NCBI GenBank assembly: GCA_028875185.1
Contig: JAPPFH010000137.1
Span: forward strand, 1-46,766
DNA from: Chloroflexota bacterium
Lineage (GTDB): Bacteria; Chloroflexota; Anaerolineae; Aggregatilineales; Phototrophicaceae
Reading direction: 5' to 3'
Length of the DNA stretch: 46,766 bases
A model generated the notes under the pieces. The model did no database searches, was not told the DNA's origin, and saw nothing but the letters and a program-made list of their open reading frames with translations. Every line of letters begins with the position of its first letter. The stretch's first letter is position 1. Of the stretch, positions 1-46,766 are shown piece after piece. The translations under genes and the position numbers were made by a program.

Positions 1-32
1 CCTTGTGGGGGCAAGGGGCCGGGGGATGGGGG
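1..32 (-). repeat. C-rich dispersed box, reverse orientation
   Basis: This G-rich string is the reverse complement of the C-rich box at 23871-23897 and continues into a CCTTGTGG edge that matches the CCACAAGG at 13788-13795. Other copies lie at 13751-13807 and 46736-46757. All are intergenic. The element is cut by the window edge, so its full extent is unknown. Confidence 0.7.
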
Positions 33-56
33 TTTGTCGCGCTATCAATGAAATTA

Positions 57-82
57 ACCACAGCGACACAGAGCGCACAGAG
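57..82 (+). repeat. CCACAGAG-type intergenic repeat
   Basis: A run of CCACAG/ACACAGAG/CACAGAG units that resembles strings at 17058-17079 and 19822-19859, each preceded by TTAACC or TTTACC. Such strings are widespread in non-coding DNA of several bacterial phyla and have no established function. Confidence 0.5.
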
Positions 83-87
83 ATTTC

Positions 88-116
88 TTGACAAGATCGG
101 GCTGAATCCGTATCGT
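88..116 (+). promoter_or_regulatory. Candidate promoter for the amidohydrolase gene
   Basis: TTGACA at 88-93, a 17-nt spacer, and TATCGT at 111-116 (4 of 6 to the -10 consensus). The leader to the ATG at 244 would be about 120 nt. A second -10-like TATAGT at 172-177 has no good -35. Assignment is tentative. I see no other structure between 117 and 243 apart from a distant AGGAG ribosome-binding site. Confidence 0.35.
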
Positions 117-243
117 CAGTATTCACCACTTCCAATTCGTCAATCTATGGCGTACCGCTTCCGAAATTCGTTATAGTCAAGGTCTCAGCGACAGTTGCGG
201 TCAACCAATTAAACCTGATAACGCTAGGAGCGAAGACGACAAA

Positions 244-1131
244 ATGATCATTGACGCGCACTCACACACGCCGCAATTCCGCGGCGCCGTGCCAGCGGAA
301 CGCCAAGTCATCAATCGCGCTTGGAGACCGGACCGCGCCGTGAGCGCCGTTTACAATTGGGACGACTATATGAAGGCGCAGACGCCCGCTGACATTAGCA
401 TCGTGTTTGGCGTCGCCTGGGCGCCCGGTGACAACGCTGGCGGCGTCAGCGGCGTTGACGACTCTTCTGATCTGCCGGGAAACGTCAATGACAAGACGGC
501 GGCTTTTGTCCAAGCCTTTCCAGAGCGCCTGATCGGCTTTATGTCTCTGCATCCGCATGACCCGCGCGCGCTTGAGGAATTGGAACGATGTCGTTGTGAC
601 TTGGGACTGCGCGGCATAAAACTGGGCGCCAATTATCAGATTTTCCATCCTTTGGAAGCGCGCGCGCTGGCGATCTATGAGCGGGCGCAGCAGGTTGGCT
701 TGCCGGTGCTTTTTCATCAGGGCACTTCGCCGGTGCGTATGGCGCCGATACGCTTTGCCCACCCGCTGCTGATGGACGAAGTCGCCATGCGTTACCCTGA
801 TCTCAAAATCATTATGGCGCATATGGGCCATCCCTGGACGGTGGATACTGCTGTCGTCATCCGCAAGCATCCAAACGTTTACGCCGATATTTCCGGCTTG
901 TTTTATCGCGCATTTGGCTACTACGAGGCGCTGATTAAAGCGACCGAGTGGAATGTTCTCGACAAGCTGCTCTTCGCTTCCGATTTTCCGGTCACGACTG
1001 CGGCCGAAACTTTTGACGCCTTGCACAAGGTAAATGACATCGTTGCCGGCACACCCTTTCCACGCGTCCCCGAGCGCAAACTTGAAGCCATAATCTACCG
1101 AGATTCGCTAGCGCTGCTGGGATTAAGCTGA
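244..1131 (+). CDS. Amidohydrolase-2 family metal-dependent hydrolase
   Basis: A 295-residue TIM-barrel hydrolase of the amidohydrolase-2 (PF04909) type. The metal-site pattern is visible: DAHSH at residues 4-8 (HxH), a His in LFHQGTS mid-barrel, a His in IIMAHMGHPW, and the terminal Asp in LLFASDFP. Family members hydrolyse or decarboxylate small cyclic or carboxylic substrates in the cytoplasm, and the exact reaction cannot be read from sequence. It is followed after one base by the aminotransferase gene, so the two are very likely co-transcribed. The pair converges on the ten-gene catabolic operon and may work on the same substrate; that link rests only on position. AGGAG lies 12-13 nt upstream of the ATG. 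Confidence 0.85.
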   Translation: MIIDAHSHTPQFRGAVPAERQVINRAWRPDRAVSAVYNWDDYMKAQTPADISIVFGVAWAPGDNAGGVSGVDDSSDLPGNVNDKTAAFVQAFPERLIGFMSLHPHDPRALEELERCRCDLGLRGIKLGANYQIFHPLEARALAIYERAQQVGLPVLFHQGTSPVRMAPIRFAHPLLMDEVAMRYPDLKIIMAHMGHPWTVDTAVVIRKHPNVYADISGLFYRAFGYYEALIKATEWNVLDKLLFASDFPVTTAAETFDALHKVNDIVAGTPFPRVPERKLEAIIYRDSLALLGLS

Positions 1132-1132
1132 C

Positions 1133-2428
1133 ATGAATAACGCTACTCTCTTCGAACGAGCCGCGGCGGTTACGCCGGGTGGCGTCAACTCCGGCACGCG
1201 CGGGCTTGACGCCCCTATCGTTTGGGCGCAAGCGGATGGCGCGAACCTCTACGACGCTGACGGACGGCAATATCTGGATTACCATGCGGCTTTCGGTCCT
1301 ATCATCCTCGGGCACAATCATCCCGCGGTAAACCAAGCGGTCGCCCAAGCCATGACGCAGGTTGACCTTACCGGCGTCGGTACGACTGAGCTCGAGATTC
1401 GGCTGGCGGAAAAGGTGATCGAGCATGTGCCTTCCGCGGAGATGGCGCTTATTTTCGGCTCCGGCACAGAAGCCACCTATCTCGCTCAACGATTGGCGCG
1501 CGCGGTCACGAGGCGCAAAAAGCTGGTCAAATTTCAGGGCTGTTTTCATGGATGGCACGATTATCTACTAATGAACATCATCAGCGCGCCGGACAAAATC
1601 GGCCACAAGGACCCGGCCTCCGCTGGCATGCTGCCCGAAGCGATAGAGAACACAATCGTGCTCCCGTTCAATGACAGCGAGGCGCTTGAACAGTCCGTCA
1701 AGACGCAGGGCGACGATATCGCCGCCATCATTCTCGAGCCAATCCCGCACAATATCGGCTGCGTTATGCCGAAGATGGAATTCGTCGAAACATTGCGCCG
1801 CTTATGCGATCAACACGGGATCATTTTGATCTTTGATGAGGTGATCACGGGCTTCCGACACGGGCTTGGCGGCTACCAGGCGGAGCTAAGCATCTTGCCG
1901 GACTTAACGACGATGGCGAAAGCAATCGCCAACGGATATCCCTGCGCTGTGCTCGCCGGGCGGCGAGAGTTAATGATGCGCTTCTCCAGCGCTGGCGGCG
2001 ATGTCTTCGTCGGCGGTACCTACAACGGACATCCGGTAGCGACATCGGCGGCGCTCGCCACAATTGCGGAACTGGAAGATGGCACGGTCCATGAACGGAT
2101 ATTTCGCCTGGGCGGCAAGGCGCGCCGCGGCTTGCAAGAAATCGCCGACCGCCTCGATATCGATATGACCGTCGCCGGCTACGGATCGGTATTTGTGCCC
2201 TATTTCATGAGCGGGGCGATCACAAGATACGCCGATCTGCTGCGCAACAATACCGAGGCGGACACCACGTTCCGCCGAGAAATGGTCAAGCGAGGCATCT
2301 TCATGCTGCCGCTTGCGATGAAGCGAAATCACATCTCCGCGGCGCACACGGATGCGGATATCGACCGTACTTTGAATGTGGCGGAAGATGCGCTGAAGCA
2401 AATGATCCACGAACGCGGTTTGCGCTAA
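1133..2428 (+). CDS. Class III PLP aminotransferase (glutamate-1-semialdehyde aminomutase-like)
   Basis: A 431-residue fold-type I, class III PLP enzyme. It opens with TPGGVNS, typical of the glutamate-1-semialdehyde aminomutase branch. GSGTEA near residues 109-114 contacts the cofactor phosphate, D235 in FDEVITGFR contacts the pyridine nitrogen, and K263 in MAKAIANG is the probable Schiff-base lysine. Length is normal for the family. The branch includes true HemL and many catabolic amino-acid or amino-sugar aminotransferases. No haem genes are nearby and an amidohydrolase precedes it, so I favour a catabolic transaminase over hemL. The stop codon lies 12 bp from the convergent dehydratase-like gene, leaving no room for a separate terminator. 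Confidence 0.85.
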   Translation: MNNATLFERAAAVTPGGVNSGTRGLDAPIVWAQADGANLYDADGRQYLDYHAAFGPIILGHNHPAVNQAVAQAMTQVDLTGVGTTELEIRLAEKVIEHVPSAEMALIFGSGTEATYLAQRLARAVTRRKKLVKFQGCFHGWHDYLLMNIISAPDKIGHKDPASAGMLPEAIENTIVLPFNDSEALEQSVKTQGDDIAAIILEPIPHNIGCVMPKMEFVETLRRLCDQHGIILIFDEVITGFRHGLGGYQAELSILPDLTTMAKAIANGYPCAVLAGRRELMMRFSSAGGDVFVGGTYNGHPVATSAALATIAELEDGTVHERIFRLGGKARRGLQEIADRLDIDMTVAGYGSVFVPYFMSGAITRYADLLRNNTEADTTFRREMVKRGIFMLPLAMKRNHISAAHTDADIDRTLNVAEDALKQMIHERGLR

Positions 2429-2440
2429 GCCTGATACCGA

Positions 2441-3625
2441 TTACAGTTTGACGACAGGCCTGGACAGACTTAGTCCATCACGATTGAGCTCGACGCCCCA
2501 GCCCGGTTTGTCGGGCAGCACGAGGCAGCCGTCACGCGGCAGCGGCTCCTCGATGAAGATGTCCCCAAAAATCGGCGCGATCCGGTCGGCGGCGGGGCTC
2601 ATCATTAGGAACTCCGCCATCGGGCAATTGGTGAAGGCGTATTGCAAGTGATAAGCGTAGATGCCGGAGCCATGAGGAATAACCGGAATATCATAAGCGG
2701 CTGCCATGGCGACGATGCGCCGCGCTTCCGTCAATCCGCCGACCCAGGTCAAGTCCGGCTGCAGGATGTCGAAGCACTTGCGCGCAATCAGCTCACGATA
2801 GCCGTAGCGGGTATATTCATGTTCGCCGCCTGTGAACAAGCAGGATGATACAGAGTTTTTCAATTCGGCGCAGCCGTCATAATCGTCGGGCGGCAGGCAC
2901 TCCTCCAGCCAGTAGACATCGAAAGGTTCCAACGCGCGCGCCAATTCGGCAGCGTAGGGTACGGTGAGCGCCATATAACAGTCAAACATGAGGCGGAAGT
3001 CCGCCCCGACTTGCTCTCTCGACGATTCCATCAGCGCCAGGTTAAGTTTCAAGCCTTCTACACCATCGGCGGGACCATACATGAGAGGCAGCTTGGCGCC
3101 CTGGAAGCCCATTTCCCGCGCCAGATCGGGGCGTATCGTGGTCGCGTACATGGGCAGCTTGTCTTTGGTCTTGCCACCCAGCATCGCATAGACAGGCTCA
3201 TCGCGCAGTTTGCCCAGCGCATCCCAGAGCGCCAGATCAACAGCGCTAATCGCCTGAAGCGCCAATCCTTTGCGCCCGTAGGGCAAGGTCGCCCGCCACA
3301 TCTGATCCCAAATGCGTTCGACATTGTACGGGGATTGACCGAGTAAAAAGCGTTTGAGATGTCGTTCGATGATGAAACAGGCGGGTTCGCCGCCGGTGCT
3401 AAGGCCGACGCCGATCATGCCGTTATTCAATTCAACTTCGACAATCACGCTTCCCAGCGCGTTTATGCCCCAACTGGTTCTCGATGCCTTGTATTCCTCA
3501 TAGACGGACATGGGGTTGGCGATAGGCGTATCAATAATCCAGTGCCCTTGCGCTTGATCATGGTAATCCGCCCCGCCAGAATCGACGATATAAGCGCGTA
3601 CATCAGCTATTCTTGCGCTCCGCAT
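2441..3625 (-). CDS. L-rhamnonate dehydratase-like enolase-superfamily enzyme
   Basis: A 394-residue mandelate racemase/muconate lactonizing enzyme homologue. It aligns from memory along its whole length with E. coli RhmD: N-terminal DYHDQ...HW, the SxxSxGIN segment, YATxxRPDLAxEMGF, and C-terminal DKPGxGVELNRD. Visible catalytic residues are Mg ligands D215, E241 and E268, and the D291/H318 acid-base dyad (IPHGSGIY). The family dehydrates acid sugars to 2-keto-3-deoxy acids. The true substrate may differ from L-rhamnonate, because acid-sugar specificity shifts readily in this superfamily. It is the last gene of the minus-strand operon, 21 bp after the D-aminoacylase-like gene. Confidence 0.85.
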   Translation of the reverse strand: MRSARIADVRAYIVDSGGADYHDQAQGHWIIDTPIANPMSVYEEYKASRTSWGINALGSVIVEVELNNGMIGVGLSTGGEPACFIIERHLKRFLLGQSPYNVERIWDQMWRATLPYGRKGLALQAISAVDLALWDALGKLRDEPVYAMLGGKTKDKLPMYATTIRPDLAREMGFQGAKLPLMYGPADGVEGLKLNLALMESSREQVGADFRLMFDCYMALTVPYAAELARALEPFDVYWLEECLPPDDYDGCAELKNSVSSCLFTGGEHEYTRYGYRELIARKCFDILQPDLTWVGGLTEARRIVAMAAAYDIPVIPHGSGIYAYHLQYAFTNCPMAEFLMMSPAADRIAPIFGDIFIEEPLPRDGCLVLPDKPGWGVELNRDGLSLSRPVVKL

Positions 3626-3646
3626 TCGACGTTTCTCCGGAAATGA

Positions 3647-5266
3647 CTAAAAGCTGCTGTGGCGTTCATGCCGGCGGCCGTAAGGATCGCGCAGCGCGCG
3701 GCCCGGCGTGGCGCCGGTGACCTGCCCATCAGCCAAAGCCTGCGCACCGTTGACGATTACGTCGCTCACCCCTTCGGCATGGCTGCGGGGATTATCGTAT
3801 GTGGCGGTGGCGCGCAGCTCGTCAGGATCAAACACAACAATATCCGCCTTGCATCCCGGGCGGACGATGCCCCGATCGAGGCTGCCAATGCGCCGCGCGG
3901 GAGCGGATGTGATCTTGCGGATGCCCTCCTCCCAGCTGAGCAATGCCAGGTCACGCACATAGCGCGACAAGAATCGCGCGTGCGCCCCCCATCCTCTCGG
4001 ATGTGGCTGCCCGCCGACCAGGATGCCATCGCTGCCGACGACATGCGCCGGGTGCCGCATGATAGCCTGAACATGCTCTTCAATGCCGAAGAAGGCGAGC
4101 CCTGATACACCCAGCCGCGTCTCTACAAGCAAATCGGCGAAGAAGTCAAAGGGCGTCTTGCCTGCGCGCGTGGCGGCATCCGGCAAGCTCATGCCGATGA
4201 TCGCCGGATCGTGATCGCCCAGAATCCCGCCGATCCGCAGCATCTCCCAACCCAGCGGCACGCCTTGCATGCCATCGGAGCCGGTCACTTCCAGTTCGTG
4301 CCGCAGTCTCGCCCGGCTCTCTTCAGCTTGCAAGCTTTCCAGGATTGCATCGGCGCCGCCCTCCTGCGCCCAGCTCGGCAGAAAGGCGTGCAGGTAGGTC
4401 TGCCCGGCCAGGTAGGGGTAGGCGTCCATGGTGACCTCGACGCCAGCCGCGCGCGCCTCGTCAATCATCGCAATCAATTCGCCGACCCGCCCCTCATTAA
4501 TTTCGAAGCTGAGATGGCAATGGGTCAGATGCGTTGGGACGCCCGCGCGCCGCCCGATTTCGATTGAGTCCCAATATCCCTTGAGCGCCTCGGTGCCATA
4601 ATTGCGGTGATGTGGGCAGTAGAAGCCTCCATAAGGTTGTATGACTTGGCAAAGCTCCACCAGTTCGTCATCACTGGCAAACATGCACGGCGCGTAAGTC
4701 AAGCCGGTTGACAAGCCGATCGCGCCTTCACGCATGCACTGGTCGATAATCGCTTTCATGCGCGCCATCTCGGCGTCGGTTGGCTCCCGATTCTCCATGC
4801 CGACCACCGCCATGCGCACCGTACCCTGCGAGGCGAGGGTCGCTACATTGACGACTGAGCCGCCATCGAAGCGATCCAGGTATTCGGTCAGCGTGGACCA
4901 ATCGCGATCGAAATCTGGCAGCCCGTTCCAGGCGGCCAACTGTTCAGACAATATGTCACGCGTCTCCGGCGTCGCCGGCGCTAGTCCCAGCCCGTCATGC
5001 CCAATGACATCGGTGGTCACGCCTTGATAGAGCTTGCACTCATGGTAAGGATTTACCAGTGGCTGCAAATCGGAATGCGTGTGCATGTCTATGAAACCCG
5101 GGCTGACGATGCGCCCATCGGCATCAATCGTCTTCCGGGCGGCGCCGCCGCGGATGCTCCCCACAGCGACAATCTGATCGCCGTCGATGGCGATGTCCGC
5201 CCAATACCAGGGCGATCCCGTACCGTCGATGACCCGTCCGCCGCTTATCAGAAGATCGTGCATCAA
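3647..5266 (-). CDS. D-aminoacylase / N-acyl-D-amino-acid deacylase family amidohydrolase
   Basis: A 539-residue amidohydrolase of the COG3653 type, usual size for the family. N-terminal beta-sandwich strands lead into FIDMHTHSD (H62, H64), followed by QGVTTDVIGHDG, THLTHCH mid-barrel, and VGSDGILVGGQPHPRGWGAH with the catalytic Asp. Characterised D-aminoacylases hydrolyse N-acyl-D-amino acids. In those enzymes a Zn-ligand Cys sits in the G-N-C-G motif; here the position reads G-H-D-G (D91), so Asp replaces Cys. This may mark a different substrate class, such as another cyclic or linear amide. It overlaps the upstream oxidoreductase gene by 4 bp (translational coupling). Confidence 0.8.
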   Translation of the reverse strand: MMHDLLISGGRVIDGTGSPWYWADIAIDGDQIVAVGSIRGGAARKTIDADGRIVSPGFIDMHTHSDLQPLVNPYHECKLYQGVTTDVIGHDGLGLAPATPETRDILSEQLAAWNGLPDFDRDWSTLTEYLDRFDGGSVVNVATLASQGTVRMAVVGMENREPTDAEMARMKAIIDQCMREGAIGLSTGLTYAPCMFASDDELVELCQVIQPYGGFYCPHHRNYGTEALKGYWDSIEIGRRAGVPTHLTHCHLSFEINEGRVGELIAMIDEARAAGVEVTMDAYPYLAGQTYLHAFLPSWAQEGGADAILESLQAEESRARLRHELEVTGSDGMQGVPLGWEMLRIGGILGDHDPAIIGMSLPDAATRAGKTPFDFFADLLVETRLGVSGLAFFGIEEHVQAIMRHPAHVVGSDGILVGGQPHPRGWGAHARFLSRYVRDLALLSWEEGIRKITSAPARRIGSLDRGIVRPGCKADIVVFDPDELRATATYDNPRSHAEGVSDVIVNGAQALADGQVTGATPGRALRDPYGRRHERHSSF

Positions 5267-6291
5267 TTTGCTCCCGTGATTTCAGCGTCCCGATAGGCGT
5301 CCAGCGTCACTTTCATCAGCTGCCGCGCCACCGACCCGTCGGTCTGCGGTCGCGCGCCACTGTCGATGCAGTCGAAAAAGTGACGAACCTCCTCAGTCAA
5401 ATCCAAGCCTTCGTCACTATCGACCAGGATCTTCTCATCCGCTCCCGCTTCAGAGACGGTGACCTGCGAGCGCCAGGCGCAGCGGACGCCTTCGACCGCC
5501 AATTTGCCCAGCGGGTGTACAGTCAGCGTGATTACCGCGCGCTCGCAATAAGCGCGCATGGTGTACCAGCGATGCGGCTTGGGCGAGAACCAGGTGTGCC
5601 TCGTCGTCCCGACGACGCCGTTTTTGAATTTGATGATAGAGATTGCGGTGTCTTCGCCTTCCATTGGCAAGCCAGCATGGGCGCCGACCATCGACGCGGA
5701 CTGCACTTCACCCGCGATCCACAGCATAACGTCAAGCATATGCGCCGACGCCGAAAAGTACACGCCGCCGCCAAGCGTCGCCTTCTTTACAAACCAGCCA
5801 CCGGTGATGTATTCGCGATTGTCTTCGTCCATGAAGGCATCCAACATGAACAAGCGGCCATAATCGCCGCTATCGATGACCTGCCTGAAGGCTTGCGTGC
5901 TTTTGCGATAACGGTGCGGAAGCGCAATCATCAGCGTCTTGCCCTGCCCCTCGGCTTTGGCGATCATGTCATCGGCTTCTTCCAACGTCAGCGCGAAAGG
6001 CTTTTCCAGCAGCACATGACAGCCGGCCTGCAGCGCGTCCAGCGTGATTGGATGATGCAAGTGATGCGGCACAAGAATCGAGACCGCATCGACGCGGTCC
6101 AAGCCGTCGCGATAATCGCTTAGAACGTCGACATTGCCCGAGGCCAACGAATCGGCGATCCCTTGAGCGCGTTCTCTTTCGGGATCGGCCGCCCAGACCA
6201 CATCGGCTCGGTCACCCAGCCGATTCAGCGCTTGAACATGAAAGGGCGCGATCCAGCCGCAGCCGATGATTCCCAATCTCAATTTGCTCAT
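5263..6291 (-). CDS. Gfo/Idh/MocA family oxidoreductase
   Basis: A 342-residue NAD(P)-dependent dehydrogenase. The N-terminal Rossmann fold shows GIIGCGWIA (residues 8-16), and LLEKPFALTLEEAD carries the EKP motif with the conserved Lys. The C-terminal alpha/beta domain (about 125-340) supplies substrate specificity. The family oxidises or reduces pyranoses, inositols and related polyols. It sits between the D-threonine-aldolase-like gene (11 bp upstream) and the D-aminoacylase-like gene (4-bp overlap), so it belongs to the same transcript. It is only distantly similar to the other Gfo/Idh/MocA protein in the operon, which suggests two successive redox steps. Confidence 0.85.
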   Translation of the reverse strand: MSKLRLGIIGCGWIAPFHVQALNRLGDRADVVWAADPERERAQGIADSLASGNVDVLSDYRDGLDRVDAVSILVPHHLHHPITLDALQAGCHVLLEKPFALTLEEADDMIAKAEGQGKTLMIALPHRYRKSTQAFRQVIDSGDYGRLFMLDAFMDEDNREYITGGWFVKKATLGGGVYFSASAHMLDVMLWIAGEVQSASMVGAHAGLPMEGEDTAISIIKFKNGVVGTTRHTWFSPKPHRWYTMRAYCERAVITLTVHPLGKLAVEGVRCAWRSQVTVSEAGADEKILVDSDEGLDLTEEVRHFFDCIDSGARPQTDGSVARQLMKVTLDAYRDAEITGAN

Positions 6292-6302
6292 TTCCCTCGC
6301 CC

Positions 6303-7412
6303 CTACTGTGATTTACCCCGCGCCGCCACCACCCATTCGGCGATCACGCGCTCGCCCTGTGTAATCGCCATGCTGTCGAAGAGGTTAACCACCGGACAGA
6401 TATGATTGGGGATGACTTGGACCCGTTCGCCAATCTGTACCGGATCGTCAACTGGAATGGTCGTTGCGCCATGCTCTTCGCTCAAGCTCGAAATCTCCCA
6501 ATCCGGATGATCGATGACGTACCCGTGCCCGGCCACCGGCGGCGCGACGCCGGCTCGGTCGCTCGTCAGCGCTTTCGTGCCCGAATCAAGGATGATGCGA
6601 TTGGCGGTCGGGCGCGTCGCTACGGTCGCCAATACGCGCGCGGCGCATCTGTCGGGCTTGACAACCCGATGCAGCACCTCACTGCGATCGTAAAAGACAT
6701 AAATGCCCGGGCGCGTCTCGGTCACGCCATCGACGGTCGCGGTGATCTTGGCGGTGGCGGTCAAACCGACAGAAATGATCGGCACTTGCAAGCCGGATTT
6801 ACGGATCAACTCGGCGGTTTCCGCCATCATCTGCCCGGCTGATAACCCGGTCGAGCGAACCGCTTCCGGCGCGCCCGCCAGTTGAGCATGCCCTTCGTGG
6901 GTCAGCAAGCCGGCAAAATGCAGTCCGGGCAGACGCGCGACATGCCGCGCCAGTTCGCGCGCTGGCTCAAGCGGGCGTACGCCACAGCGATTCAGCCCGG
7001 TGTCAACCTCGACCATCACCGGCAGTTCGAGCCCGCTCGCGCTCATCGTTCGCGAAAGCGCGGCGGCAATATCCGGGTGATCGACGACGGTCGTGACGCG
7101 CGCGCGTTGGCAGAGTTCTATCAGTCGCCGATGTTTCGCTTGACCCACGAGCGGATACGCGACCAGAATCTCGCCGCAACCGGCGTCGATGAAGACTTCC
7201 GCTTCGCTGAGCTTAGCGACAGTCAGGCCAGCGGCGCCGGCTTCCAACTGGAGCTTGCCGATCTGAGGTGTCTTATGCGTCTTGGCATGTGGACGCAGCT
7301 GAATGTCATTGGCATCGGCGAAATCAGCCATGTCCTCGATGTTATGTTTCAACTTGTCGATATCGACAATCAGCGCCGGCGTGTCCAGCTCGCTTATATG
7401 CGTCGCCATCAA
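6303..7412 (-). CDS. D-threonine aldolase / D-serine dehydratase-like PLP enzyme
   Basis: A 369-residue fold-type III PLP protein with an alanine-racemase-like N-terminal barrel and a C-terminal beta domain (DSD1/D-threonine aldolase family). RPHAKTHK contains the probable PLP lysine K44. EVDTGLNRCGV and the SVG...ATA phosphate-binding segment follow. H336 and C338 in PNHICP match the metal-binding His-x-Cys seen in eukaryotic-type D-serine dehydratase. The family cleaves beta-hydroxy-D-amino acids to an aldehyde plus glycine, or dehydrates D-serine. Next to a D-aminoacylase-like enzyme it suggests breakdown of a D-configured beta-hydroxy amino compound. It overlaps the phosphotriesterase-like gene by 4 bp. 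Confidence 0.82.
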   Translation of the reverse strand: MMATHISELDTPALIVDIDKLKHNIEDMADFADANDIQLRPHAKTHKTPQIGKLQLEAGAAGLTVAKLSEAEVFIDAGCGEILVAYPLVGQAKHRRLIELCQRARVTTVVDHPDIAAALSRTMSASGLELPVMVEVDTGLNRCGVRPLEPARELARHVARLPGLHFAGLLTHEGHAQLAGAPEAVRSTGLSAGQMMAETAELIRKSGLQVPIISVGLTATAKITATVDGVTETRPGIYVFYDRSEVLHRVVKPDRCAARVLATVATRPTANRIILDSGTKALTSDRAGVAPPVAGHGYVIDHPDWEISSLSEEHGATTIPVDDPVQIGERVQVIPNHICPVVNLFDSMAITQGERVIAEWVVAARGKSQ

Positions 7413-8359
7413 AACGCCAACACCCGCTGCGGGTTGGTCACAAACATGGTCTCGATCTGGCTATCAGTGACGCCGTGAGCGCGCTGTAACTTGGGCACGA
7501 ACTGCGTATAGACGTAGGTGTAATCGTCAAAGACCTCATCACCGGAGGCCGCTTCATAGCCATGCGCGAATACAGCGGCGTCGTGGCTCAGCATAATCTG
7601 GTCGATATAGCCTTTCTTGATCGCGTTGCCCACAACTTCGAGCCAATGTTCATCTTCAAAAAAGGCGCCGACCATGCCGATGCGGTCCATGCTGACATTG
7701 GCGCCGCGCTTTAGCACTGCCTCCGACCCGCTGATCGGATCGGGCTGGCAGCCGATATGGCTGAGGATGACCTCATCGGGCATGACACCCTCCGATTCAA
7801 AGATGTCGAGCTGCTCAGGACCCAAGCCGTCCGTGGTGTGCGTGATGATTGGGCAGCCGGTCGCCTTGCGCGCCCGTGACGCGGCGCGCAGAACTTCCTC
7901 TTCTTTCGCTGATATCTGGCCTTCACCGGTAGCGCATTTGATTAAGCCGGCTTTCAGCAGCGTGTCGCCCATGCCCTCGTTGATTTCCCGAACGAAGAGC
8001 GCCGCCATCTGGTCAATATCCATTAATTGCGCATAGAGGTGCATAGGCGACCAGGATTCGTGGAAGAAGCCGGTCGAGCAAATCAGCTTGACTTTGCTGC
8101 GGCGGGCGACATCGAAATAGAGATCGAGATAACGCCCAGTGCCGATGGGCGTGCATTCGGTCATGGCGCCGATGCCAGCCGCGTACAGTTCATCCATCTT
8201 GGCGACCATCCGGTCGACCATTTCGCCGCGGTCGAAATCCTGCACCTTTGGCCGCCCCAGAAGATCGCCCCAGTCCACACAGAGATGTTCGTGAATCAGC
8301 GTCCGCCCCAGCGCTTCCGGCGCGACATCGCCCGTGATCGTCCGTACCTTTTTTGACAT
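7409..8359 (-). CDS. Phosphotriesterase-family metallohydrolase (probable lactonase or esterase)
   Basis: 316 residues from the ATG at 8359. That start is preferred because GGAGG lies 8 nt upstream; a TTG five codons earlier would overlap this ribosome-binding site. The binuclear metal site of the phosphotriesterase family (COG1735) is complete: H23 and H25 (IHEHL), bridging lysine K141 (LIKCATG), H174, H201 and D260 (MLSHD). Natural members of this branch are often lactonases or act on phosphosugar lactones. In this operon a lactonase between a sugar dehydrogenase and an acid-sugar dehydratase makes chemical sense, but that is inference. It lies 16 bp after the second Gfo/Idh/MocA gene. Confidence 0.82.
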   Translation of the reverse strand: MSKKVRTITGDVAPEALGRTLIHEHLCVDWGDLLGRPKVQDFDRGEMVDRMVAKMDELYAAGIGAMTECTPIGTGRYLDLYFDVARRSKVKLICSTGFFHESWSPMHLYAQLMDIDQMAALFVREINEGMGDTLLKAGLIKCATGEGQISAKEEEVLRAASRARKATGCPIITHTTDGLGPEQLDIFESEGVMPDEVILSHIGCQPDPISGSEAVLKRGANVSMDRIGMVGAFFEDEHWLEVVGNAIKKGYIDQIMLSHDAAVFAHGYEAASGDEVFDDYTYVYTQFVPKLQRAHGVTDSQIETMFVTNPQRVLAF

Positions 8360-8375
8360 TGCCTTGCCCTCCAAT

Positions 8376-9353
8376 TTAATCGTCCAGTCTTACAGGTTTG
8401 CCCGTCCGCGCGGATTCATAAGCGGCCTGCACACAAGCCAAGCTGCGCCTGCCATCCTCGCCGCTGACGCAGGGTTCGCGGTCTTCCGCAATCGCACTGA
8501 TGAATTCGCCGATTTCCTTTTCAAACATGTCGTCGCGCTCGCGCTGCTGCCGCCATGTGTGATGCGCATTAGAGAACTCCAGCGATTGCCAGGTGTCAAT
8601 GCGGATCGCTCCCGCAGTGCCATGGATATCCAAATCGCACTTGAATGGCACCGCCGCATCGGTCACCCAGTTATGGACTGTCATGCCCATAGCGCCATTC
8701 GCGAAGCGCAGCGCGACCACGGCGCTGTCTTCTACCGTCTTGCGCGAGTCGTAAGTCTGCGCATAAGCGAATACCTCGACGATTTCCGCGCCCATCAACC
8801 AGCGCAAGCGATCGAAGCTGTGAGCCCCGTTGACGTGCAAGACACCGCCGCCGGACTCGGACTGCCGCCAAAACCAGCCGGGAATCACGCCGCCGGTTGT
8901 CATCACATCAATCGCCAGCGTCAATTGCCCCAGTTCACCGGCATCAATCAGCCGTTTCGCCGTCTGCAACTCGGAGTGAAATCGATGGGTGAAGCCGATC
9001 ATCAGTTTGACGCCGGCGCGCTTCTGGGCGGCCAGCATTCGGTCAGCCTGCGACAGCGAATTCGCCATCGGTTTCTCCAGCAGGATATGTTTGCCCGCTT
9101 CGGCGGCGGCGATCGTCGCCTGCTCGTGCAAATGGTGCGGCAGGGCGATATACACCGCATCTATCGTCTCATCGGCCAGCACAGCGCGGAAATCCGTTGC
9201 TGTGGGGATATCATGCGGTTCCGCCAGCGCGCGCGCGGCATCTTCGGCAATATCGCAAATGACAGCGACATCCAAGCCGGGCACATCCGGCGCCGCCTCC
9301 ATGAATGTCTTGGCGATTATCCCCGCGCCCAGAACGCCAAGCCGAATCGACAT
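8376..9353 (-). CDS. Gfo/Idh/MocA family oxidoreductase
   Basis: A 325-residue Rossmann-fold dehydrogenase with LGVLGAGIIA (residues 5-14) for NAD(P) and ILLEKPMANSLSQAD with the EKP motif. The C-terminal half contains VNGAHSFDRLRWLMG, typical of the substrate domain. Family members act on sugars, inositols and sugar acids. It starts the catabolic half of the operon, only 4 bp after the last permease gene, so uptake and first oxidation are probably coupled in expression. The substrate cannot be inferred from sequence. Confidence 0.85.
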   Translation of the reverse strand: MSIRLGVLGAGIIAKTFMEAAPDVPGLDVAVICDIAEDAARALAEPHDIPTATDFRAVLADETIDAVYIALPHHLHEQATIAAAEAGKHILLEKPMANSLSQADRMLAAQKRAGVKLMIGFTHRFHSELQTAKRLIDAGELGQLTLAIDVMTTGGVIPGWFWRQSESGGGVLHVNGAHSFDRLRWLMGAEIVEVFAYAQTYDSRKTVEDSAVVALRFANGAMGMTVHNWVTDAAVPFKCDLDIHGTAGAIRIDTWQSLEFSNAHHTWRQQRERDDMFEKEIGEFISAIAEDREPCVSGEDGRRSLACVQAAYESARTGKPVRLDD

Positions 9354-9357
9354 CGTT

Positions 9358-10245
9358 CTATCCCTTTACTGCGCCTTCGCTTAGACCGCGCACCAGGTAG
9401 CGCTGAAAGACGAAGGCGATGACGACCGGCGGGATCACGCCGATGACGGTCGCCGCCGCCAGCGCGTTCCAGTTGACCTGGTGCAAGTTGCGAAACGACA
9501 TCAACAAGGGTGGATAAGTTAGCGAGTTGGTCAGTGTCAACGCGAAGAAAAACTCGCTCCAAGCCTCCATGAATGACATGACGCCAACCGCGATGATTCC
9601 CGGAACCGCAAGCGGCGCCACCACCATGCGGAAAGCCTGCCACCGGGTCGCGCCATCAATCAGCGCCATTTCCTCGATATCGCGAGCGAGCGTATCGAAA
9701 TACTCACGCAGGATCCAAATGGTCAGCGGCAATATGAATATCGTATATGTGAGGATCAGCGCCCCGAGCGTGTTCACCAATTTCAGTTTCCGCAATATGA
9801 CAAAGAGCGGCACAATCAGGCTCAATGCTGGCAGCACGCGTGTCATCAGAATCCCAAAATAGGCGGCGCGCGCGAGACGGAAATCAAAGCGGGAAAAGGC
9901 GTAAGCAGCCATTCCACCGATGAGTAGATTCGATAAGACCACGGCAACCGAGACGAAGGTGCTGTTGAGCAGCGCGGGCATCATGCGGGTGAATTCGGTC
10001 GTGGAGCCATATCCGCCGGCTTCGCCCGCTTTGCCGATTAATACCTCTCGGTAATTATCCGCCGTTGGCTCGGGCGGTATCCAGTGTGGCGGCTTGGCGC
10101 CCAAGTCCGGCGCGCGCATAATGCTGGTGATCAGCATATAGTAGACTGGGAATCCCACCCAGAAGAGCAGGCAACAGAAAGCCAAATAAGTCGCAATCTT
10201 GCGGATAATGCCGGACTTGCGGACGCGACCGCCAATCGCTGCCAT
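9358..10245 (-). CDS. ABC sugar permease, MalG type (copy 2)
   Basis: A 295-residue inner-membrane permease of the carbohydrate-uptake CUT1 family. There are six predicted hydrophobic segments, the first at about residues 16-38, and a cytoplasmic EAA loop EEMALIDGATRWQAFRM that docks the ATPase. The sequence from about residue 16 to the end is roughly 80% identical to the product of the neighbouring 10249-11133 gene. Differences concentrate in the N-terminus and in the periplasmic stretch after TM1 (about residues 40-80). It lies 3 bp after that gene. Having two MalG-type subunits with one MalF-type subunit is unusual; see findings. Confidence 0.88.
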   Translation of the reverse strand: MAAIGGRVRKSGIIRKIATYLAFCCLLFWVGFPVYYMLITSIMRAPDLGAKPPHWIPPEPTADNYREVLIGKAGEAGGYGSTTEFTRMMPALLNSTFVSVAVVLSNLLIGGMAAYAFSRFDFRLARAAYFGILMTRVLPALSLIVPLFVILRKLKLVNTLGALILTYTIFILPLTIWILREYFDTLARDIEEMALIDGATRWQAFRMVVAPLAVPGIIAVGVMSFMEAWSEFFFALTLTNSLTYPPLLMSFRNLHQVNWNALAAATVIGVIPPVVIAFVFQRYLVRGLSEGAVKG

Positions 10246-10248
10246 CAG

Positions 10249-11133
10249 TTAGCCTTTCACCGCGCCTTCGCTCAAGCCACGCACGAGGTAGCGCTGGAAG
10301 ACAAATGCCACCGTTACTGGCGGCAAGACGCCGATTGTAGTCGCCGCCGCCAACCCGTTCCAATTGACCTGCGCCAGATTCCGATACGACATCAACAGCG
10401 GTGGATAGGTTAACGAATTTGTGAGCGTAAGCGCGAAAAAGAACTCGCTCCACGCTTCCATGAACGACATCACGCCTACCGCGATCAGCCCGGGTACCGC
10501 CAGCGGCGCAACCACCATGCGGAAAGCCTGCCACCGCGTCGCGCCGTCGATCAGCGCCATCTCCTCGATATCTCGCGCCAGCGTGTCGAAGTATTCGCGC
10601 AGAATCCAGATCGTGAGCGGAAGGATAAAGATGGTGTAGGTGAGGACCAGCGCCCATAGCGTATTAATCAAGGCGAGTCTTCTAAGAATGATGAACAGCG
10701 GCACAATCAAGCTCAATGCGGGCAGCACGCGGGTCATTAAGACGCCGAGATAGACGATCCGCGACAGACGAAAGTCAAATCGGGAAAATGCGTAGGCCGC
10801 CATCCCGCCGATGATGAGATTAGAAAAGACGACCGCAACAGAAACAAAGGCGCTGTTGAGCAATGCCGGCATCATGCGCGAGAACTCGCCATGTGAGCTA
10901 TGCGCGCCTCGAATCGCAGTTTCGCCCATCACAACTTCTCGATAGTTTTCTATAGTGGGCTGCGTCGGAATCCAATTCGGTGGCTTGGCGCCCAACTCGC
11001 GCGAATTCATAAAGCTGGTGATAAGCATGTAATACACGGGAAAACCAACCCAAAAGAGCAGGCAGAAGAATGCCAAATATATAGCCAATTTGCGTACGAT
11101 TGCTTGGCAATACTCACGATAAGAGCGGTTCAT
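10249..11133 (-). CDS. ABC sugar permease, MalG type (copy 1)
   Basis: A 294-residue CUT1-type permease with an EAA loop identical to its paralogue (EEMALIDGATRWQAFRM). It runs TM1 FFCLLFWVGFPVYYMLI, a periplasmic loop, TM2-6, and ends with LSEGAVKG. It would pair with the MalF-type subunit encoded immediately upstream (9 bp) to form the channel. The start ATG has GGCAGG a few bases upstream. The neighbouring paralogue indicates tandem duplication within the operon followed by divergence of the external loop. Confidence 0.88.
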   Translation of the reverse strand: MNRSYREYCQAIVRKLAIYLAFFCLLFWVGFPVYYMLITSFMNSRELGAKPPNWIPTQPTIENYREVVMGETAIRGAHSSHGEFSRMMPALLNSAFVSVAVVFSNLIIGGMAAYAFSRFDFRLSRIVYLGVLMTRVLPALSLIVPLFIILRRLALINTLWALVLTYTIFILPLTIWILREYFDTLARDIEEMALIDGATRWQAFRMVVAPLAVPGLIAVGVMSFMEAWSEFFFALTLTNSLTYPPLLMSYRNLAQVNWNGLAAATTIGVLPPVTVAFVFQRYLVRGLSEGAVKG

Positions 11134-11142
11134 GGACCTGCC

Positions 11143-12066
11143 CTAGGCGTATGTCGCCTGCGACCGATAGATCAGGCGCACGAAGATCAACCCGACTCCC
11201 ATGGTGATCAAACCCAGCACATTCGATACTGCCGCGCCCATGCCCAAATCAAAATTGATAAAGGTGTAGCGATATAGCAGCACCGAGATGAGCATGGTCG
11301 CATCGCCAGGTCCGCCCTGTGTCATAATCCAGACGGCGTCAAACTGCAGGAAACCCAAGACGACGTTGTAGAGCAGAACGATGGTAAGCGTGGGGCGCAG
11401 CCAGGCGAAGGTGATGAAGCGAAATCGCGCTCGCATCCCGGCGCCATCCACTTTCGCGGCATCGTAGAGATCCTCCGGTATTGTCTGCAATGCGGCCAGC
11501 AGCAGGATTGCGCTGAAAGACGTCTGCCGCCAAGCGGAAGCCAAGGCGGTGAAGATCAGAGCCAAGTCCTCGTCAGCCATGAAGGGAATGTATTTCTCGA
11601 TCAAACCCAAGCTGTATAACAAGCCATTCAGCGCGCCGAACTGCGCATTAACGACCCAATTCCACAACAGACCGACAACGATCCAGGGCAAAGCCCAAGG
11701 CAAGATCAATAAGGTGCGCCCAATGCTGCGACCCGTGAAGTTTTCAACCAGCAGCAAGGCAAAGAATAGACCTATCAGCGTAGGAACAGTCACCACGATA
11801 GCGGCAAATTTTAGGTTGACTTCGACCGCCTTCCAGAAAAGACGGCTGCCGAAGAGCTCAACATAATTGTCAAGGCCAACGAAAGTTGTCCGATCGCGGA
11901 TGAGATCAATATTTGAGAAGCTGTAGTAAATCGTAGTCGCTAAGGGACTGAGGATGATGACGAATATGGTGATGAGCGCGGGCGCCAAGAGCGCATACGG
12001 GATCCATTTGCGGTCCCAATGTCTGCGCTGTTTCGCTGCCGCTTTTCCCAATTGTGGTGACGCCAA
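11143..12066 (-). CDS. ABC sugar permease, MalF type
   Basis: A 307-residue CUT1 permease. After a basic cytoplasmic N-terminus (KQRRHWDRKW) come six TM segments, with the EAA-like motif IPEDLYDAAKVDGAGMRARFRFI. It partners the MalG-type subunits. I see no ATG before the first TM segment. The best start is TTG at 12066, with GGAG about 8 nt upstream; a CTG further upstream in the same frame cannot be excluded. It is the first permease gene after the solute-binding protein, separated by a 127-bp gap that holds a long hairpin. No ATP-binding subunit is encoded in this operon, so a shared ATPase encoded elsewhere is probably used. Confidence 0.85.
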   Translation of the reverse strand: MASPQLGKAAAKQRRHWDRKWIPYALLAPALITIFVIILSPLATTIYYSFSNIDLIRDRTTFVGLDNYVELFGSRLFWKAVEVNLKFAAIVVTVPTLIGLFFALLLVENFTGRSIGRTLLILPWALPWIVVGLLWNWVVNAQFGALNGLLYSLGLIEKYIPFMADEDLALIFTALASAWRQTSFSAILLLAALQTIPEDLYDAAKVDGAGMRARFRFITFAWLRPTLTIVLLYNVVLGFLQFDAVWIMTQGGPGDATMLISVLLYRYTFINFDLGMGAAVSNVLGLITMGVGLIFVRLIYRSQATYA

Positions 12067-12110
12067 GACCTGGTCTCCATCCAGTTTGCGGTCTAGTTGA
12101 GCGGCGACAA

Positions 12111-12151
12111 TGGCATACAGCTTGGGACTTGGCGCCCCAAACTGTATGCCA
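12111..12151 (-). other. Long hairpin between binding-protein and permease genes
   Basis: The arms TGGCATACAG (12111-12120) and CTGTATGCCA (12142-12151) pair perfectly over 10 bp. After one mismatch, TTGGG (12122-12126) pairs with CCCAA (12136-12140), leaving a 9-nt loop. The hairpin lies just after the solute-binding-protein gene in the transcript and is not followed by a U-run, so it is not a canonical intrinsic terminator. By analogy with known binding-protein-dependent transport operons it may stabilise the upstream mRNA and lower permease expression. Confidence 0.7.
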
Positions 12152-12193
12152 ATTCAATCGCTCATGTGTGGATGAAGCAGAGTGAACACCCGC

Positions 12194-13501
12194 TTACGAG
12201 TATTGCTCGCGCAACTCCACTACCTTGTCGGCCAAACTGGTTACCGCGTCCGCTGCCGCCAGATTCCCTTGGAGCATCCGCTGTATCTCATCGCCGACAT
12301 GCGTCTGGAATTCGCTGTACCAGGGCTGATTCCGCGCCTGGACGACATCAGAATTGTTCGCGAACATATCCTTGATCTGATCGAAGTCGTAGTAGTTGCC
12401 GTAGTTGGCTTGCACTTCAGGGTCATCGTAAAAGTCAGGATATGGCGCGCCTAAAGCGGCTGCAGCTGCCCAAGATTTGTGCACCGAGCGTTCGCCGTTC
12501 GCGTCTTTCCAGGTATAGAATTTGACCAAGTCCCATGACTTGTCGACATTTGGACCATCGGACATCTGTACCACTTCGCCCATTTGGAAGGTCTTGCCAT
12601 CGGAACCGGGCATCCGACCGGCAATGCGCAGATGATCAACCTCCGGACCGCCGCCACTGTTCATCAGCTTCAGGAAATAATGATGCAAGACGTAGAAAGC
12701 CGATGTGCCGTTTTGCATGGCAGTCATCTGTTCGCCCGGCTGGTCGGTGAGCTGTGTAGGCGACGTCATGCCGTCCTGGAACATCGCTTGCCACCACTCG
12801 AACACATCCGCCGTCCTGGAATCATCGGCAAACGCGGGTTCGCCATCGGGCGAGAAGGGCGTAATGCCTTCCGAAAGCAAATAAACCTGGAGATATTCCT
12901 CACAGAATTCTTTGATCCAGTAAGCCAGATAGGGCGCTTCGACGCCGTCTTCCTTCAATTTCTTGCATTGATCGTAGAGGTCCTGCTTGGTTTCGGGCGG
13001 CGCGTCAAAGCCCGATGCGCTCAGCAAGCGTTCGTTGTAATGCAAAACATGCACGGCGCTGAAATAGGGCATGCTGATTAGCTGACCATCCGGCGTGGTG
13101 TAAGAAGGCACTGAACTGGCGAACATTTCGCTCATGACGGCATCAGCATCCGGCAAGTCGTCCATGCGCCGCGCCCAACCAGCGTTGAAGAAGCGCGTCG
13201 AGTTATACTTGAAGTTGTAGTAGACATCCATGTGGACGCCACCGAGGATCTTCGTCTGCAGGCCGGTGGAGTAGCCGACATTGGGAATGATATGGAGCTC
13301 GACCGGTGTGCCGGATTGCGCTGTGTAATTGTCCAAATGCTCGCGAATCGTATCCGGCTGGAAGTCCCAGCCATAGAACTGCAGCGCGTCTCCCTGCGCC
13401 AGCAAGCGGCTGGCGGGCGCGCCCGCCAGCGCCAAAGACGCAAGCCCAGCCCCAGTCCCGCGCAAAAACTGCCTTCTTGATATTGAGCTTCTGTTATTCA
13501 T
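12194..13501 (-). CDS. ABC sugar-type extracellular solute-binding protein (Tat signal)
   Basis: 435 residues from the ATG at 13501. That start is chosen because GGGAGAAAG lies directly upstream; the nine earlier codons would overlap it. The N-terminus carries a twin-arginine signal (S-R-R-Q-F-L-R-G at residues 8-15), a hydrophobic stretch, and ASRLLAQ. The mature part resembles family 1 solute-binding proteins (COG1653), with typical YWIKEF, NGTSAFYVLHHYF and C-terminal helical segments. It should capture the substrate outside the membrane and deliver it to the permeases encoded downstream. It is first in the ten-gene operon, as usual for the most highly expressed component. The ligand is unknown. 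Confidence 0.87.
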   Translation of the reverse strand: MNNRSSISRRQFLRGTGAGLASLALAGAPASRLLAQGDALQFYGWDFQPDTIREHLDNYTAQSGTPVELHIIPNVGYSTGLQTKILGGVHMDVYYNFKYNSTRFFNAGWARRMDDLPDADAVMSEMFASSVPSYTTPDGQLISMPYFSAVHVLHYNERLLSASGFDAPPETKQDLYDQCKKLKEDGVEAPYLAYWIKEFCEEYLQVYLLSEGITPFSPDGEPAFADDSRTADVFEWWQAMFQDGMTSPTQLTDQPGEQMTAMQNGTSAFYVLHHYFLKLMNSGGGPEVDHLRIAGRMPGSDGKTFQMGEVVQMSDGPNVDKSWDLVKFYTWKDANGERSVHKSWAAAAALGAPYPDFYDDPEVQANYGNYYDFDQIKDMFANNSDVVQARNQPWYSEFQTHVGDEIQRMLQGNLAAADAVTSLADKVVELREQYS

Positions 13502-13621
13502 TTCGCTTTCTCCCTTAAACGTCGCCAATCACAATACCACTGCGCTTCTGATAAACCGACTCAACGAACATTTCGAACTGGCAAGACCAGCGGCACCTTG
13601 TTTGAGCCGACCAGCGTTGAA

Positions 13622-13675
13622 CGTTGGTTAAGCCAACGATGGGCAGATCATAACATGCGCGCGAACCCGCCGCAA
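13622..13675 (-). promoter_or_regulatory. Candidate promoter and operator of the ABC/catabolic operon
   Basis: On the minus strand an extended -10, TG-T-TATGAT (TATGAT at 13652-13647), lies 17 nt after a weak -35, TTGCGG (13675-13670). The predicted start near 13640 falls next to a palindrome with arms CGTTGG/CCAACG and a 5-nt centre (13622-13638), where a repressor operator would be expected. The untranslated leader would be about 139 nt. No regulator gene is in the window. The 506-bp gap 13502-14007 otherwise holds only the repeat at 13751-13807 and a small CCCC/GGGG hairpin near 13850-13880. Confidence 0.45.
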
Positions 13676-13750
13676 ATTTCGAGCCGGGCTGGAGTGGTCA
13701 ATTATTGATACCGCGACAAACACCATCCCCGAAGGTCTATGTCTACGTGA

Positions 13751-13807
13751 CCCGGCCCCTTGCCGTAGTGCAGTGTCTACGCGCGCCCCACAAGGAGGGA
13801 AGGGGAG
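13751..13807 (+). repeat. C-rich dispersed box with an internal insertion
   Basis: CCCGGCCCCTTGC at the left and CCCCACAAGGAGGGAAGGGGAG-like sequence at the right match the two halves of the element at 23871-23915. Here about 21 nt that include GTGTCTACG separate the halves. GTGTCTACG also occurs within the repeat at 17119-17172, so modules of different repeats are mixed. Confidence 0.6.
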
Positions 13808-14007
13808 TTTTTCAAGGAATTACGGGCTTTTGAAGTCCCTCCCTCATTTTGGGAAACATCCCCCGTGAGGCGGGGACCGAGGGGGAACAAGATTTAGGGT
13901 GGGGGAAACGAGGGATATATCAACACATTCACCACATCCGCCAGTCCAATCAAGGCTTGCAATTACCGCGCTTTTATTTGGATTAGGCGGCGGCGTCTGC
14001 ACCCGCT

Positions 14008-14298
14008 CTAACCGCGATTATCCGCGGTGGGTTCGACGATGACATTGACGAATTCAAACTTCTGCTTGTTTCGGTACTGCGTGTTCTCCGCGTGGTTAGT
14101 CTCGACCAGCGTCACTTGCGTTCCCAAGCTTTCCAGGACGTATCTGGTGTGCCATTCGCCGGATCGCTGCACATTGCGCATGTAGAGGAGACGCGCCTTG
14201 GGATCCATCAGACGGAGTTTGAACTTAGCGCGCCAGAGTCTCATGCCGCTGAGCTCGTCGAGCAAAGAGCGGCGCTCCCCTTCATTGAGATATGGCAT
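14008..14298 (-). CDS. Conserved-looking small protein of unknown function
   Basis: A 96-residue, mostly polar protein with no signal peptide or membrane segment. It begins MPYLNEGERRSLL and has a strongly basic region (RLWRAKFKLRLMDPKARLLYMRN) followed by a beta-rich C-terminal half. Codon use is normal for the window, and the reading frame is open with a sensible start, which supports it being real. It is divergent from xseA, with 75 bp between the two starts. I do not recognise the family. A nucleic-acid-binding role is conceivable from the charge but unsupported. Confidence 0.6.
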   Translation of the reverse strand: MPYLNEGERRSLLDELSGMRLWRAKFKLRLMDPKARLLYMRNVQRSGEWHTRYVLESLGTQVTLVETNHAENTQYRNKQKFEFVNVIVEPTADNRG

Positions 14299-14373
14299 GG
14301 CTGCACCTCACGATAATTGCGAAATCTGGGATAATTGTAACGGTCGAAGCGCGGCATCACAACGGGGTATGCC

Positions 14374-15564
14374 ATGAAAACTTTTTCCGTCTCTGAGATT
14401 ACGGGTTACATCCATGAGTTGTTTGACGCCGACCGTGTTCTAGCCGATGTCTGGGTGCGCGGCGAGGTTTCGAATCTGACAAAGGCGCGTTCGGGCCACT
14501 GGTATTTCACGATCAAGGATGCCGCGGCGCAACTGCGCTGCGTGATGTTTCGCGGCGCGGCGCGCCGTTTGCGGATCGAGGTTGCGGCGGGCGACGAGAT
14601 TCTTGCGCATGGGCGGGTTAGCGTTTATGAGGCGCGCGGCGAGTACCAGCTATATGTAGAGAGCATTGAGACGATCGGCGGCTTTGGCGATTTGCATCGG
14701 CAATTCGAAGCGCTGAAGGCGAAACTGGATGCCGAGGGTCTGTTTGACCCGGCGCGGAAACAGCCAATCCCCGTTTTCCCCGCGCGCCTCGGCATCGTCA
14801 CCTCCCCAAACGCGGCCGCCTGGCACGATATACAAACGGCGCTGCAACGGCGCTTTCCCCTTGTCGAGGTCCTTTTGAGCCCGACCTTGGTGCAGGGCGC
14901 GGAGGCGCCGCAGCAGATCGTGATGGCGCTGGAACGGCTCAATCGGCGCGCGGATACCGATGCGATCATCGTCGCGCGCGGCGGCGGCTCGCTGGAGGAC
15001 CTTTGGTGTTTCAACGACGAAGGCGTGGCGCGGGCGGTGGCGGAGAGCCGCATACCGGTGATCAGCGGCGTCGGGCACGAGATTGACTTCACGATTGTGG
15101 ATTTCGCCGCCGATCTGCGGGCGCCGACGCCATCAGCCGCGGCCGAACTGGCGACGCCGAATCGCGATGATCTGCTGCTGGATGTAGATCGCCTGCGCGC
15201 CCGTCTGGCTGGCCTCTTCAGCGCAGCGCTGCGGGAGAACGCGCGCGATCTTGGGCGGCTGCGAAGCGCGCTGCGTTTCGTCACGCCGGGCAAGCGCATC
15301 GCGCTGCAAGAGCGAGAATTGGCGGCGCGGCGGCTGCGACTGTCGCGCGCGGCCGCGGCCGCGCTGGAACGGCGCCGCGATCAACTGGCGAGCGCGATCA
15401 AAGCGCTGGCGCGCGCCAGCCCCGATCATATTCTGGCGCGCGGTTATGCGCTGGTCACGGATGAAAGCGGCGCGCTCATCCGCGAGGCGGCGCAAGTCAG
15501 CAAGAATCAACGATTGAACGTACAATTAGCGAAAGACCAGATCAAAGTCAAGGTCGACGGATGA
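14374..15564 (+). CDS. xseA: Exodeoxyribonuclease VII large subunit
   Basis: A 396-residue catalytic subunit of exonuclease VII, which degrades single-stranded DNA from both ends in the cytoplasm. The N-terminal OB-fold domain (about residues 3-100: SVSEITGYI...VWVRGEVSN) is followed by the nuclease core with the family motifs VARGGGSLEDLW and PVISGVGHEIDFT. A long Arg-rich helical region (about 270-360) binds the small subunits, and the end is ILARGYALV. It is slightly shorter than the E. coli protein (456). It overlaps xseB by 4 bp, giving translational coupling that helps the needed excess of small subunit. Confidence 0.95.
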   Translation: MKTFSVSEITGYIHELFDADRVLADVWVRGEVSNLTKARSGHWYFTIKDAAAQLRCVMFRGAARRLRIEVAAGDEILAHGRVSVYEARGEYQLYVESIETIGGFGDLHRQFEALKAKLDAEGLFDPARKQPIPVFPARLGIVTSPNAAAWHDIQTALQRRFPLVEVLLSPTLVQGAEAPQQIVMALERLNRRADTDAIIVARGGGSLEDLWCFNDEGVARAVAESRIPVISGVGHEIDFTIVDFAADLRAPTPSAAAELATPNRDDLLLDVDRLRARLAGLFSAALRENARDLGRLRSALRFVTPGKRIALQERELAARRLRLSRAAAAALERRRDQLASAIKALARASPDHILARGYALVTDESGALIREAAQVSKNQRLNVQLAKDQIKVKVDG

Positions 15565-15770
15565 TGAAAGACATTGCCAATCTGAGCTACGAAGAAGCCT
15601 ACGAAGCCTTGGAAGCGCTGGTGGCGCGGATGGAGAGCGGCGCCTTGCCGCTGGAGCAAACAGTGGCGCTGTATGAGCGCGGCCAAAAGCTCGCCGCCCA
15701 TTGCCAAGCGCTGCTAGAGGACGCCGAACTCAAGATCAAGCTGCTGGATGAAGCAGGTTCAGCGGATTAG
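15561..15770 (+). CDS. xseB: Exodeoxyribonuclease VII small subunit
   Basis: A 69-residue helical protein typical of XseB: LSYEEAYEALEALVARMESG, LPLEQTVALYERGQKL and CQALLEDAELKIKLL. Several copies coat the coiled coil of XseA. The ATG overlaps the end of xseA, and the rRNA methyltransferase gene follows after 24 bp, so the three probably share a transcript. Confidence 0.93.
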   Translation: MMKDIANLSYEEAYEALEALVARMESGALPLEQTVALYERGQKLAAHCQALLEDAELKIKLLDEAGSAD

Positions 15771-15794
15771 CCGGCGGAGCGGATAGCGCGAAGC

Positions 15795-17039
15795 ATGATC
15801 GATTACAGCAGGCTGCCCACAGCGGCGCGGAAGAATATCTCGGTGCGGGTCAAGAGCGCGGCCGAGCGCGCCTTGCGGCAGGGGCATCCCTGGGTCTTTG
15901 AAGAGTCCATCCAACGGCAGAGCCACTTGGGCAACGCCGGCGATTTGGCGGTCGTCTATGATCGCGAGAATAATAACTTCCTGGCGGTGGGCTTGTATGA
16001 TCCGCTGTCGCCGATTCGGATCAAGGTCTTGCAAGCGCTGCAGCCAATGCGGGTTGACCGCGGCTTTTTCGCCGCGAAATTGCGGGAAGCGCAGGCCAAA
16101 CGGGAGCCCTTGATCAACGAAGGCACGACCGGTTACCGGCTCGTATACGGCGAGAGCGACGGCTTCCCGGCGCTGATACTCGACCGCTACGGCGATACGC
16201 TAGTCATGAAATTGTATACGACCGCCTGGCTTCCCCACCTGGAAACGTTGATCGGGGCGCTGGAAGAGGCGCTCGTCTTCGATAATCTGGTCTTGCGCTT
16301 GAGCCGCGCGCTGCAATCAGATCGGCTGAACATCGCCAAGCTATATGGTTTAGAGGACGGGCAGCAGCTGATAGGCGCTGGCGCAGCTGAAACGGTAGCG
16401 TTTGTGGAGAATGGCTTGCTGTTTCATGCCGATGTGCGGCTGGGGCACAAGACCGGTTTCTTTTTCGACCAACGAGAAAATCGGCAAAAGGCGCGCGAGC
16501 TGGCGCAGGGACGGCGCGTACTGGACGTCTTCTCATATACCGGCGGCTTTTCGGTTTATGCGCTCGCCGGCGGCGCTCGTGCGATCACGGCGCTGGATTC
16601 GAGCAAACCGGCGCTGGAGACGCTGAAGCGCAATGTGGAGAGCAACGGCTACAACACCGAGTTGATTGATGCGATGGCCGGCGACGCCTTCGCCAATTTG
16701 ATGCAGTTGACGCAGGCGCGGCGCAAGTTCAATATGGTGATTATCGATCCGCCCGCATTCGCCAACAGCCGCGCCAGCATGCGCAATGCGGTTGTGGCTT
16801 ATCGCCGCCTGGTGGAGATGGCGCTGCGGCTGCTGGAGAACGACGGTGTCTTGCTGATGGCGTCGTGCTCCAGCCGCATCCCAGCCGAGATGTTCTTCCA
16901 ACTGGTGGAGCGCTCGGCGATGGTGGCCGGCTTCAAGCTGGAAATCATTGAGAAAACCGGTCACGGGCTGGATCATCCGGTTGGCTTCCCCGAGGCGGCT
17001 TATCTGAAGGCGCTCTTCGCGCGGGTGGCGCAGTCCTAA
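15795..17039 (+). CDS. Class I SAM-dependent rRNA methyltransferase (RlmI-like)
   Basis: A 414-residue protein of the RlmI/COG1092 family, which makes 5-methylcytosine in 23S rRNA. The N-terminal PUA-like domain (about residues 10-90: RALRQGHPWVFEESI) is followed by a linker domain and a Rossmann methyltransferase domain with VLDVFSYTGGFSVYAL (SAM binding), the acidic ALDSSKPALE, and IIDPPAFANS (motif IV). The catalytic Cys of RlmI is probably the one in LLMASCSS. Length matches the family. The exact target base cannot be fixed from sequence, so no gene symbol is given. It follows xseB and converges on the SDR gene across a repeat-filled gap. Confidence 0.88.
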   Translation: MIDYSRLPTAARKNISVRVKSAAERALRQGHPWVFEESIQRQSHLGNAGDLAVVYDRENNNFLAVGLYDPLSPIRIKVLQALQPMRVDRGFFAAKLREAQAKREPLINEGTTGYRLVYGESDGFPALILDRYGDTLVMKLYTTAWLPHLETLIGALEEALVFDNLVLRLSRALQSDRLNIAKLYGLEDGQQLIGAGAAETVAFVENGLLFHADVRLGHKTGFFFDQRENRQKARELAQGRRVLDVFSYTGGFSVYALAGGARAITALDSSKPALETLKRNVESNGYNTELIDAMAGDAFANLMQLTQARRKFNMVIIDPPAFANSRASMRNAVVAYRRLVEMALRLLENDGVLLMASCSSRIPAEMFFQLVERSAMVAGFKLEIIEKTGHGLDHPVGFPEAAYLKALFARVAQS

Positions 17040-17057
17040 TAGGGACAAGATTTCTTT

Positions 17058-17172
17058 ACCACCGAGGTCACCGAGATTGATTATATTCCAGCGAATAAAT
17101 CTACAGAATGAGAACCGCTGTAGGGGCTACCGTAGGTTAGTGTCTACGCTACCCATCGGGTCGCCCCCTACA
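17058..17172 (+). repeat. Intergenic repeat cluster (CCACAGAG-type and TGTAGGGGC element)
   Basis: 17058-17079 is a degenerate CCACAGAG-type string (ACCACCGAGGTCACCGAG). 17119-17172 starts with TGTAGGGGC and ends with GCCCCCTACA, forming an inverted repeat. It contains GTGTCTACG and a CCCATCGGGTCGCCC half of the GGGCGACYC hairpin family. It separates the convergent rRNA methyltransferase and SDR genes and may also end transcription. Confidence 0.6.
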
Positions 17173-17201
17173 TTTATCGGCAGTTTTCGGTCCTGCCAAG
17201 G

Positions 17202-17939
17202 TTACTGCGAATCGCGGCGCATGAGGCTGAAGCTCTGCCCCGTAGGACCGGTCAGCGGCTGGGACGCCAGGAATAGCGCCAGCGGCAGGACGTCTTCCGG
17301 CTCCTTGAACCACTCAGCGCCGAATGCGGCATCGTCTGAACGATCGACATCCGCGGTGATGGCCGTCCGCACCAAGCCCGGAATCAGCTCATTCACGCAG
17401 ATATTGTAAGGGCGCAGCTCAGCCGCCAGCGCGCGAACGAACATCCAGGCGCCGGCTTTGGACGCGCCGTAAGCCGAGTGCGCCTCATCGACGACGCGGT
17501 GACCAACGCCGGAGCCAACCACGATAATATGCCCGCCCTGCCCTTTCATATCCGCGATAGCGTATTTGCAGGTGAAATAGACGCCGATGAGATTGACGCG
17601 AACGGTCAGTTCCCAGTCGGCGATGTCGCTCTCTTCGACTGAAGCGCGCGCGAAGTTTCCGCCGGCGTTGGCGACGACAATATCGATCCCGCCGAAACGG
17701 GCGCGGGTTTCGGCGTAGAGGTGCTCGACAGCGGCCGCGTCGCCGACGTCGCAGGGGACGGCGATGGCGTCGCCGCCAGAATCGCGAATCGCGTGGACAG
17801 TCTCGTCAATCTGAGCACTGGTGCGGGCGGCGCAGACGACTTTAGCGCCCTGCGCGGCGAACCCGCTGGCGAGGGCGCGCCCGATGCCGCGTCCGGCGCC
17901 AGTGATGACGGCGACTTTGCCTTCTAGTAGGTTTGTCAT
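17202..17939 (-). CDS. SDR family NAD(P)-dependent oxidoreductase
   Basis: 245 residues from the ATG at 17939, preceded by AAGGAT. The open frame extends 42 codons further upstream, but that part lies in the repeat at 17995-18059 and is not protein-like. Classical short-chain dehydrogenase features are T13-G-A-G-R-G-I-G20 (cofactor loop), NAGG at 91-94, and the catalytic S143, Y157 and K161 (YGASK). It resembles 3-oxoacyl-ACP reductase/FabG-like and polyol dehydrogenases; the substrate is not determinable. It lies alone between repeat clusters, downstream of murJ on the same strand. Confidence 0.85.
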   Translation of the reverse strand: MTNLLEGKVAVITGAGRGIGRALASGFAAQGAKVVCAARTSAQIDETVHAIRDSGGDAIAVPCDVGDAAAVEHLYAETRARFGGIDIVVANAGGNFARASVEESDIADWELTVRVNLIGVYFTCKYAIADMKGQGGHIIVVGSGVGHRVVDEAHSAYGASKAGAWMFVRALAAELRPYNICVNELIPGLVRTAITADVDRSDDAAFGAEWFKEPEDVLPLALFLASQPLTGPTGQSFSLMRRDSQ

Positions 17940-17994
17940 GGTTGGTAAGATCCTTTTATTCCATTGGCGCGGTTCGGTCACTAACAGTGCGTAC

Positions 17995-18059
17995 GGGCGA
18001 GCGACGGTCGGTGTCGGCGGGCCCTGTCTACGCGCCCTACGCGACCCGGTGGCTCGCCC
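17995..18059 (+). repeat. GGGCGAGC...GCTCGCCC inverted-repeat element
   Basis: The arms GGGCGAGC (17995-18002) and GCTCGCCC (18052-18059) enclose GGCCCTGTCTACGCGCC and GACCCGG, a variant of the GGGCGACYC hairpin family with the TGTCTACG module inside. It lies between the SDR start and murJ stop. Confidence 0.55.
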
Positions 18060-18097
18060 CAACAATTAGTGATAGCGGGCAAGCCTGGGGCATTGAA

Positions 18098-19732
18098 TTA
18101 GCGCTTGACAGAAAGCAGACGGCGGACAAAGGGTTCGAGCAGCGGCCGAATCTCGCTGATATCGAACAAGTAGCCACTGCCAAAGAAGATCAGCGCCGCC
18201 AGCGCGCAGCCGCCAAGCGCCAGCGTCAAGCCGCCAGCGGGCAATGCCAAAGTCAGAAGCCAGAGAACGATCGCCATCAGGAGCGAGAGCAGCAAGCTGC
18301 CGCCCGCGCTCATGAGCACTTCGCGATCGTGAATGCCCGGCGACGAGCCGAGACGCGACAAGCGGCGGCGGATCAGCCACCAGAGCGCCAGCGCTTCGAC
18401 TAAGGTGGTCAGCGCATTTGCGAGCGCCAACCCGGCAAAAGCGCCGCGAGCAAGGCTGTCCGGATCGCCGATGATTTGGATGAAGATGAGATTGAGCACG
18501 ATATTGCTGAGCATGGCGATGGCGCCGGCGAGGGCGGGGGTGCGCGTGTCTTCGAGGGCGTAGAATGCGCGCGAAAGCACTTCGAGCAAGGCGAAGCCGG
18601 CGATGCCTAGCGCATAGAAGCCCAGCGCCCAAGCGACAGCGCCGGTGCTGTCGTTCGTCCATTCGCCGCGCTGCAAAACGCTGACCAGTGGCTCGCCAAG
18701 GACGATCAGCAAGGCTGAAGCGGGAAAGGAAAGGCAGAGCACGTTGCGCATGGCGCGCGAAAGCCGGTCTTTGAAGCTGTCGTAATCGCCCTCGGCTTTC
18801 AGCGCCGCCAGCGTTGGAAATACAGCCGATCCCTGGCTCTGGGCGATGACGCCGAGCGCGAAGAAGGTCAACATGAAGGCGTAGCGCACTGCGCCGACGC
18901 TGCCGGCGACCATGGTGTTGGCCAAGATTATGTTTACGTGAAAGTTGATTTGCACGACCGCCAAACCAAAGACGCGCGGCAGCATAAGACGCAGAACATC
19001 GGCTACGCCGGCGACGCGCGGCGCCAGCAGGGGGCGCAGACGCATCGGCAGTTTGACCAAGCCCGGCAGCTGCGCCAGCAAGTGCAGAAGCGCGCTCAAG
19101 ACGGCGCCATAAGCCAAGCCCATGATGTTCAAATCGCCCACCTGCCCCACATCCGGGTGCGGCGAAAGCGCCGGCGCAATCAAGAGGGCGCCGATAATGA
19201 TGCCGATGTTGTTCATGCTAAGAGCGATGGCTGGCAGCCAGAATGCGGCGTGCGATTGCAGCAAGCCCATAAGCAGGCCGCTGATGCTGAAGATGAAGGG
19301 CGTCAGCATCATCAGGCGGATCATGTCGATCATCAGCTGCTGTTCTTCGTACGAGCGCTCGCGATAGAGGACGAGCGCAACCAACTGCGGCGCGAGGGCG
19401 TGGACAAGCAGACCGAGAAGAGCCGCGCCCGTCGCCGATAGAGTCATGACAGCGCTGGCGAGGCGCGAAGCCGCTTCCTGGTCAATGACGCGATATCTTG
19501 CGTAGATGGGGATGAAAGACGAGCCGAGCGCGCCCCCGGCGACGAGCACGAAGACCGACTCGGGCAATTGCTGGGCGGCGGCGAAAGCGTCATAAGCGGC
19601 GCCAGTGCCGAATTGCGCGCCGACTACTGCCAGACGCGCAAGACCAAGCAAGCCGCTCGCCACGAATCCGGCAAGCACGATGACCGCTTTCTCGATGATT
19701 TCGCGATTGCCCAGCGCGTCGCTTTGAGTCAT
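18098..19732 (-). CDS. murJ: Lipid II flippase MurJ (MviN)
   Basis: A 544-residue polytopic inner-membrane protein of the MOP superfamily with about 14 TM helices, which flips the peptidoglycan precursor lipid II outward. The N-terminal region AYDAFAAAQQLPESVFVLVAGGALGSSFIPIY contains the conserved A-F-x-A...P and GALGSSFIPIY signature. RAFYALEDTRTPALAGAIAMLSNIVLN is the typical TM11 region. Length is normal. It is transcribed away from rplI, with a 392-bp repeat-rich gap between. Confidence 0.93.
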   Translation of the reverse strand: MTQSDALGNREIIEKAVIVLAGFVASGLLGLARLAVVGAQFGTGAAYDAFAAAQQLPESVFVLVAGGALGSSFIPIYARYRVIDQEAASRLASAVMTLSATGAALLGLLVHALAPQLVALVLYRERSYEEQQLMIDMIRLMMLTPFIFSISGLLMGLLQSHAAFWLPAIALSMNNIGIIIGALLIAPALSPHPDVGQVGDLNIMGLAYGAVLSALLHLLAQLPGLVKLPMRLRPLLAPRVAGVADVLRLMLPRVFGLAVVQINFHVNIILANTMVAGSVGAVRYAFMLTFFALGVIAQSQGSAVFPTLAALKAEGDYDSFKDRLSRAMRNVLCLSFPASALLIVLGEPLVSVLQRGEWTNDSTGAVAWALGFYALGIAGFALLEVLSRAFYALEDTRTPALAGAIAMLSNIVLNLIFIQIIGDPDSLARGAFAGLALANALTTLVEALALWWLIRRRLSRLGSSPGIHDREVLMSAGGSLLLSLLMAIVLWLLTLALPAGGLTLALGGCALAALIFFGSGYLFDISEIRPLLEPFVRRLLSVKR

Positions 19733-19778
19733 CGTGTAGTCTCAGCCGCGCCCCTTGGCGGGGAATAAAGGTGAAGTT

Positions 19779-19808
19779 GAGTATTTGGGCATCGCCCAAT
19801 TGCGACAA
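19779..19808 (-). promoter_or_regulatory. Candidate murJ promoter with palindromic spacer
   Basis: On the minus strand TTGTCG (19808-19803) and AATACT (19784-19779) are separated by 18 nt; both match consensus at 4 of 6 positions. The spacer contains a perfect palindrome, arms TTGGGC/GCCCAA with a 3-nt centre (19784-19798), which could be an operator. Weak support. Confidence 0.3.
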
Positions 19809-19821
19809 CTCCAGATGCTTT

Positions 19822-19997
19822 ACCACAGAGGAAACGAGGCAACACAGAGAACACTGAGGGCTTATCGTTGCAATTGCGCGCGTTGCTTCGGTTCATTCTA
19901 ATGCCTCGACCCGCGCGCTTGGCGCCATAAGCGGGCGACTCAACGAGTAGCCCCAGCAAGTGGCGGACCAGGCGGGCGACCCACTGGGCAGCCCTTA
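19822..19997 (+). repeat. Repeat cluster between murJ and rplI
   Basis: The cluster has three parts: a CCACAGAG-type string (19822-19859) and two imperfect hairpins of the GGGCGACYC family. 19933-19954 begins GGGCGACTCAACGAG and ends AGCCCC; 19974-19997 begins GGGCGACCCACTGGGC and ends AGCCCTTA. Apart from the two promoters, nothing else is visible in the 392-bp gap 19733-20124. Confidence 0.65.
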
Positions 19998-20030
19998 GCG
20001 CTGACGGCATGCGCGGGCTGGGATTACCAC

Positions 20031-20058
20031 TTGGCAGCGGCGGCGATATCGCTATAAT
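20031..20058 (+). promoter_or_regulatory. Strong sigma-70-type promoter of rplI
   Basis: TTGGCA (20031-20036, 5 of 6), a 16-nt spacer, and a perfect TATAAT (20053-20058). Transcription should start near 20065, giving a leader of about 60 nt to the rplI ATG. It is among the best promoters in the window. Confidence 0.75.
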
Positions 20059-20124
20059 ATACCAGTTTATTCTGGGAAAGACGCAGTCTGCGCGGCTGTA
20101 GTCGCGGAAAGCGCGAGGGATCGG

Positions 20125-20778
20125 ATGCAGGTAATTTTACTTCAAGACTTGTATAAGCACGGGGTCGCCGGTGAGGTGGTCAAGGTCGCCGATGGCTTCG
20201 CCCGAAACTACCTGATCCCGCGCAAAATGGCGGTGCAAGCGACCGGCTCCGCGATGCGGCAGACGGCGGCGATCCGCGAAAATGTCGAAGCGCGCAAGGC
20301 GCAATACAACAATATGCTGAACGACCTGGCGCATCAGATTGATGGCGTCGAGTTGATTTTCGGGCGGCGGGCGGCGTCGACTGGCAAGCTCTTTGGCTCG
20401 GTGACGACCCAGGAAATCGCCGATGAACTGGATAAGGTGACCAGCGTAGATATCAATCGCCGGCGGATCAGCCAGCAGTCGCTGCGCGAAGTGGGGACGC
20501 ATTTGGTGCCGGTACGCCTGGGCACGGAGATTGCGCCGACGCTGAAGGTCACGATTGTGCCGGAAGATGATCTGCTGGAATTCCTGGCGGCGCGCGAACG
20601 CGGCGAGATGGTCAGCGCCGAAGATATTATGGTCGATGGATTTCGCTACGCGACTTCGGCCGCGGACGATAGCGAGCAGAGCGCCGAAGAAGCGGCCGAT
20701 GAGCAAAACGCTGAAGCGGCGGACGCGAATATCGCTGAGGCGGACGCCGAGCTGGAAATCGAAGCGGTCGAGGAGTAA
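20125..20778 (+). CDS. rplI: 50S ribosomal protein L9 with acidic C-terminal extension
   Basis: 217 residues. The first ~150 are a complete L9: MQVILLQDLYKHGVAGEVVKVADGFARNYLIPRKMA is the RNA-binding N-domain, followed by the connecting helix and the C-domain ending at TLKVTIVPE. The last ~65 residues form an Ala/Glu/Asp-rich low-complexity tail with no basic residues near the end. GAGG lies 6 nt before the ATG. The gene has its own strong promoter and an intrinsic terminator, and lacks the usual rpsF/ssb/rpsR neighbours. The tail is exceptional in length for L9 and probably disordered. Confidence 0.95.
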   Translation: MQVILLQDLYKHGVAGEVVKVADGFARNYLIPRKMAVQATGSAMRQTAAIRENVEARKAQYNNMLNDLAHQIDGVELIFGRRAASTGKLFGSVTTQEIADELDKVTSVDINRRRISQQSLREVGTHLVPVRLGTEIAPTLKVTIVPEDDLLEFLAARERGEMVSAEDIMVDGFRYATSAADDSEQSAEEAADEQNAEAADANIAEADAELEIEAVEE

Positions 20779-20829
20779 GGCGAAGCAAGGTCAGCATCCC
20801 TGGATTGCCAGCCCATACGAAATACATCG

Positions 20830-20869
20830 CCCCGTTCGTCTCCGGTTATACTGGACAACGGGGTTTTTT
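20830..20869 (+). terminator. Intrinsic terminator after rplI
   Basis: Perfect 7-bp arms CCCCGTT (20830-20836) and AACGGGG (20857-20863) are followed directly by six T residues. It ends the rplI transcript, 52 bp after its stop codon and 22 bp before the RodZ-like gene. Confidence 0.9.
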
Positions 20870-20890
20870 GATTGAGGTTCGCCACAGCTG

Positions 20891-22000
20891 ATGGATGCCT
20901 TCTCCCTCGGGCAGACTCTGCGCGAAGCGCGCGACGCCAACGAGATCACAATCGAAGACGCGGTCGCCGCGCTGAAGATTCGCCAGCCCTTCCTCGAAGC
21001 CTTTGAAGCGGGCGAATTCGAGATCGCTGGCGTGCCTGAGATTCAGGTCCGCGGGATGCTGCGGATTTACGGGCGCTTCCTCCAGCTGGACGAAGCGGAT
21101 GTCCTTCGGCTTTACGACCAGATGCGTATGGCGCAAGACAAGGCGCGGCGCGGGCGGCGGGGACGCAGGCGGAGACGGGAAGAAGCAGAGGCGGAGCGCG
21201 TCCCGAGTTCCACGCAGCCAATGCGGGAGATGCAGCTGGCGGAACGGCGTTCTTCCACCTTCGGCAGTCTGCTGCGGTTGCTGCTGCTCCTGCTCCTATC
21301 GGCGGCGGCGATAGCCGTTATCGCTTATGTGACGATTGAGCTTGTCGGCATTGAGAATATCATCGCGCCAAGCCAGGGGGCGGAAGCGACCACGCCGCCT
21401 CCGACGGCGACCGAGACGCCAGCGCCGCCAGCGCCAGCCGCCAGCGCGCCGACAGCATCGGATCGGGCGCAGTATGACGGCAGCGGCATCTTAGTCAGCT
21501 TATTGCTGACGCAGCGCAGTTGGATGACGGTACAGGTGGACGGGGTCGAGCGCTTCAGCGGCATCGCCGCGCCGGACACCTTGCTGGAGTACCGCGCCCT
21601 GAGCGAAGTCAAGTTGGCGGCCGCTAACGCCATGGCGCTCGATGTGGTTTGGAACGGGCAGCGGCAGGGGCAGATTGGCGGGCGCGGGCAGCGTGCGGAT
21701 ATCCGCTTTACGGCGAGCGAGGCGATAGTAGAATTGGGACCGGTGGGCGCGCCGACGTTGGCCAGCCCAACAGTGGAAGCGACGGTCGCGGCCGAGGTCG
21801 CGCCGGCCACTGCGGGACCAAGTCCGACGCCGATGGATACGCTCATACCAAGCGCGACGCTGATCCCGACATTGTCGTCCACGCCTTGGCCGACGATTAC
21901 GCCGCTGCCGAGCGCGACGCCAACGCCGGGTCCGCCGACGGCAATCTTGCCGCCGCGAGTGACGCAAGCGGGTTTGCCGCCGACGAAGGAGGGGGTTTGA
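20891..22000 (+). CDS. RodZ-like membrane protein with cytoplasmic HTH domain
   Basis: 369 residues. A cytoplasmic HTH_25-type domain (about 4-80: LGQTLREARDANEITIEDAVAAL) is followed by an Arg-rich patch (86-96), one TM helix (about 125-149), and a Pro/Thr/Ala linker (165-190). An extracytoplasmic beta domain (about 195-285, DUF4115-like: LLLTQRSWMTVQVDG) comes next. The final ~80 residues are an extra Pro/Thr/Ser-rich tail. RodZ links MreB to the wall-elongation machinery. Family members often stop after the DUF4115 domain, so the tail is unusual and may be glycosylated or wall-spanning. Its stop overlaps the start of the next small ORF (ATGA). Confidence 0.82.
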   Translation: MDAFSLGQTLREARDANEITIEDAVAALKIRQPFLEAFEAGEFEIAGVPEIQVRGMLRIYGRFLQLDEADVLRLYDQMRMAQDKARRGRRGRRRRREEAEAERVPSSTQPMREMQLAERRSSTFGSLLRLLLLLLLSAAAIAVIAYVTIELVGIENIIAPSQGAEATTPPPTATETPAPPAPAASAPTASDRAQYDGSGILVSLLLTQRSWMTVQVDGVERFSGIAAPDTLLEYRALSEVKLAAANAMALDVVWNGQRQGQIGGRGQRADIRFTASEAIVELGPVGAPTLASPTVEATVAAEVAPATAGPSPTPMDTLIPSATLIPTLSSTPWPTITPLPSATPTPGPPTAILPPRVTQAGLPPTKEGV

Positions 22001-22227
22001 TGCGTTTCGATTTGACAACCAAATTCGATTTTGACGCGGTTAAAGCGGAGGCGCGCGCTGCGGCGCAAGCGACCTTTGGCACGCTGCAGCCGGGCTACTG
22101 CAATGAGACTTTCTCCACTTTCAACTTAGTGACCGGCAATGTCTTGCAAACCGTTACTGTCTTCGACAACACCGAAGAAGAATTGACTCGCAAAGCCGCG
22201 CCCAATATGGCGAAGACCGGAATGTAA
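22000..22227 (+). CDS. Small protein of unknown function overlapping the RodZ-like gene
   Basis: A 75-residue ORF whose ATG overlaps the preceding stop (TGATG at 21998-22002), with GGAGGG about 8 nt upstream, an excellent ribosome-binding site. It starts MRFDLTTKFDFDAVKAEARAAA (amphipathic helix), contains a single Cys in PGYCNETFS, and ends in a short beta-rich part. No signal or TM segment. I do not recognise a family. Translational coupling implies co-expression with the RodZ-like protein and probably rimO. Confidence 0.6.
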   Translation: MRFDLTTKFDFDAVKAEARAAAQATFGTLQPGYCNETFSTFNLVTGNVLQTVTVFDNTEEELTRKAAPNMAKTGM

Positions 22228-22308
22228 ACGAGCGGACAAAATGAGCGTAGAATAAGGCAAACGTTCGTAGGCGGCGCTGTGACTATTGCAGCATCGAAGC
22301 GAGGTTTA

Positions 22309-23757
22309 ATGACACCGGCGAAAAACAAAGACAACTACTACCTGCTCAGCCTCGGCTGCGCCAAGAACACCGTCGACAGCGAGAGCATGGCGCAAGTCTT
22401 GCAACAGAGCGGCATGCGCGGCGTCGGCGACCCGGACGCGGCTGAGGTGCTGATCGTCAACACTTGCGGCTTCATCAACGCCGCCAAAGAAGAATCGGTG
22501 GAGGCGCTGCGCGAGCTGGTCGCGATCAAACGCGCCGATCAGGTGGTGATCGCGGCCGGCTGCCTGTCGCAGCGCTACGGCGATACATTGGCGCAAGAGG
22601 TGCCTGGGCTGGATGGCGTAATCGGAACGCGGCGCTGGATGGACATCTTCGATCTCATCAAGCGGCTGCGCGGACGCAAACATCCCGAGCCGCTTTATCA
22701 TCTGCCGGGCGATGCCGATGTCGTCGGGCGCGATGAACGTGGCGCGCTGCGGGCGAGCGTGCAGGGCGCCTCCGCTTATTTGAAGATCGCCGATGGCTGC
22801 CGGCGTCCCTGCGCTTTCTGCGCCATCCCGCGGATCAAGGGCACAGCTGTGAGCAGGCCGCTGGAAGCGATCGTGGCGGAAGCCGTTCGGCTGGAAGAGA
22901 TGGGCGTCAAGGAAGTGATGCTAATCGCGCAGGACAGCACCGATTACGGCTATGACCTGGGCTTAAAGAATGGCTTGGCGCATCTGCTCGATGCGATTGT
23001 GGCGGCGGCGCCGGGCATCCCCTGGCTGCGCATTTTGTACGCTTATCCCGGTTACGTGACGCGGACTTTGATGGAGACCATGGCGCGGCACGAACAGGCG
23101 CTGCCCTACCTCGATATCCCGCTCCAGCACGGCCACCGCGAGACGCTGAAGCGGATGAAGCGGCCGGCGAAGGTGGAATGGGTTTACGACACGATCGGGG
23201 CGCTGCGCGAGTTGATGCCGGGGCTGGCGGTGCGCACGACCTTTATCGTCGGCTACCCGGGCGAGACCGAAGAGGAATTCTCGGCGCTGCTGAAAATGGT
23301 CCGCGAGCTAGAATTCGACCGCGTTGGCGCGTTTCAATACAGCTATGAGTTGGGCACGCCCAGCGCGGCGCTGCCGAATCATGTCGATGACGCGATCAAG
23401 CAGGAGCGCTACGAGCGGCTGATGGAATTGCAGAGCGGTATTAGCCTGAAGAAAAACCAGGCGCTGGTCGGGCGGACCTTGGATATCCTCGTCGAGGGGC
23501 ATGGCGCCGGCGAAGACGAGCAGGGCGCGGATACGGGCGATGTGATCAGCCTCGGGCGCAGTTACCGCGACGCGCCTGAGATTGATGGTTATGTGCTGGT
23601 CGAGGGTGAGCTGCCAGTCGGGGAGATCGTGCCGGTTCGCGTCACTGGCGCGACGACTTACGATTTAATCGCTACAGTTGACGTCGGCGCGCCAATTGTG
23701 ATTGAAGCCGGTCGTCGTTACGGCGATGGGATGATTGACATCGGGGCGCTTCAGTGA
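22309..23757 (+). CDS. rimO: Ribosomal protein S12 methylthiotransferase RimO
   Basis: 482 residues from the ATG at 22309, with GAGG five bases upstream; a GTG ten codons earlier is also open but has a poorer ribosome-binding site. The N-terminal UPF0004 domain has three cluster cysteines, C17 (LGCAKN), C53 (NTCGF) and C85 (AGCLSQRYG). The radical-SAM CxxxCxxC is C164-R-R-P-C168-A-F-C171. A TRAM domain occupies roughly the last 70 residues. RimO adds a methylthio group to an Asp of ribosomal protein S12 using two 4Fe-4S clusters. YLKIADGCRRPC and the DSTDYG signature favour RimO over MiaB. Confidence 0.92.
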   Translation: MTPAKNKDNYYLLSLGCAKNTVDSESMAQVLQQSGMRGVGDPDAAEVLIVNTCGFINAAKEESVEALRELVAIKRADQVVIAAGCLSQRYGDTLAQEVPGLDGVIGTRRWMDIFDLIKRLRGRKHPEPLYHLPGDADVVGRDERGALRASVQGASAYLKIADGCRRPCAFCAIPRIKGTAVSRPLEAIVAEAVRLEEMGVKEVMLIAQDSTDYGYDLGLKNGLAHLLDAIVAAAPGIPWLRILYAYPGYVTRTLMETMARHEQALPYLDIPLQHGHRETLKRMKRPAKVEWVYDTIGALRELMPGLAVRTTFIVGYPGETEEEFSALLKMVRELEFDRVGAFQYSYELGTPSAALPNHVDDAIKQERYERLMELQSGISLKKNQALVGRTLDILVEGHGAGEDEQGADTGDVISLGRSYRDAPEIDGYVLVEGELPVGEIVPVRVTGATTYDLIATVDVGAPIVIEAGRRYGDGMIDIGALQ

Positions 23758-23807
23758 GTTGATATGCTGGCGACCAACTAACGGCGCGTCCGGGAGCGTA
23801 TGGCGAC

Positions 23808-23831
23808 GGGCGACCCAGTGGATCGTCCCTA
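23808..23831 (+). repeat. GGGCGACYC hairpin-family copy
   Basis: GGGCGACCCAGTGGATCGTC followed by CCTA, an imperfect hairpin 50 bp after rimO. It abuts the inverted-repeat element at 23833, in the same order as at 46667-46711. Confidence 0.6.
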
Positions 23832-23832
23832 A

Positions 23833-24035
23833 AAGGCTTGTCCGCTACTGTGACAGAATCGCCAATTTTCACCCCCATCCCCCGGCCCCTTGCCCCCATA
23901 AAGAGGGAAGGGGAGCTGAACTTACCGGATTTCGTAGTAATTTTGTTGCCTTTCGCAAGGATTGCCTCTCTATACTGTATTATTTCAGTATTGTTTTAAA
24001 TATCTGCGTATGATTTGTAGTAGCGGACAAGCCTT
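23833..24035. mobile_element. MITE-like element with 17-bp terminal inverted repeats
   Basis: AAGGCTTGTCCGCTACT (23833-23849) recurs as its exact reverse complement at 24019-24035, bounding 203 bp with no ORF. Inside are a C-rich box (23871-23915) and an AT-rich half (about 23930-24018). TA dinucleotides lie at both boundaries (23830-23831 and 24035-24036), compatible with but not proof of a TA target site. The left terminus plus three more bases recurs at 46692-46711. The element fills most of the gap between rimO and the convergent O-methyltransferase gene. Confidence 0.55.
23871..23915 (+). repeat. C-rich dispersed box (fullest copy)
   Basis: ACCCCCATCCCCCGGCCCC followed by TTGCCCCC, a short spacer, and AGAGGGAAGGGGAG. 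The C-rich and G-rich halves can fold on each other. Related copies lie at 1-32 (reverse), 13751-13807 and 46736-46757. Confidence 0.65.
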
Positions 24036-24056
24036 ACAATGCCCGTGGTGGAGTAA

Positions 24057-24704
24057 TCAGTTGACCTTCACGCCGAGGGCGATGCCATCGCCGACTTCGA
24101 TGATGGTGCTGTCGAATTGCGGATGTGCCGCCAGCCGTCGGTTGAATGCGACCATGGCGTGGTCCTCTTCTGTTTGCGGGTTGAAGATGTTGCCCTGCCA
24201 AAAGGCGTTGTCGGCGACGACCGCCCCGCCAACGCGCAGATTGTCCGCCGCCCATTCGAGATAATTGTGGTAGTTGCCTTTATCGGCGTCAATAAACATG
24301 AGGTCGTAAGGCGCGTCAGCCGCCAGCTTGGGCAAGACATCCGTGCCGGCGCCATGCAAGACCGTCACTTTCTCCGCCAGCCCGGCATAGGCAAAATGCT
24401 CGCGCGCCACCTCGGCGTGCAGGCTGTTCACTTCGATGGTGATGAGTTGGCCGTCGGCGGGCAAAGCGCGGGCGATGCGGATGCCGCTGTAGCCAGCTAG
24501 GGCGCCGACTTCGATGACGCGCCGGGCGCCACTTAACCGAACCAGCAATTGCAGCAGTTTGGCTTCATTCGGCTCCAAGCTGATTTGCGGTATGCCACGC
24601 GCGGCGGTCTGCTGGCGCGTGTAGCGCAGCGCAGCGTCTTCGCGCGCGAATAATTCATTGACATAAGCATTGCGGCGCTCTGATTCGTTCTGGCTCATCT
24701 TCAT
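24057..24704 (-). CDS. SAM-dependent O-methyltransferase (catechol/caffeoyl-CoA type)
   Basis: A 215-residue class I methyltransferase of the Methyltransf_3 family. VIEVGALAGYSGIRIA is the SAM glycine loop, LITIEVN the acidic loop end, and FIDADKGNYHNYLEW with VVADNAF supply the divalent-metal aspartates. The family methylates hydroxyl groups of catechol-like or other small acceptors. It overlaps the RNase Z gene by 4 bp and is last of the glycosyltransferase-rnz-methyltransferase unit. The acceptor is unknown. Confidence 0.87.
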   Translation of the reverse strand: MKMSQNESERRNAYVNELFAREDAALRYTRQQTAARGIPQISLEPNEAKLLQLLVRLSGARRVIEVGALAGYSGIRIARALPADGQLITIEVNSLHAEVAREHFAYAGLAEKVTVLHGAGTDVLPKLAADAPYDLMFIDADKGNYHNYLEWAADNLRVGGAVVADNAFWQGNIFNPQTEEDHAMVAFNRRLAAHPQFDSTIIEVGDGIALGVKVN

Positions 24705-25690
24705 TCGCCTCCTTCGGGCAGATCTTCATCGACATGTTGGCGATCTTGGGCTTTGATCTTTTGCGGCAGTTTGTCGCGAAAGATGGCGAAGTGATCCAGG
24801 TCGCGCGCGACATAGGAATGGGGAAAATACTTGCGGACTTCGCGTATCACCTCAAATTCGCGATAACGGCGCGATACATGGGTCAAGAATAAATACTTGA
24901 CGCCGCAATCGCGCGCCAGTTCGGCCGCTTGACGCGCGGTGATATGGCCGACTTCGCCCGCGACATCGGCGTGGCGATCAAGATATGTCGCTTCGATCAC
25001 CAGGACGTCGGCATCGCGCGCGGCGTCGTGAATGTCTTCGGTGCGCGCAATATCGCCAGTAACGACAACCTTCGCGCCCCTTACGACATCGCCCAGGACT
25101 TCTTCTGGCAGGACGACACGGCCCGCAGGCGTCACAATTGAGTCGCCGGCAACGAGTTGCCGCCGTTCCGGTCCCGAAGGCACGCCGAGCGCCTCCGCCT
25201 TTTCCGCCAAGAAAGGACGGCGCGCGTCCTCCTCGAAGATGTAGCCATAACATTCGCGACCGCGATGGGAAACGGGAAAGGCGCGTACGCTAAACTTTCG
25301 CCCCTGAAAGAGAGTCTCGTCCGGCATCGTGCGATAAAAATAGATTGGGACGGGCGGCGTCTCGCGGCGGAAGACCACTTGATAAACCAGGGACTGCACC
25401 CGTTCAATGGCGGGCAATCCGCCCCAAATGTGGATTTCGTCCAGCGCTTCCCAGCGGCCAAAGGTCGATAGCAATCCGCCCAATCCGAGAATATGATCCA
25501 GATGGGCGTGGGTCAAAAATATCCGATTGAGCCGTTTGAAGCCGATGCCGCTGCGCAGGATCTGGCGCTGTGTGCCTTCGCCACAATCGACCAGAAAACG
25601 CTGCTCGCCCGCCAACACAGCCAGCGCGGGCAAGCCGCGATAGATTGAGGGCGCGGAGGCGGAAGTCCCCAGGAAGACCAACTCGAACAT
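24701..25690 (-). CDS. rnz: Ribonuclease Z
   Basis: A 329-residue metallo-beta-lactamase-fold endonuclease that removes the 3' trailer of tRNA precursors. FLGTSASAPS opens the fold. The metal motif is H61-A-H63-L-D65-H66 in FLTHAHLDHILGLGGLL, followed by VVTGDIART (Asp ligand) and the distal FLTHVSRRY (His ligand). The exosite arm region (about 155-195) is present, consistent with a short-form RNase Z. It is sandwiched with 1-bp and 4-bp overlaps between a membrane glycosyltransferase and an O-methyltransferase, an odd setting for a tRNA-processing gene. Confidence 0.9.
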   Translation of the reverse strand: MFELVFLGTSASAPSIYRGLPALAVLAGEQRFLVDCGEGTQRQILRSGIGFKRLNRIFLTHAHLDHILGLGGLLSTFGRWEALDEIHIWGGLPAIERVQSLVYQVVFRRETPPVPIYFYRTMPDETLFQGRKFSVRAFPVSHRGRECYGYIFEEDARRPFLAEKAEALGVPSGPERRQLVAGDSIVTPAGRVVLPEEVLGDVVRGAKVVVTGDIARTEDIHDAARDADVLVIEATYLDRHADVAGEVGHITARQAAELARDCGVKYLFLTHVSRRYREFEVIREVRKYFPHSYVARDLDHFAIFRDKLPQKIKAQDRQHVDEDLPEGGE

Positions 25691-27777
25691 TAAGCGCCGG
25701 CCTCATCGGCGGCAGTCAAGGGCAGCACTTCAATTTCATAAAGGAAGATGCGGTCGCCATGGGGCAGGTCTTCCTTTAGGGCGGGCAAGCGTTCCTGATC
25801 GCTCTGTCTATAGGCGCCGACAGAGACAATATAATTTCCGGGCAGTGTCGTATTGAGCAAGCGCACGGGCGTCACCTGAATGAACACATCGCGTTCCTGC
25901 AGCATAAGCGGGTTGACGCTGATGACATCGCGGATGCCTATCGGCGTCACCGGATCGGCGAGGATATGATGCTTGAGGATGATATCGCGCAGGAATGCGC
26001 CCTCTACACGCCAGTAGGTGATGACATCGGCGTTCTCTCCGGGCAGAATCTCTCTATCGATTTCGGGTTCGTAGCCGAGGAATGTGAGATTGCCGCCGAA
26101 GCGGATCGGCGGCGAGATCGGTTCGAGGTCGGCCACCTCGGGGGCGTAAGACAAAGGCGCGGTTGTCATGAACGCGCCCGCGCGATCAGCTAGGAGTTGC
26201 GCGGTTTCGAGCTCAATGATGGCATCGCGCGGAATCTTACCCATCACCGGCCGCCCGTGCGACAGCCATTCCTGCAAGTAGGGATGCAGGTCGTCAAGCG
26301 CCGCGCCATCGAAGAAAACGACCAACTGGCGCGCGCCGCCATTCTTGAGCAAGAGGCTCTGGCTGCAGTCCACCTCGCTAAAGGCAAACTGCGAGCGATT
26401 CATCATCAGCAGCGTCTTGTTGCTGTTCCCTAATTCGGTCTCTGGTTCGTTGGTCGCCCAGCTTGAATTGCAGAATACGACCGGCGTATCACCGCCGACT
26501 GTATCCAGATAATGAGCGATCTGCCCTAGCTCGCCGTTAAACAGGGGCACAACGGCTTCGTTGTCCCGCCAATCGCCAAAGAGATCGGTCCAGGTCCAGA
26601 TAAGGTTAATTGAAAACAGCAGCAAGACACCAGCAACGGCCAAACGGCGGAAGATAACATCGACGAATATCGGGGCGCGAATCACCGAATAGAAGCCGAT
26701 GCCGAAGAATAGCGCGAGCTGCGGCAGGATGACGGACATTCGGGCAAAATTCGGGCTGTTTTCCACCACCAGGGCGGCGGGCAGCGCCAGGGCGAACATG
26801 ATGAGCAATAACATGAAACGCGGGCGGTGCTTCCGCAATACGCAGGTGATGATCCCGACAATCATCAGCAGACCGCTAAAGGCGTCAACCAAAGGACGCC
26901 CAGGTAAATTATGCCGCGGATCGGCGTCGCCGTTGGCAAAGATTGACAGCAGGCCATCGGCAATCGAGCGCGGTAAATCATCGTTATAATGCGACAGAAT
27001 GCGAAAGAGGCCTGAGAATTGCGGCAGATTTATCGATGAGATTAGATAGGGCATGCAAATGATCAACATGAGTAAAATGGCAAAACCAATGTAGCTGCGG
27101 CGCTCGCGAAAGAGGACCCCGATATACAGCAAGTGGGCGATGCAAGCCATGGCGCCGAGTACAATGAACAGGCTGGACGGGTGCAGGTAAACGCCGATGC
27201 CCAACAGCGCGCCCAAAGCGGCGAATGAGACGATGTTGGAGCTAACGCCCCGCGTACGCCGATAGACTGGCAGCGAGCGCGCTAATGCCAGCATAATCGC
27301 CGAAACGAGGAAAAGAACAGCCGCATCGCTGGATACGGCGCGCGCCAGCAAAATGCTGTTCATATTGACGGTAACTAGACCGGCAGCGAGCGCAGCGACC
27401 GACGGATTAAACAGATGATTGCCAAGCGTGTAAATGATGGCGATTGAAATCAGACTCAGCCAGACGGAGGCGATGCGGAAGCCGATGGTGCCTTCGCCGA
27501 CAAATGACGTCACAAAGGCGGTGAAGACATGGTAAGCGCCTTCGCGCCCGCCATCCTCGCCGGGAAAGAATACAAAAATATCGCCCTGCCGGACGTTATC
27601 GACCAGGCGAATGTTGACGATCTCGTCTTCGCTGAAACCCTGCGGCAGATTCGCGAGGTCGTAGGTGCGCAAAAGAGCGGCCAACAAGAGCAGGACAACC
27701 ACCACCACATAGCCCGTCGTGGTGGTCATCAGGGCGGTGCCTTTGACTAAATTGATCAAACCGGACTTGGCTGTCAT
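25690..27777 (-). CDS. Multi-spanning membrane glycosyltransferase-like protein (GT39/ArnT-like)
   Basis: 695 residues. TM1 (about 22-37) is followed by an external loop with E50-D51-E52 (GFSEDEIVN), the acidic position used by GT-C enzymes such as PMT and ArnT. About ten more TM segments extend to near residue 400, and a large extracytoplasmic beta-rich C-terminal domain (about 420-690) follows. GT-C enzymes use lipid-linked sugars at the outer membrane face. It lies directly downstream of three exported glycoside-hydrolase-like genes, suggesting a surface-glycan role. An internal ATG at codon 17 is an alternative start. Confidence 0.75.
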   Translation of the reverse strand: MTAKSGLINLVKGTALMTTTTGYVVVVVLLLLAALLRTYDLANLPQGFSEDEIVNIRLVDNVRQGDIFVFFPGEDGGREGAYHVFTAFVTSFVGEGTIGFRIASVWLSLISIAIIYTLGNHLFNPSVAALAAGLVTVNMNSILLARAVSSDAAVLFLVSAIMLALARSLPVYRRTRGVSSNIVSFAALGALLGIGVYLHPSSLFIVLGAMACIAHLLYIGVLFRERRSYIGFAILLMLIICMPYLISSINLPQFSGLFRILSHYNDDLPRSIADGLLSIFANGDADPRHNLPGRPLVDAFSGLLMIVGIITCVLRKHRPRFMLLLIMFALALPAALVVENSPNFARMSVILPQLALFFGIGFYSVIRAPIFVDVIFRRLAVAGVLLLFSINLIWTWTDLFGDWRDNEAVVPLFNGELGQIAHYLDTVGGDTPVVFCNSSWATNEPETELGNSNKTLLMMNRSQFAFSEVDCSQSLLLKNGGARQLVVFFDGAALDDLHPYLQEWLSHGRPVMGKIPRDAIIELETAQLLADRAGAFMTTAPLSYAPEVADLEPISPPIRFGGNLTFLGYEPEIDREILPGENADVITYWRVEGAFLRDIILKHHILADPVTPIGIRDVISVNPLMLQERDVFIQVTPVRLLNTTLPGNYIVSVGAYRQSDQERLPALKEDLPHGDRIFLYEIEVLPLTAADEAGA

Positions 27778-27907
27778 CTTGTCGGCAAGTATAACCCAAT
27801 TCGTCGGTCAAAGGCTGCTTGTGGCGCCAGTGGCTTAAGCTACGCCAATCGTACCGCTCCAGCGGCGATAAGCTGATGTCCTATGCGCATTCTATTACAC
27901 TATCTCT

Positions 27908-27936
27908 ATTATATGGGGTTCATGCTGGGCAAATCG
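27908..27936 (-). promoter_or_regulatory. Weak candidate promoter for the glycosyltransferase gene
   Basis: A perfect minus-strand TATAAT (27913-27908) lies in an AT-rich patch at the 3' end of the upstream glycosidase gene, about 130 nt before the glycosyltransferase ATG. There is no convincing -35 (CGATTT near 27936). Apart from this patch I see nothing specific in the gap 27778-27919. Confidence 0.25.
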
Positions 27937-29137
27937 GCGCCTTGATTCTGCCCAGCGCTACTGGGCCATCAGATGCGCGTTCCGGAATGATAAAGTCGCC
28001 ACAGACTTTGCGCATGTTGGCGACGGTGATATAGGCTGGGCGCGGACGATTATCTTCGGGTTCGAGAATGGACCACCAATATTCTTCGTCAGCGGGCTGC
28101 CATCCCGGATCGGGCAGATAGATCAGCACCATTAAACCAATCCAAGGGCGCCAATTGGCAATGACGTATTCATAAGCGCGCTCCAGGTATTCGGCTTGTT
28201 CGCTTTTGCTCACGCCGAACCATTGATAATCGGGATTGACGCGGTCGGTGGTATAGCCAAATTCCAGGATCGCCATTTGCCGCGCCTCATCGCCATGATT
28301 CAGCATGATCTTGCGCAAGTCTTCGACGCGGCGGAAAGTAAACCAGCGGTGCTGCGCTTGCTCGTCATCGGGACCGATCTCGGGCGGGGCGTAACCGGGC
28401 GCATGGACGCCCACTACATCGATGTAGCGTTGGAAACCGTGCCGATACATCTGGTCGAAATAGACATCATCGGGCAGCGCCTCATCATTGTTGGTGCCCG
28501 TGGGCGCCAAGCCGGCTGAAATCAAGACGGCGCTGGGATCGGTTTCTCGAATGCCGCTGCTGCAAGCAGCCAGCAGTTCGACGTAGCCAGCCGGGTCGGG
28601 CTTTTGATCGCCCCATTCGCGGCTGAGATTCGGCTCGTTCCAAATTTGATACGCGCTGACCCGACCCTGATAGCGCGCGGCTACGGCGGCGCAGAACGCG
28701 CGCCACTGCGTCATATCAACCGGAGGCGCGTCGCTCGCGATTGAGGCGGCCGGCGTCCGCGCCCAATCCGGCGTCTGCCCCAGACGAACGACCAGTCGCA
28801 GATCTCGACGTTCGATTTCGCCGAGAATGCGATCAGCCTGCTCCCAATCCCAGATGCCTGGCTGAGGCTGTATGTCGCGCCAAGCGAAGATTTGCTTCAC
28901 GTGGCTGAACGACATCAGCCGAGCCAAGTCCAAGTGCAAGCCCGCCTTGCCGCCGTCCCACCACAAGAAGGTGTGTACGCCATAAGTCAGCGAGGGGAAA
29001 GGCGCGTCGGCAACGGCGCTCGCTTTGAACGGATCCCAATGCGGCTGCAGGTAACGCCAGCCCAAATAGCCAACGGCGGTTACCAGCAGACAGACGAGCG
29101 CCAAGCCAACAAGTTTATGCTTCAAATAGCCCCGCAT
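27920..29137 (-). CDS. Membrane-anchored glycoside-hydrolase-like protein (clan GH-A fold)
   Basis: 405 residues. The N-terminal TM/signal anchor (about 8-25) lacks a clear cleavage site. An (alpha/beta)8 domain has the acid/base E168 in IWNEPN and the putative nucleophile E292 in ILEFGYTT, both on the expected strands 4 and 7. Family resemblance is to GH5/GH39-type enzymes; the substrate is unknown. It shares WNEPNLSREW and the APTG segment with the two adjacent gene products, so the three are paralogues. It starts 1 bp after the stop of the upstream gene, so co-transcription is nearly certain. Confidence 0.8.
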   Translation of the reverse strand: MRGYLKHKLVGLALVCLLVTAVGYLGWRYLQPHWDPFKASAVADAPFPSLTYGVHTFLWWDGGKAGLHLDLARLMSFSHVKQIFAWRDIQPQPGIWDWEQADRILGEIERRDLRLVVRLGQTPDWARTPAASIASDAPPVDMTQWRAFCAAVAARYQGRVSAYQIWNEPNLSREWGDQKPDPAGYVELLAACSSGIRETDPSAVLISAGLAPTGTNNDEALPDDVYFDQMYRHGFQRYIDVVGVHAPGYAPPEIGPDDEQAQHRWFTFRRVEDLRKIMLNHGDEARQMAILEFGYTTDRVNPDYQWFGVSKSEQAEYLERAYEYVIANWRPWIGLMVLIYLPDPGWQPADEEYWWSILEPEDNRPRPAYITVANMRKVCGDFIIPERASDGPVALGRIKAPICPA

Positions 29138-29138
29138 C

Positions 29139-30566
29139 TTACGATTCCATGCCTGCCAGGTAATCCTGCTGCCAAGCCTTTATGGAGTCGTAGGCGGGGC
29201 GAAAGGTAAAGCCTGGGCCGATAAGGGAGTACGGTACGTTGTCATTGCCGATGTCGTAACCGGCTTGGGGGCCAAAATTGAAATTCCAGACGAAAGCCAG
29301 CCAAACAAAGCCCCAGGCTTGCATATTGCTCATGGCTTTCGGGATCCACTCCGCTTGCTCAGAGAGCGTATTATCAAGAGAAAATTCAAAGCCTTGGCGC
29401 GCGCCGCCGAGGTCTTCTGACGATGGCCAGCCGAATTCGGTGACGCAAAGCCGCGTATCCCGGCCCGCCGCGCGGATGCGTTGGGCATACCCTTCCAGCG
29501 TACTGCGGAAGCTCCAGCTATGATGCCTGTTGCTGAAGGGACTGCGGAAGATCGCGCCCGGATCATCGGGGATATCGAGATAACGGTAATCCGGGCTGAT
29601 GTTGTAGCCAAGGTGTTTGGCGCCGACGCAGTCAGCCCAATCAAGGGCGCCGGCGTCAATCAGCCGCTCCATGTATTTGAAGTCGTCAACGGCGGAGACG
29701 CCATCGTCAACGCCGGTCGGCGATAGGGCGCCACTGATTACGATGATGCCAGGCTCCAGCGCTTTGACCGTCTGGTAACCGGCGCGCAAAAGCTCGACAT
29801 ATTTCTCGGCATTGAGACCGCGCGCCGAGGTCCATTCGCGATTGAGATTCTGTTCATTCCAGATTTCGATGGCGTGAATCTGGCCGGGAAAGCGGTTTAA
29901 GATAGCGGCGACGAACTCGGCAAATGCCTGTGGATCGGCGGGTGGACCGCGCCTTTCCATGACCGCGTCCGGCTCGCGCGCCCAGGCTGGCGCCCCTGCA
30001 ATTGAAAGCAGCATTTTGATGCCAAACTTTCGGGCGCTGGGCATGACGAAATCGAGCAGGCGCCAATCTATCTCGCCCCGTTCCGGTTCGGTATGCTCCC
30101 ATCGCACCTGCTGCTTCACCCAGCGCATGCCCAGATCGGCCGAAACCGAGCGATACCAACTGTCTTGATGTTCGGGATTGAAGTCGAGCGAAGCCTCCAC
30201 CTGGATGCCGACCTCGAAACGCGTAACATCGACGGGCAAGGGCGTCGGAATTGGCGGCGGCGTATGTGTTGGCTCAAGCGGGATCTCTTCCAAAAAGAGC
30301 GGCATAGTCGGTTCGGGCGGCGCGAAGGTCGGCGTATCGCTGGGCTGTGGCGAGGCGCTCGGCGGCACCACTGTGGCCTCAGCCGCAGCTTCCGTCGCCT
30401 CCGCGTTAGTGGCAAGCGAGAACGGATTCCCTGAACCGGGCGCGACGCCAAAGGCATCCGATGTGAAATATATGGCGAGAAATGTGGCTGTCACAAAGAT
30501 GAATGTGATGGCGAGCCAAATGATTACAAAGCCGCGTATTTGCTTGTGTACAGCTTTGGTAACCAT
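29139..30566 (-). CDS. Membrane-anchored glycoside-hydrolase-like protein with Pro/Thr-rich linker
   Basis: 475 residues. A cytoplasmic start and TM anchor (about 12-34) are followed by an Ala/Glu then Pro/Thr/Ser-rich linker (about 55-112) and a clan GH-A-like barrel (115-475). E238 (IWNEQN) is the predicted acid/base and E377 (VTEFGWPS) the nucleophile. The linker would hold the catalytic domain away from the membrane, probably across the cell envelope. It is the middle member of three paralogues. The Gln in NEQN instead of NEPN is a minor substitution and both catalytic Glu are kept. Substrate unknown. Confidence 0.8.
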   Translation of the reverse strand: MVTKAVHKQIRGFVIIWLAITFIFVTATFLAIYFTSDAFGVAPGSGNPFSLATNAEATEAAAEATVVPPSASPQPSDTPTFAPPEPTMPLFLEEIPLEPTHTPPPIPTPLPVDVTRFEVGIQVEASLDFNPEHQDSWYRSVSADLGMRWVKQQVRWEHTEPERGEIDWRLLDFVMPSARKFGIKMLLSIAGAPAWAREPDAVMERRGPPADPQAFAEFVAAILNRFPGQIHAIEIWNEQNLNREWTSARGLNAEKYVELLRAGYQTVKALEPGIIVISGALSPTGVDDGVSAVDDFKYMERLIDAGALDWADCVGAKHLGYNISPDYRYLDIPDDPGAIFRSPFSNRHHSWSFRSTLEGYAQRIRAAGRDTRLCVTEFGWPSSEDLGGARQGFEFSLDNTLSEQAEWIPKAMSNMQAWGFVWLAFVWNFNFGPQAGYDIGNDNVPYSLIGPGFTFRPAYDSIKAWQQDYLAGMES

Positions 30567-30640
30567 GTCCGCTCCTGCGAGCCGCAGCCCCGTCCGAGAT
30601 TACACCAGATTGCGCCGGCGCGGGAGTGCGTTTTGCGGCG

Positions 30641-33481
30641 CTAGCGGGCGCTAGCCAATGCCTGACAAGCCGGGCAAGAACCATCGGGACGGATGATGGC
30701 GAAACCCGCCTGCGGATCCGTGCCGTAATGTGTGAAGTCGACATTCCAGACGATCAGCAGGCGGACTTGACCGCTCTGCGACGCGAGCGCAGCCGCCTGC
30801 GCCAGCCAAGCCGATTGCTGATGAACGGTCACATCCCGCGCCCAGCTGAAAAAGGGCGGCAGAGCGGGAAGCCCATCGGATGTGAGGTAACCCAGTTCGG
30901 TAAAGCAGATAGGCCGGCGCGTGATGCTGATATAGCCATTCAGCATGCCATAGAAATAACGGGTGTAATAGTTGTCGCCGCGCGGGTCGCCGCTGGTCTG
31001 ATCGGGCGGGACGATGCCCTCGTTGTAATGCACGCCGACGCAATCGAGATAATCCAAGCCTCCGCCCTCGACCATCTGGCGCATCCAGGTGTTGTCCGGC
31101 ATGACGCGGCCTGGCACTTGGGCGCCTGTAGGGGCGGGCGCCGCGCTGATGACCATCGTGTTGCCGTTGGCGCGTTTGATCTTCTGATAAGCGAGCCGCA
31201 GCATTTGCGCGTAGTCGACGCCGCTGATCTGGCCGCGGGGCCATTCGCGGTCGAGGTTCGGCTCGTTCCAAACTTCGATGGCATCGGCGCCTTGCGCCGC
31301 GACGCGCGCCAGCCAATCAGTGTAAGCATCTATGTAGCCTTGCCCGCCCTGAGCCAATTCCTCTGGGTTGCCGACCGTGCCGACGAGAATCTTGAAGCCG
31401 TTGCTATGCGCGCTGGCGATTGTGCCGCCAATTTCGGGGTGACTGTGATGATAAAATCGCGATTGGATTTTCATCCAGGTCATGCCTGCTTGACGCATCG
31501 CGCTAATCGTGCGGCCAGCGTTTGGTTCATGGACGTGGCCGCCAAGCTCGATGCTGATGCTCCCGGGTGGCGGCGCAACCGCTGCGAGCCTGGGGGCGGC
31601 CGGTGTGCTGGCTTCGGTTGGCGGCGCCAATACGACGACCGGACGAGGCACTCGCGTTGGCGTTGGTATCGGCGTCGGCGTCGGCGTTGGCGTCGGCCGG
31701 AACAAGGGAATAACGGCGCCGCGGCGGGCGCTCTGAACGGCGGTATCGTCAATGACCGCCCAATTGATGGCGTAATTGCCCTCAGGCGCGTCCAAGGTCA
31801 GCGCCAGGTCGGCATCGAGATTGCTGACGACTTGGTCGAGCGCGCCCGTCTCGCCTTCTATGGACCAGCGAGCCTGCAATTGCGCCGGCTGGGCTCCGCC
31901 GCTGCCACCCTGCTTGAAATTGAGAATGGCGGCAGGCAGATTCGGGCTGTGTCCAGCCGCCAGCAGATCGTCAAAGGCGGCGCCGGCGATCGCATGCGAT
32001 GTTACGTTTCGCAAGCGTTGGCGCAATGCGGCTGCATCAGTCAGCCAGACGCGCGATATCGCCGCGGCTGATTCGTCCTGATAATCGATGTACGCTGTCT
32101 GAATGTTTTGCTGAATGCCTGTCCACGCTTTGTAGCCGCTGAGCGAGGCGCGGATGACCGCGCCGGGCTCGATTGAGCCGGTTTCGCTGGCGGCATCGGC
32201 GCTGAGGATCACATCGCCTACTGGGGCGAAGGCATCGTGCCAGCCTATCCGGATTTGCAAATCCCCAACTTCGCGGATGGAGCGCGCGCTCAAACCGAGC
32301 AAGACCTTATTTCTAGCGACGGCGCCGGTAACAGCCCGCAGGAGATCACCAACCTCGCCCGTTTCATCGAGTATAAAACTCAGGGGATTGATCAGCGCGC
32401 GCAATTGAAGGTAATCCGCCGCTTCTCCAATTCGACGCCAGTCGTAGGCGGCGCTGCGCCAGGCGCCATCCGCGTCCCGTTCTGGCGCGACGACTAATCC
32501 CAGGCGCAAGTCTCGCTCAGACAAGCTCGCCGCCAACTCGGAAACGAAGCGCGCAAAGTCGCCGCGATGCTGGGGCGATATTCCGCGATAATCGATGAAG
32601 ACGCCGTCAAAGCGGTTGTAGCTGGCCAGATCGCTGATGCGGGCGATGTGCTGCTGACGCAATCGCGGGCGCGAGATCAGCGTCTCGATGGTGTTGACAT
32701 CGATGGCGCGCGGATCAGTGAAGTTTCGGATCGAAGGCATGAAAAGATAGGGTCCATCGACATCGCCGCCAGGCGCCAGGCCCCCGATCAAACCGCCTTC
32801 GAGCGTCGGTCTTAAGCCTGCCGGGCTGAGAATCGTGGCGAGCGCGGCGATCTCGGCATCCAGATCTTGCGAGACTTCCTGCGAAATCAAGACGATGGGC
32901 GGCGCCTCGCTGATCTGAAAAGCGGCGAGGGCGCGCGGGGCGAAGTCTGCCTTGCCCTGCAGGGCGCCAGCGGCAAACGCGGATGGGATGAAACGCCAGC
33001 GCTCCCCGTCCAAGCCGTAGAGCGAAAGGCGGTTTGTGGGCGGCGACTCGGCAGGCGGCATCAGCTCAATTTGCAGGCTCGCGGGTGGGCGGCCGCGCGA
33101 TTCGATTACGTAAAGCGGGCTGCTGAGGGTGAGAAAGTCTGGCAGGTCTCCGAGCGCTATTGCGAGCCAGCTTGCGCCAGCGCCATTCGCCGATTCAATT
33201 TCATCCGTTAGCAGGCGCTCAATCTTAACCGCGTAATCGTCGGCAATTGCGTCCGGCGGCAGGCTAAGGCGGAATTTGGCATCGAGGGCGATTGCGGGCG
33301 ACGCAGCTTCGAGCGGGCTGTATTGCGCGGCGATCAGGCGGTCGGGCAGATTGATGGGCGGCAGGATGAGACTAAGCGCGCTGAGGAAAAAGGCGATTAG
33401 CAAAGACGTAGCGGCGACGAGCCAGCAGCCGGTGCTGTGGCGTCGGGGCAGTGGATATTGCTTTGGTGTGGGCTTTGTCAT
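30641..33481 (-). CDS. Membrane-anchored fusion: degenerate GH18-like domain + GH-A-like domain
   Basis: 946 residues from the ATG at 33481; the frame is open 65 codons further upstream, but that part overlaps the 3' end of the aldolase gene and is not protein-like. A TM anchor (about 19-42) leads to a beta-rich region, then a GH18-like barrel of the YaaH type (about 195-505) with D292-G-V-F-I-D297-Y-R299. The catalytic Glu expected two residues after the second Asp is Arg299. A later segment with AYIDYQDE and RVWLTDAAAL fits the end of that domain. After a PTPTPTP linker (about 595-640) comes a GH-A-like barrel with E740 (VWNEPN) and E862 (FTELGY). The first half is probably binding-only; the second half looks active. 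Confidence 0.75.
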   Translation of the reverse strand: MTKPTPKQYPLPRRHSTGCWLVAATSLLIAFFLSALSLILPPINLPDRLIAAQYSPLEAASPAIALDAKFRLSLPPDAIADDYAVKIERLLTDEIESANGAGASWLAIALGDLPDFLTLSSPLYVIESRGRPPASLQIELMPPAESPPTNRLSLYGLDGERWRFIPSAFAAGALQGKADFAPRALAAFQISEAPPIVLISQEVSQDLDAEIAALATILSPAGLRPTLEGGLIGGLAPGGDVDGPYLFMPSIRNFTDPRAIDVNTIETLISRPRLRQQHIARISDLASYNRFDGVFIDYRGISPQHRGDFARFVSELAASLSERDLRLGLVVAPERDADGAWRSAAYDWRRIGEAADYLQLRALINPLSFILDETGEVGDLLRAVTGAVARNKVLLGLSARSIREVGDLQIRIGWHDAFAPVGDVILSADAASETGSIEPGAVIRASLSGYKAWTGIQQNIQTAYIDYQDESAAAISRVWLTDAAALRQRLRNVTSHAIAGAAFDDLLAAGHSPNLPAAILNFKQGGSGGAQPAQLQARWSIEGETGALDQVVSNLDADLALTLDAPEGNYAINWAVIDDTAVQSARRGAVIPLFRPTPTPTPTPIPTPTRVPRPVVVLAPPTEASTPAAPRLAAVAPPPGSISIELGGHVHEPNAGRTISAMRQAGMTWMKIQSRFYHHSHPEIGGTIASAHSNGFKILVGTVGNPEELAQGGQGYIDAYTDWLARVAAQGADAIEVWNEPNLDREWPRGQISGVDYAQMLRLAYQKIKRANGNTMVISAAPAPTGAQVPGRVMPDNTWMRQMVEGGGLDYLDCVGVHYNEGIVPPDQTSGDPRGDNYYTRYFYGMLNGYISITRRPICFTELGYLTSDGLPALPPFFSWARDVTVHQQSAWLAQAAALASQSGQVRLLIVWNVDFTHYGTDPQAGFAIIRPDGSCPACQALASAR

Positions 33482-33501
33482 CTGTCGGCTGCGGCTGGCT
33501 G

Positions 33502-34149
33502 CTAACCCGCCTCGCCCCGCGCGCTTGCCACGGCATTCACCAGAATCCGCGCGCGGCTGCGCAGCTGCGACTTCGACCAGGTCCCATCGCCGACCAGCCA
33601 AGCGCCCATGCCGCAGGCGACCGCGCCCGCCCGAATGAATTCGCGCGCATTCTGATCGGTGATCGCGCCGTTGCACATGAAGGTCATATGTTTGAGCGGG
33701 CCGAAGATCGCCGTGAAATAATCGATGCCGAGCGCGCCAATCGGGAAAAGCTTGAGCAGCGGCACGCCCATGCCCCAGGCGGCGACCGCTTCCGAGGGCG
33801 TGGCGACGCCCGGCCCCATCAATACGCCGCGCGCCATTACCGCGCTGGCGACATCGGGCTGGAAAGCGGGCGAGACGACGAAATCAGCGCCGGCATCCAG
33901 CGCCCGCCGCGCTGAATCGACATCGAGCACGGTGCCCATGCCGATGCAAGCTTCAGCGCCAAACTCGGCTTTTAGCCCGCGCATCGCCGCGATCGGCTCC
34001 TCCGAGTTCATCATCAACTCGAAGACGCTGATGCCTTCGTTCATCAAGACTTCGGCCACGCCAAGCGCGACATCAGGCGGAAAAGCGCCGCGCATGCCGG
34101 CGACGATGCCGGTCGATTCAATCTGACGCAGGGCGGCAACGCTATCCAT
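33502..34149 (-). CDS. KDPG/KHG-type class I aldolase
   Basis: A 215-residue (alpha/beta)8 aldolase of the Eda family, which splits 2-keto-3-deoxy-6-phosphogluconate or 4-hydroxy-2-oxoglutarate to pyruvate plus an aldehyde. The Schiff-base lysine is K133 in LLKLFPIG, E44 (FELMMNS) is the catalytic Glu, and CIGMGTVLD and VSPAFQPDV are typical. It might also serve KDPGal (DgoA-like); the three cannot be told apart by eye, hence no symbol. The anchored GH18-like fusion gene starts 20 bp after its stop. A divergent glycerate kinase lies on the other side. Confidence 0.87.
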   Translation of the reverse strand: MDSVAALRQIESTGIVAGMRGAFPPDVALGVAEVLMNEGISVFELMMNSEEPIAAMRGLKAEFGAEACIGMGTVLDVDSARRALDAGADFVVSPAFQPDVASAVMARGVLMGPGVATPSEAVAAWGMGVPLLKLFPIGALGIDYFTAIFGPLKHMTFMCNGAITDQNAREFIRAGAVACGMGAWLVGDGTWSKSQLRSRARILVNAVASARGEAG

Positions 34150-34211
34150 CAGCCTTGATATTTCCCTTTGGCCTATGTTTGCAACGGCGATGGTTGGTTA
34201 TCATTCGCTTC

Positions 34212-34258
34212 GACCTTATGATAGTGGCGCGCGGCAAATTCGCCAATGGAATAAGGTC
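34212..34258 (-). promoter_or_regulatory. Candidate aldolase promoter flanked by an inverted repeat
   Basis: On the minus strand TTGGCG (34246-34241), a 17-nt spacer, and TATCAT (34223-34218, 5 of 6) lie about 70 nt before the aldolase ATG. Perfect 8-bp arms GACCTTAT (34212-34219) and ATAAGGTC (34251-34258) bracket the promoter, and AAGGTCC is directly repeated at 34253-34266. This could be an operator pair for a regulator not in the window. Confidence 0.42.
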
Positions 34259-34364
34259 CAAGGTCCAAGCGAGAAATCGGGATTCGGCCCTGGCGCGCCG
34301 ACCGCTGTAAACTGATCGAAGCGCGCCCGCGAAAAGTAGCGCAAGGTAAAACGGAGATGGAACC

Positions 34365-35498
34365 GTGAAGATTCTGGTGGCGGCTGGCGCCTTCAAGCAG
34401 AGCCTGACAGCGGCGGAAGCCTGCGCCGCAATTGCGCGCGGTCTCGAGGAATCCAAATTGCGGGCAGCGATCGAGCAGATGCCAATCGCCGATGGCGGCA
34501 ATGGCACGCTTGATGCATTTCTGGCCGGCGGCGGCGAGCGAATCGCCATCCAAGTATTGGATCCCTTGCTGCGCCCGATCCTGGCGGAATATGGCTTGAT
34601 CGACGCCGGTCACACTGCGGTGATCGAGATGGCGCTGGCGTCTGGCTTGGAGCTGCTGCAGCCGGCTGAGTTGAATCCGCTAATCGCGACCACATACGGA
34701 ACCGGGCAATTGATGGCGGATGCGCTAGGGCGCGGCGTCGAGCGGATCATCATCGGTTTGGGCGGCAGCGCCACGGTCGATGGCGGTATGGGATGTCTCT
34801 GCGCGCTGGGCTTGAAGCTGCTGGACGCAAGTGGAAACGAGATTCAGGTCGGCGGCGGCGGATTGGCGGCGCTGGCCGCCATAGACGCGGGCGGCTTGGA
34901 TCCGCGTTGGCGCGATGTCGAAATTGTCATCGCATCCGATGTCGAGAATCCGACCTTGGGCAAGCGCGGCGCCGCGCGGGTATTCGGCCCGCAAAAGGGC
35001 GCGGATCCGGCGATGGTGGAGTTGCTTGAGCGCAACTTGGGGCATTGCTTCACGCTCGTTTTCGAGCAGCGCGGCGTCGATGTGAGAGCGGCAGTGGGCG
35101 GCGGCGCGGCTGGCGCATTCGCCGCTGGATTGATGGCATTCCTCAATTGCCGGCTGGAATCAGGCATTGACCTGGTGCTGGCGCAAAATCGCTTTGGCGA
35201 AAAGCTGGCGGATTGCGCGCTGGTGATTACCGGCGAGGGTCAGATTGACGCGCAGACCCTTGATGGCAAGGGTCCCTTGGGTGTGGCGAAACTGGCGGCG
35301 GCGCGGGGCGTACCGACCATCGCTATCGTCGGCGGCTTGAATATCGATGACGGCGCCCTGCGCGAAGCGGGCGTGCAGGCGGCTTTCTCGATCGTGGACA
35401 AGCCGATGCCGCTGGAGGACGCGCTGGCGAACGCGCAGGACCTCACGCGGCTGGCGGCGCTGCGGCTCGGTTATGTGCTGCAAATCGGATTATCGTAA
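34365..35498 (+). CDS. Glycerate 2-kinase family protein (GarK/GlxK type)
   Basis: A 377-residue kinase of the COG1929 family, which phosphorylates D-glycerate, normally to 2-phosphoglycerate. It starts at GTG with GGAG upstream. Family features include DGGNGTLDAFL, GTGQLMADAL, IGLGGSATVDGGMG, DVENPTLGKRGAARVFGPQKGA and VITGEGQIDAQTL. The usual D-S-F-K-G-S-L opening reads G-A-F-K-Q-S-L here (residues 8-14), a change at the start of the fold. Divergent from the aldolase gene, it may help carry the C3 product of sugar-acid breakdown into glycolysis; that is inference. Confidence 0.88.
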   Translation: MKILVAAGAFKQSLTAAEACAAIARGLEESKLRAAIEQMPIADGGNGTLDAFLAGGGERIAIQVLDPLLRPILAEYGLIDAGHTAVIEMALASGLELLQPAELNPLIATTYGTGQLMADALGRGVERIIIGLGGSATVDGGMGCLCALGLKLLDASGNEIQVGGGGLAALAAIDAGGLDPRWRDVEIVIASDVENPTLGKRGAARVFGPQKGADPAMVELLERNLGHCFTLVFEQRGVDVRAAVGGGAAGAFAAGLMAFLNCRLESGIDLVLAQNRFGEKLADCALVITGEGQIDAQTLDGKGPLGVAKLAAARGVPTIAIVGGLNIDDGALREAGVQAAFSIVDKPMPLEDALANAQDLTRLAALRLGYVLQIGLS

Positions 35499-35503
35499 TG
35501 AGC

Positions 35504-35546
35504 GTAGGGCGCGCCCGGCAAGCGCAAACAATTCTGTTGCGCCTAC
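35504..35546. other. Inverted repeat between glycerate kinase and proB
   Basis: GTAGGGCGC (35504-35512) pairs with GCGCCTAC (35539-35546) with one bulged base. An alternative internal stem uses GCGCAA (35522-35527) and TTGCGC (35537-35542). There is no U-run, so intrinsic termination is doubtful. A -10-like TAAAAT at 35567-35572 downstream might serve proB, without a good -35. Confidence 0.45.
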
Positions 35547-35593
35547 CAACAGGGGAAAAGCTGCCATAAAATGCCGGCAGAAAGGGGCGGGAA

Positions 35594-36688
35594 ATGCGAC
35601 GGATCGTCCTGAAGCTGGGCACGAGTGTGCTTACCAAAGGCACACAAAACTTGAATCGGCAGCGCATGCTGGAGCTGGTGCAACAGGTAGCAGGCTTGCA
35701 CGAGACCGGCTACGAGGTCATCATCGTGTCTTCGGGTGCGCAGACCGCCGGGCGCAGCCAGCTGAACTTCCCCGATTTGGGCAAGTCGGTGCCAGCGAAG
35801 CAGATGCTCAGCGCTGTCGGTCAAAGCCATCTCATGCGGATTTATCACGACCTTTTCGATCTTTTCGAGATCACGGCGGCGCAGATCCTGCTGACGCGCG
35901 ACGACCTCAGCCACCGCGTCCGATATCTCAATGCGCGCGATACCTTGGGTACGCTCATTGAGCAGCGCATCATCCCCATCGTCAACGAGAATGACACGAT
36001 CGCCACCGAGGAGATTCGCGTCGGCGACAACGACAATCTGTCGGCGCTGGTGGCTAGCGTGGTCGATGCCGACCTGCTGATCATCCTCACCGATCAGCCC
36101 GGTATCTTCACCGATGATCCGCGCAAGAATCCGGGAGCGGCGCTGATTCAGAATATCTCGCAGGTGTCGGACGAACTGTTTGAATTGGCCGGGGGCGCTG
36201 GCAGCGCTATCGGGACCGGCGGCATGGTCACCAAGATTCAGGCAGCGCAGATTGCCAGCCGCAGCGGCATTGAGACGATCATTGCCAGCGGGAGCGAGAC
36301 TGATGTGGTTCGGCGGTTGGTGGCTGGCGAGCAGCTGGGTACGCGTATACAGGCGGCAAAGGACCGTTCGGAGAGCCGCAAGCGCTGGCTGCTGACGGAT
36401 CGAACGCAGGGCTCGCTGGTGGTGGACGCGGGCGCGGCCAGGGTTTTGCTGCGCGGCGGCGCGAGCTTGCTGCCGGTCGGCATACGCGAGGCGCGCGGCG
36501 AGTTTGAGCGCGGCGCGACCCTGGCGGTGCTGACGCCGGAGGGGAAGGCGATCGCGCATGGCATGAGCAATTATCGCAGCGAGGACCTGCGCCGGATATG
36601 CGGACGCAAGTCAAGCGAGATCGTCGACATTCTCGGCTACAGCTACGGCGACGCGGCGCTGCATCGCAATAACCTGGCGCTGCTCTAG
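35594..36688 (+). CDS. proB: Glutamate 5-kinase
   Basis: A 364-residue amino-acid kinase catalysing the first step of proline synthesis (glutamate to gamma-glutamyl phosphate). IVLKLGTSVLT binds phosphate and VSSGAQTAGR is the glutamate region. IPIVNENDT precedes VGDNDNLSALVA, and GTGGMVTKIQAAQIA is the C-terminal end of the kinase fold. A PUA domain follows (about residues 275-360: RGGASLLPVGIREARGEFERGA). Length is normal for the kinase-plus-PUA form. It is separated from proA by about 2.7 kb of inserted genes. Its last 20 codons are copied almost unchanged at 37389-37451. Confidence 0.95.
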   Translation: MRRIVLKLGTSVLTKGTQNLNRQRMLELVQQVAGLHETGYEVIIVSSGAQTAGRSQLNFPDLGKSVPAKQMLSAVGQSHLMRIYHDLFDLFEITAAQILLTRDDLSHRVRYLNARDTLGTLIEQRIIPIVNENDTIATEEIRVGDNDNLSALVASVVDADLLIILTDQPGIFTDDPRKNPGAALIQNISQVSDELFELAGGAGSAIGTGGMVTKIQAAQIASRSGIETIIASGSETDVVRRLVAGEQLGTRIQAAKDRSESRKRWLLTDRTQGSLVVDAGAARVLLRGGASLLPVGIREARGEFERGATLAVLTPEGKAIAHGMSNYRSEDLRRICGRKSSEIVDILGYSYGDAALHRNNLALL

Positions 36689-36727
36689 CGCCAATTTAGG
36701 CGGATCCACCCAGCTGAAACCAGGCTG

Positions 36728-36736
36728 TGTTAGAAT
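36728..36736 (+). promoter_or_regulatory. Extended -10 promoter of the first Uma2 gene
   Basis: TG-T-TAGAAT is an extended -10 element, 33 nt before the ATG. It is present at the same distance before the second Uma2 gene, although the surrounding upstream sequences differ, which argues for function. No good -35 is seen. Confidence 0.5.
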
Positions 36737-36768
36737 TGCTTCAGATAGCTTGAAAGCAGGTTTCGGAT

Positions 36769-37341
36769 ATGGAAGTCAAAAAGCGCCTATATACGGTGGA
36801 TGATGTCTTGGAAATGCAGGGCTGGGACGGCAAGCAGGACAGGAAATATGAATTGATCGATGGAGATCTCATTGAAATGTCGCCGACAAATTTCTGGCAT
36901 GGCAGACTTGCCGGCCGATTGTTTCGCTATATTGAAGACTTCGCTGAACGCCGAGACCTGGGTGCGGCAAGCGTAGAAGCCGGATTCTATTCGTCTGATG
37001 ATCGCACGACGTTCTTGGCGCCAGATGTATCCTTCTTAAGCAAGTCACATCTGCCCGACCCAGAAGCCTTTGTCTTCGTCGGCGTCATGCCAGACCTCGC
37101 CGTTGAGATTATGTCACCGAGCAACACGATGGCTGAATTGCGCCGGAAATCTGCAATCTACCTGGAAAACGGTACTCAAATGGTATGGCTTTTGGACCCG
37201 ATGAAACGGACCGCTGAGGTTTGTCGCTTAGGGGAAGCTGGGCGATTCCAATATCAGACCATCGAACCTGAGGGCAAGCTGAACGGAGAAGATGTCCTTC
37301 CCGGCTTTGAACTCGAATTGCGTCAGCTTTTCAAGAGCTGA
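36769..37341 (+). CDS. Uma2 family putative nuclease (copy 1)
   Basis: A 190-residue PF05685 (Uma2) protein with a PD-(D/E)xK-like fold: KYELIDGDLIEMSPTN near residues 26-41, APDVSFLS with the acidic residue, LAVEIMSPSN, and LRRKSAIYLENGTQMVWLLDP with the Lys. Uma2 genes are numerous in Chloroflexota and cyanobacteria and their role is not established; endonuclease activity is predicted from the fold. It is about 58% identical to the adjacent copy with no net length change. The two agree almost base for base at both ends but differ widely in the middle. Confidence 0.85.
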   Translation: MEVKKRLYTVDDVLEMQGWDGKQDRKYELIDGDLIEMSPTNFWHGRLAGRLFRYIEDFAERRDLGAASVEAGFYSSDDRTTFLAPDVSFLSKSHLPDPEAFVFVGVMPDLAVEIMSPSNTMAELRRKSAIYLENGTQMVWLLDPMKRTAEVCRLGEAGRFQYQTIEPEGKLNGEDVLPGFELELRQLFKS

Positions 37342-37380
37342 ACGCGATTAGCCGCTTCGGGTCCCTCAGCTGGTCAAGGC

Positions 37381-37451
37381 GCGAAATCGACATTCTGGGC
37401 TACAGCTACGGCGACGCGGTGCTGCATCGCAACAACCTGGCGCTGCTCTAG
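37381..37451 (+). pseudogene. proB: Duplicated 3' end of proB (fragment)
   Basis: From 37389 to the TAG at 37451 this matches the last 20 sense codons plus stop of proB (36626-36688), with about three base differences in 63 and one predicted amino-acid change (Ala to Val). It has no start or upstream coding region and is not expressed as a protein. Just before it, 37342-37390 resembles the 50 bp after the second Uma2 gene (38104-38152, the 3' end of the membrane-protein gene), ending at the shared GCGAAATCGAC. It marks the junction of a tandem duplication of about 762 bp. Confidence 0.85.
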
Positions 37452-37489
37452 CGCTGATTCGTGCTGACTGACCAATTCGCGCCTTGACG

Positions 37490-37498
37490 TGTTAGAAT
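37490..37498 (+). promoter_or_regulatory. Extended -10 promoter of the second Uma2 gene
   Basis: TG-T-TAGAAT again lies 33 nt before the ATG. A TTGACG at 37484-37489 is too close to act as its -35. Conservation in spacing with the first copy is the main support. Confidence 0.5.
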
Positions 37499-37530
37499 CG
37501 CTGTAAGTGGGATGAGGACAATAACGGGAA

Positions 37531-38103
37531 ATGGAAGTCCAAAAGCGCCTCTATACGGTGGATGATGTCTTGGAATTGCAGGGCTGGGGCGGCGCGCATG
37601 ATAGCAAATATGAGCTAATCAATGGAGATCTCATTGAAATGTCGCCAGCGAATCTATTGCATTCTTGGCTTGCGTCACGATTAGACAGAACGATCGGCAA
37701 TTTTGTGGACGAAAACGACTTGGGCTATTCCTTTGTTGAAGGGGGATTTTCCCCACCTGATGATCGCCACAATTTGTATGCGCCCGATGTCGCCTTCGTC
37801 TCCAAGACACGGATGCCTGATCCGATTCCACAAAGTTTCGCCGGCTTCATGCCCGACCTCGCTGTGGAGATCGCTTCGCCATCAAATACGGTCGCCAAGC
37901 TGCGCGAAAAGGCAGAAATTTATTTGCGCAACGGCACTGAATTGGTTTGGATTTTGTATCCTGATCGCCATAGTGCCGAAGTCTGCCGTTTATCCGTCGA
38001 TGGATTGATGAATAGAGAAGTCGTCGCATCTGTTGGAAAGCTAGACGGCGATGACGTCCTGCCCGGCTTTGAACTCGAATTGCGTCAGCTTTTCAAGAGC
38101 TGA
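37531..38103 (+). CDS. Uma2 family putative nuclease (copy 2)
   Basis: A 190-residue Uma2 protein with the same landmarks as its neighbour: KYELINGDLIEMSPAN, APDVAFVSK, LAVEIASPSN and LREKAEIYLRNGTELVWILYP. The first ~20 codons and the last ~19 codons, plus 15 bases past the stop, are nearly identical in DNA to copy 1. The region between about codons 38 and 170 differs strongly. AACGGGAA precedes the ATG. The end lies 6 bp from the convergent membrane-protein gene. Confidence 0.85.
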   Translation: MEVQKRLYTVDDVLELQGWGGAHDSKYELINGDLIEMSPANLLHSWLASRLDRTIGNFVDENDLGYSFVEGGFSPPDDRHNLYAPDVAFVSKTRMPDPIPQSFAGFMPDLAVEIASPSNTVAKLREKAEIYLRNGTELVWILYPDRHSAEVCRLSVDGLMNREVVASVGKLDGDDVLPGFELELRQLFKS

Positions 38104-38109
38104 ACGCGA

Positions 38110-39129
38110 TTAGCCGCTGCGGGTCCCGGCGCTGGTCAGGGAGCGAAATCGACTGCTGAACCAGGCGCCCGCCAGGTAAATCCAGTACATGACAAACAAC
38201 ACGAGATACTCGATGACGGGAATGCGTATCACCTCGTTCACTTGATAGGGCTCGCACATGACCAGATAAACATATAGCGCGACCAGCAAGAATGAGCTGT
38301 AGAAAGCCTGGCGCACCCAGCGCTTTAGCCCCAGCCCATGCATCTGCGTAATCAGAAAGATTGCCGCGAAGCCGAAAAAGAACATCGGCCAGATGTCATT
38401 GGCTTGATTCAGCGCGACTTGCACCGCGTGAGGCAATACCAGGATTTCCAGCAAGAACATCCAGCGCTTGTTCAAATGGACGCGCAGGAAAAACAGCGAG
38501 CCTTGCGTCATCACCAGCACGACATGCACGAAGCCGACCAAGTGCCCCCAAGTGGGTATCATCGGATGAAACCAAAACGTGTAGATGACGGCGAAGCTGA
38601 AGAAATAGCCATGATAACGGCGGAGGCCATCGGTGAAAGCCCGGCGGAACTTCACTTTCTTGCCGAAGAACAAACCGCGCCGCTGGTTCTCCATGCCCAG
38701 TATGATAATCAGCATTAAAGCGACGGCGAATTGCGCCGTCCAACTTGGCAAATCCTGCGCGATGCCATCGTAAAACAGCATCGTTTGGAAATAATGCAGA
38801 ACGACGAAAACGATGTTGACGCCGATCGCCCACAGATTCACCGGGCGCAAGCCCGTCTGATAATCGCGCTTGCTGTATCGCTTTTGGGCATAGGCGATTG
38901 CCGCCCAGATCAAGACTTGGTGAAGGGCGAATCCCAGCCAGGCGGTGAGCTGGCCCCAGGCGGTCTGTTCCAACAACTGCCACTCATAGACGAAGCCATC
39001 TTCCGGCAGCGGGATTATCTCAAACTGGCTGAGAACGCCGCCCAAGGCGATAATCGCCGCGCAAAGCAGCGCGGAAAACACCAGGCTCCAATTGACTATG
39101 CGCTCGCCACTCAAATGAGAAATGAGCAT
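38110..39129 (-). CDS. Conserved-looking polytopic membrane protein of unknown function
   Basis: 339 residues from the ATG at 39129. The frame is open for 62 more codons upstream, but that part is basic, Cys/Ala-rich and unlike the rest. About eight to nine hydrophobic helices are predicted (first about 14-33), with conserved-looking charged loops such as YAQKRYSKRDYQTG and HLNKRW, and TM-embedded His/Trp residues (FWFHPMIPTWGHLVGFVH). I do not recognise the family. It sits between the Uma2 pair and proA on the opposite strand, interrupting proB-proA. The 3' end of this gene provided one side of the tandem-duplication junction. Confidence 0.65.
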   Translation of the reverse strand: MLISHLSGERIVNWSLVFSALLCAAIIALGGVLSQFEIIPLPEDGFVYEWQLLEQTAWGQLTAWLGFALHQVLIWAAIAYAQKRYSKRDYQTGLRPVNLWAIGVNIVFVVLHYFQTMLFYDGIAQDLPSWTAQFAVALMLIIILGMENQRRGLFFGKKVKFRRAFTDGLRRYHGYFFSFAVIYTFWFHPMIPTWGHLVGFVHVVLVMTQGSLFFLRVHLNKRWMFLLEILVLPHAVQVALNQANDIWPMFFFGFAAIFLITQMHGLGLKRWVRQAFYSSFLLVALYVYLVMCEPYQVNEVIRIPVIEYLVLFVMYWIYLAGAWFSSRFRSLTSAGTRSG

Positions 39130-39368
39130 TGGCAAACCCCCGGCGGGTCTGGCGCAGCCTGCCGCTGGTGACAGTCTCCGCGACAAGATCAATTGGGCGG
39201 AGTCTAATCCCGAGGCAGCCCTTTGACAAGATGGCGGCGCCAAACGGCATCCACTCGCCGCCTGTTGCTTGACTTGCTTACAGGCGCCAAACTGACGCTC
39301 GCGCTTGCAATTCACGCGCTGCTATAGTAAATCTTTTGCTGTGAGCGAGACCAAAGGAAGCGGTGCGC

Positions 39369-40643
39369 ATGGAATTCATTGCCGAAGCGATTGATATGGA
39401 TCTGATGGGCCTTCGCGCGCAGACGGCGGCAGCGATCTTGGCGCGCAAGACGACTGCGGAAAAAAACGCGGCGCTGCAAGCGATCGCCGATGCCCTTGAC
39501 GCGAATAACCTGAGCATTCTGGAAGCCAACCGGCGCGACCTGGAGTTGGCGGCGCAAAATGGCGTCGACCCGATATGGATTCGCGACCGCATCGACCTGG
39601 AAAAGCGGATGGCGGGCATCATCGCCGATGTGCGCAAGGTGGCTGATTTGCCGGACCCGGTCGGCGATGTCTTGCTGGATAAGAACTTGGATAATGGATT
39701 GCAGCTGGTCAAACGCCGGACGCCGCTTGGCGTGCTCGGGACGATCTATGAATCGCGGCCGAATGTGACTGTCGATGTCTCGACATTGGCGCTGAAGACG
39801 GGCAATGCCGTTATTCTGCGCGGCGGCTCCGATGTGCTTTACAGCAATATGGAGTTGACGCGCGTGATGCAGGCCGTTTTGGCGGCGCATGAATTTCCGG
39901 CGGACGCGATTCAATATATCAGCAGCACCGACCGCCGCTATGTATCCGAGATGCTGCGGCTGTATGAGCGCATCGACATGATTATCCCACGCGGCGGCAA
40001 CGGCTTGCATACCTTCTGCCGCGAGAACAGCAGCATACCGGTGATCACAGGAGGCATCGGCGTTTGCCATATCTTCGTTGACGCGAGCGCCCAACTCGAC
40101 AAGGCGCTGCCGGTATTGGACAACGCCAAGACGCAGCGGCCCGCGGTCTGCAATTCGATGGAGACGCTGCTGATTCATCAGGCGGCCGCCGCTGAATTGC
40201 TGCCGCAGGTAGTGGCTGATCTGGGCGCGGCGGGGGTCAAGTTTCACGCCGAGGAACGCGCTTACGGGATCGTCGGCGAGGATGAACGCGTTCTGCGAGC
40301 GGCTGCTGACGACTTCGACACCGAGTGGTACAACCTGACGCTGAATTTGAAAGTAGTCGATGATGTGGACGAAGCGATCGCCCATATCGCCCGGCACGGC
40401 ACCCAGCATTCGGATAGCATTCTGACCGAGACGGCGGCGAACGCGGAGCGATTCCTGAACGAAGTCGATTCCGCGGCGGTCTACTGGAACGCGAGCACGC
40501 GCTTCACCGATGGCAGCGCCATGGGCATGGGCGCCGAAGTGGCGATCAGCACGCAAAAGCTCCATGCGCGCGGACCGATGGCGCTGGAGGAACTGACGAC
40601 ATATAAGTGGATCGTCAAAGGCGATTATACGACGCGGCCCTAA
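39369..40643 (+). CDS. proA: Gamma-glutamyl phosphate reductase
   Basis: A 424-residue NADPH-dependent enzyme of the aldehyde dehydrogenase superfamily, reducing gamma-glutamyl phosphate to the semialdehyde (second step of proline synthesis). RRTPLGVLGTIYESRPNVTVD, NAVILRGGSD, IPRGGNGL, the catalytic Cys in RPAVCNSMETLL, and GAEVAISTQKLHARGPM are all diagnostic. The ATG at 39369 has AAGGAAG 8 nt upstream; a GTG two codons earlier is possible. proA is not adjacent to proB, which is unusual, and it precedes the pheS promoter and T-box leader. Confidence 0.95.
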   Translation: MEFIAEAIDMDLMGLRAQTAAAILARKTTAEKNAALQAIADALDANNLSILEANRRDLELAAQNGVDPIWIRDRIDLEKRMAGIIADVRKVADLPDPVGDVLLDKNLDNGLQLVKRRTPLGVLGTIYESRPNVTVDVSTLALKTGNAVILRGGSDVLYSNMELTRVMQAVLAAHEFPADAIQYISSTDRRYVSEMLRLYERIDMIIPRGGNGLHTFCRENSSIPVITGGIGVCHIFVDASAQLDKALPVLDNAKTQRPAVCNSMETLLIHQAAAAELLPQVVADLGAAGVKFHAEERAYGIVGEDERVLRAAADDFDTEWYNLTLNLKVVDDVDEAIAHIARHGTQHSDSILTETAANAERFLNEVDSAAVYWNASTRFTDGSAMGMGAEVAISTQKLHARGPMALEELTTYKWIVKGDYTTRP

Positions 40644-40672
40644 GCCGAGCCGTTTGGCGGCCGAACCTCCAC

Positions 40673-40702
40673 TTGACAGGCGACGGCGCGGCAGACGATA
40701 AT
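40673..40702 (+). promoter_or_regulatory. Promoter of the pheS leader
   Basis: A perfect TTGACA (40673-40678), an 18-nt spacer and GATAAT (40697-40702, 5 of 6) place the start near 40709, at the 5' end of the T-box leader. It lies 30 bp after proA. Confidence 0.75.
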
Positions 40703-40708
40703 GCCGGC

Positions 40709-41005
40709 AACAGAAAAGCAATATCAAAGGCGATGACGAAGACAGTCTGCATGGGCGCGGCGTCGCGTCTGCTGAATCAGGGAGCGGGTGTCATGGACTG
40801 GAAGCGCCCGCTGAGGCAGTTGCGGAATTCCCTTCCGAGCTGACGGGTGAACGGGCGAGCGTTAACGAGCCTGATTAGCCCGCTCCGCTGGTCCGGCGTG
40901 AATGGACGAAACGAGCGCGGCGCTGGCGATTGGCGCTGAAACAGGGTGGTACCGCGGGAAGGTTTACGCTCTCGTCCCTGGTGGGGCTGAGGGCGTTTAT
41001 ATTTT
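40709..41005 (+). promoter_or_regulatory. T-box riboswitch (tRNA-Phe-sensing leader of pheS)
   Basis: The leader shows T-box landmarks in order. GATGACGAAGACAGT (about 40722-40736) is the base of stem I with its K-turn-like and AG-rich motifs. The distal stem I includes AGGGAGCGGG and ATGGACTGGAAGC. The specifier region GCGGAATTCCC contains TTC (40828-40830), a Phe codon. The hallmark AGGGTGGTACCGCGG lies at 40943-40957. The antiterminator can form by pairing AGGG (40943-40946) with CCCT (40976-40979), which excludes the terminator hairpin. Uncharged tRNA-Phe should stabilise the antiterminator and allow pheS transcription. Confidence 0.9.
40966..41005 (+). terminator. T-box regulated intrinsic terminator
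   Basis: ACGCTCTC (40966-40973) pairs with GAGGGCGT (40989-40996) over 8 bp including one G-T pair, continued inside by GTCCC/GGGGC around a TGGT loop. A T-rich run follows to 41005. The 3' strand of the antiterminator lies within its 5' arm and loop, so the two folds are mutually exclusive. Confidence 0.85.
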
Positions 41006-41050
41006 GGCGGCTCCCGGCCGATCCGCGGAAGCAATAACGAAGGAGATGAA

Positions 41051-42085
41051 ATGTCTGATCCAATTGGCGAGATTCGCCGGCAGGCGCTGGATGCGCTGCA
41101 AATAATCGCTGAGGAGAAGGCGCTGGCAAGCTGGCGCAGCCAATACCTCGGCCGGCGAGGCGCGATTGGCGCGCTCTTCGGCACGATTGGCGGGCTGCCG
41201 TCGGAAGATCGCTCAGCCTTCGGGCAACGGGTCAATGCCTTGCAAGCTGAGCTAAGCGAGGCTTTTGAAGCGCGCGAAGCGCTGATACAGAGCCAACTGC
41301 TGGCGCGCGATCTGGAAGAAGGCGAGATTGATATCAGCTTGCCCGCTTATCCAAGGCGCGGCGGCGGGCTGCACCCGTCAACCCGCACCCATCGCGAATT
41401 TCAGACGATCTGGGCGGACATGGGCTTCCAGGTGTATCAGAGCCGCGATGTCGAGTTAGATGAATTCAATTTCACACTGCTGAATCTGCCGCCGCATCAT
41501 CCGGCGCGCGATATGCAGGATACGTTCTATACCAAGGATCCGCGCGTATTGCTGCGGACGCATACATCGCCGGGGCAGATCCGCGCGATGCGCGAACTCG
41601 GCGATGGCGGCACAAAGCCGATTCGCGTCATTTTGCCGGGCATGTGCTACCGGCAGGAGCAGGTGACCGCGCGCAGCGAGATTCAGTTCACGCAGGTCGA
41701 GGGGCTGGCGATCGGGCGCAATATTCGCATGAGCGACCTCAAGGGCACGATCGCCGAATTCGCCAAACGCATGTACAACCCCAGAGCGAAGGTGCGTTAT
41801 CGGGCGTCATATTTCCCCTTCACCGAGCCGAGCATGGAAGTTGATGTCGAATGCTTCCTTTGCGGCGGCAAAGGTTGCCGCGTTTGCAAATACACTGGTT
41901 GGCTGGAGATCGCCGGCAGCGGCATGGTGCATCCCGATGTGCTGCGCAACGGCGGCTATGATCCAAGCGTGTGGAGCGGCTTCGCCTTTGGCATGGGCCC
42001 CGAGCGGATCACGATGCTGAAGCACGGCATCCAGGATATCCGCTATTTTTGGGACAACGATTTGCGCTTCTTGCAGCAATTCTAA
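41051..42085 (+). CDS. pheS: Phenylalanine-tRNA ligase alpha subunit
   Basis: A 344-residue class II aminoacyl-tRNA synthetase catalytic subunit. The N-terminal coiled coil (about 10-85) binds tRNA. Motif 1 lies around HREFQTIWADMGF, motif 2 around HTSPGQIRAM and MCYRQEQVTARSEIQFTQVEGL, and motif 3 around GFAFGMGPERITML. Residues 268-279 contain C-F-L-C...C-R-V-C, a possible zinc knuckle (C268, C271, C276, C279) inserted near motif 3. The AAGGAGATGA ribosome-binding site is near-ideal. It is controlled by the upstream T-box. The partner pheT lies one gene further on. Confidence 0.96.
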   Translation: MSDPIGEIRRQALDALQIIAEEKALASWRSQYLGRRGAIGALFGTIGGLPSEDRSAFGQRVNALQAELSEAFEAREALIQSQLLARDLEEGEIDISLPAYPRRGGGLHPSTRTHREFQTIWADMGFQVYQSRDVELDEFNFTLLNLPPHHPARDMQDTFYTKDPRVLLRTHTSPGQIRAMRELGDGGTKPIRVILPGMCYRQEQVTARSEIQFTQVEGLAIGRNIRMSDLKGTIAEFAKRMYNPRAKVRYRASYFPFTEPSMEVDVECFLCGGKGCRVCKYTGWLEIAGSGMVHPDVLRNGGYDPSVWSGFAFGMGPERITMLKHGIQDIRYFWDNDLRFLQQF

Positions 42086-42101
42086 TAGGAGCGAACGAGA
42101 A

Positions 42102-44033
42102 GTGACCGCTATCTCCAGGGCGCGGCGCGTTTTGTCCGGTGCCGAGCGCTTGATGACGCGTTGGATCTGCGCCATCCCGATTCTGCTCTTGGTCACCGCC
42201 TTGAGCGCGCGCCAGCTTGACCTAATCGTGCCCGAGGTGGACGAATTCTATTTCATGAATGACGCGGGCATGGTTAGCGGCGGTCCCTATTCGCCAATAG
42301 AAGTGCTGGAGTCGGTCGCGCGGAACAGCCCGAATCACGCGCCGCTATACTTCATTCTGCTCAACCTATGGGGACACCTTATCGGAAGCGAGATCGCGAT
42401 TCTGCGTGTGCTTACCGTCTTCACCGGTTTGCTATCGCTGGCGATGATCTATCGGCTGACGCGGGATACCGTCGCCCCGCTGGCCGGGCTGCTGGCGCTT
42501 ATCGTCCTCGCCAGCAACGCCTTTTACAATTTCTATTACGCCAACGCGCGCATGTACCCGCTGCTTCTGTTGACCGGCGCAATTACGCTCTGGTTGTACC
42601 TGCGCCTGTGCCAAGGCAAGGGGGCAGCGAAGAAGAGCGATTATGTGGCGCTGACGGCCGCCTGTTACGCGCTGGCCAACACGCACGTATTCAGCGCGCT
42701 GCTTTTCGTCGCGTTGGGCGCTTTTCATCTGCTGCATGTGCAAAAAGACCGGCGTTGGCTGCAAATTGCGCTGGCTGTTGGCGCCGGTCTGCTGCTGTTC
42801 TCTCCCTGGTTGGGCGTCCTGCTCACTCGCGGCGTCGAGCGAACATACGCTTTCTGGCAGGCGGAGAGCGCTGATCTGGGCGAGGTGCTGGCCGCCCTGC
42901 ACGCGGTCGGATTCAATGGCAGCATGGTCTTGCTGCTGGCGGCAGTCGCTGGCGTCGTTTTAGGTTGGCGCCAGCGCGCGATCTCCCTGGCGGCTCCGCT
43001 CCTGATCAGCCTTTATTTCTTGATCGCCTTCAGTCTCGTGGCGCTTCTCAGCGACGCCTTCGCCGTAAGCAAAGCGCGCTTTACCCTGGGCGGCTGGCCA
43101 GTCTTCCTGCTTGTGGCTGCTGGCGGGCTCTACGGCTTGTATCGCTGGCGGCGGTGGCTGATCATCGCAGTCCTGCTTTGGCCCCTGGCCGGCATCGAAT
43201 TTCAAAGCGCTGCCGATTGGAGCGCCTTGTTCCGCGGGCGCGAGCTGCCCTTCGCGCAGCCAGCCTGGCATATCGTCAGCCGGCAGGCGCGGCAGTTAGC
43301 GATTTCGGCGCCCATCGTTACTTATGGCGTTGACCTCACCTCTCTGCATTGGCCCGCCTATATCAATTATCCGCAGAGCCGCTATTATTTTGACGATCGT
43401 GGTCTGGAGCTTGTCACGCCAGTGGATACAAGCGAATTTAGGATATATGTCGGGCAGAACGCAGTCGTCCAGCCTTTCCTGCGCGTCTTTTATCAGACGT
43501 CCACAATAGATGCTGAGGATGCGAGCGAGCTTGAAGCCTTTATGCGCGGCGCCAATTACGAGGAATGCGCGGCTTTTGAATTCGGCGTCGATACGGTATT
43601 TGTAACCTACGGCTGGCCCGTGCTGAATTGCCAGAGCGCAACGACGATTTTTGAAGGCTCGACAGACCTGATCGCTTATGAATTCTTCGGCGCCACTGTC
43701 AATGCGGCCGGCGACAGAGCGCTCTTGGTCGACCGATGGGCGGCGAGGGATGCGGAACCGGCCGAGGGCATCCGCCTGTCTCATCAGTTGATCAGCGCCG
43801 ACCGGGGGAATGTCGCGCAACTCGATTTGCCGCTGGTCCACGAAGGCGAGCTGCGTCAATTCTCAATCGATGTCTCTGAAGCGCCCGCTGGCAAATATCG
43901 TCTGGTGGCGATTCTCTATGAAAAAAACAACCGAGAAAGATTCGACTGGAATGACAATCCGGGCAATCCGCCCACTATGCTGACTTTGGCTGAATTGGAG
44001 ATACCGGCTCAGCCGTCTCCGGCACAGCAGTAA
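42102..44033 (+). CDS. Membrane glycosyltransferase-like protein between pheS and pheT
   Basis: 643 residues from a GTG with AGGAG 10 nt upstream. After TM1 (about 22-38) an external loop carries acidic E45-V-D47-E48, the expected GT-C position. Some nine further TM segments run to about residue 365, followed by a large extracytoplasmic domain. The layout is like that of the 25690-27777 protein, and both are GT39/ArnT-like. It starts 16 bp after pheS and ends 22 bp before pheT, so it is transcribed under the Phe T-box. A glycosyltransferase between the two synthetase subunits is unusual. Confidence 0.72.
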   Translation: MTAISRARRVLSGAERLMTRWICAIPILLLVTALSARQLDLIVPEVDEFYFMNDAGMVSGGPYSPIEVLESVARNSPNHAPLYFILLNLWGHLIGSEIAILRVLTVFTGLLSLAMIYRLTRDTVAPLAGLLALIVLASNAFYNFYYANARMYPLLLLTGAITLWLYLRLCQGKGAAKKSDYVALTAACYALANTHVFSALLFVALGAFHLLHVQKDRRWLQIALAVGAGLLLFSPWLGVLLTRGVERTYAFWQAESADLGEVLAALHAVGFNGSMVLLLAAVAGVVLGWRQRAISLAAPLLISLYFLIAFSLVALLSDAFAVSKARFTLGGWPVFLLVAAGGLYGLYRWRRWLIIAVLLWPLAGIEFQSAADWSALFRGRELPFAQPAWHIVSRQARQLAISAPIVTYGVDLTSLHWPAYINYPQSRYYFDDRGLELVTPVDTSEFRIYVGQNAVVQPFLRVFYQTSTIDAEDASELEAFMRGANYEECAAFEFGVDTVFVTYGWPVLNCQSATTIFEGSTDLIAYEFFGATVNAAGDRALLVDRWAARDAEPAEGIRLSHQLISADRGNVAQLDLPLVHEGELRQFSIDVSEAPAGKYRLVAILYEKNNRERFDWNDNPGNPPTMLTLAELEIPAQPSPAQQ

Positions 44034-44055
44034 ACGCGAAAGGAATTGGCTTGCT

Positions 44056-46608
44056 ATGCTAGTCCCCGTTTCTTGGCTGAAAGACTTTGTCGACATTGAT
44101 GCGCCAGTCGAATTGCTGGCCGAGCGGCTGACCGTCGCCGGGCTGGAAGTGGCGCATCTCAAGTATATTGGCTTGCCGCAGCAGAGCGTGCCGGGCGTGC
44201 GGATGCCGCGTTCGGATCACCTGGTATGGGATCGCGAAAAGCTGCTGCTGGCGCGCATAGTCGAAGTACGGGCGCATCCCAATGCCGACCGACTGGTGCT
44301 GGCTATGGTCGATTATGGCGGCGCCGAGTTGGAGCAATGCGTCACCGGCGCGACCAATCTCTTCCGCTACAAGGATCAGGGACCCATCGATCCGCCAATT
44401 TGGAGCGCCTTCGCGATGCAAGGGGCCGAAGTCTGGGATGGGCACAGCGACAAGCCAAAGCGCATGACGCTCAAGGGCAAAGAGCTGCGCGGCATCTATA
44501 ACAAAAGCATGGTCTGCTCGGAGAAGGAGCTGGGGATATCGGATGAGCACGAAGGCGTCATCGTCATGGAGCGCGAGGCGCATTATGTCGCTGGAGCGCC
44601 GCTCGCCGATGTGCTTGGAGACGTCATTCTGGATATCGAATTCACGCCCAATCTGGCGCGCTGCTTCAGCATGATTGGCGTGGCGCGGGAGGTGGCGGCG
44701 ATCCTCGGCGTCGAAATGCGCTATCCGGCTTATGACTTCGTCGCTGAAGGCGATCCAATCGAGGGGCAGGTGAAAATCGATATCCGCGAGCCAGAGTTGA
44801 ATCCGCGCTTCACCCTGACGCTTCTGCGCGACACGCATGTCAAAGCGTCGCCCTTCTGGCTGCAACATCGCCTCAAACTGATCGGCCAGCGTCCGCGCAA
44901 CAATATCGTCGATGTGACCAATTATCTGACCTTTGAACTGGGCCAGCCCATGCACGCTTTTGATTACGACAAACTGGTCGAGCGAGCTGGCGGCATACCG
45001 ACCATCATCACGCGGCTGCCACAGCCCGGTGAGCAGTTGGAGACGCTGGATGATGTCGTTCGCGATTTGGGACCGGAAACAATACTTGTGGCCGATACTG
45101 CCGGCGCCCTGAGTTTGGGCGGGGTCATCGGCGGGGGCGATAGCGAGATCAGCGCGGCGACCAAAAACGTGCTGCTGGAAGCGGCCGCCTGGAACAATAT
45201 CAGCATCCGCAAGACAATTCGCGAGCAACGTGTCCACACTGAGGCGTCGACCCGCTTCAGCCGCGGCGTACACCCGTCGCAGGCGATCTTGGGCTGTGGG
45301 CGCGGCATCGAGTTGATGCGGCAGTTGGGCGGCGGCACGGTCGCGAGCGGTGTTATGGACACATATCCGCGGCCGCCGGAAACAGCAACGGTAAAGGCGA
45401 GCATGAAGCGAATCAACCAGCTTCTGGGCATGGACGTCGCGATTGAGCAGGCGGCTGATGTGTTGCGGCGGCTGGAATTCGAAGTGACCGTAACGGGCGA
45501 TGTCATAAAGGCGACAGCGCCTGATCACCGCTTGGATATCAGCGCTGATCCAGTCGTCGGCCAGCATGACCTGCTGGAAGAAATCGCCCGCGTCATCGGT
45601 TACGATCAGATTCCGGATACGATCATGGCGGACGAAATGCCGCCGCAGCGCGAGAATACGACGGTGCTGATTGAAGAACGCATCCGCGATATTCTGGTGG
45701 CGGCTGGCTTGTATGAGGTGATCAATTATCGCTTCACCAGCCGTGAGAGCGAAGCGCGGTTGACGCCGGCGGACGCGCGGTCTTCACTTCCGCCGGTGGG
45801 TTACGTGGAGATTGCCAATCCGGCCGCCAGCGAGCGTGACGCGCTGCGCCACACGCTTATGATCAATATGCTGGAGAACGCGACCAATAATGCGCGTTAC
45901 CAAAAGACGCAGCAGCTATTCGAAATCGGCAAGGTCTATCTGGCCGGGGATGATTTGCTGCCAGAAGAGCCGATGCGACTAGGCATTTTCTTGACCGGTC
46001 CGCGCTATCCCTCGTCTTGGAACACCGGCGAGAACACTGGCGATATGGACTTCTACGACTTGAAAGGCGTCGTAGAAAACCTGATGCATGCCTTGCATAT
46101 TGACCGCGTCGCAATAGAGCGCGGCACACATTGCAGCCTGCATCCCGGACGATCGGCCGATCTGCTGGTTGCAGGCGAGCGCATCGGCAGCTTCGGCGAG
46201 ATACACCCGCAAGTGGCGGCGTGCTTTAAGCTGACGCAAGCCAAGGCGCTTTACGGCGAGTTCGCTGTCGAGCCCTTAATCCGGCGGCAGCAGCGCCTGC
46301 ACGAGATTGAGGCGCTGCCGACAACGCCGGCCGTGCTTGAAGATATCGCGCTGGTGGTGAATGCGAACACGCCGGCGAGCGAGGTGGAAGCGGTGATCCG
46401 GCAGGCGGGCGGTCGCTTGTTGAAAAGCGCGCTGCTCTTTGACGTCTATACCGGCGATCAGATCCCGCCCGGCAAAAAGAGTCTCGCTTATGCCCTGACG
46501 TATCAAGACAACAATAAAACGCTGACGGACAAGAACGCAGCCAAAATTCGCAAGAAGATTATCGGCGCCGCCCGTCACCGGCTTAAAGCCGAACTGCGTG
46601 CGCAGTAG
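44056..46608 (+). CDS. pheT: Phenylalanine-tRNA ligase beta subunit
   Basis: An 850-residue non-catalytic subunit that holds editing and tRNA-binding domains. MLVPVSWLKDFVDI is the B1 start. The EMAP-like RNA-binding domain shows HPNADRLVLAMVDYG (about residues 75-90), B3/B4 includes NIVDVTNYLTFELGQPMHAFDYDKL, and B5 and the catalytic-like core follow. A C-terminal ferredoxin-like anticodon-binding domain (about 755-850) contains PAVLEDIALVV and DVYTGDQIPPGKKSLAYALTYQ. It is slightly longer than the usual ~800 residues because of an insertion in the first ~130 residues. AAAGGA lies 11 nt before the ATG. Confidence 0.95.
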   Translation: MLVPVSWLKDFVDIDAPVELLAERLTVAGLEVAHLKYIGLPQQSVPGVRMPRSDHLVWDREKLLLARIVEVRAHPNADRLVLAMVDYGGAELEQCVTGATNLFRYKDQGPIDPPIWSAFAMQGAEVWDGHSDKPKRMTLKGKELRGIYNKSMVCSEKELGISDEHEGVIVMEREAHYVAGAPLADVLGDVILDIEFTPNLARCFSMIGVAREVAAILGVEMRYPAYDFVAEGDPIEGQVKIDIREPELNPRFTLTLLRDTHVKASPFWLQHRLKLIGQRPRNNIVDVTNYLTFELGQPMHAFDYDKLVERAGGIPTIITRLPQPGEQLETLDDVVRDLGPETILVADTAGALSLGGVIGGGDSEISAATKNVLLEAAAWNNISIRKTIREQRVHTEASTRFSRGVHPSQAILGCGRGIELMRQLGGGTVASGVMDTYPRPPETATVKASMKRINQLLGMDVAIEQAADVLRRLEFEVTVTGDVIKATAPDHRLDISADPVVGQHDLLEEIARVIGYDQIPDTIMADEMPPQRENTTVLIEERIRDILVAAGLYEVINYRFTSRESEARLTPADARSSLPPVGYVEIANPAASERDALRHTLMINMLENATNNARYQKTQQLFEIGKVYLAGDDLLPEEPMRLGIFLTGPRYPSSWNTGENTGDMDFYDLKGVVENLMHALHIDRVAIERGTHCSLHPGRSADLLVAGERIGSFGEIHPQVAACFKLTQAKALYGEFAVEPLIRRQQRLHEIEALPTTPAVLEDIALVVNANTPASEVEAVIRQAGGRLLKSALLFDVYTGDQIPPGKKSLAYALTYQDNNKTLTDKNAAKIRKKIIGAARHRLKAELRAQ

Positions 46609-46624
46609 ATACGACTGTGGCGAT

Positions 46625-46692
46625 GGGCGACCCAATGGGTAGCCCCTACATCTTTTGCGCTCCATCGGGCGACTCACCGAGTCGCCCCTACA
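46625..46692 (+). repeat. Two GGGCGACYC hairpins after pheT
   Basis: 46625-46650 has arms GGGC-G-ACCCA and TGGGT-A-GCCC. 46667-46692 has perfect 9-bp arms GGGCGACTC and GAGTCGCCC with a 3-nt centre. Both are followed by CCTACA. They are the best copies of the family and could act as transcription-ending or mRNA-protecting hairpins for the pheS-pheT operon. Confidence 0.7.
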
Positions 46693-46757
46693 AGGCTTGT
46701 CCGCTACTGTGGAACGCCTGATTTCCGCACGTCTTACCCCATCCCCGGCCCTTCCCC
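46692..46757 (+). repeat. Composite repeat: element terminus plus C-rich box
   Basis: AAGGCTTGTCCGCTACTGTG (46692-46711) equals the left end of the 203-bp element at 23833. The C-rich box ACCCCATCCCCGGCCC at 46736 follows after 24 nt, against 18 nt in the other copy. The window ends before a right terminus could be seen. Confidence 0.65.
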
Positions 46758-46766
46758 AGTGAACTA

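Follow-up and report, generated by a model that had tools for sequence, protein, structure and literature searches.

The 46,766-nucleotide stretch of Chloroflexota DNA analysed here (contig JAPPFH010000137.1, positions 1 to 46,766; hereafter the window) carries a ten-gene operon which we propose, with moderate confidence, to import an N-acyl-2-amino sugar and to degrade it oxidatively without prior phosphorylation of the sugar, the steps being assigned from homology and gene context. A substrate-binding protein (SBP) and MalF- and MalG-type permeases, together with a MalK-type ATPase encoded elsewhere, would import the sugar; Gfo2 would oxidise C1 of the N-acetyl-amino sugar to yield a lactone, which PTE would hydrolyse to an N-acetyl-amino-aldonate, and DAA would remove the acyl group. 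The resulting 2-amino-aldonate would be a beta-hydroxy-D-alpha-amino acid in the case of a sugar configured at C2 like GlcNAc or GalNAc; DSD would remove ammonia from it to form a 2-keto-3-deoxy-aldonate, to be cleaved by an aldolase encoded elsewhere. The main route has no necessary place for RhmD, which probably forms a second branch with Gfo1, where an L-rhamnose- or L-mannose-type sugar would be converted to the same class of 2-keto-3-deoxy acid.

All ten genes lie on the minus strand between positions 2441 and 13501, forming the packed unit described in the initial annotation, in the order SBP-MalF-MalG-MalG-Gfo2-PTE-DSD-Gfo1-DAA-RhmD. With the chosen starts, intergenic gaps range from -1 to 21 bases, the exception being 127 bases between SBP and MalF; position 13501 is an ATG start directly before the twin-arginine (Tat) signal of SBP, and an alternative, longer SBP frame opens with TTG at 13528. 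Profile searches returned SBP_bac_1, three BPD_transp_1, two Gfo/Idh/MocA, PTE, MR_MLE and Amidohydro_3 matches, plus the pair Ala_racemase_N and D-ser_dehydrat, in agreement with the families initially called. Neither an ATPase gene nor an aldolase gene occurs among the ten, and none of their products was assigned to a RidA, kinase, SSS or GH20 family. Scans for promoters and terminators gave no signal, with two promoter-like sites where shuffled sequence predicts 1.4 and zero terminator-like sites where it predicts 2.5. Two convergent plus-strand neighbours are of uncertain membership: P0013 (1133..2428; PF00202), a GSAM-like class-III aminotransferase gene adjoining the operon in 12/14 genus loci, and P0012 (244..1131; PF04909), an Amidohydro_2 hydrolase gene doing so in 10/14. 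The GSAM-like gene is absent within the 20,960 bases of L032, and the L043 contig is too short to show its presence or absence.

The initial annotation had made its interpretation depend on these genes not being scattered in relatives, and within the limits of the contigs their order was identical in all 14 genus loci, the operon being complete in 11. This constancy, together with dN/dS values of 0.023-0.164 across the ten genes against six relatives, indicates that the operon is more than a chance assembly. Orthologues of SBP (at least 87% identity) were present in 16/34 genus genomes and those of RhmD (at least 81%) in 14/34, the window's genome being counted in both cases; all 14 RhmD-positive genomes fall within the 16, and in the other two the locus sits on contigs of 11,471 and 3,405 bases. 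At the thresholds used, SBP matches (1e-20) occurred in 30/34 genus genomes, 14 of which hold only a paralogue of 27-30%, and RhmD matches (1e-80) in 16/34, two with a 42% paralogue only. Two MalG copies were found in 12/14 loci. The genomes of L001-L016 mostly duplicate those of L031-L044 and were counted once; the L043 contig stops before DAA, and its DSD reads as two pieces.

The initial call of a sugar-type ABC importer holds for the binding protein and the permeases, and is refined to one MalF and two MalG paralogues with no ATPase gene. In profile searches these proteins matched the CUT1 type: SBP (P0010; 12194..13501; PF01547 and TAT_signal) is a Tat-exported SBP_bac_1 protein, followed by a MalF/UgpA-type permease (P0009; 11143..12066; PF00528) and two MalG-type permeases of 81% mutual identity, copy 2 (P0008; 10249..11133; PF00528) and copy 1 (P0007; 9358..10245; PF00528). 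Four MalK-type OB domains were found elsewhere in the genome. The similarity of SBP to structurally characterised sugar-binding proteins is weak, and its search against plasmids gave zero matches. L092, a contig from another Chloroflexota class, encodes relatives of SBP (53% identity) and MalF (47%). The AlphaFold2 model of SBP had a mean pLDDT of 33.9.

The two Gfo/Idh/MocA dehydrogenases, Gfo2 (P0006; 8376..9353; PF01408/PF02894), the proposed amino-sugar 1-dehydrogenase, and Gfo1 (P0003; 5263..6291; PF01408/PF22725), share 32% identity over 237 residues. The proposed lactonase, PTE (P0005; 7409..8374; PF02126, 205 bits), is a phosphotriesterase-family metallohydrolase that, like the phosphotriesterase-like lactonases, matches PF02126 and many phosphotriesterase and organophosphorus-hydrolase entries; it differs from them in scoring below the cut-off of all three NCBIfam PTE-family models listed, with no lactonase equivalog reached, which counts against a lactonase role. 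The lysine that presumably bridges the metals is kept in comparison with 4if2. Relatives of 60-76% were found in L045, L046, L047, L055, L056 and L092, and in L047 a 76% PTE relative adjoins a 70% Gfo2 relative. PTE is not a widespread Chloroflexota gene: at 1e-80 it was matched in 7/396 class genomes, and at 1e-90 in 1/177 genomes of the class of G718 and in 2/400 phylum draws. Among plasmids a single 36% match was obtained, in a region with M81 and SDR genes where a clear amino-sugar gene set was not found.

DAA (P0002; 3647..5266; PF07969), the proposed N-acetyl-amino-aldonate deacetylase, has PDB matches to D-aminoacylase and PpOngB. The D-aminoacylase fold named in the initial annotation stands, while two residues reported as conserved in D-aminoacylases do not: the metal-binding Cys, described as strictly conserved in those enzymes (PMC12017989), is Asp, and the carboxylate-binding Lys252 (Lys254 of PpOngB) is His; P0002 and each of the 13 genus loci whose DAA could be aligned show both changes. 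The HxH motif, two further His ligands, the catalytic Asp and Arg377 are all aligned. These two replacements, at the positions of Cys97 and Lys254 in PpOngB, led us to reject plain membership of either the D-aminoacylases or OngB, and suggest that binding of the substrate carboxylate may differ from that in both, a point against the proposed role. At the pocket positions F191, M254 and M346 of AfDam, P0002 has T, S and G, a small and polar pocket comparable to the Ala, Ala and Gly of PpOngB (PMC12017989), although position 191 discriminates poorly, since the D-aminoacylase BbDam also has Ala there in this alignment. The position of PpOngB Ser292, which with Gln298 contacts the C3 and C5 hydroxyls, is Thr in P0002, as in D-aminoacylases, and that of Gln298 is unalignable. 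The residue table covered 58 sequences beside the window's; L111 was badly aligned at the first three positions, and L045 was omitted owing to masked bases in its DAA frame.

DSD (P0004; 6303..7412; PF01168 and PF14031) is a fold-III PLP enzyme, proposed to act as a 2-amino-aldonate ammonia-lyase, and carries a PHxKT motif whose lysine we take to be the PLP lysine. Its NHIC aligns with the NHAC of 3wqc, the corresponding sequence being SHVD in 4v15 and 7dib, both D-threonine aldolases. The His-x-Cys motif, presumably metal-binding, is thus that of a D-3-hydroxyaspartate dehydratase rather than the His-x-Asp of the two aligned aldolases, which makes a D-threonine aldolase less likely; the family initially assigned (D-threonine aldolase/D-serine dehydratase) stands with this refinement.

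The initial annotation could match the gene set to no known pathway, a statement that does not hold for the deacylase and PLP enzyme, which follow the logic of OngB and OngC in an oxidative chitin pathway (PMC9537276, PMC12017989). An ong cluster is described for the oxidative catabolism of chitin and GlcNAc1A in Pseudoalteromonas prydzensis, in which OngB deacetylates GlcNAc1A and OngC, a PLP enzyme of fold type III that also deaminates D-Ser and D-Thr, converts the product to KDG (PMC9537276). The likeness lies in a D-aminoacylase-fold deacetylase followed by a fold-III PLP deaminase yielding a 2-keto-3-deoxy acid. The ong cluster has an SSS symporter for the already oxidised acid, the RidA protein OngD, KdgK, OngA and TonB-dependent receptors; the window's operon combines a CUT1 ABC importer with two dehydrogenases, PTE and RhmD, and contains neither RidA nor a kinase gene. 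By the rule given there, an ong-type cluster has at least four co-occurring ong homologues (PMC9537276), and the deacylase and PLP enzyme alone are of the ong kind here.

In relatives, DAA, DSD and PTE are linked to importers and KDG-type genes. Two actinobacterial clusters on plasmids of Tsukamurella and Arthrobacter (L087 and L088) place a DAA of 47-49% identity side by side with a DSD-family fold-III PLP enzyme, along with RidA, IclR, a PfkB kinase, KDPG aldolase and GntP; the best-scoring model for the L087 kinase was KDG/KDGal kinase, below cut-off. They have a GntP symporter in place of the ABC importer and a kinase and aldolase of their own, and within the stretches examined they lack Gfo, PTE and RhmD. 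The absence of Gfo and PTE would be expected if GntP imports an open-chain acid, since only a lactone formed by a dehydrogenase would call for a lactonase. In trees rooted on two D-aminoacylases, both DAAs group with the window's (ultrafast bootstrap 100 in IQ-TREE, FastTree local support 0.95); the joining of the L092 DAA to this group had an ultrafast bootstrap of 98 and was unsupported in FastTree (0.05). Against the amino-sugar reading, the DAA of L090, in the same supported group (52%), adjoins Amidohydro_3 and methyltransferase genes and no sugar genes. DSD has a 43% relative in L092 and others in four alphaproteobacterial regions, where they are accompanied by RidA, M81 and a regulator of RpiR type; two of these regions hold a CUT1 transporter and one a TRAP transporter and a KDG-kinase-like gene. 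One DSD relative adjoins an amino-acid ABC transporter, which again speaks against that reading. The plasmid regions of relatives were hand-picked, mostly annotated records. The position of DAA and DSD relatives beside KDG-kinase-like and KDPG aldolase genes points to OngB/OngC-like logic, and these ties to sugar importers and keto-acid genes favour the hybrid sugar/amino substrate initially suggested.

This context also bears on an unlikely alternative, in which N-acyl-D-amino acids or other D-amino-acid compounds (e.g. from peptidoglycan or peptide fragments) are the operon's substrates, DAA deacylating them and DSD deaminating D-serine- or D-threonine-type products, with Gfo, PTE and RhmD as a separate, co-transcribed sugar-acid route. 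Both families are named for D-amino acids, distant DAA relatives (36-40%) lie in D-amino-acid or dipeptide contexts with dpaL, a dipeptide epimerase, DUF1611 and a DSD-like gene, and OngC itself accepts D-Ser and D-Thr (PMC9537276). Against this, a sugar-type importer also accompanies DAA, DSD and PTE in a second Chloroflexota class, the nearest non-Chloroflexota DAA relatives found adjoin KDG-kinase-like and KDPG aldolase genes, and DAA retains neither AfDam M254 and M346 nor the carboxylate Lys.

RhmD (P0001; 2441..3625) belongs to the enolase superfamily and is predicted at equivalog level to be an L-rhamnonate dehydratase, scoring 526.7 bits against NF011968 (cut-off 393), which makes the original 'RhmD-like' firmer; its closest PDB matches are 2oz3 and the rhamnonate dehydratase entries 3fxg and 2p0i. 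It differs from that family in sitting in a mixed operon lacking a KDR aldolase. None of the five HpcH aldolases of the genome reached the KDR aldolase cut-off (best 120.9 against 441 bits, full frames), and no KDG kinase was found at cut-off in the genome (best 81.7 against 400 bits); this last result and the lack of aldolase and RidA genes in the operon weigh against the proposed main route. The initial annotation had joined dehydrogenase, lactonase and dehydratase into one route, which need not be linear: L092, ordered Gfo-MalG-MalF-SBP-PALP-DSD-DAA-PTE and sharing 43-60% identity with the window for MalG, MalF, SBP, DSD, DAA and PTE, has no orthologue of RhmD on its whole 23,339 bases and none of Gfo1. 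A linear core through RhmD was accordingly set aside. The contig does encode a different dehydratase of the enolase superfamily, 26% identical to RhmD, which accompanies a CUT2 transporter about 7.7 kb from the L092 Gfo; dehydration may therefore be part of the operon's theme after all.

Somewhat less likely again than D-amino-acid catabolism is a mainly non-phosphorylative pathway for L-rhamnose (or L-mannose or L-lyxose) through Gfo, a PTE lactonase and RhmD, with DAA and DSD acting on a minor amino-substituted analogue or having drifted to new roles in the pathway. The equivalog-level RhmD match fits this, as do the proposals, for Chloroflexota SAR202, of non-phosphorylative routes for rhamnose and fucose that involve mandelate-racemase-like enzymes (PMC10444878). 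The missing RhmD and Gfo1 orthologues on the otherwise syntenic L092 contig argue against it, as do the co-occurrence of PTE with DAA, and no RhmD in the stretches examined, in L045, L046, L055, L056 and L092, and the low KDR-aldolase scores. That PTE is the amide hydrolase and DAA opens a cyclic intermediate, with a different order of chemistry and perhaps an N-acyl aminosulfonate or other N-acyl amine as substrate, is improbable: PTER is reported to be an N-acetyltaurine hydrolase (PMC11374699), and the D-cysteate sulfo-lyase CuyA is the best-scoring model for the PALP relatives in L055 and L092, but these scores (287 and 260 bits) lie below the cut-off of 450, the RhmD and Gfo genes indicate sugars, and the GntP-type clusters L087 and L088, with no PTE in the stretches examined, suggest that DAA can supply deacylation alone.

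The interpretation in the initial annotation, namely a route for a hybrid sugar/amino substrate, is partly supported overall. It had also been staked on there being no described orthologous operon, and none was found in the open-licence PMC literature, nor was a description of the actinobacterial DAA/DSD/KDG-kinase-like/KDPG-aldolase/GntP/RidA clusters. More speculatively, and with clear reservations, the amino-sugar reading can be extended to an undescribed aldose-level N-acetyl-amino-sugar pathway that never phosphorylates the sugar, combining ABC import, Gfo C1 oxidation, PTE lactone opening, deacetylation by a D-aminoacylase-fold clade of a new Asp/His type and ammonia removal by a PLP lyase of fold III. 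Within the window's genus, this pathway would be joined to an L-rhamnonate-dehydratase branch, and two sugars taken up from a single host or symbiont glycan would yield the same keto-acid class. Judging by isolate names, the uncultured Chloroflexota hosts are presumably sponge symbionts, although the papers listed by a search for those names did not mention them. Sponge glycosaminoglycans are reported to have GlcNAc, fucose and glucuronic acid among their constituents (PMC6306507).

If correct, this pathway would give roles to broadly named families, namely the Asp-site D-aminoacylases, PTE-family hydrolases and PLP enzymes of the D-threonine aldolase family, and would link enzyme families across Chloroflexota and Actinomycetota, the PLP family also in Alphaproteobacteria, as amino-sugar-acid catabolism. 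It would further release nitrogen by a route distinct from the usual phosphorylating pathway for GlcNAc, and would provide uncultured Chloroflexota with a concrete, testable food source.

The window, which is contig C36 of a 4.37 Mb genome (158 contigs, estimated completeness 93.8%), carries the operon; as the initial annotation had proposed, this forms one packed ten-gene unit with a sugar-type ABC importer. All ten genes were found on the minus strand, from the start of the substrate-binding protein gene (SBP) at 13501 to the end of RhmD at 2441, with intergenic gaps of -1 to 21 bases except for 127 between SBP and MalF. Their order is SBP (SBP_bac_1 with a Tat signal), MalF, MalG2 and MalG1 (BPD_transp_1 in all three), Gfo2 (Gfo/Idh/MocA), PTE (PTE family), DSD (Ala_racemase_N and D-ser_dehydrat), Gfo1 (Gfo/Idh/MocA), DAA (Amidohydro_3) and RhmD (MR_MLE); the RhmD protein, P0001, scored 526.7 bits against NF011968, the L-rhamnonate dehydratase model. 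The upstream neighbour, P0011, is presumably xseA. Downstream and convergent to the operon (244-2428) lie genes for an Amidohydro_2 hydrolase and a GSAM-like class-III aminotransferase (P0013, over the PRK00062 threshold and under the hemL cut-off), the former adjoining the operon in 10 of the 14 loci of the genus and the latter in 12.

Searching genome contigs with PTE as query yielded 17 loci. Gene order was identical in all 14 genus loci (L031-L044) as far as the contigs extend, which bears out the expected linkage of the operon genes. SBP, MalF, at least one MalG, Gfo2, PTE, DSD, Gfo1, DAA and RhmD were all present in 13/14; the contig of L043 stops after Gfo1. MalG is duplicated in 12 loci and single in two, so that the complete ten-gene set occurs in 11/14. 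The two tandem MalG genes of the window (9358-11133) are 81% identical to each other, and the two copies of L042 pair in the tree, as gene conversion would give. An SBP orthologue (at least 87%) was detected in 16 of 34 genus genomes and an RhmD orthologue (at least 81%) in 14, all within the SBP-positive 16; in the two SBP-positive genomes without RhmD (G004 and G005), the locus contigs measure 11,471 and 3,405 bases. No SBP match at 1e-20 was found in 67 relatives outside the genus. Within the genus, the operon thus appears to be all-or-none, a block either present or missing. The named relatives are Chloroflexi/Anaerolineae MAGs, probably sponge-associated to judge from their isolate names. 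Across all ten genes, dN/dS against six relatives is 0.023-0.164; the catabolic operon is real, under selection and conserved.

More distant Chloroflexota retain parts of this arrangement. In L045 and L046, PTE is 69 and 67% identical to that of the window and immediately preceded by DAA, while on the 4.5 kb contig of L047 Gfo2 precedes PTE. The L055 and L056 loci (Anaerolineae, another family) share 61-62% identity with the window in both PTE and DAA, and their clusters unite M81, PALP (of the D-cysteine-desulfhydrase/CuyA kind), Gfo, DAA, PTE, M20, SDR and UroD-like genes, the M81, M20 and UroD-like labels being our assignments by eye. The key relative is L092, from another class (genome G718), where the order is Gfo (30% to Gfo2), MalG (48%), MalF (47%), SBP (53%), PALP (62% to that of L055), DSD (43%), DAA (45%) and PTE (60%), with divergent SDR and DgaE/SelA-like genes beyond PTE. 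On its contig, covered in full by L092 and L136, orthologues of RhmD and Gfo1 are missing, as is a second Gfo orthologue. Downstream of its operon, on that strand, L136 (3252-7365; G718:C21) carries a CUT2-type periplasmic binding protein, ATPase and permease together with an enolase-superfamily dehydratase, which is 26% identical to RhmD and best matches the galactonate dehydratase model (153 of 311 bits). The core common to the window and these relatives is therefore importer, Gfo, PTE, DAA and PLP lyase. In the window's genus, RhmD and Gfo1 seem to have been added to it, with the caution that a dehydratase is nearby in both the window and the L092 contig. PTE orthologues are scarce (7/396 genomes of the class, 1/177 in that of G718 and 2/400 draws from the phylum), which suggests gene transfer or loss.

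Aligned with the D-aminoacylase AfDam, the DAA protein (P0002) keeps the HxH pair, two further His, the catalytic Asp and Arg377, while the Cys ligand is replaced by Asp, Lys252 by His, and F191, M254 and M346 by T, S and G. The same residue set was found in all 13 tabulated genus DAAs. Asp, Thr191 and Gly346 are kept in L046, L055, L056, L058-L061, L087 and L088, with His, Gln or Thr for Lys252; Cys and Lys are both kept in L067, L086 and L120, Asp occurs with Lys in L085, L108-L110, L112 and L119, Cys without Lys in L121 and L122, and further tabulated Chloroflexota DAAs carry Asp but lack Lys, Gly346 being present in some. Asp is thus widespread, and what sets the window's DAA group apart is the full combination of residues, not any one position. 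In DSD (P0004), NHIC aligns with NHAC of the dehydratase 3wqc, the aldolases 4v15 and 7dib having SHVD.

DAA matched 61 plasmid records, and the regions of seven were inspected. The two nearest DAAs, from Tsukamurella (49%) and Arthrobacter (47%), lie in clusters of RidA, IclR and a KDG kinase-like PfkB kinase with a fold-III PLP enzyme, DAA, KDPG/KHG aldolase and GntP (L087 8380-15653; L088 6304-13706). For the Tsukamurella kinase the top model was KDG/KDGal kinase (140.7 bits, cut-off 440). In trees rooted on AfDam and BbDam, both DAAs clustered with those of the window, L046, L055/L056 and L058-L060 (ultrafast bootstrap 100, FastTree 0.95); that of L092 was the next branch, with bootstrap 98 yet FastTree 0.05. 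The remaining five plasmid DAAs (36-40% identical) fell outside the group; their neighbourhoods vary, several being of the D-amino-acid kind. Within the group, L058 (equivalent to L089; DAA 55%) has HpcH, DHDPS, GntR and MFS neighbours, and L090 (52%) adjoins Amidohydro_3 and methyltransferase genes, which lends no support to the amino-sugar reading.

DSD matched 274 plasmid records, of which five regions were inspected. Those of Phyllobacterium, Nitratireductor, Rhizobium and Paracoccus carry M81, RidA and an RpiR-type regulator, with SDR in three, an adjoining CUT1 importer in two, and TRAP plus a KDG-kinase-like gene (239 of 400 bits) in one; the Chelatococcus region has an amino-acid importer. 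These alphaproteobacterial plasmid clusters (L126, L127, L129 and L130) combine an M81 'metallopeptidase', a D-TA-family PLP enzyme, RidA and RpiR, some with SDR, CUT1 or TRAP transporters or a sugar kinase. M81 may take the deacylase role there; no published description of these clusters was found in the open-licence literature.

No ATPase gene lies within the operon; four MalK-type OB domains were counted in the genome among 114 ABC ATPase matches. Aldolase candidates elsewhere comprise five HpcH, seven DHDPS-type and two KDPG-type proteins. Of the five HpcH aldolases, the best scored 120.9 bits against the KDR aldolase model, whose cut-off is 441; no kinase in the genome reached the KdgK cut-off. 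At L135 (7397-9412; G000:C95), an HpcH/HpaI-type aldolase gene immediately adjoins a MalK-type ATPase gene, the pair being a candidate for shared ATPase and keto-acid aldolase. One of the two KDPG-type candidates, a KDPG/KHG-type aldolase, is encoded on the minus strand of the window at 33502-34149, about 20 kb from the operon, adjoined by a plus-strand glycerate-kinase-family gene (pair, 33502-35498). The window also holds three large minus-strand ORFs with marginal glycoside-hydrolase matches (GH39/42/18-like; 27920-33676) and two neighbouring minus-strand ORFs of 401 and 471 aa with zero Pfam matches at 0.001 (38110-40727).

A search of the open-licence literature found no publication on such an operon; its logic can be compared with the oxidative chitin (ong) pathway. 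Pseudoalteromonas prydzensis OngB, of D-aminoacylase fold (PMC9537276; PMC12017989), deacetylates GlcNAc1A, and the fold-III PLP enzyme OngC deaminates the product to KDG (PMC9537276). A PDB search with P0002 gave PpOngB among its matches, and the window's DAA/DSD pair fits the same two steps: DAA would deacetylate an N-acetyl-aldonate and DSD deaminate the product. The two actinobacterial clusters appear to be an equivalent of the ong pathway. Unlike the window, they have neither Gfo nor PTE in the regions examined, and GntP would take up the open acid, which agrees with Gfo2 (as dehydrogenase) and PTE (as lactonase) producing the N-acetyl-aldonate from the free sugar. The best reading of the operon is that it serves to use an N-acyl-amino sugar oxidatively, without phosphorylation, RhmD being an added branch; since the substrate assignments are read from gene context, we give this reading an even chance.
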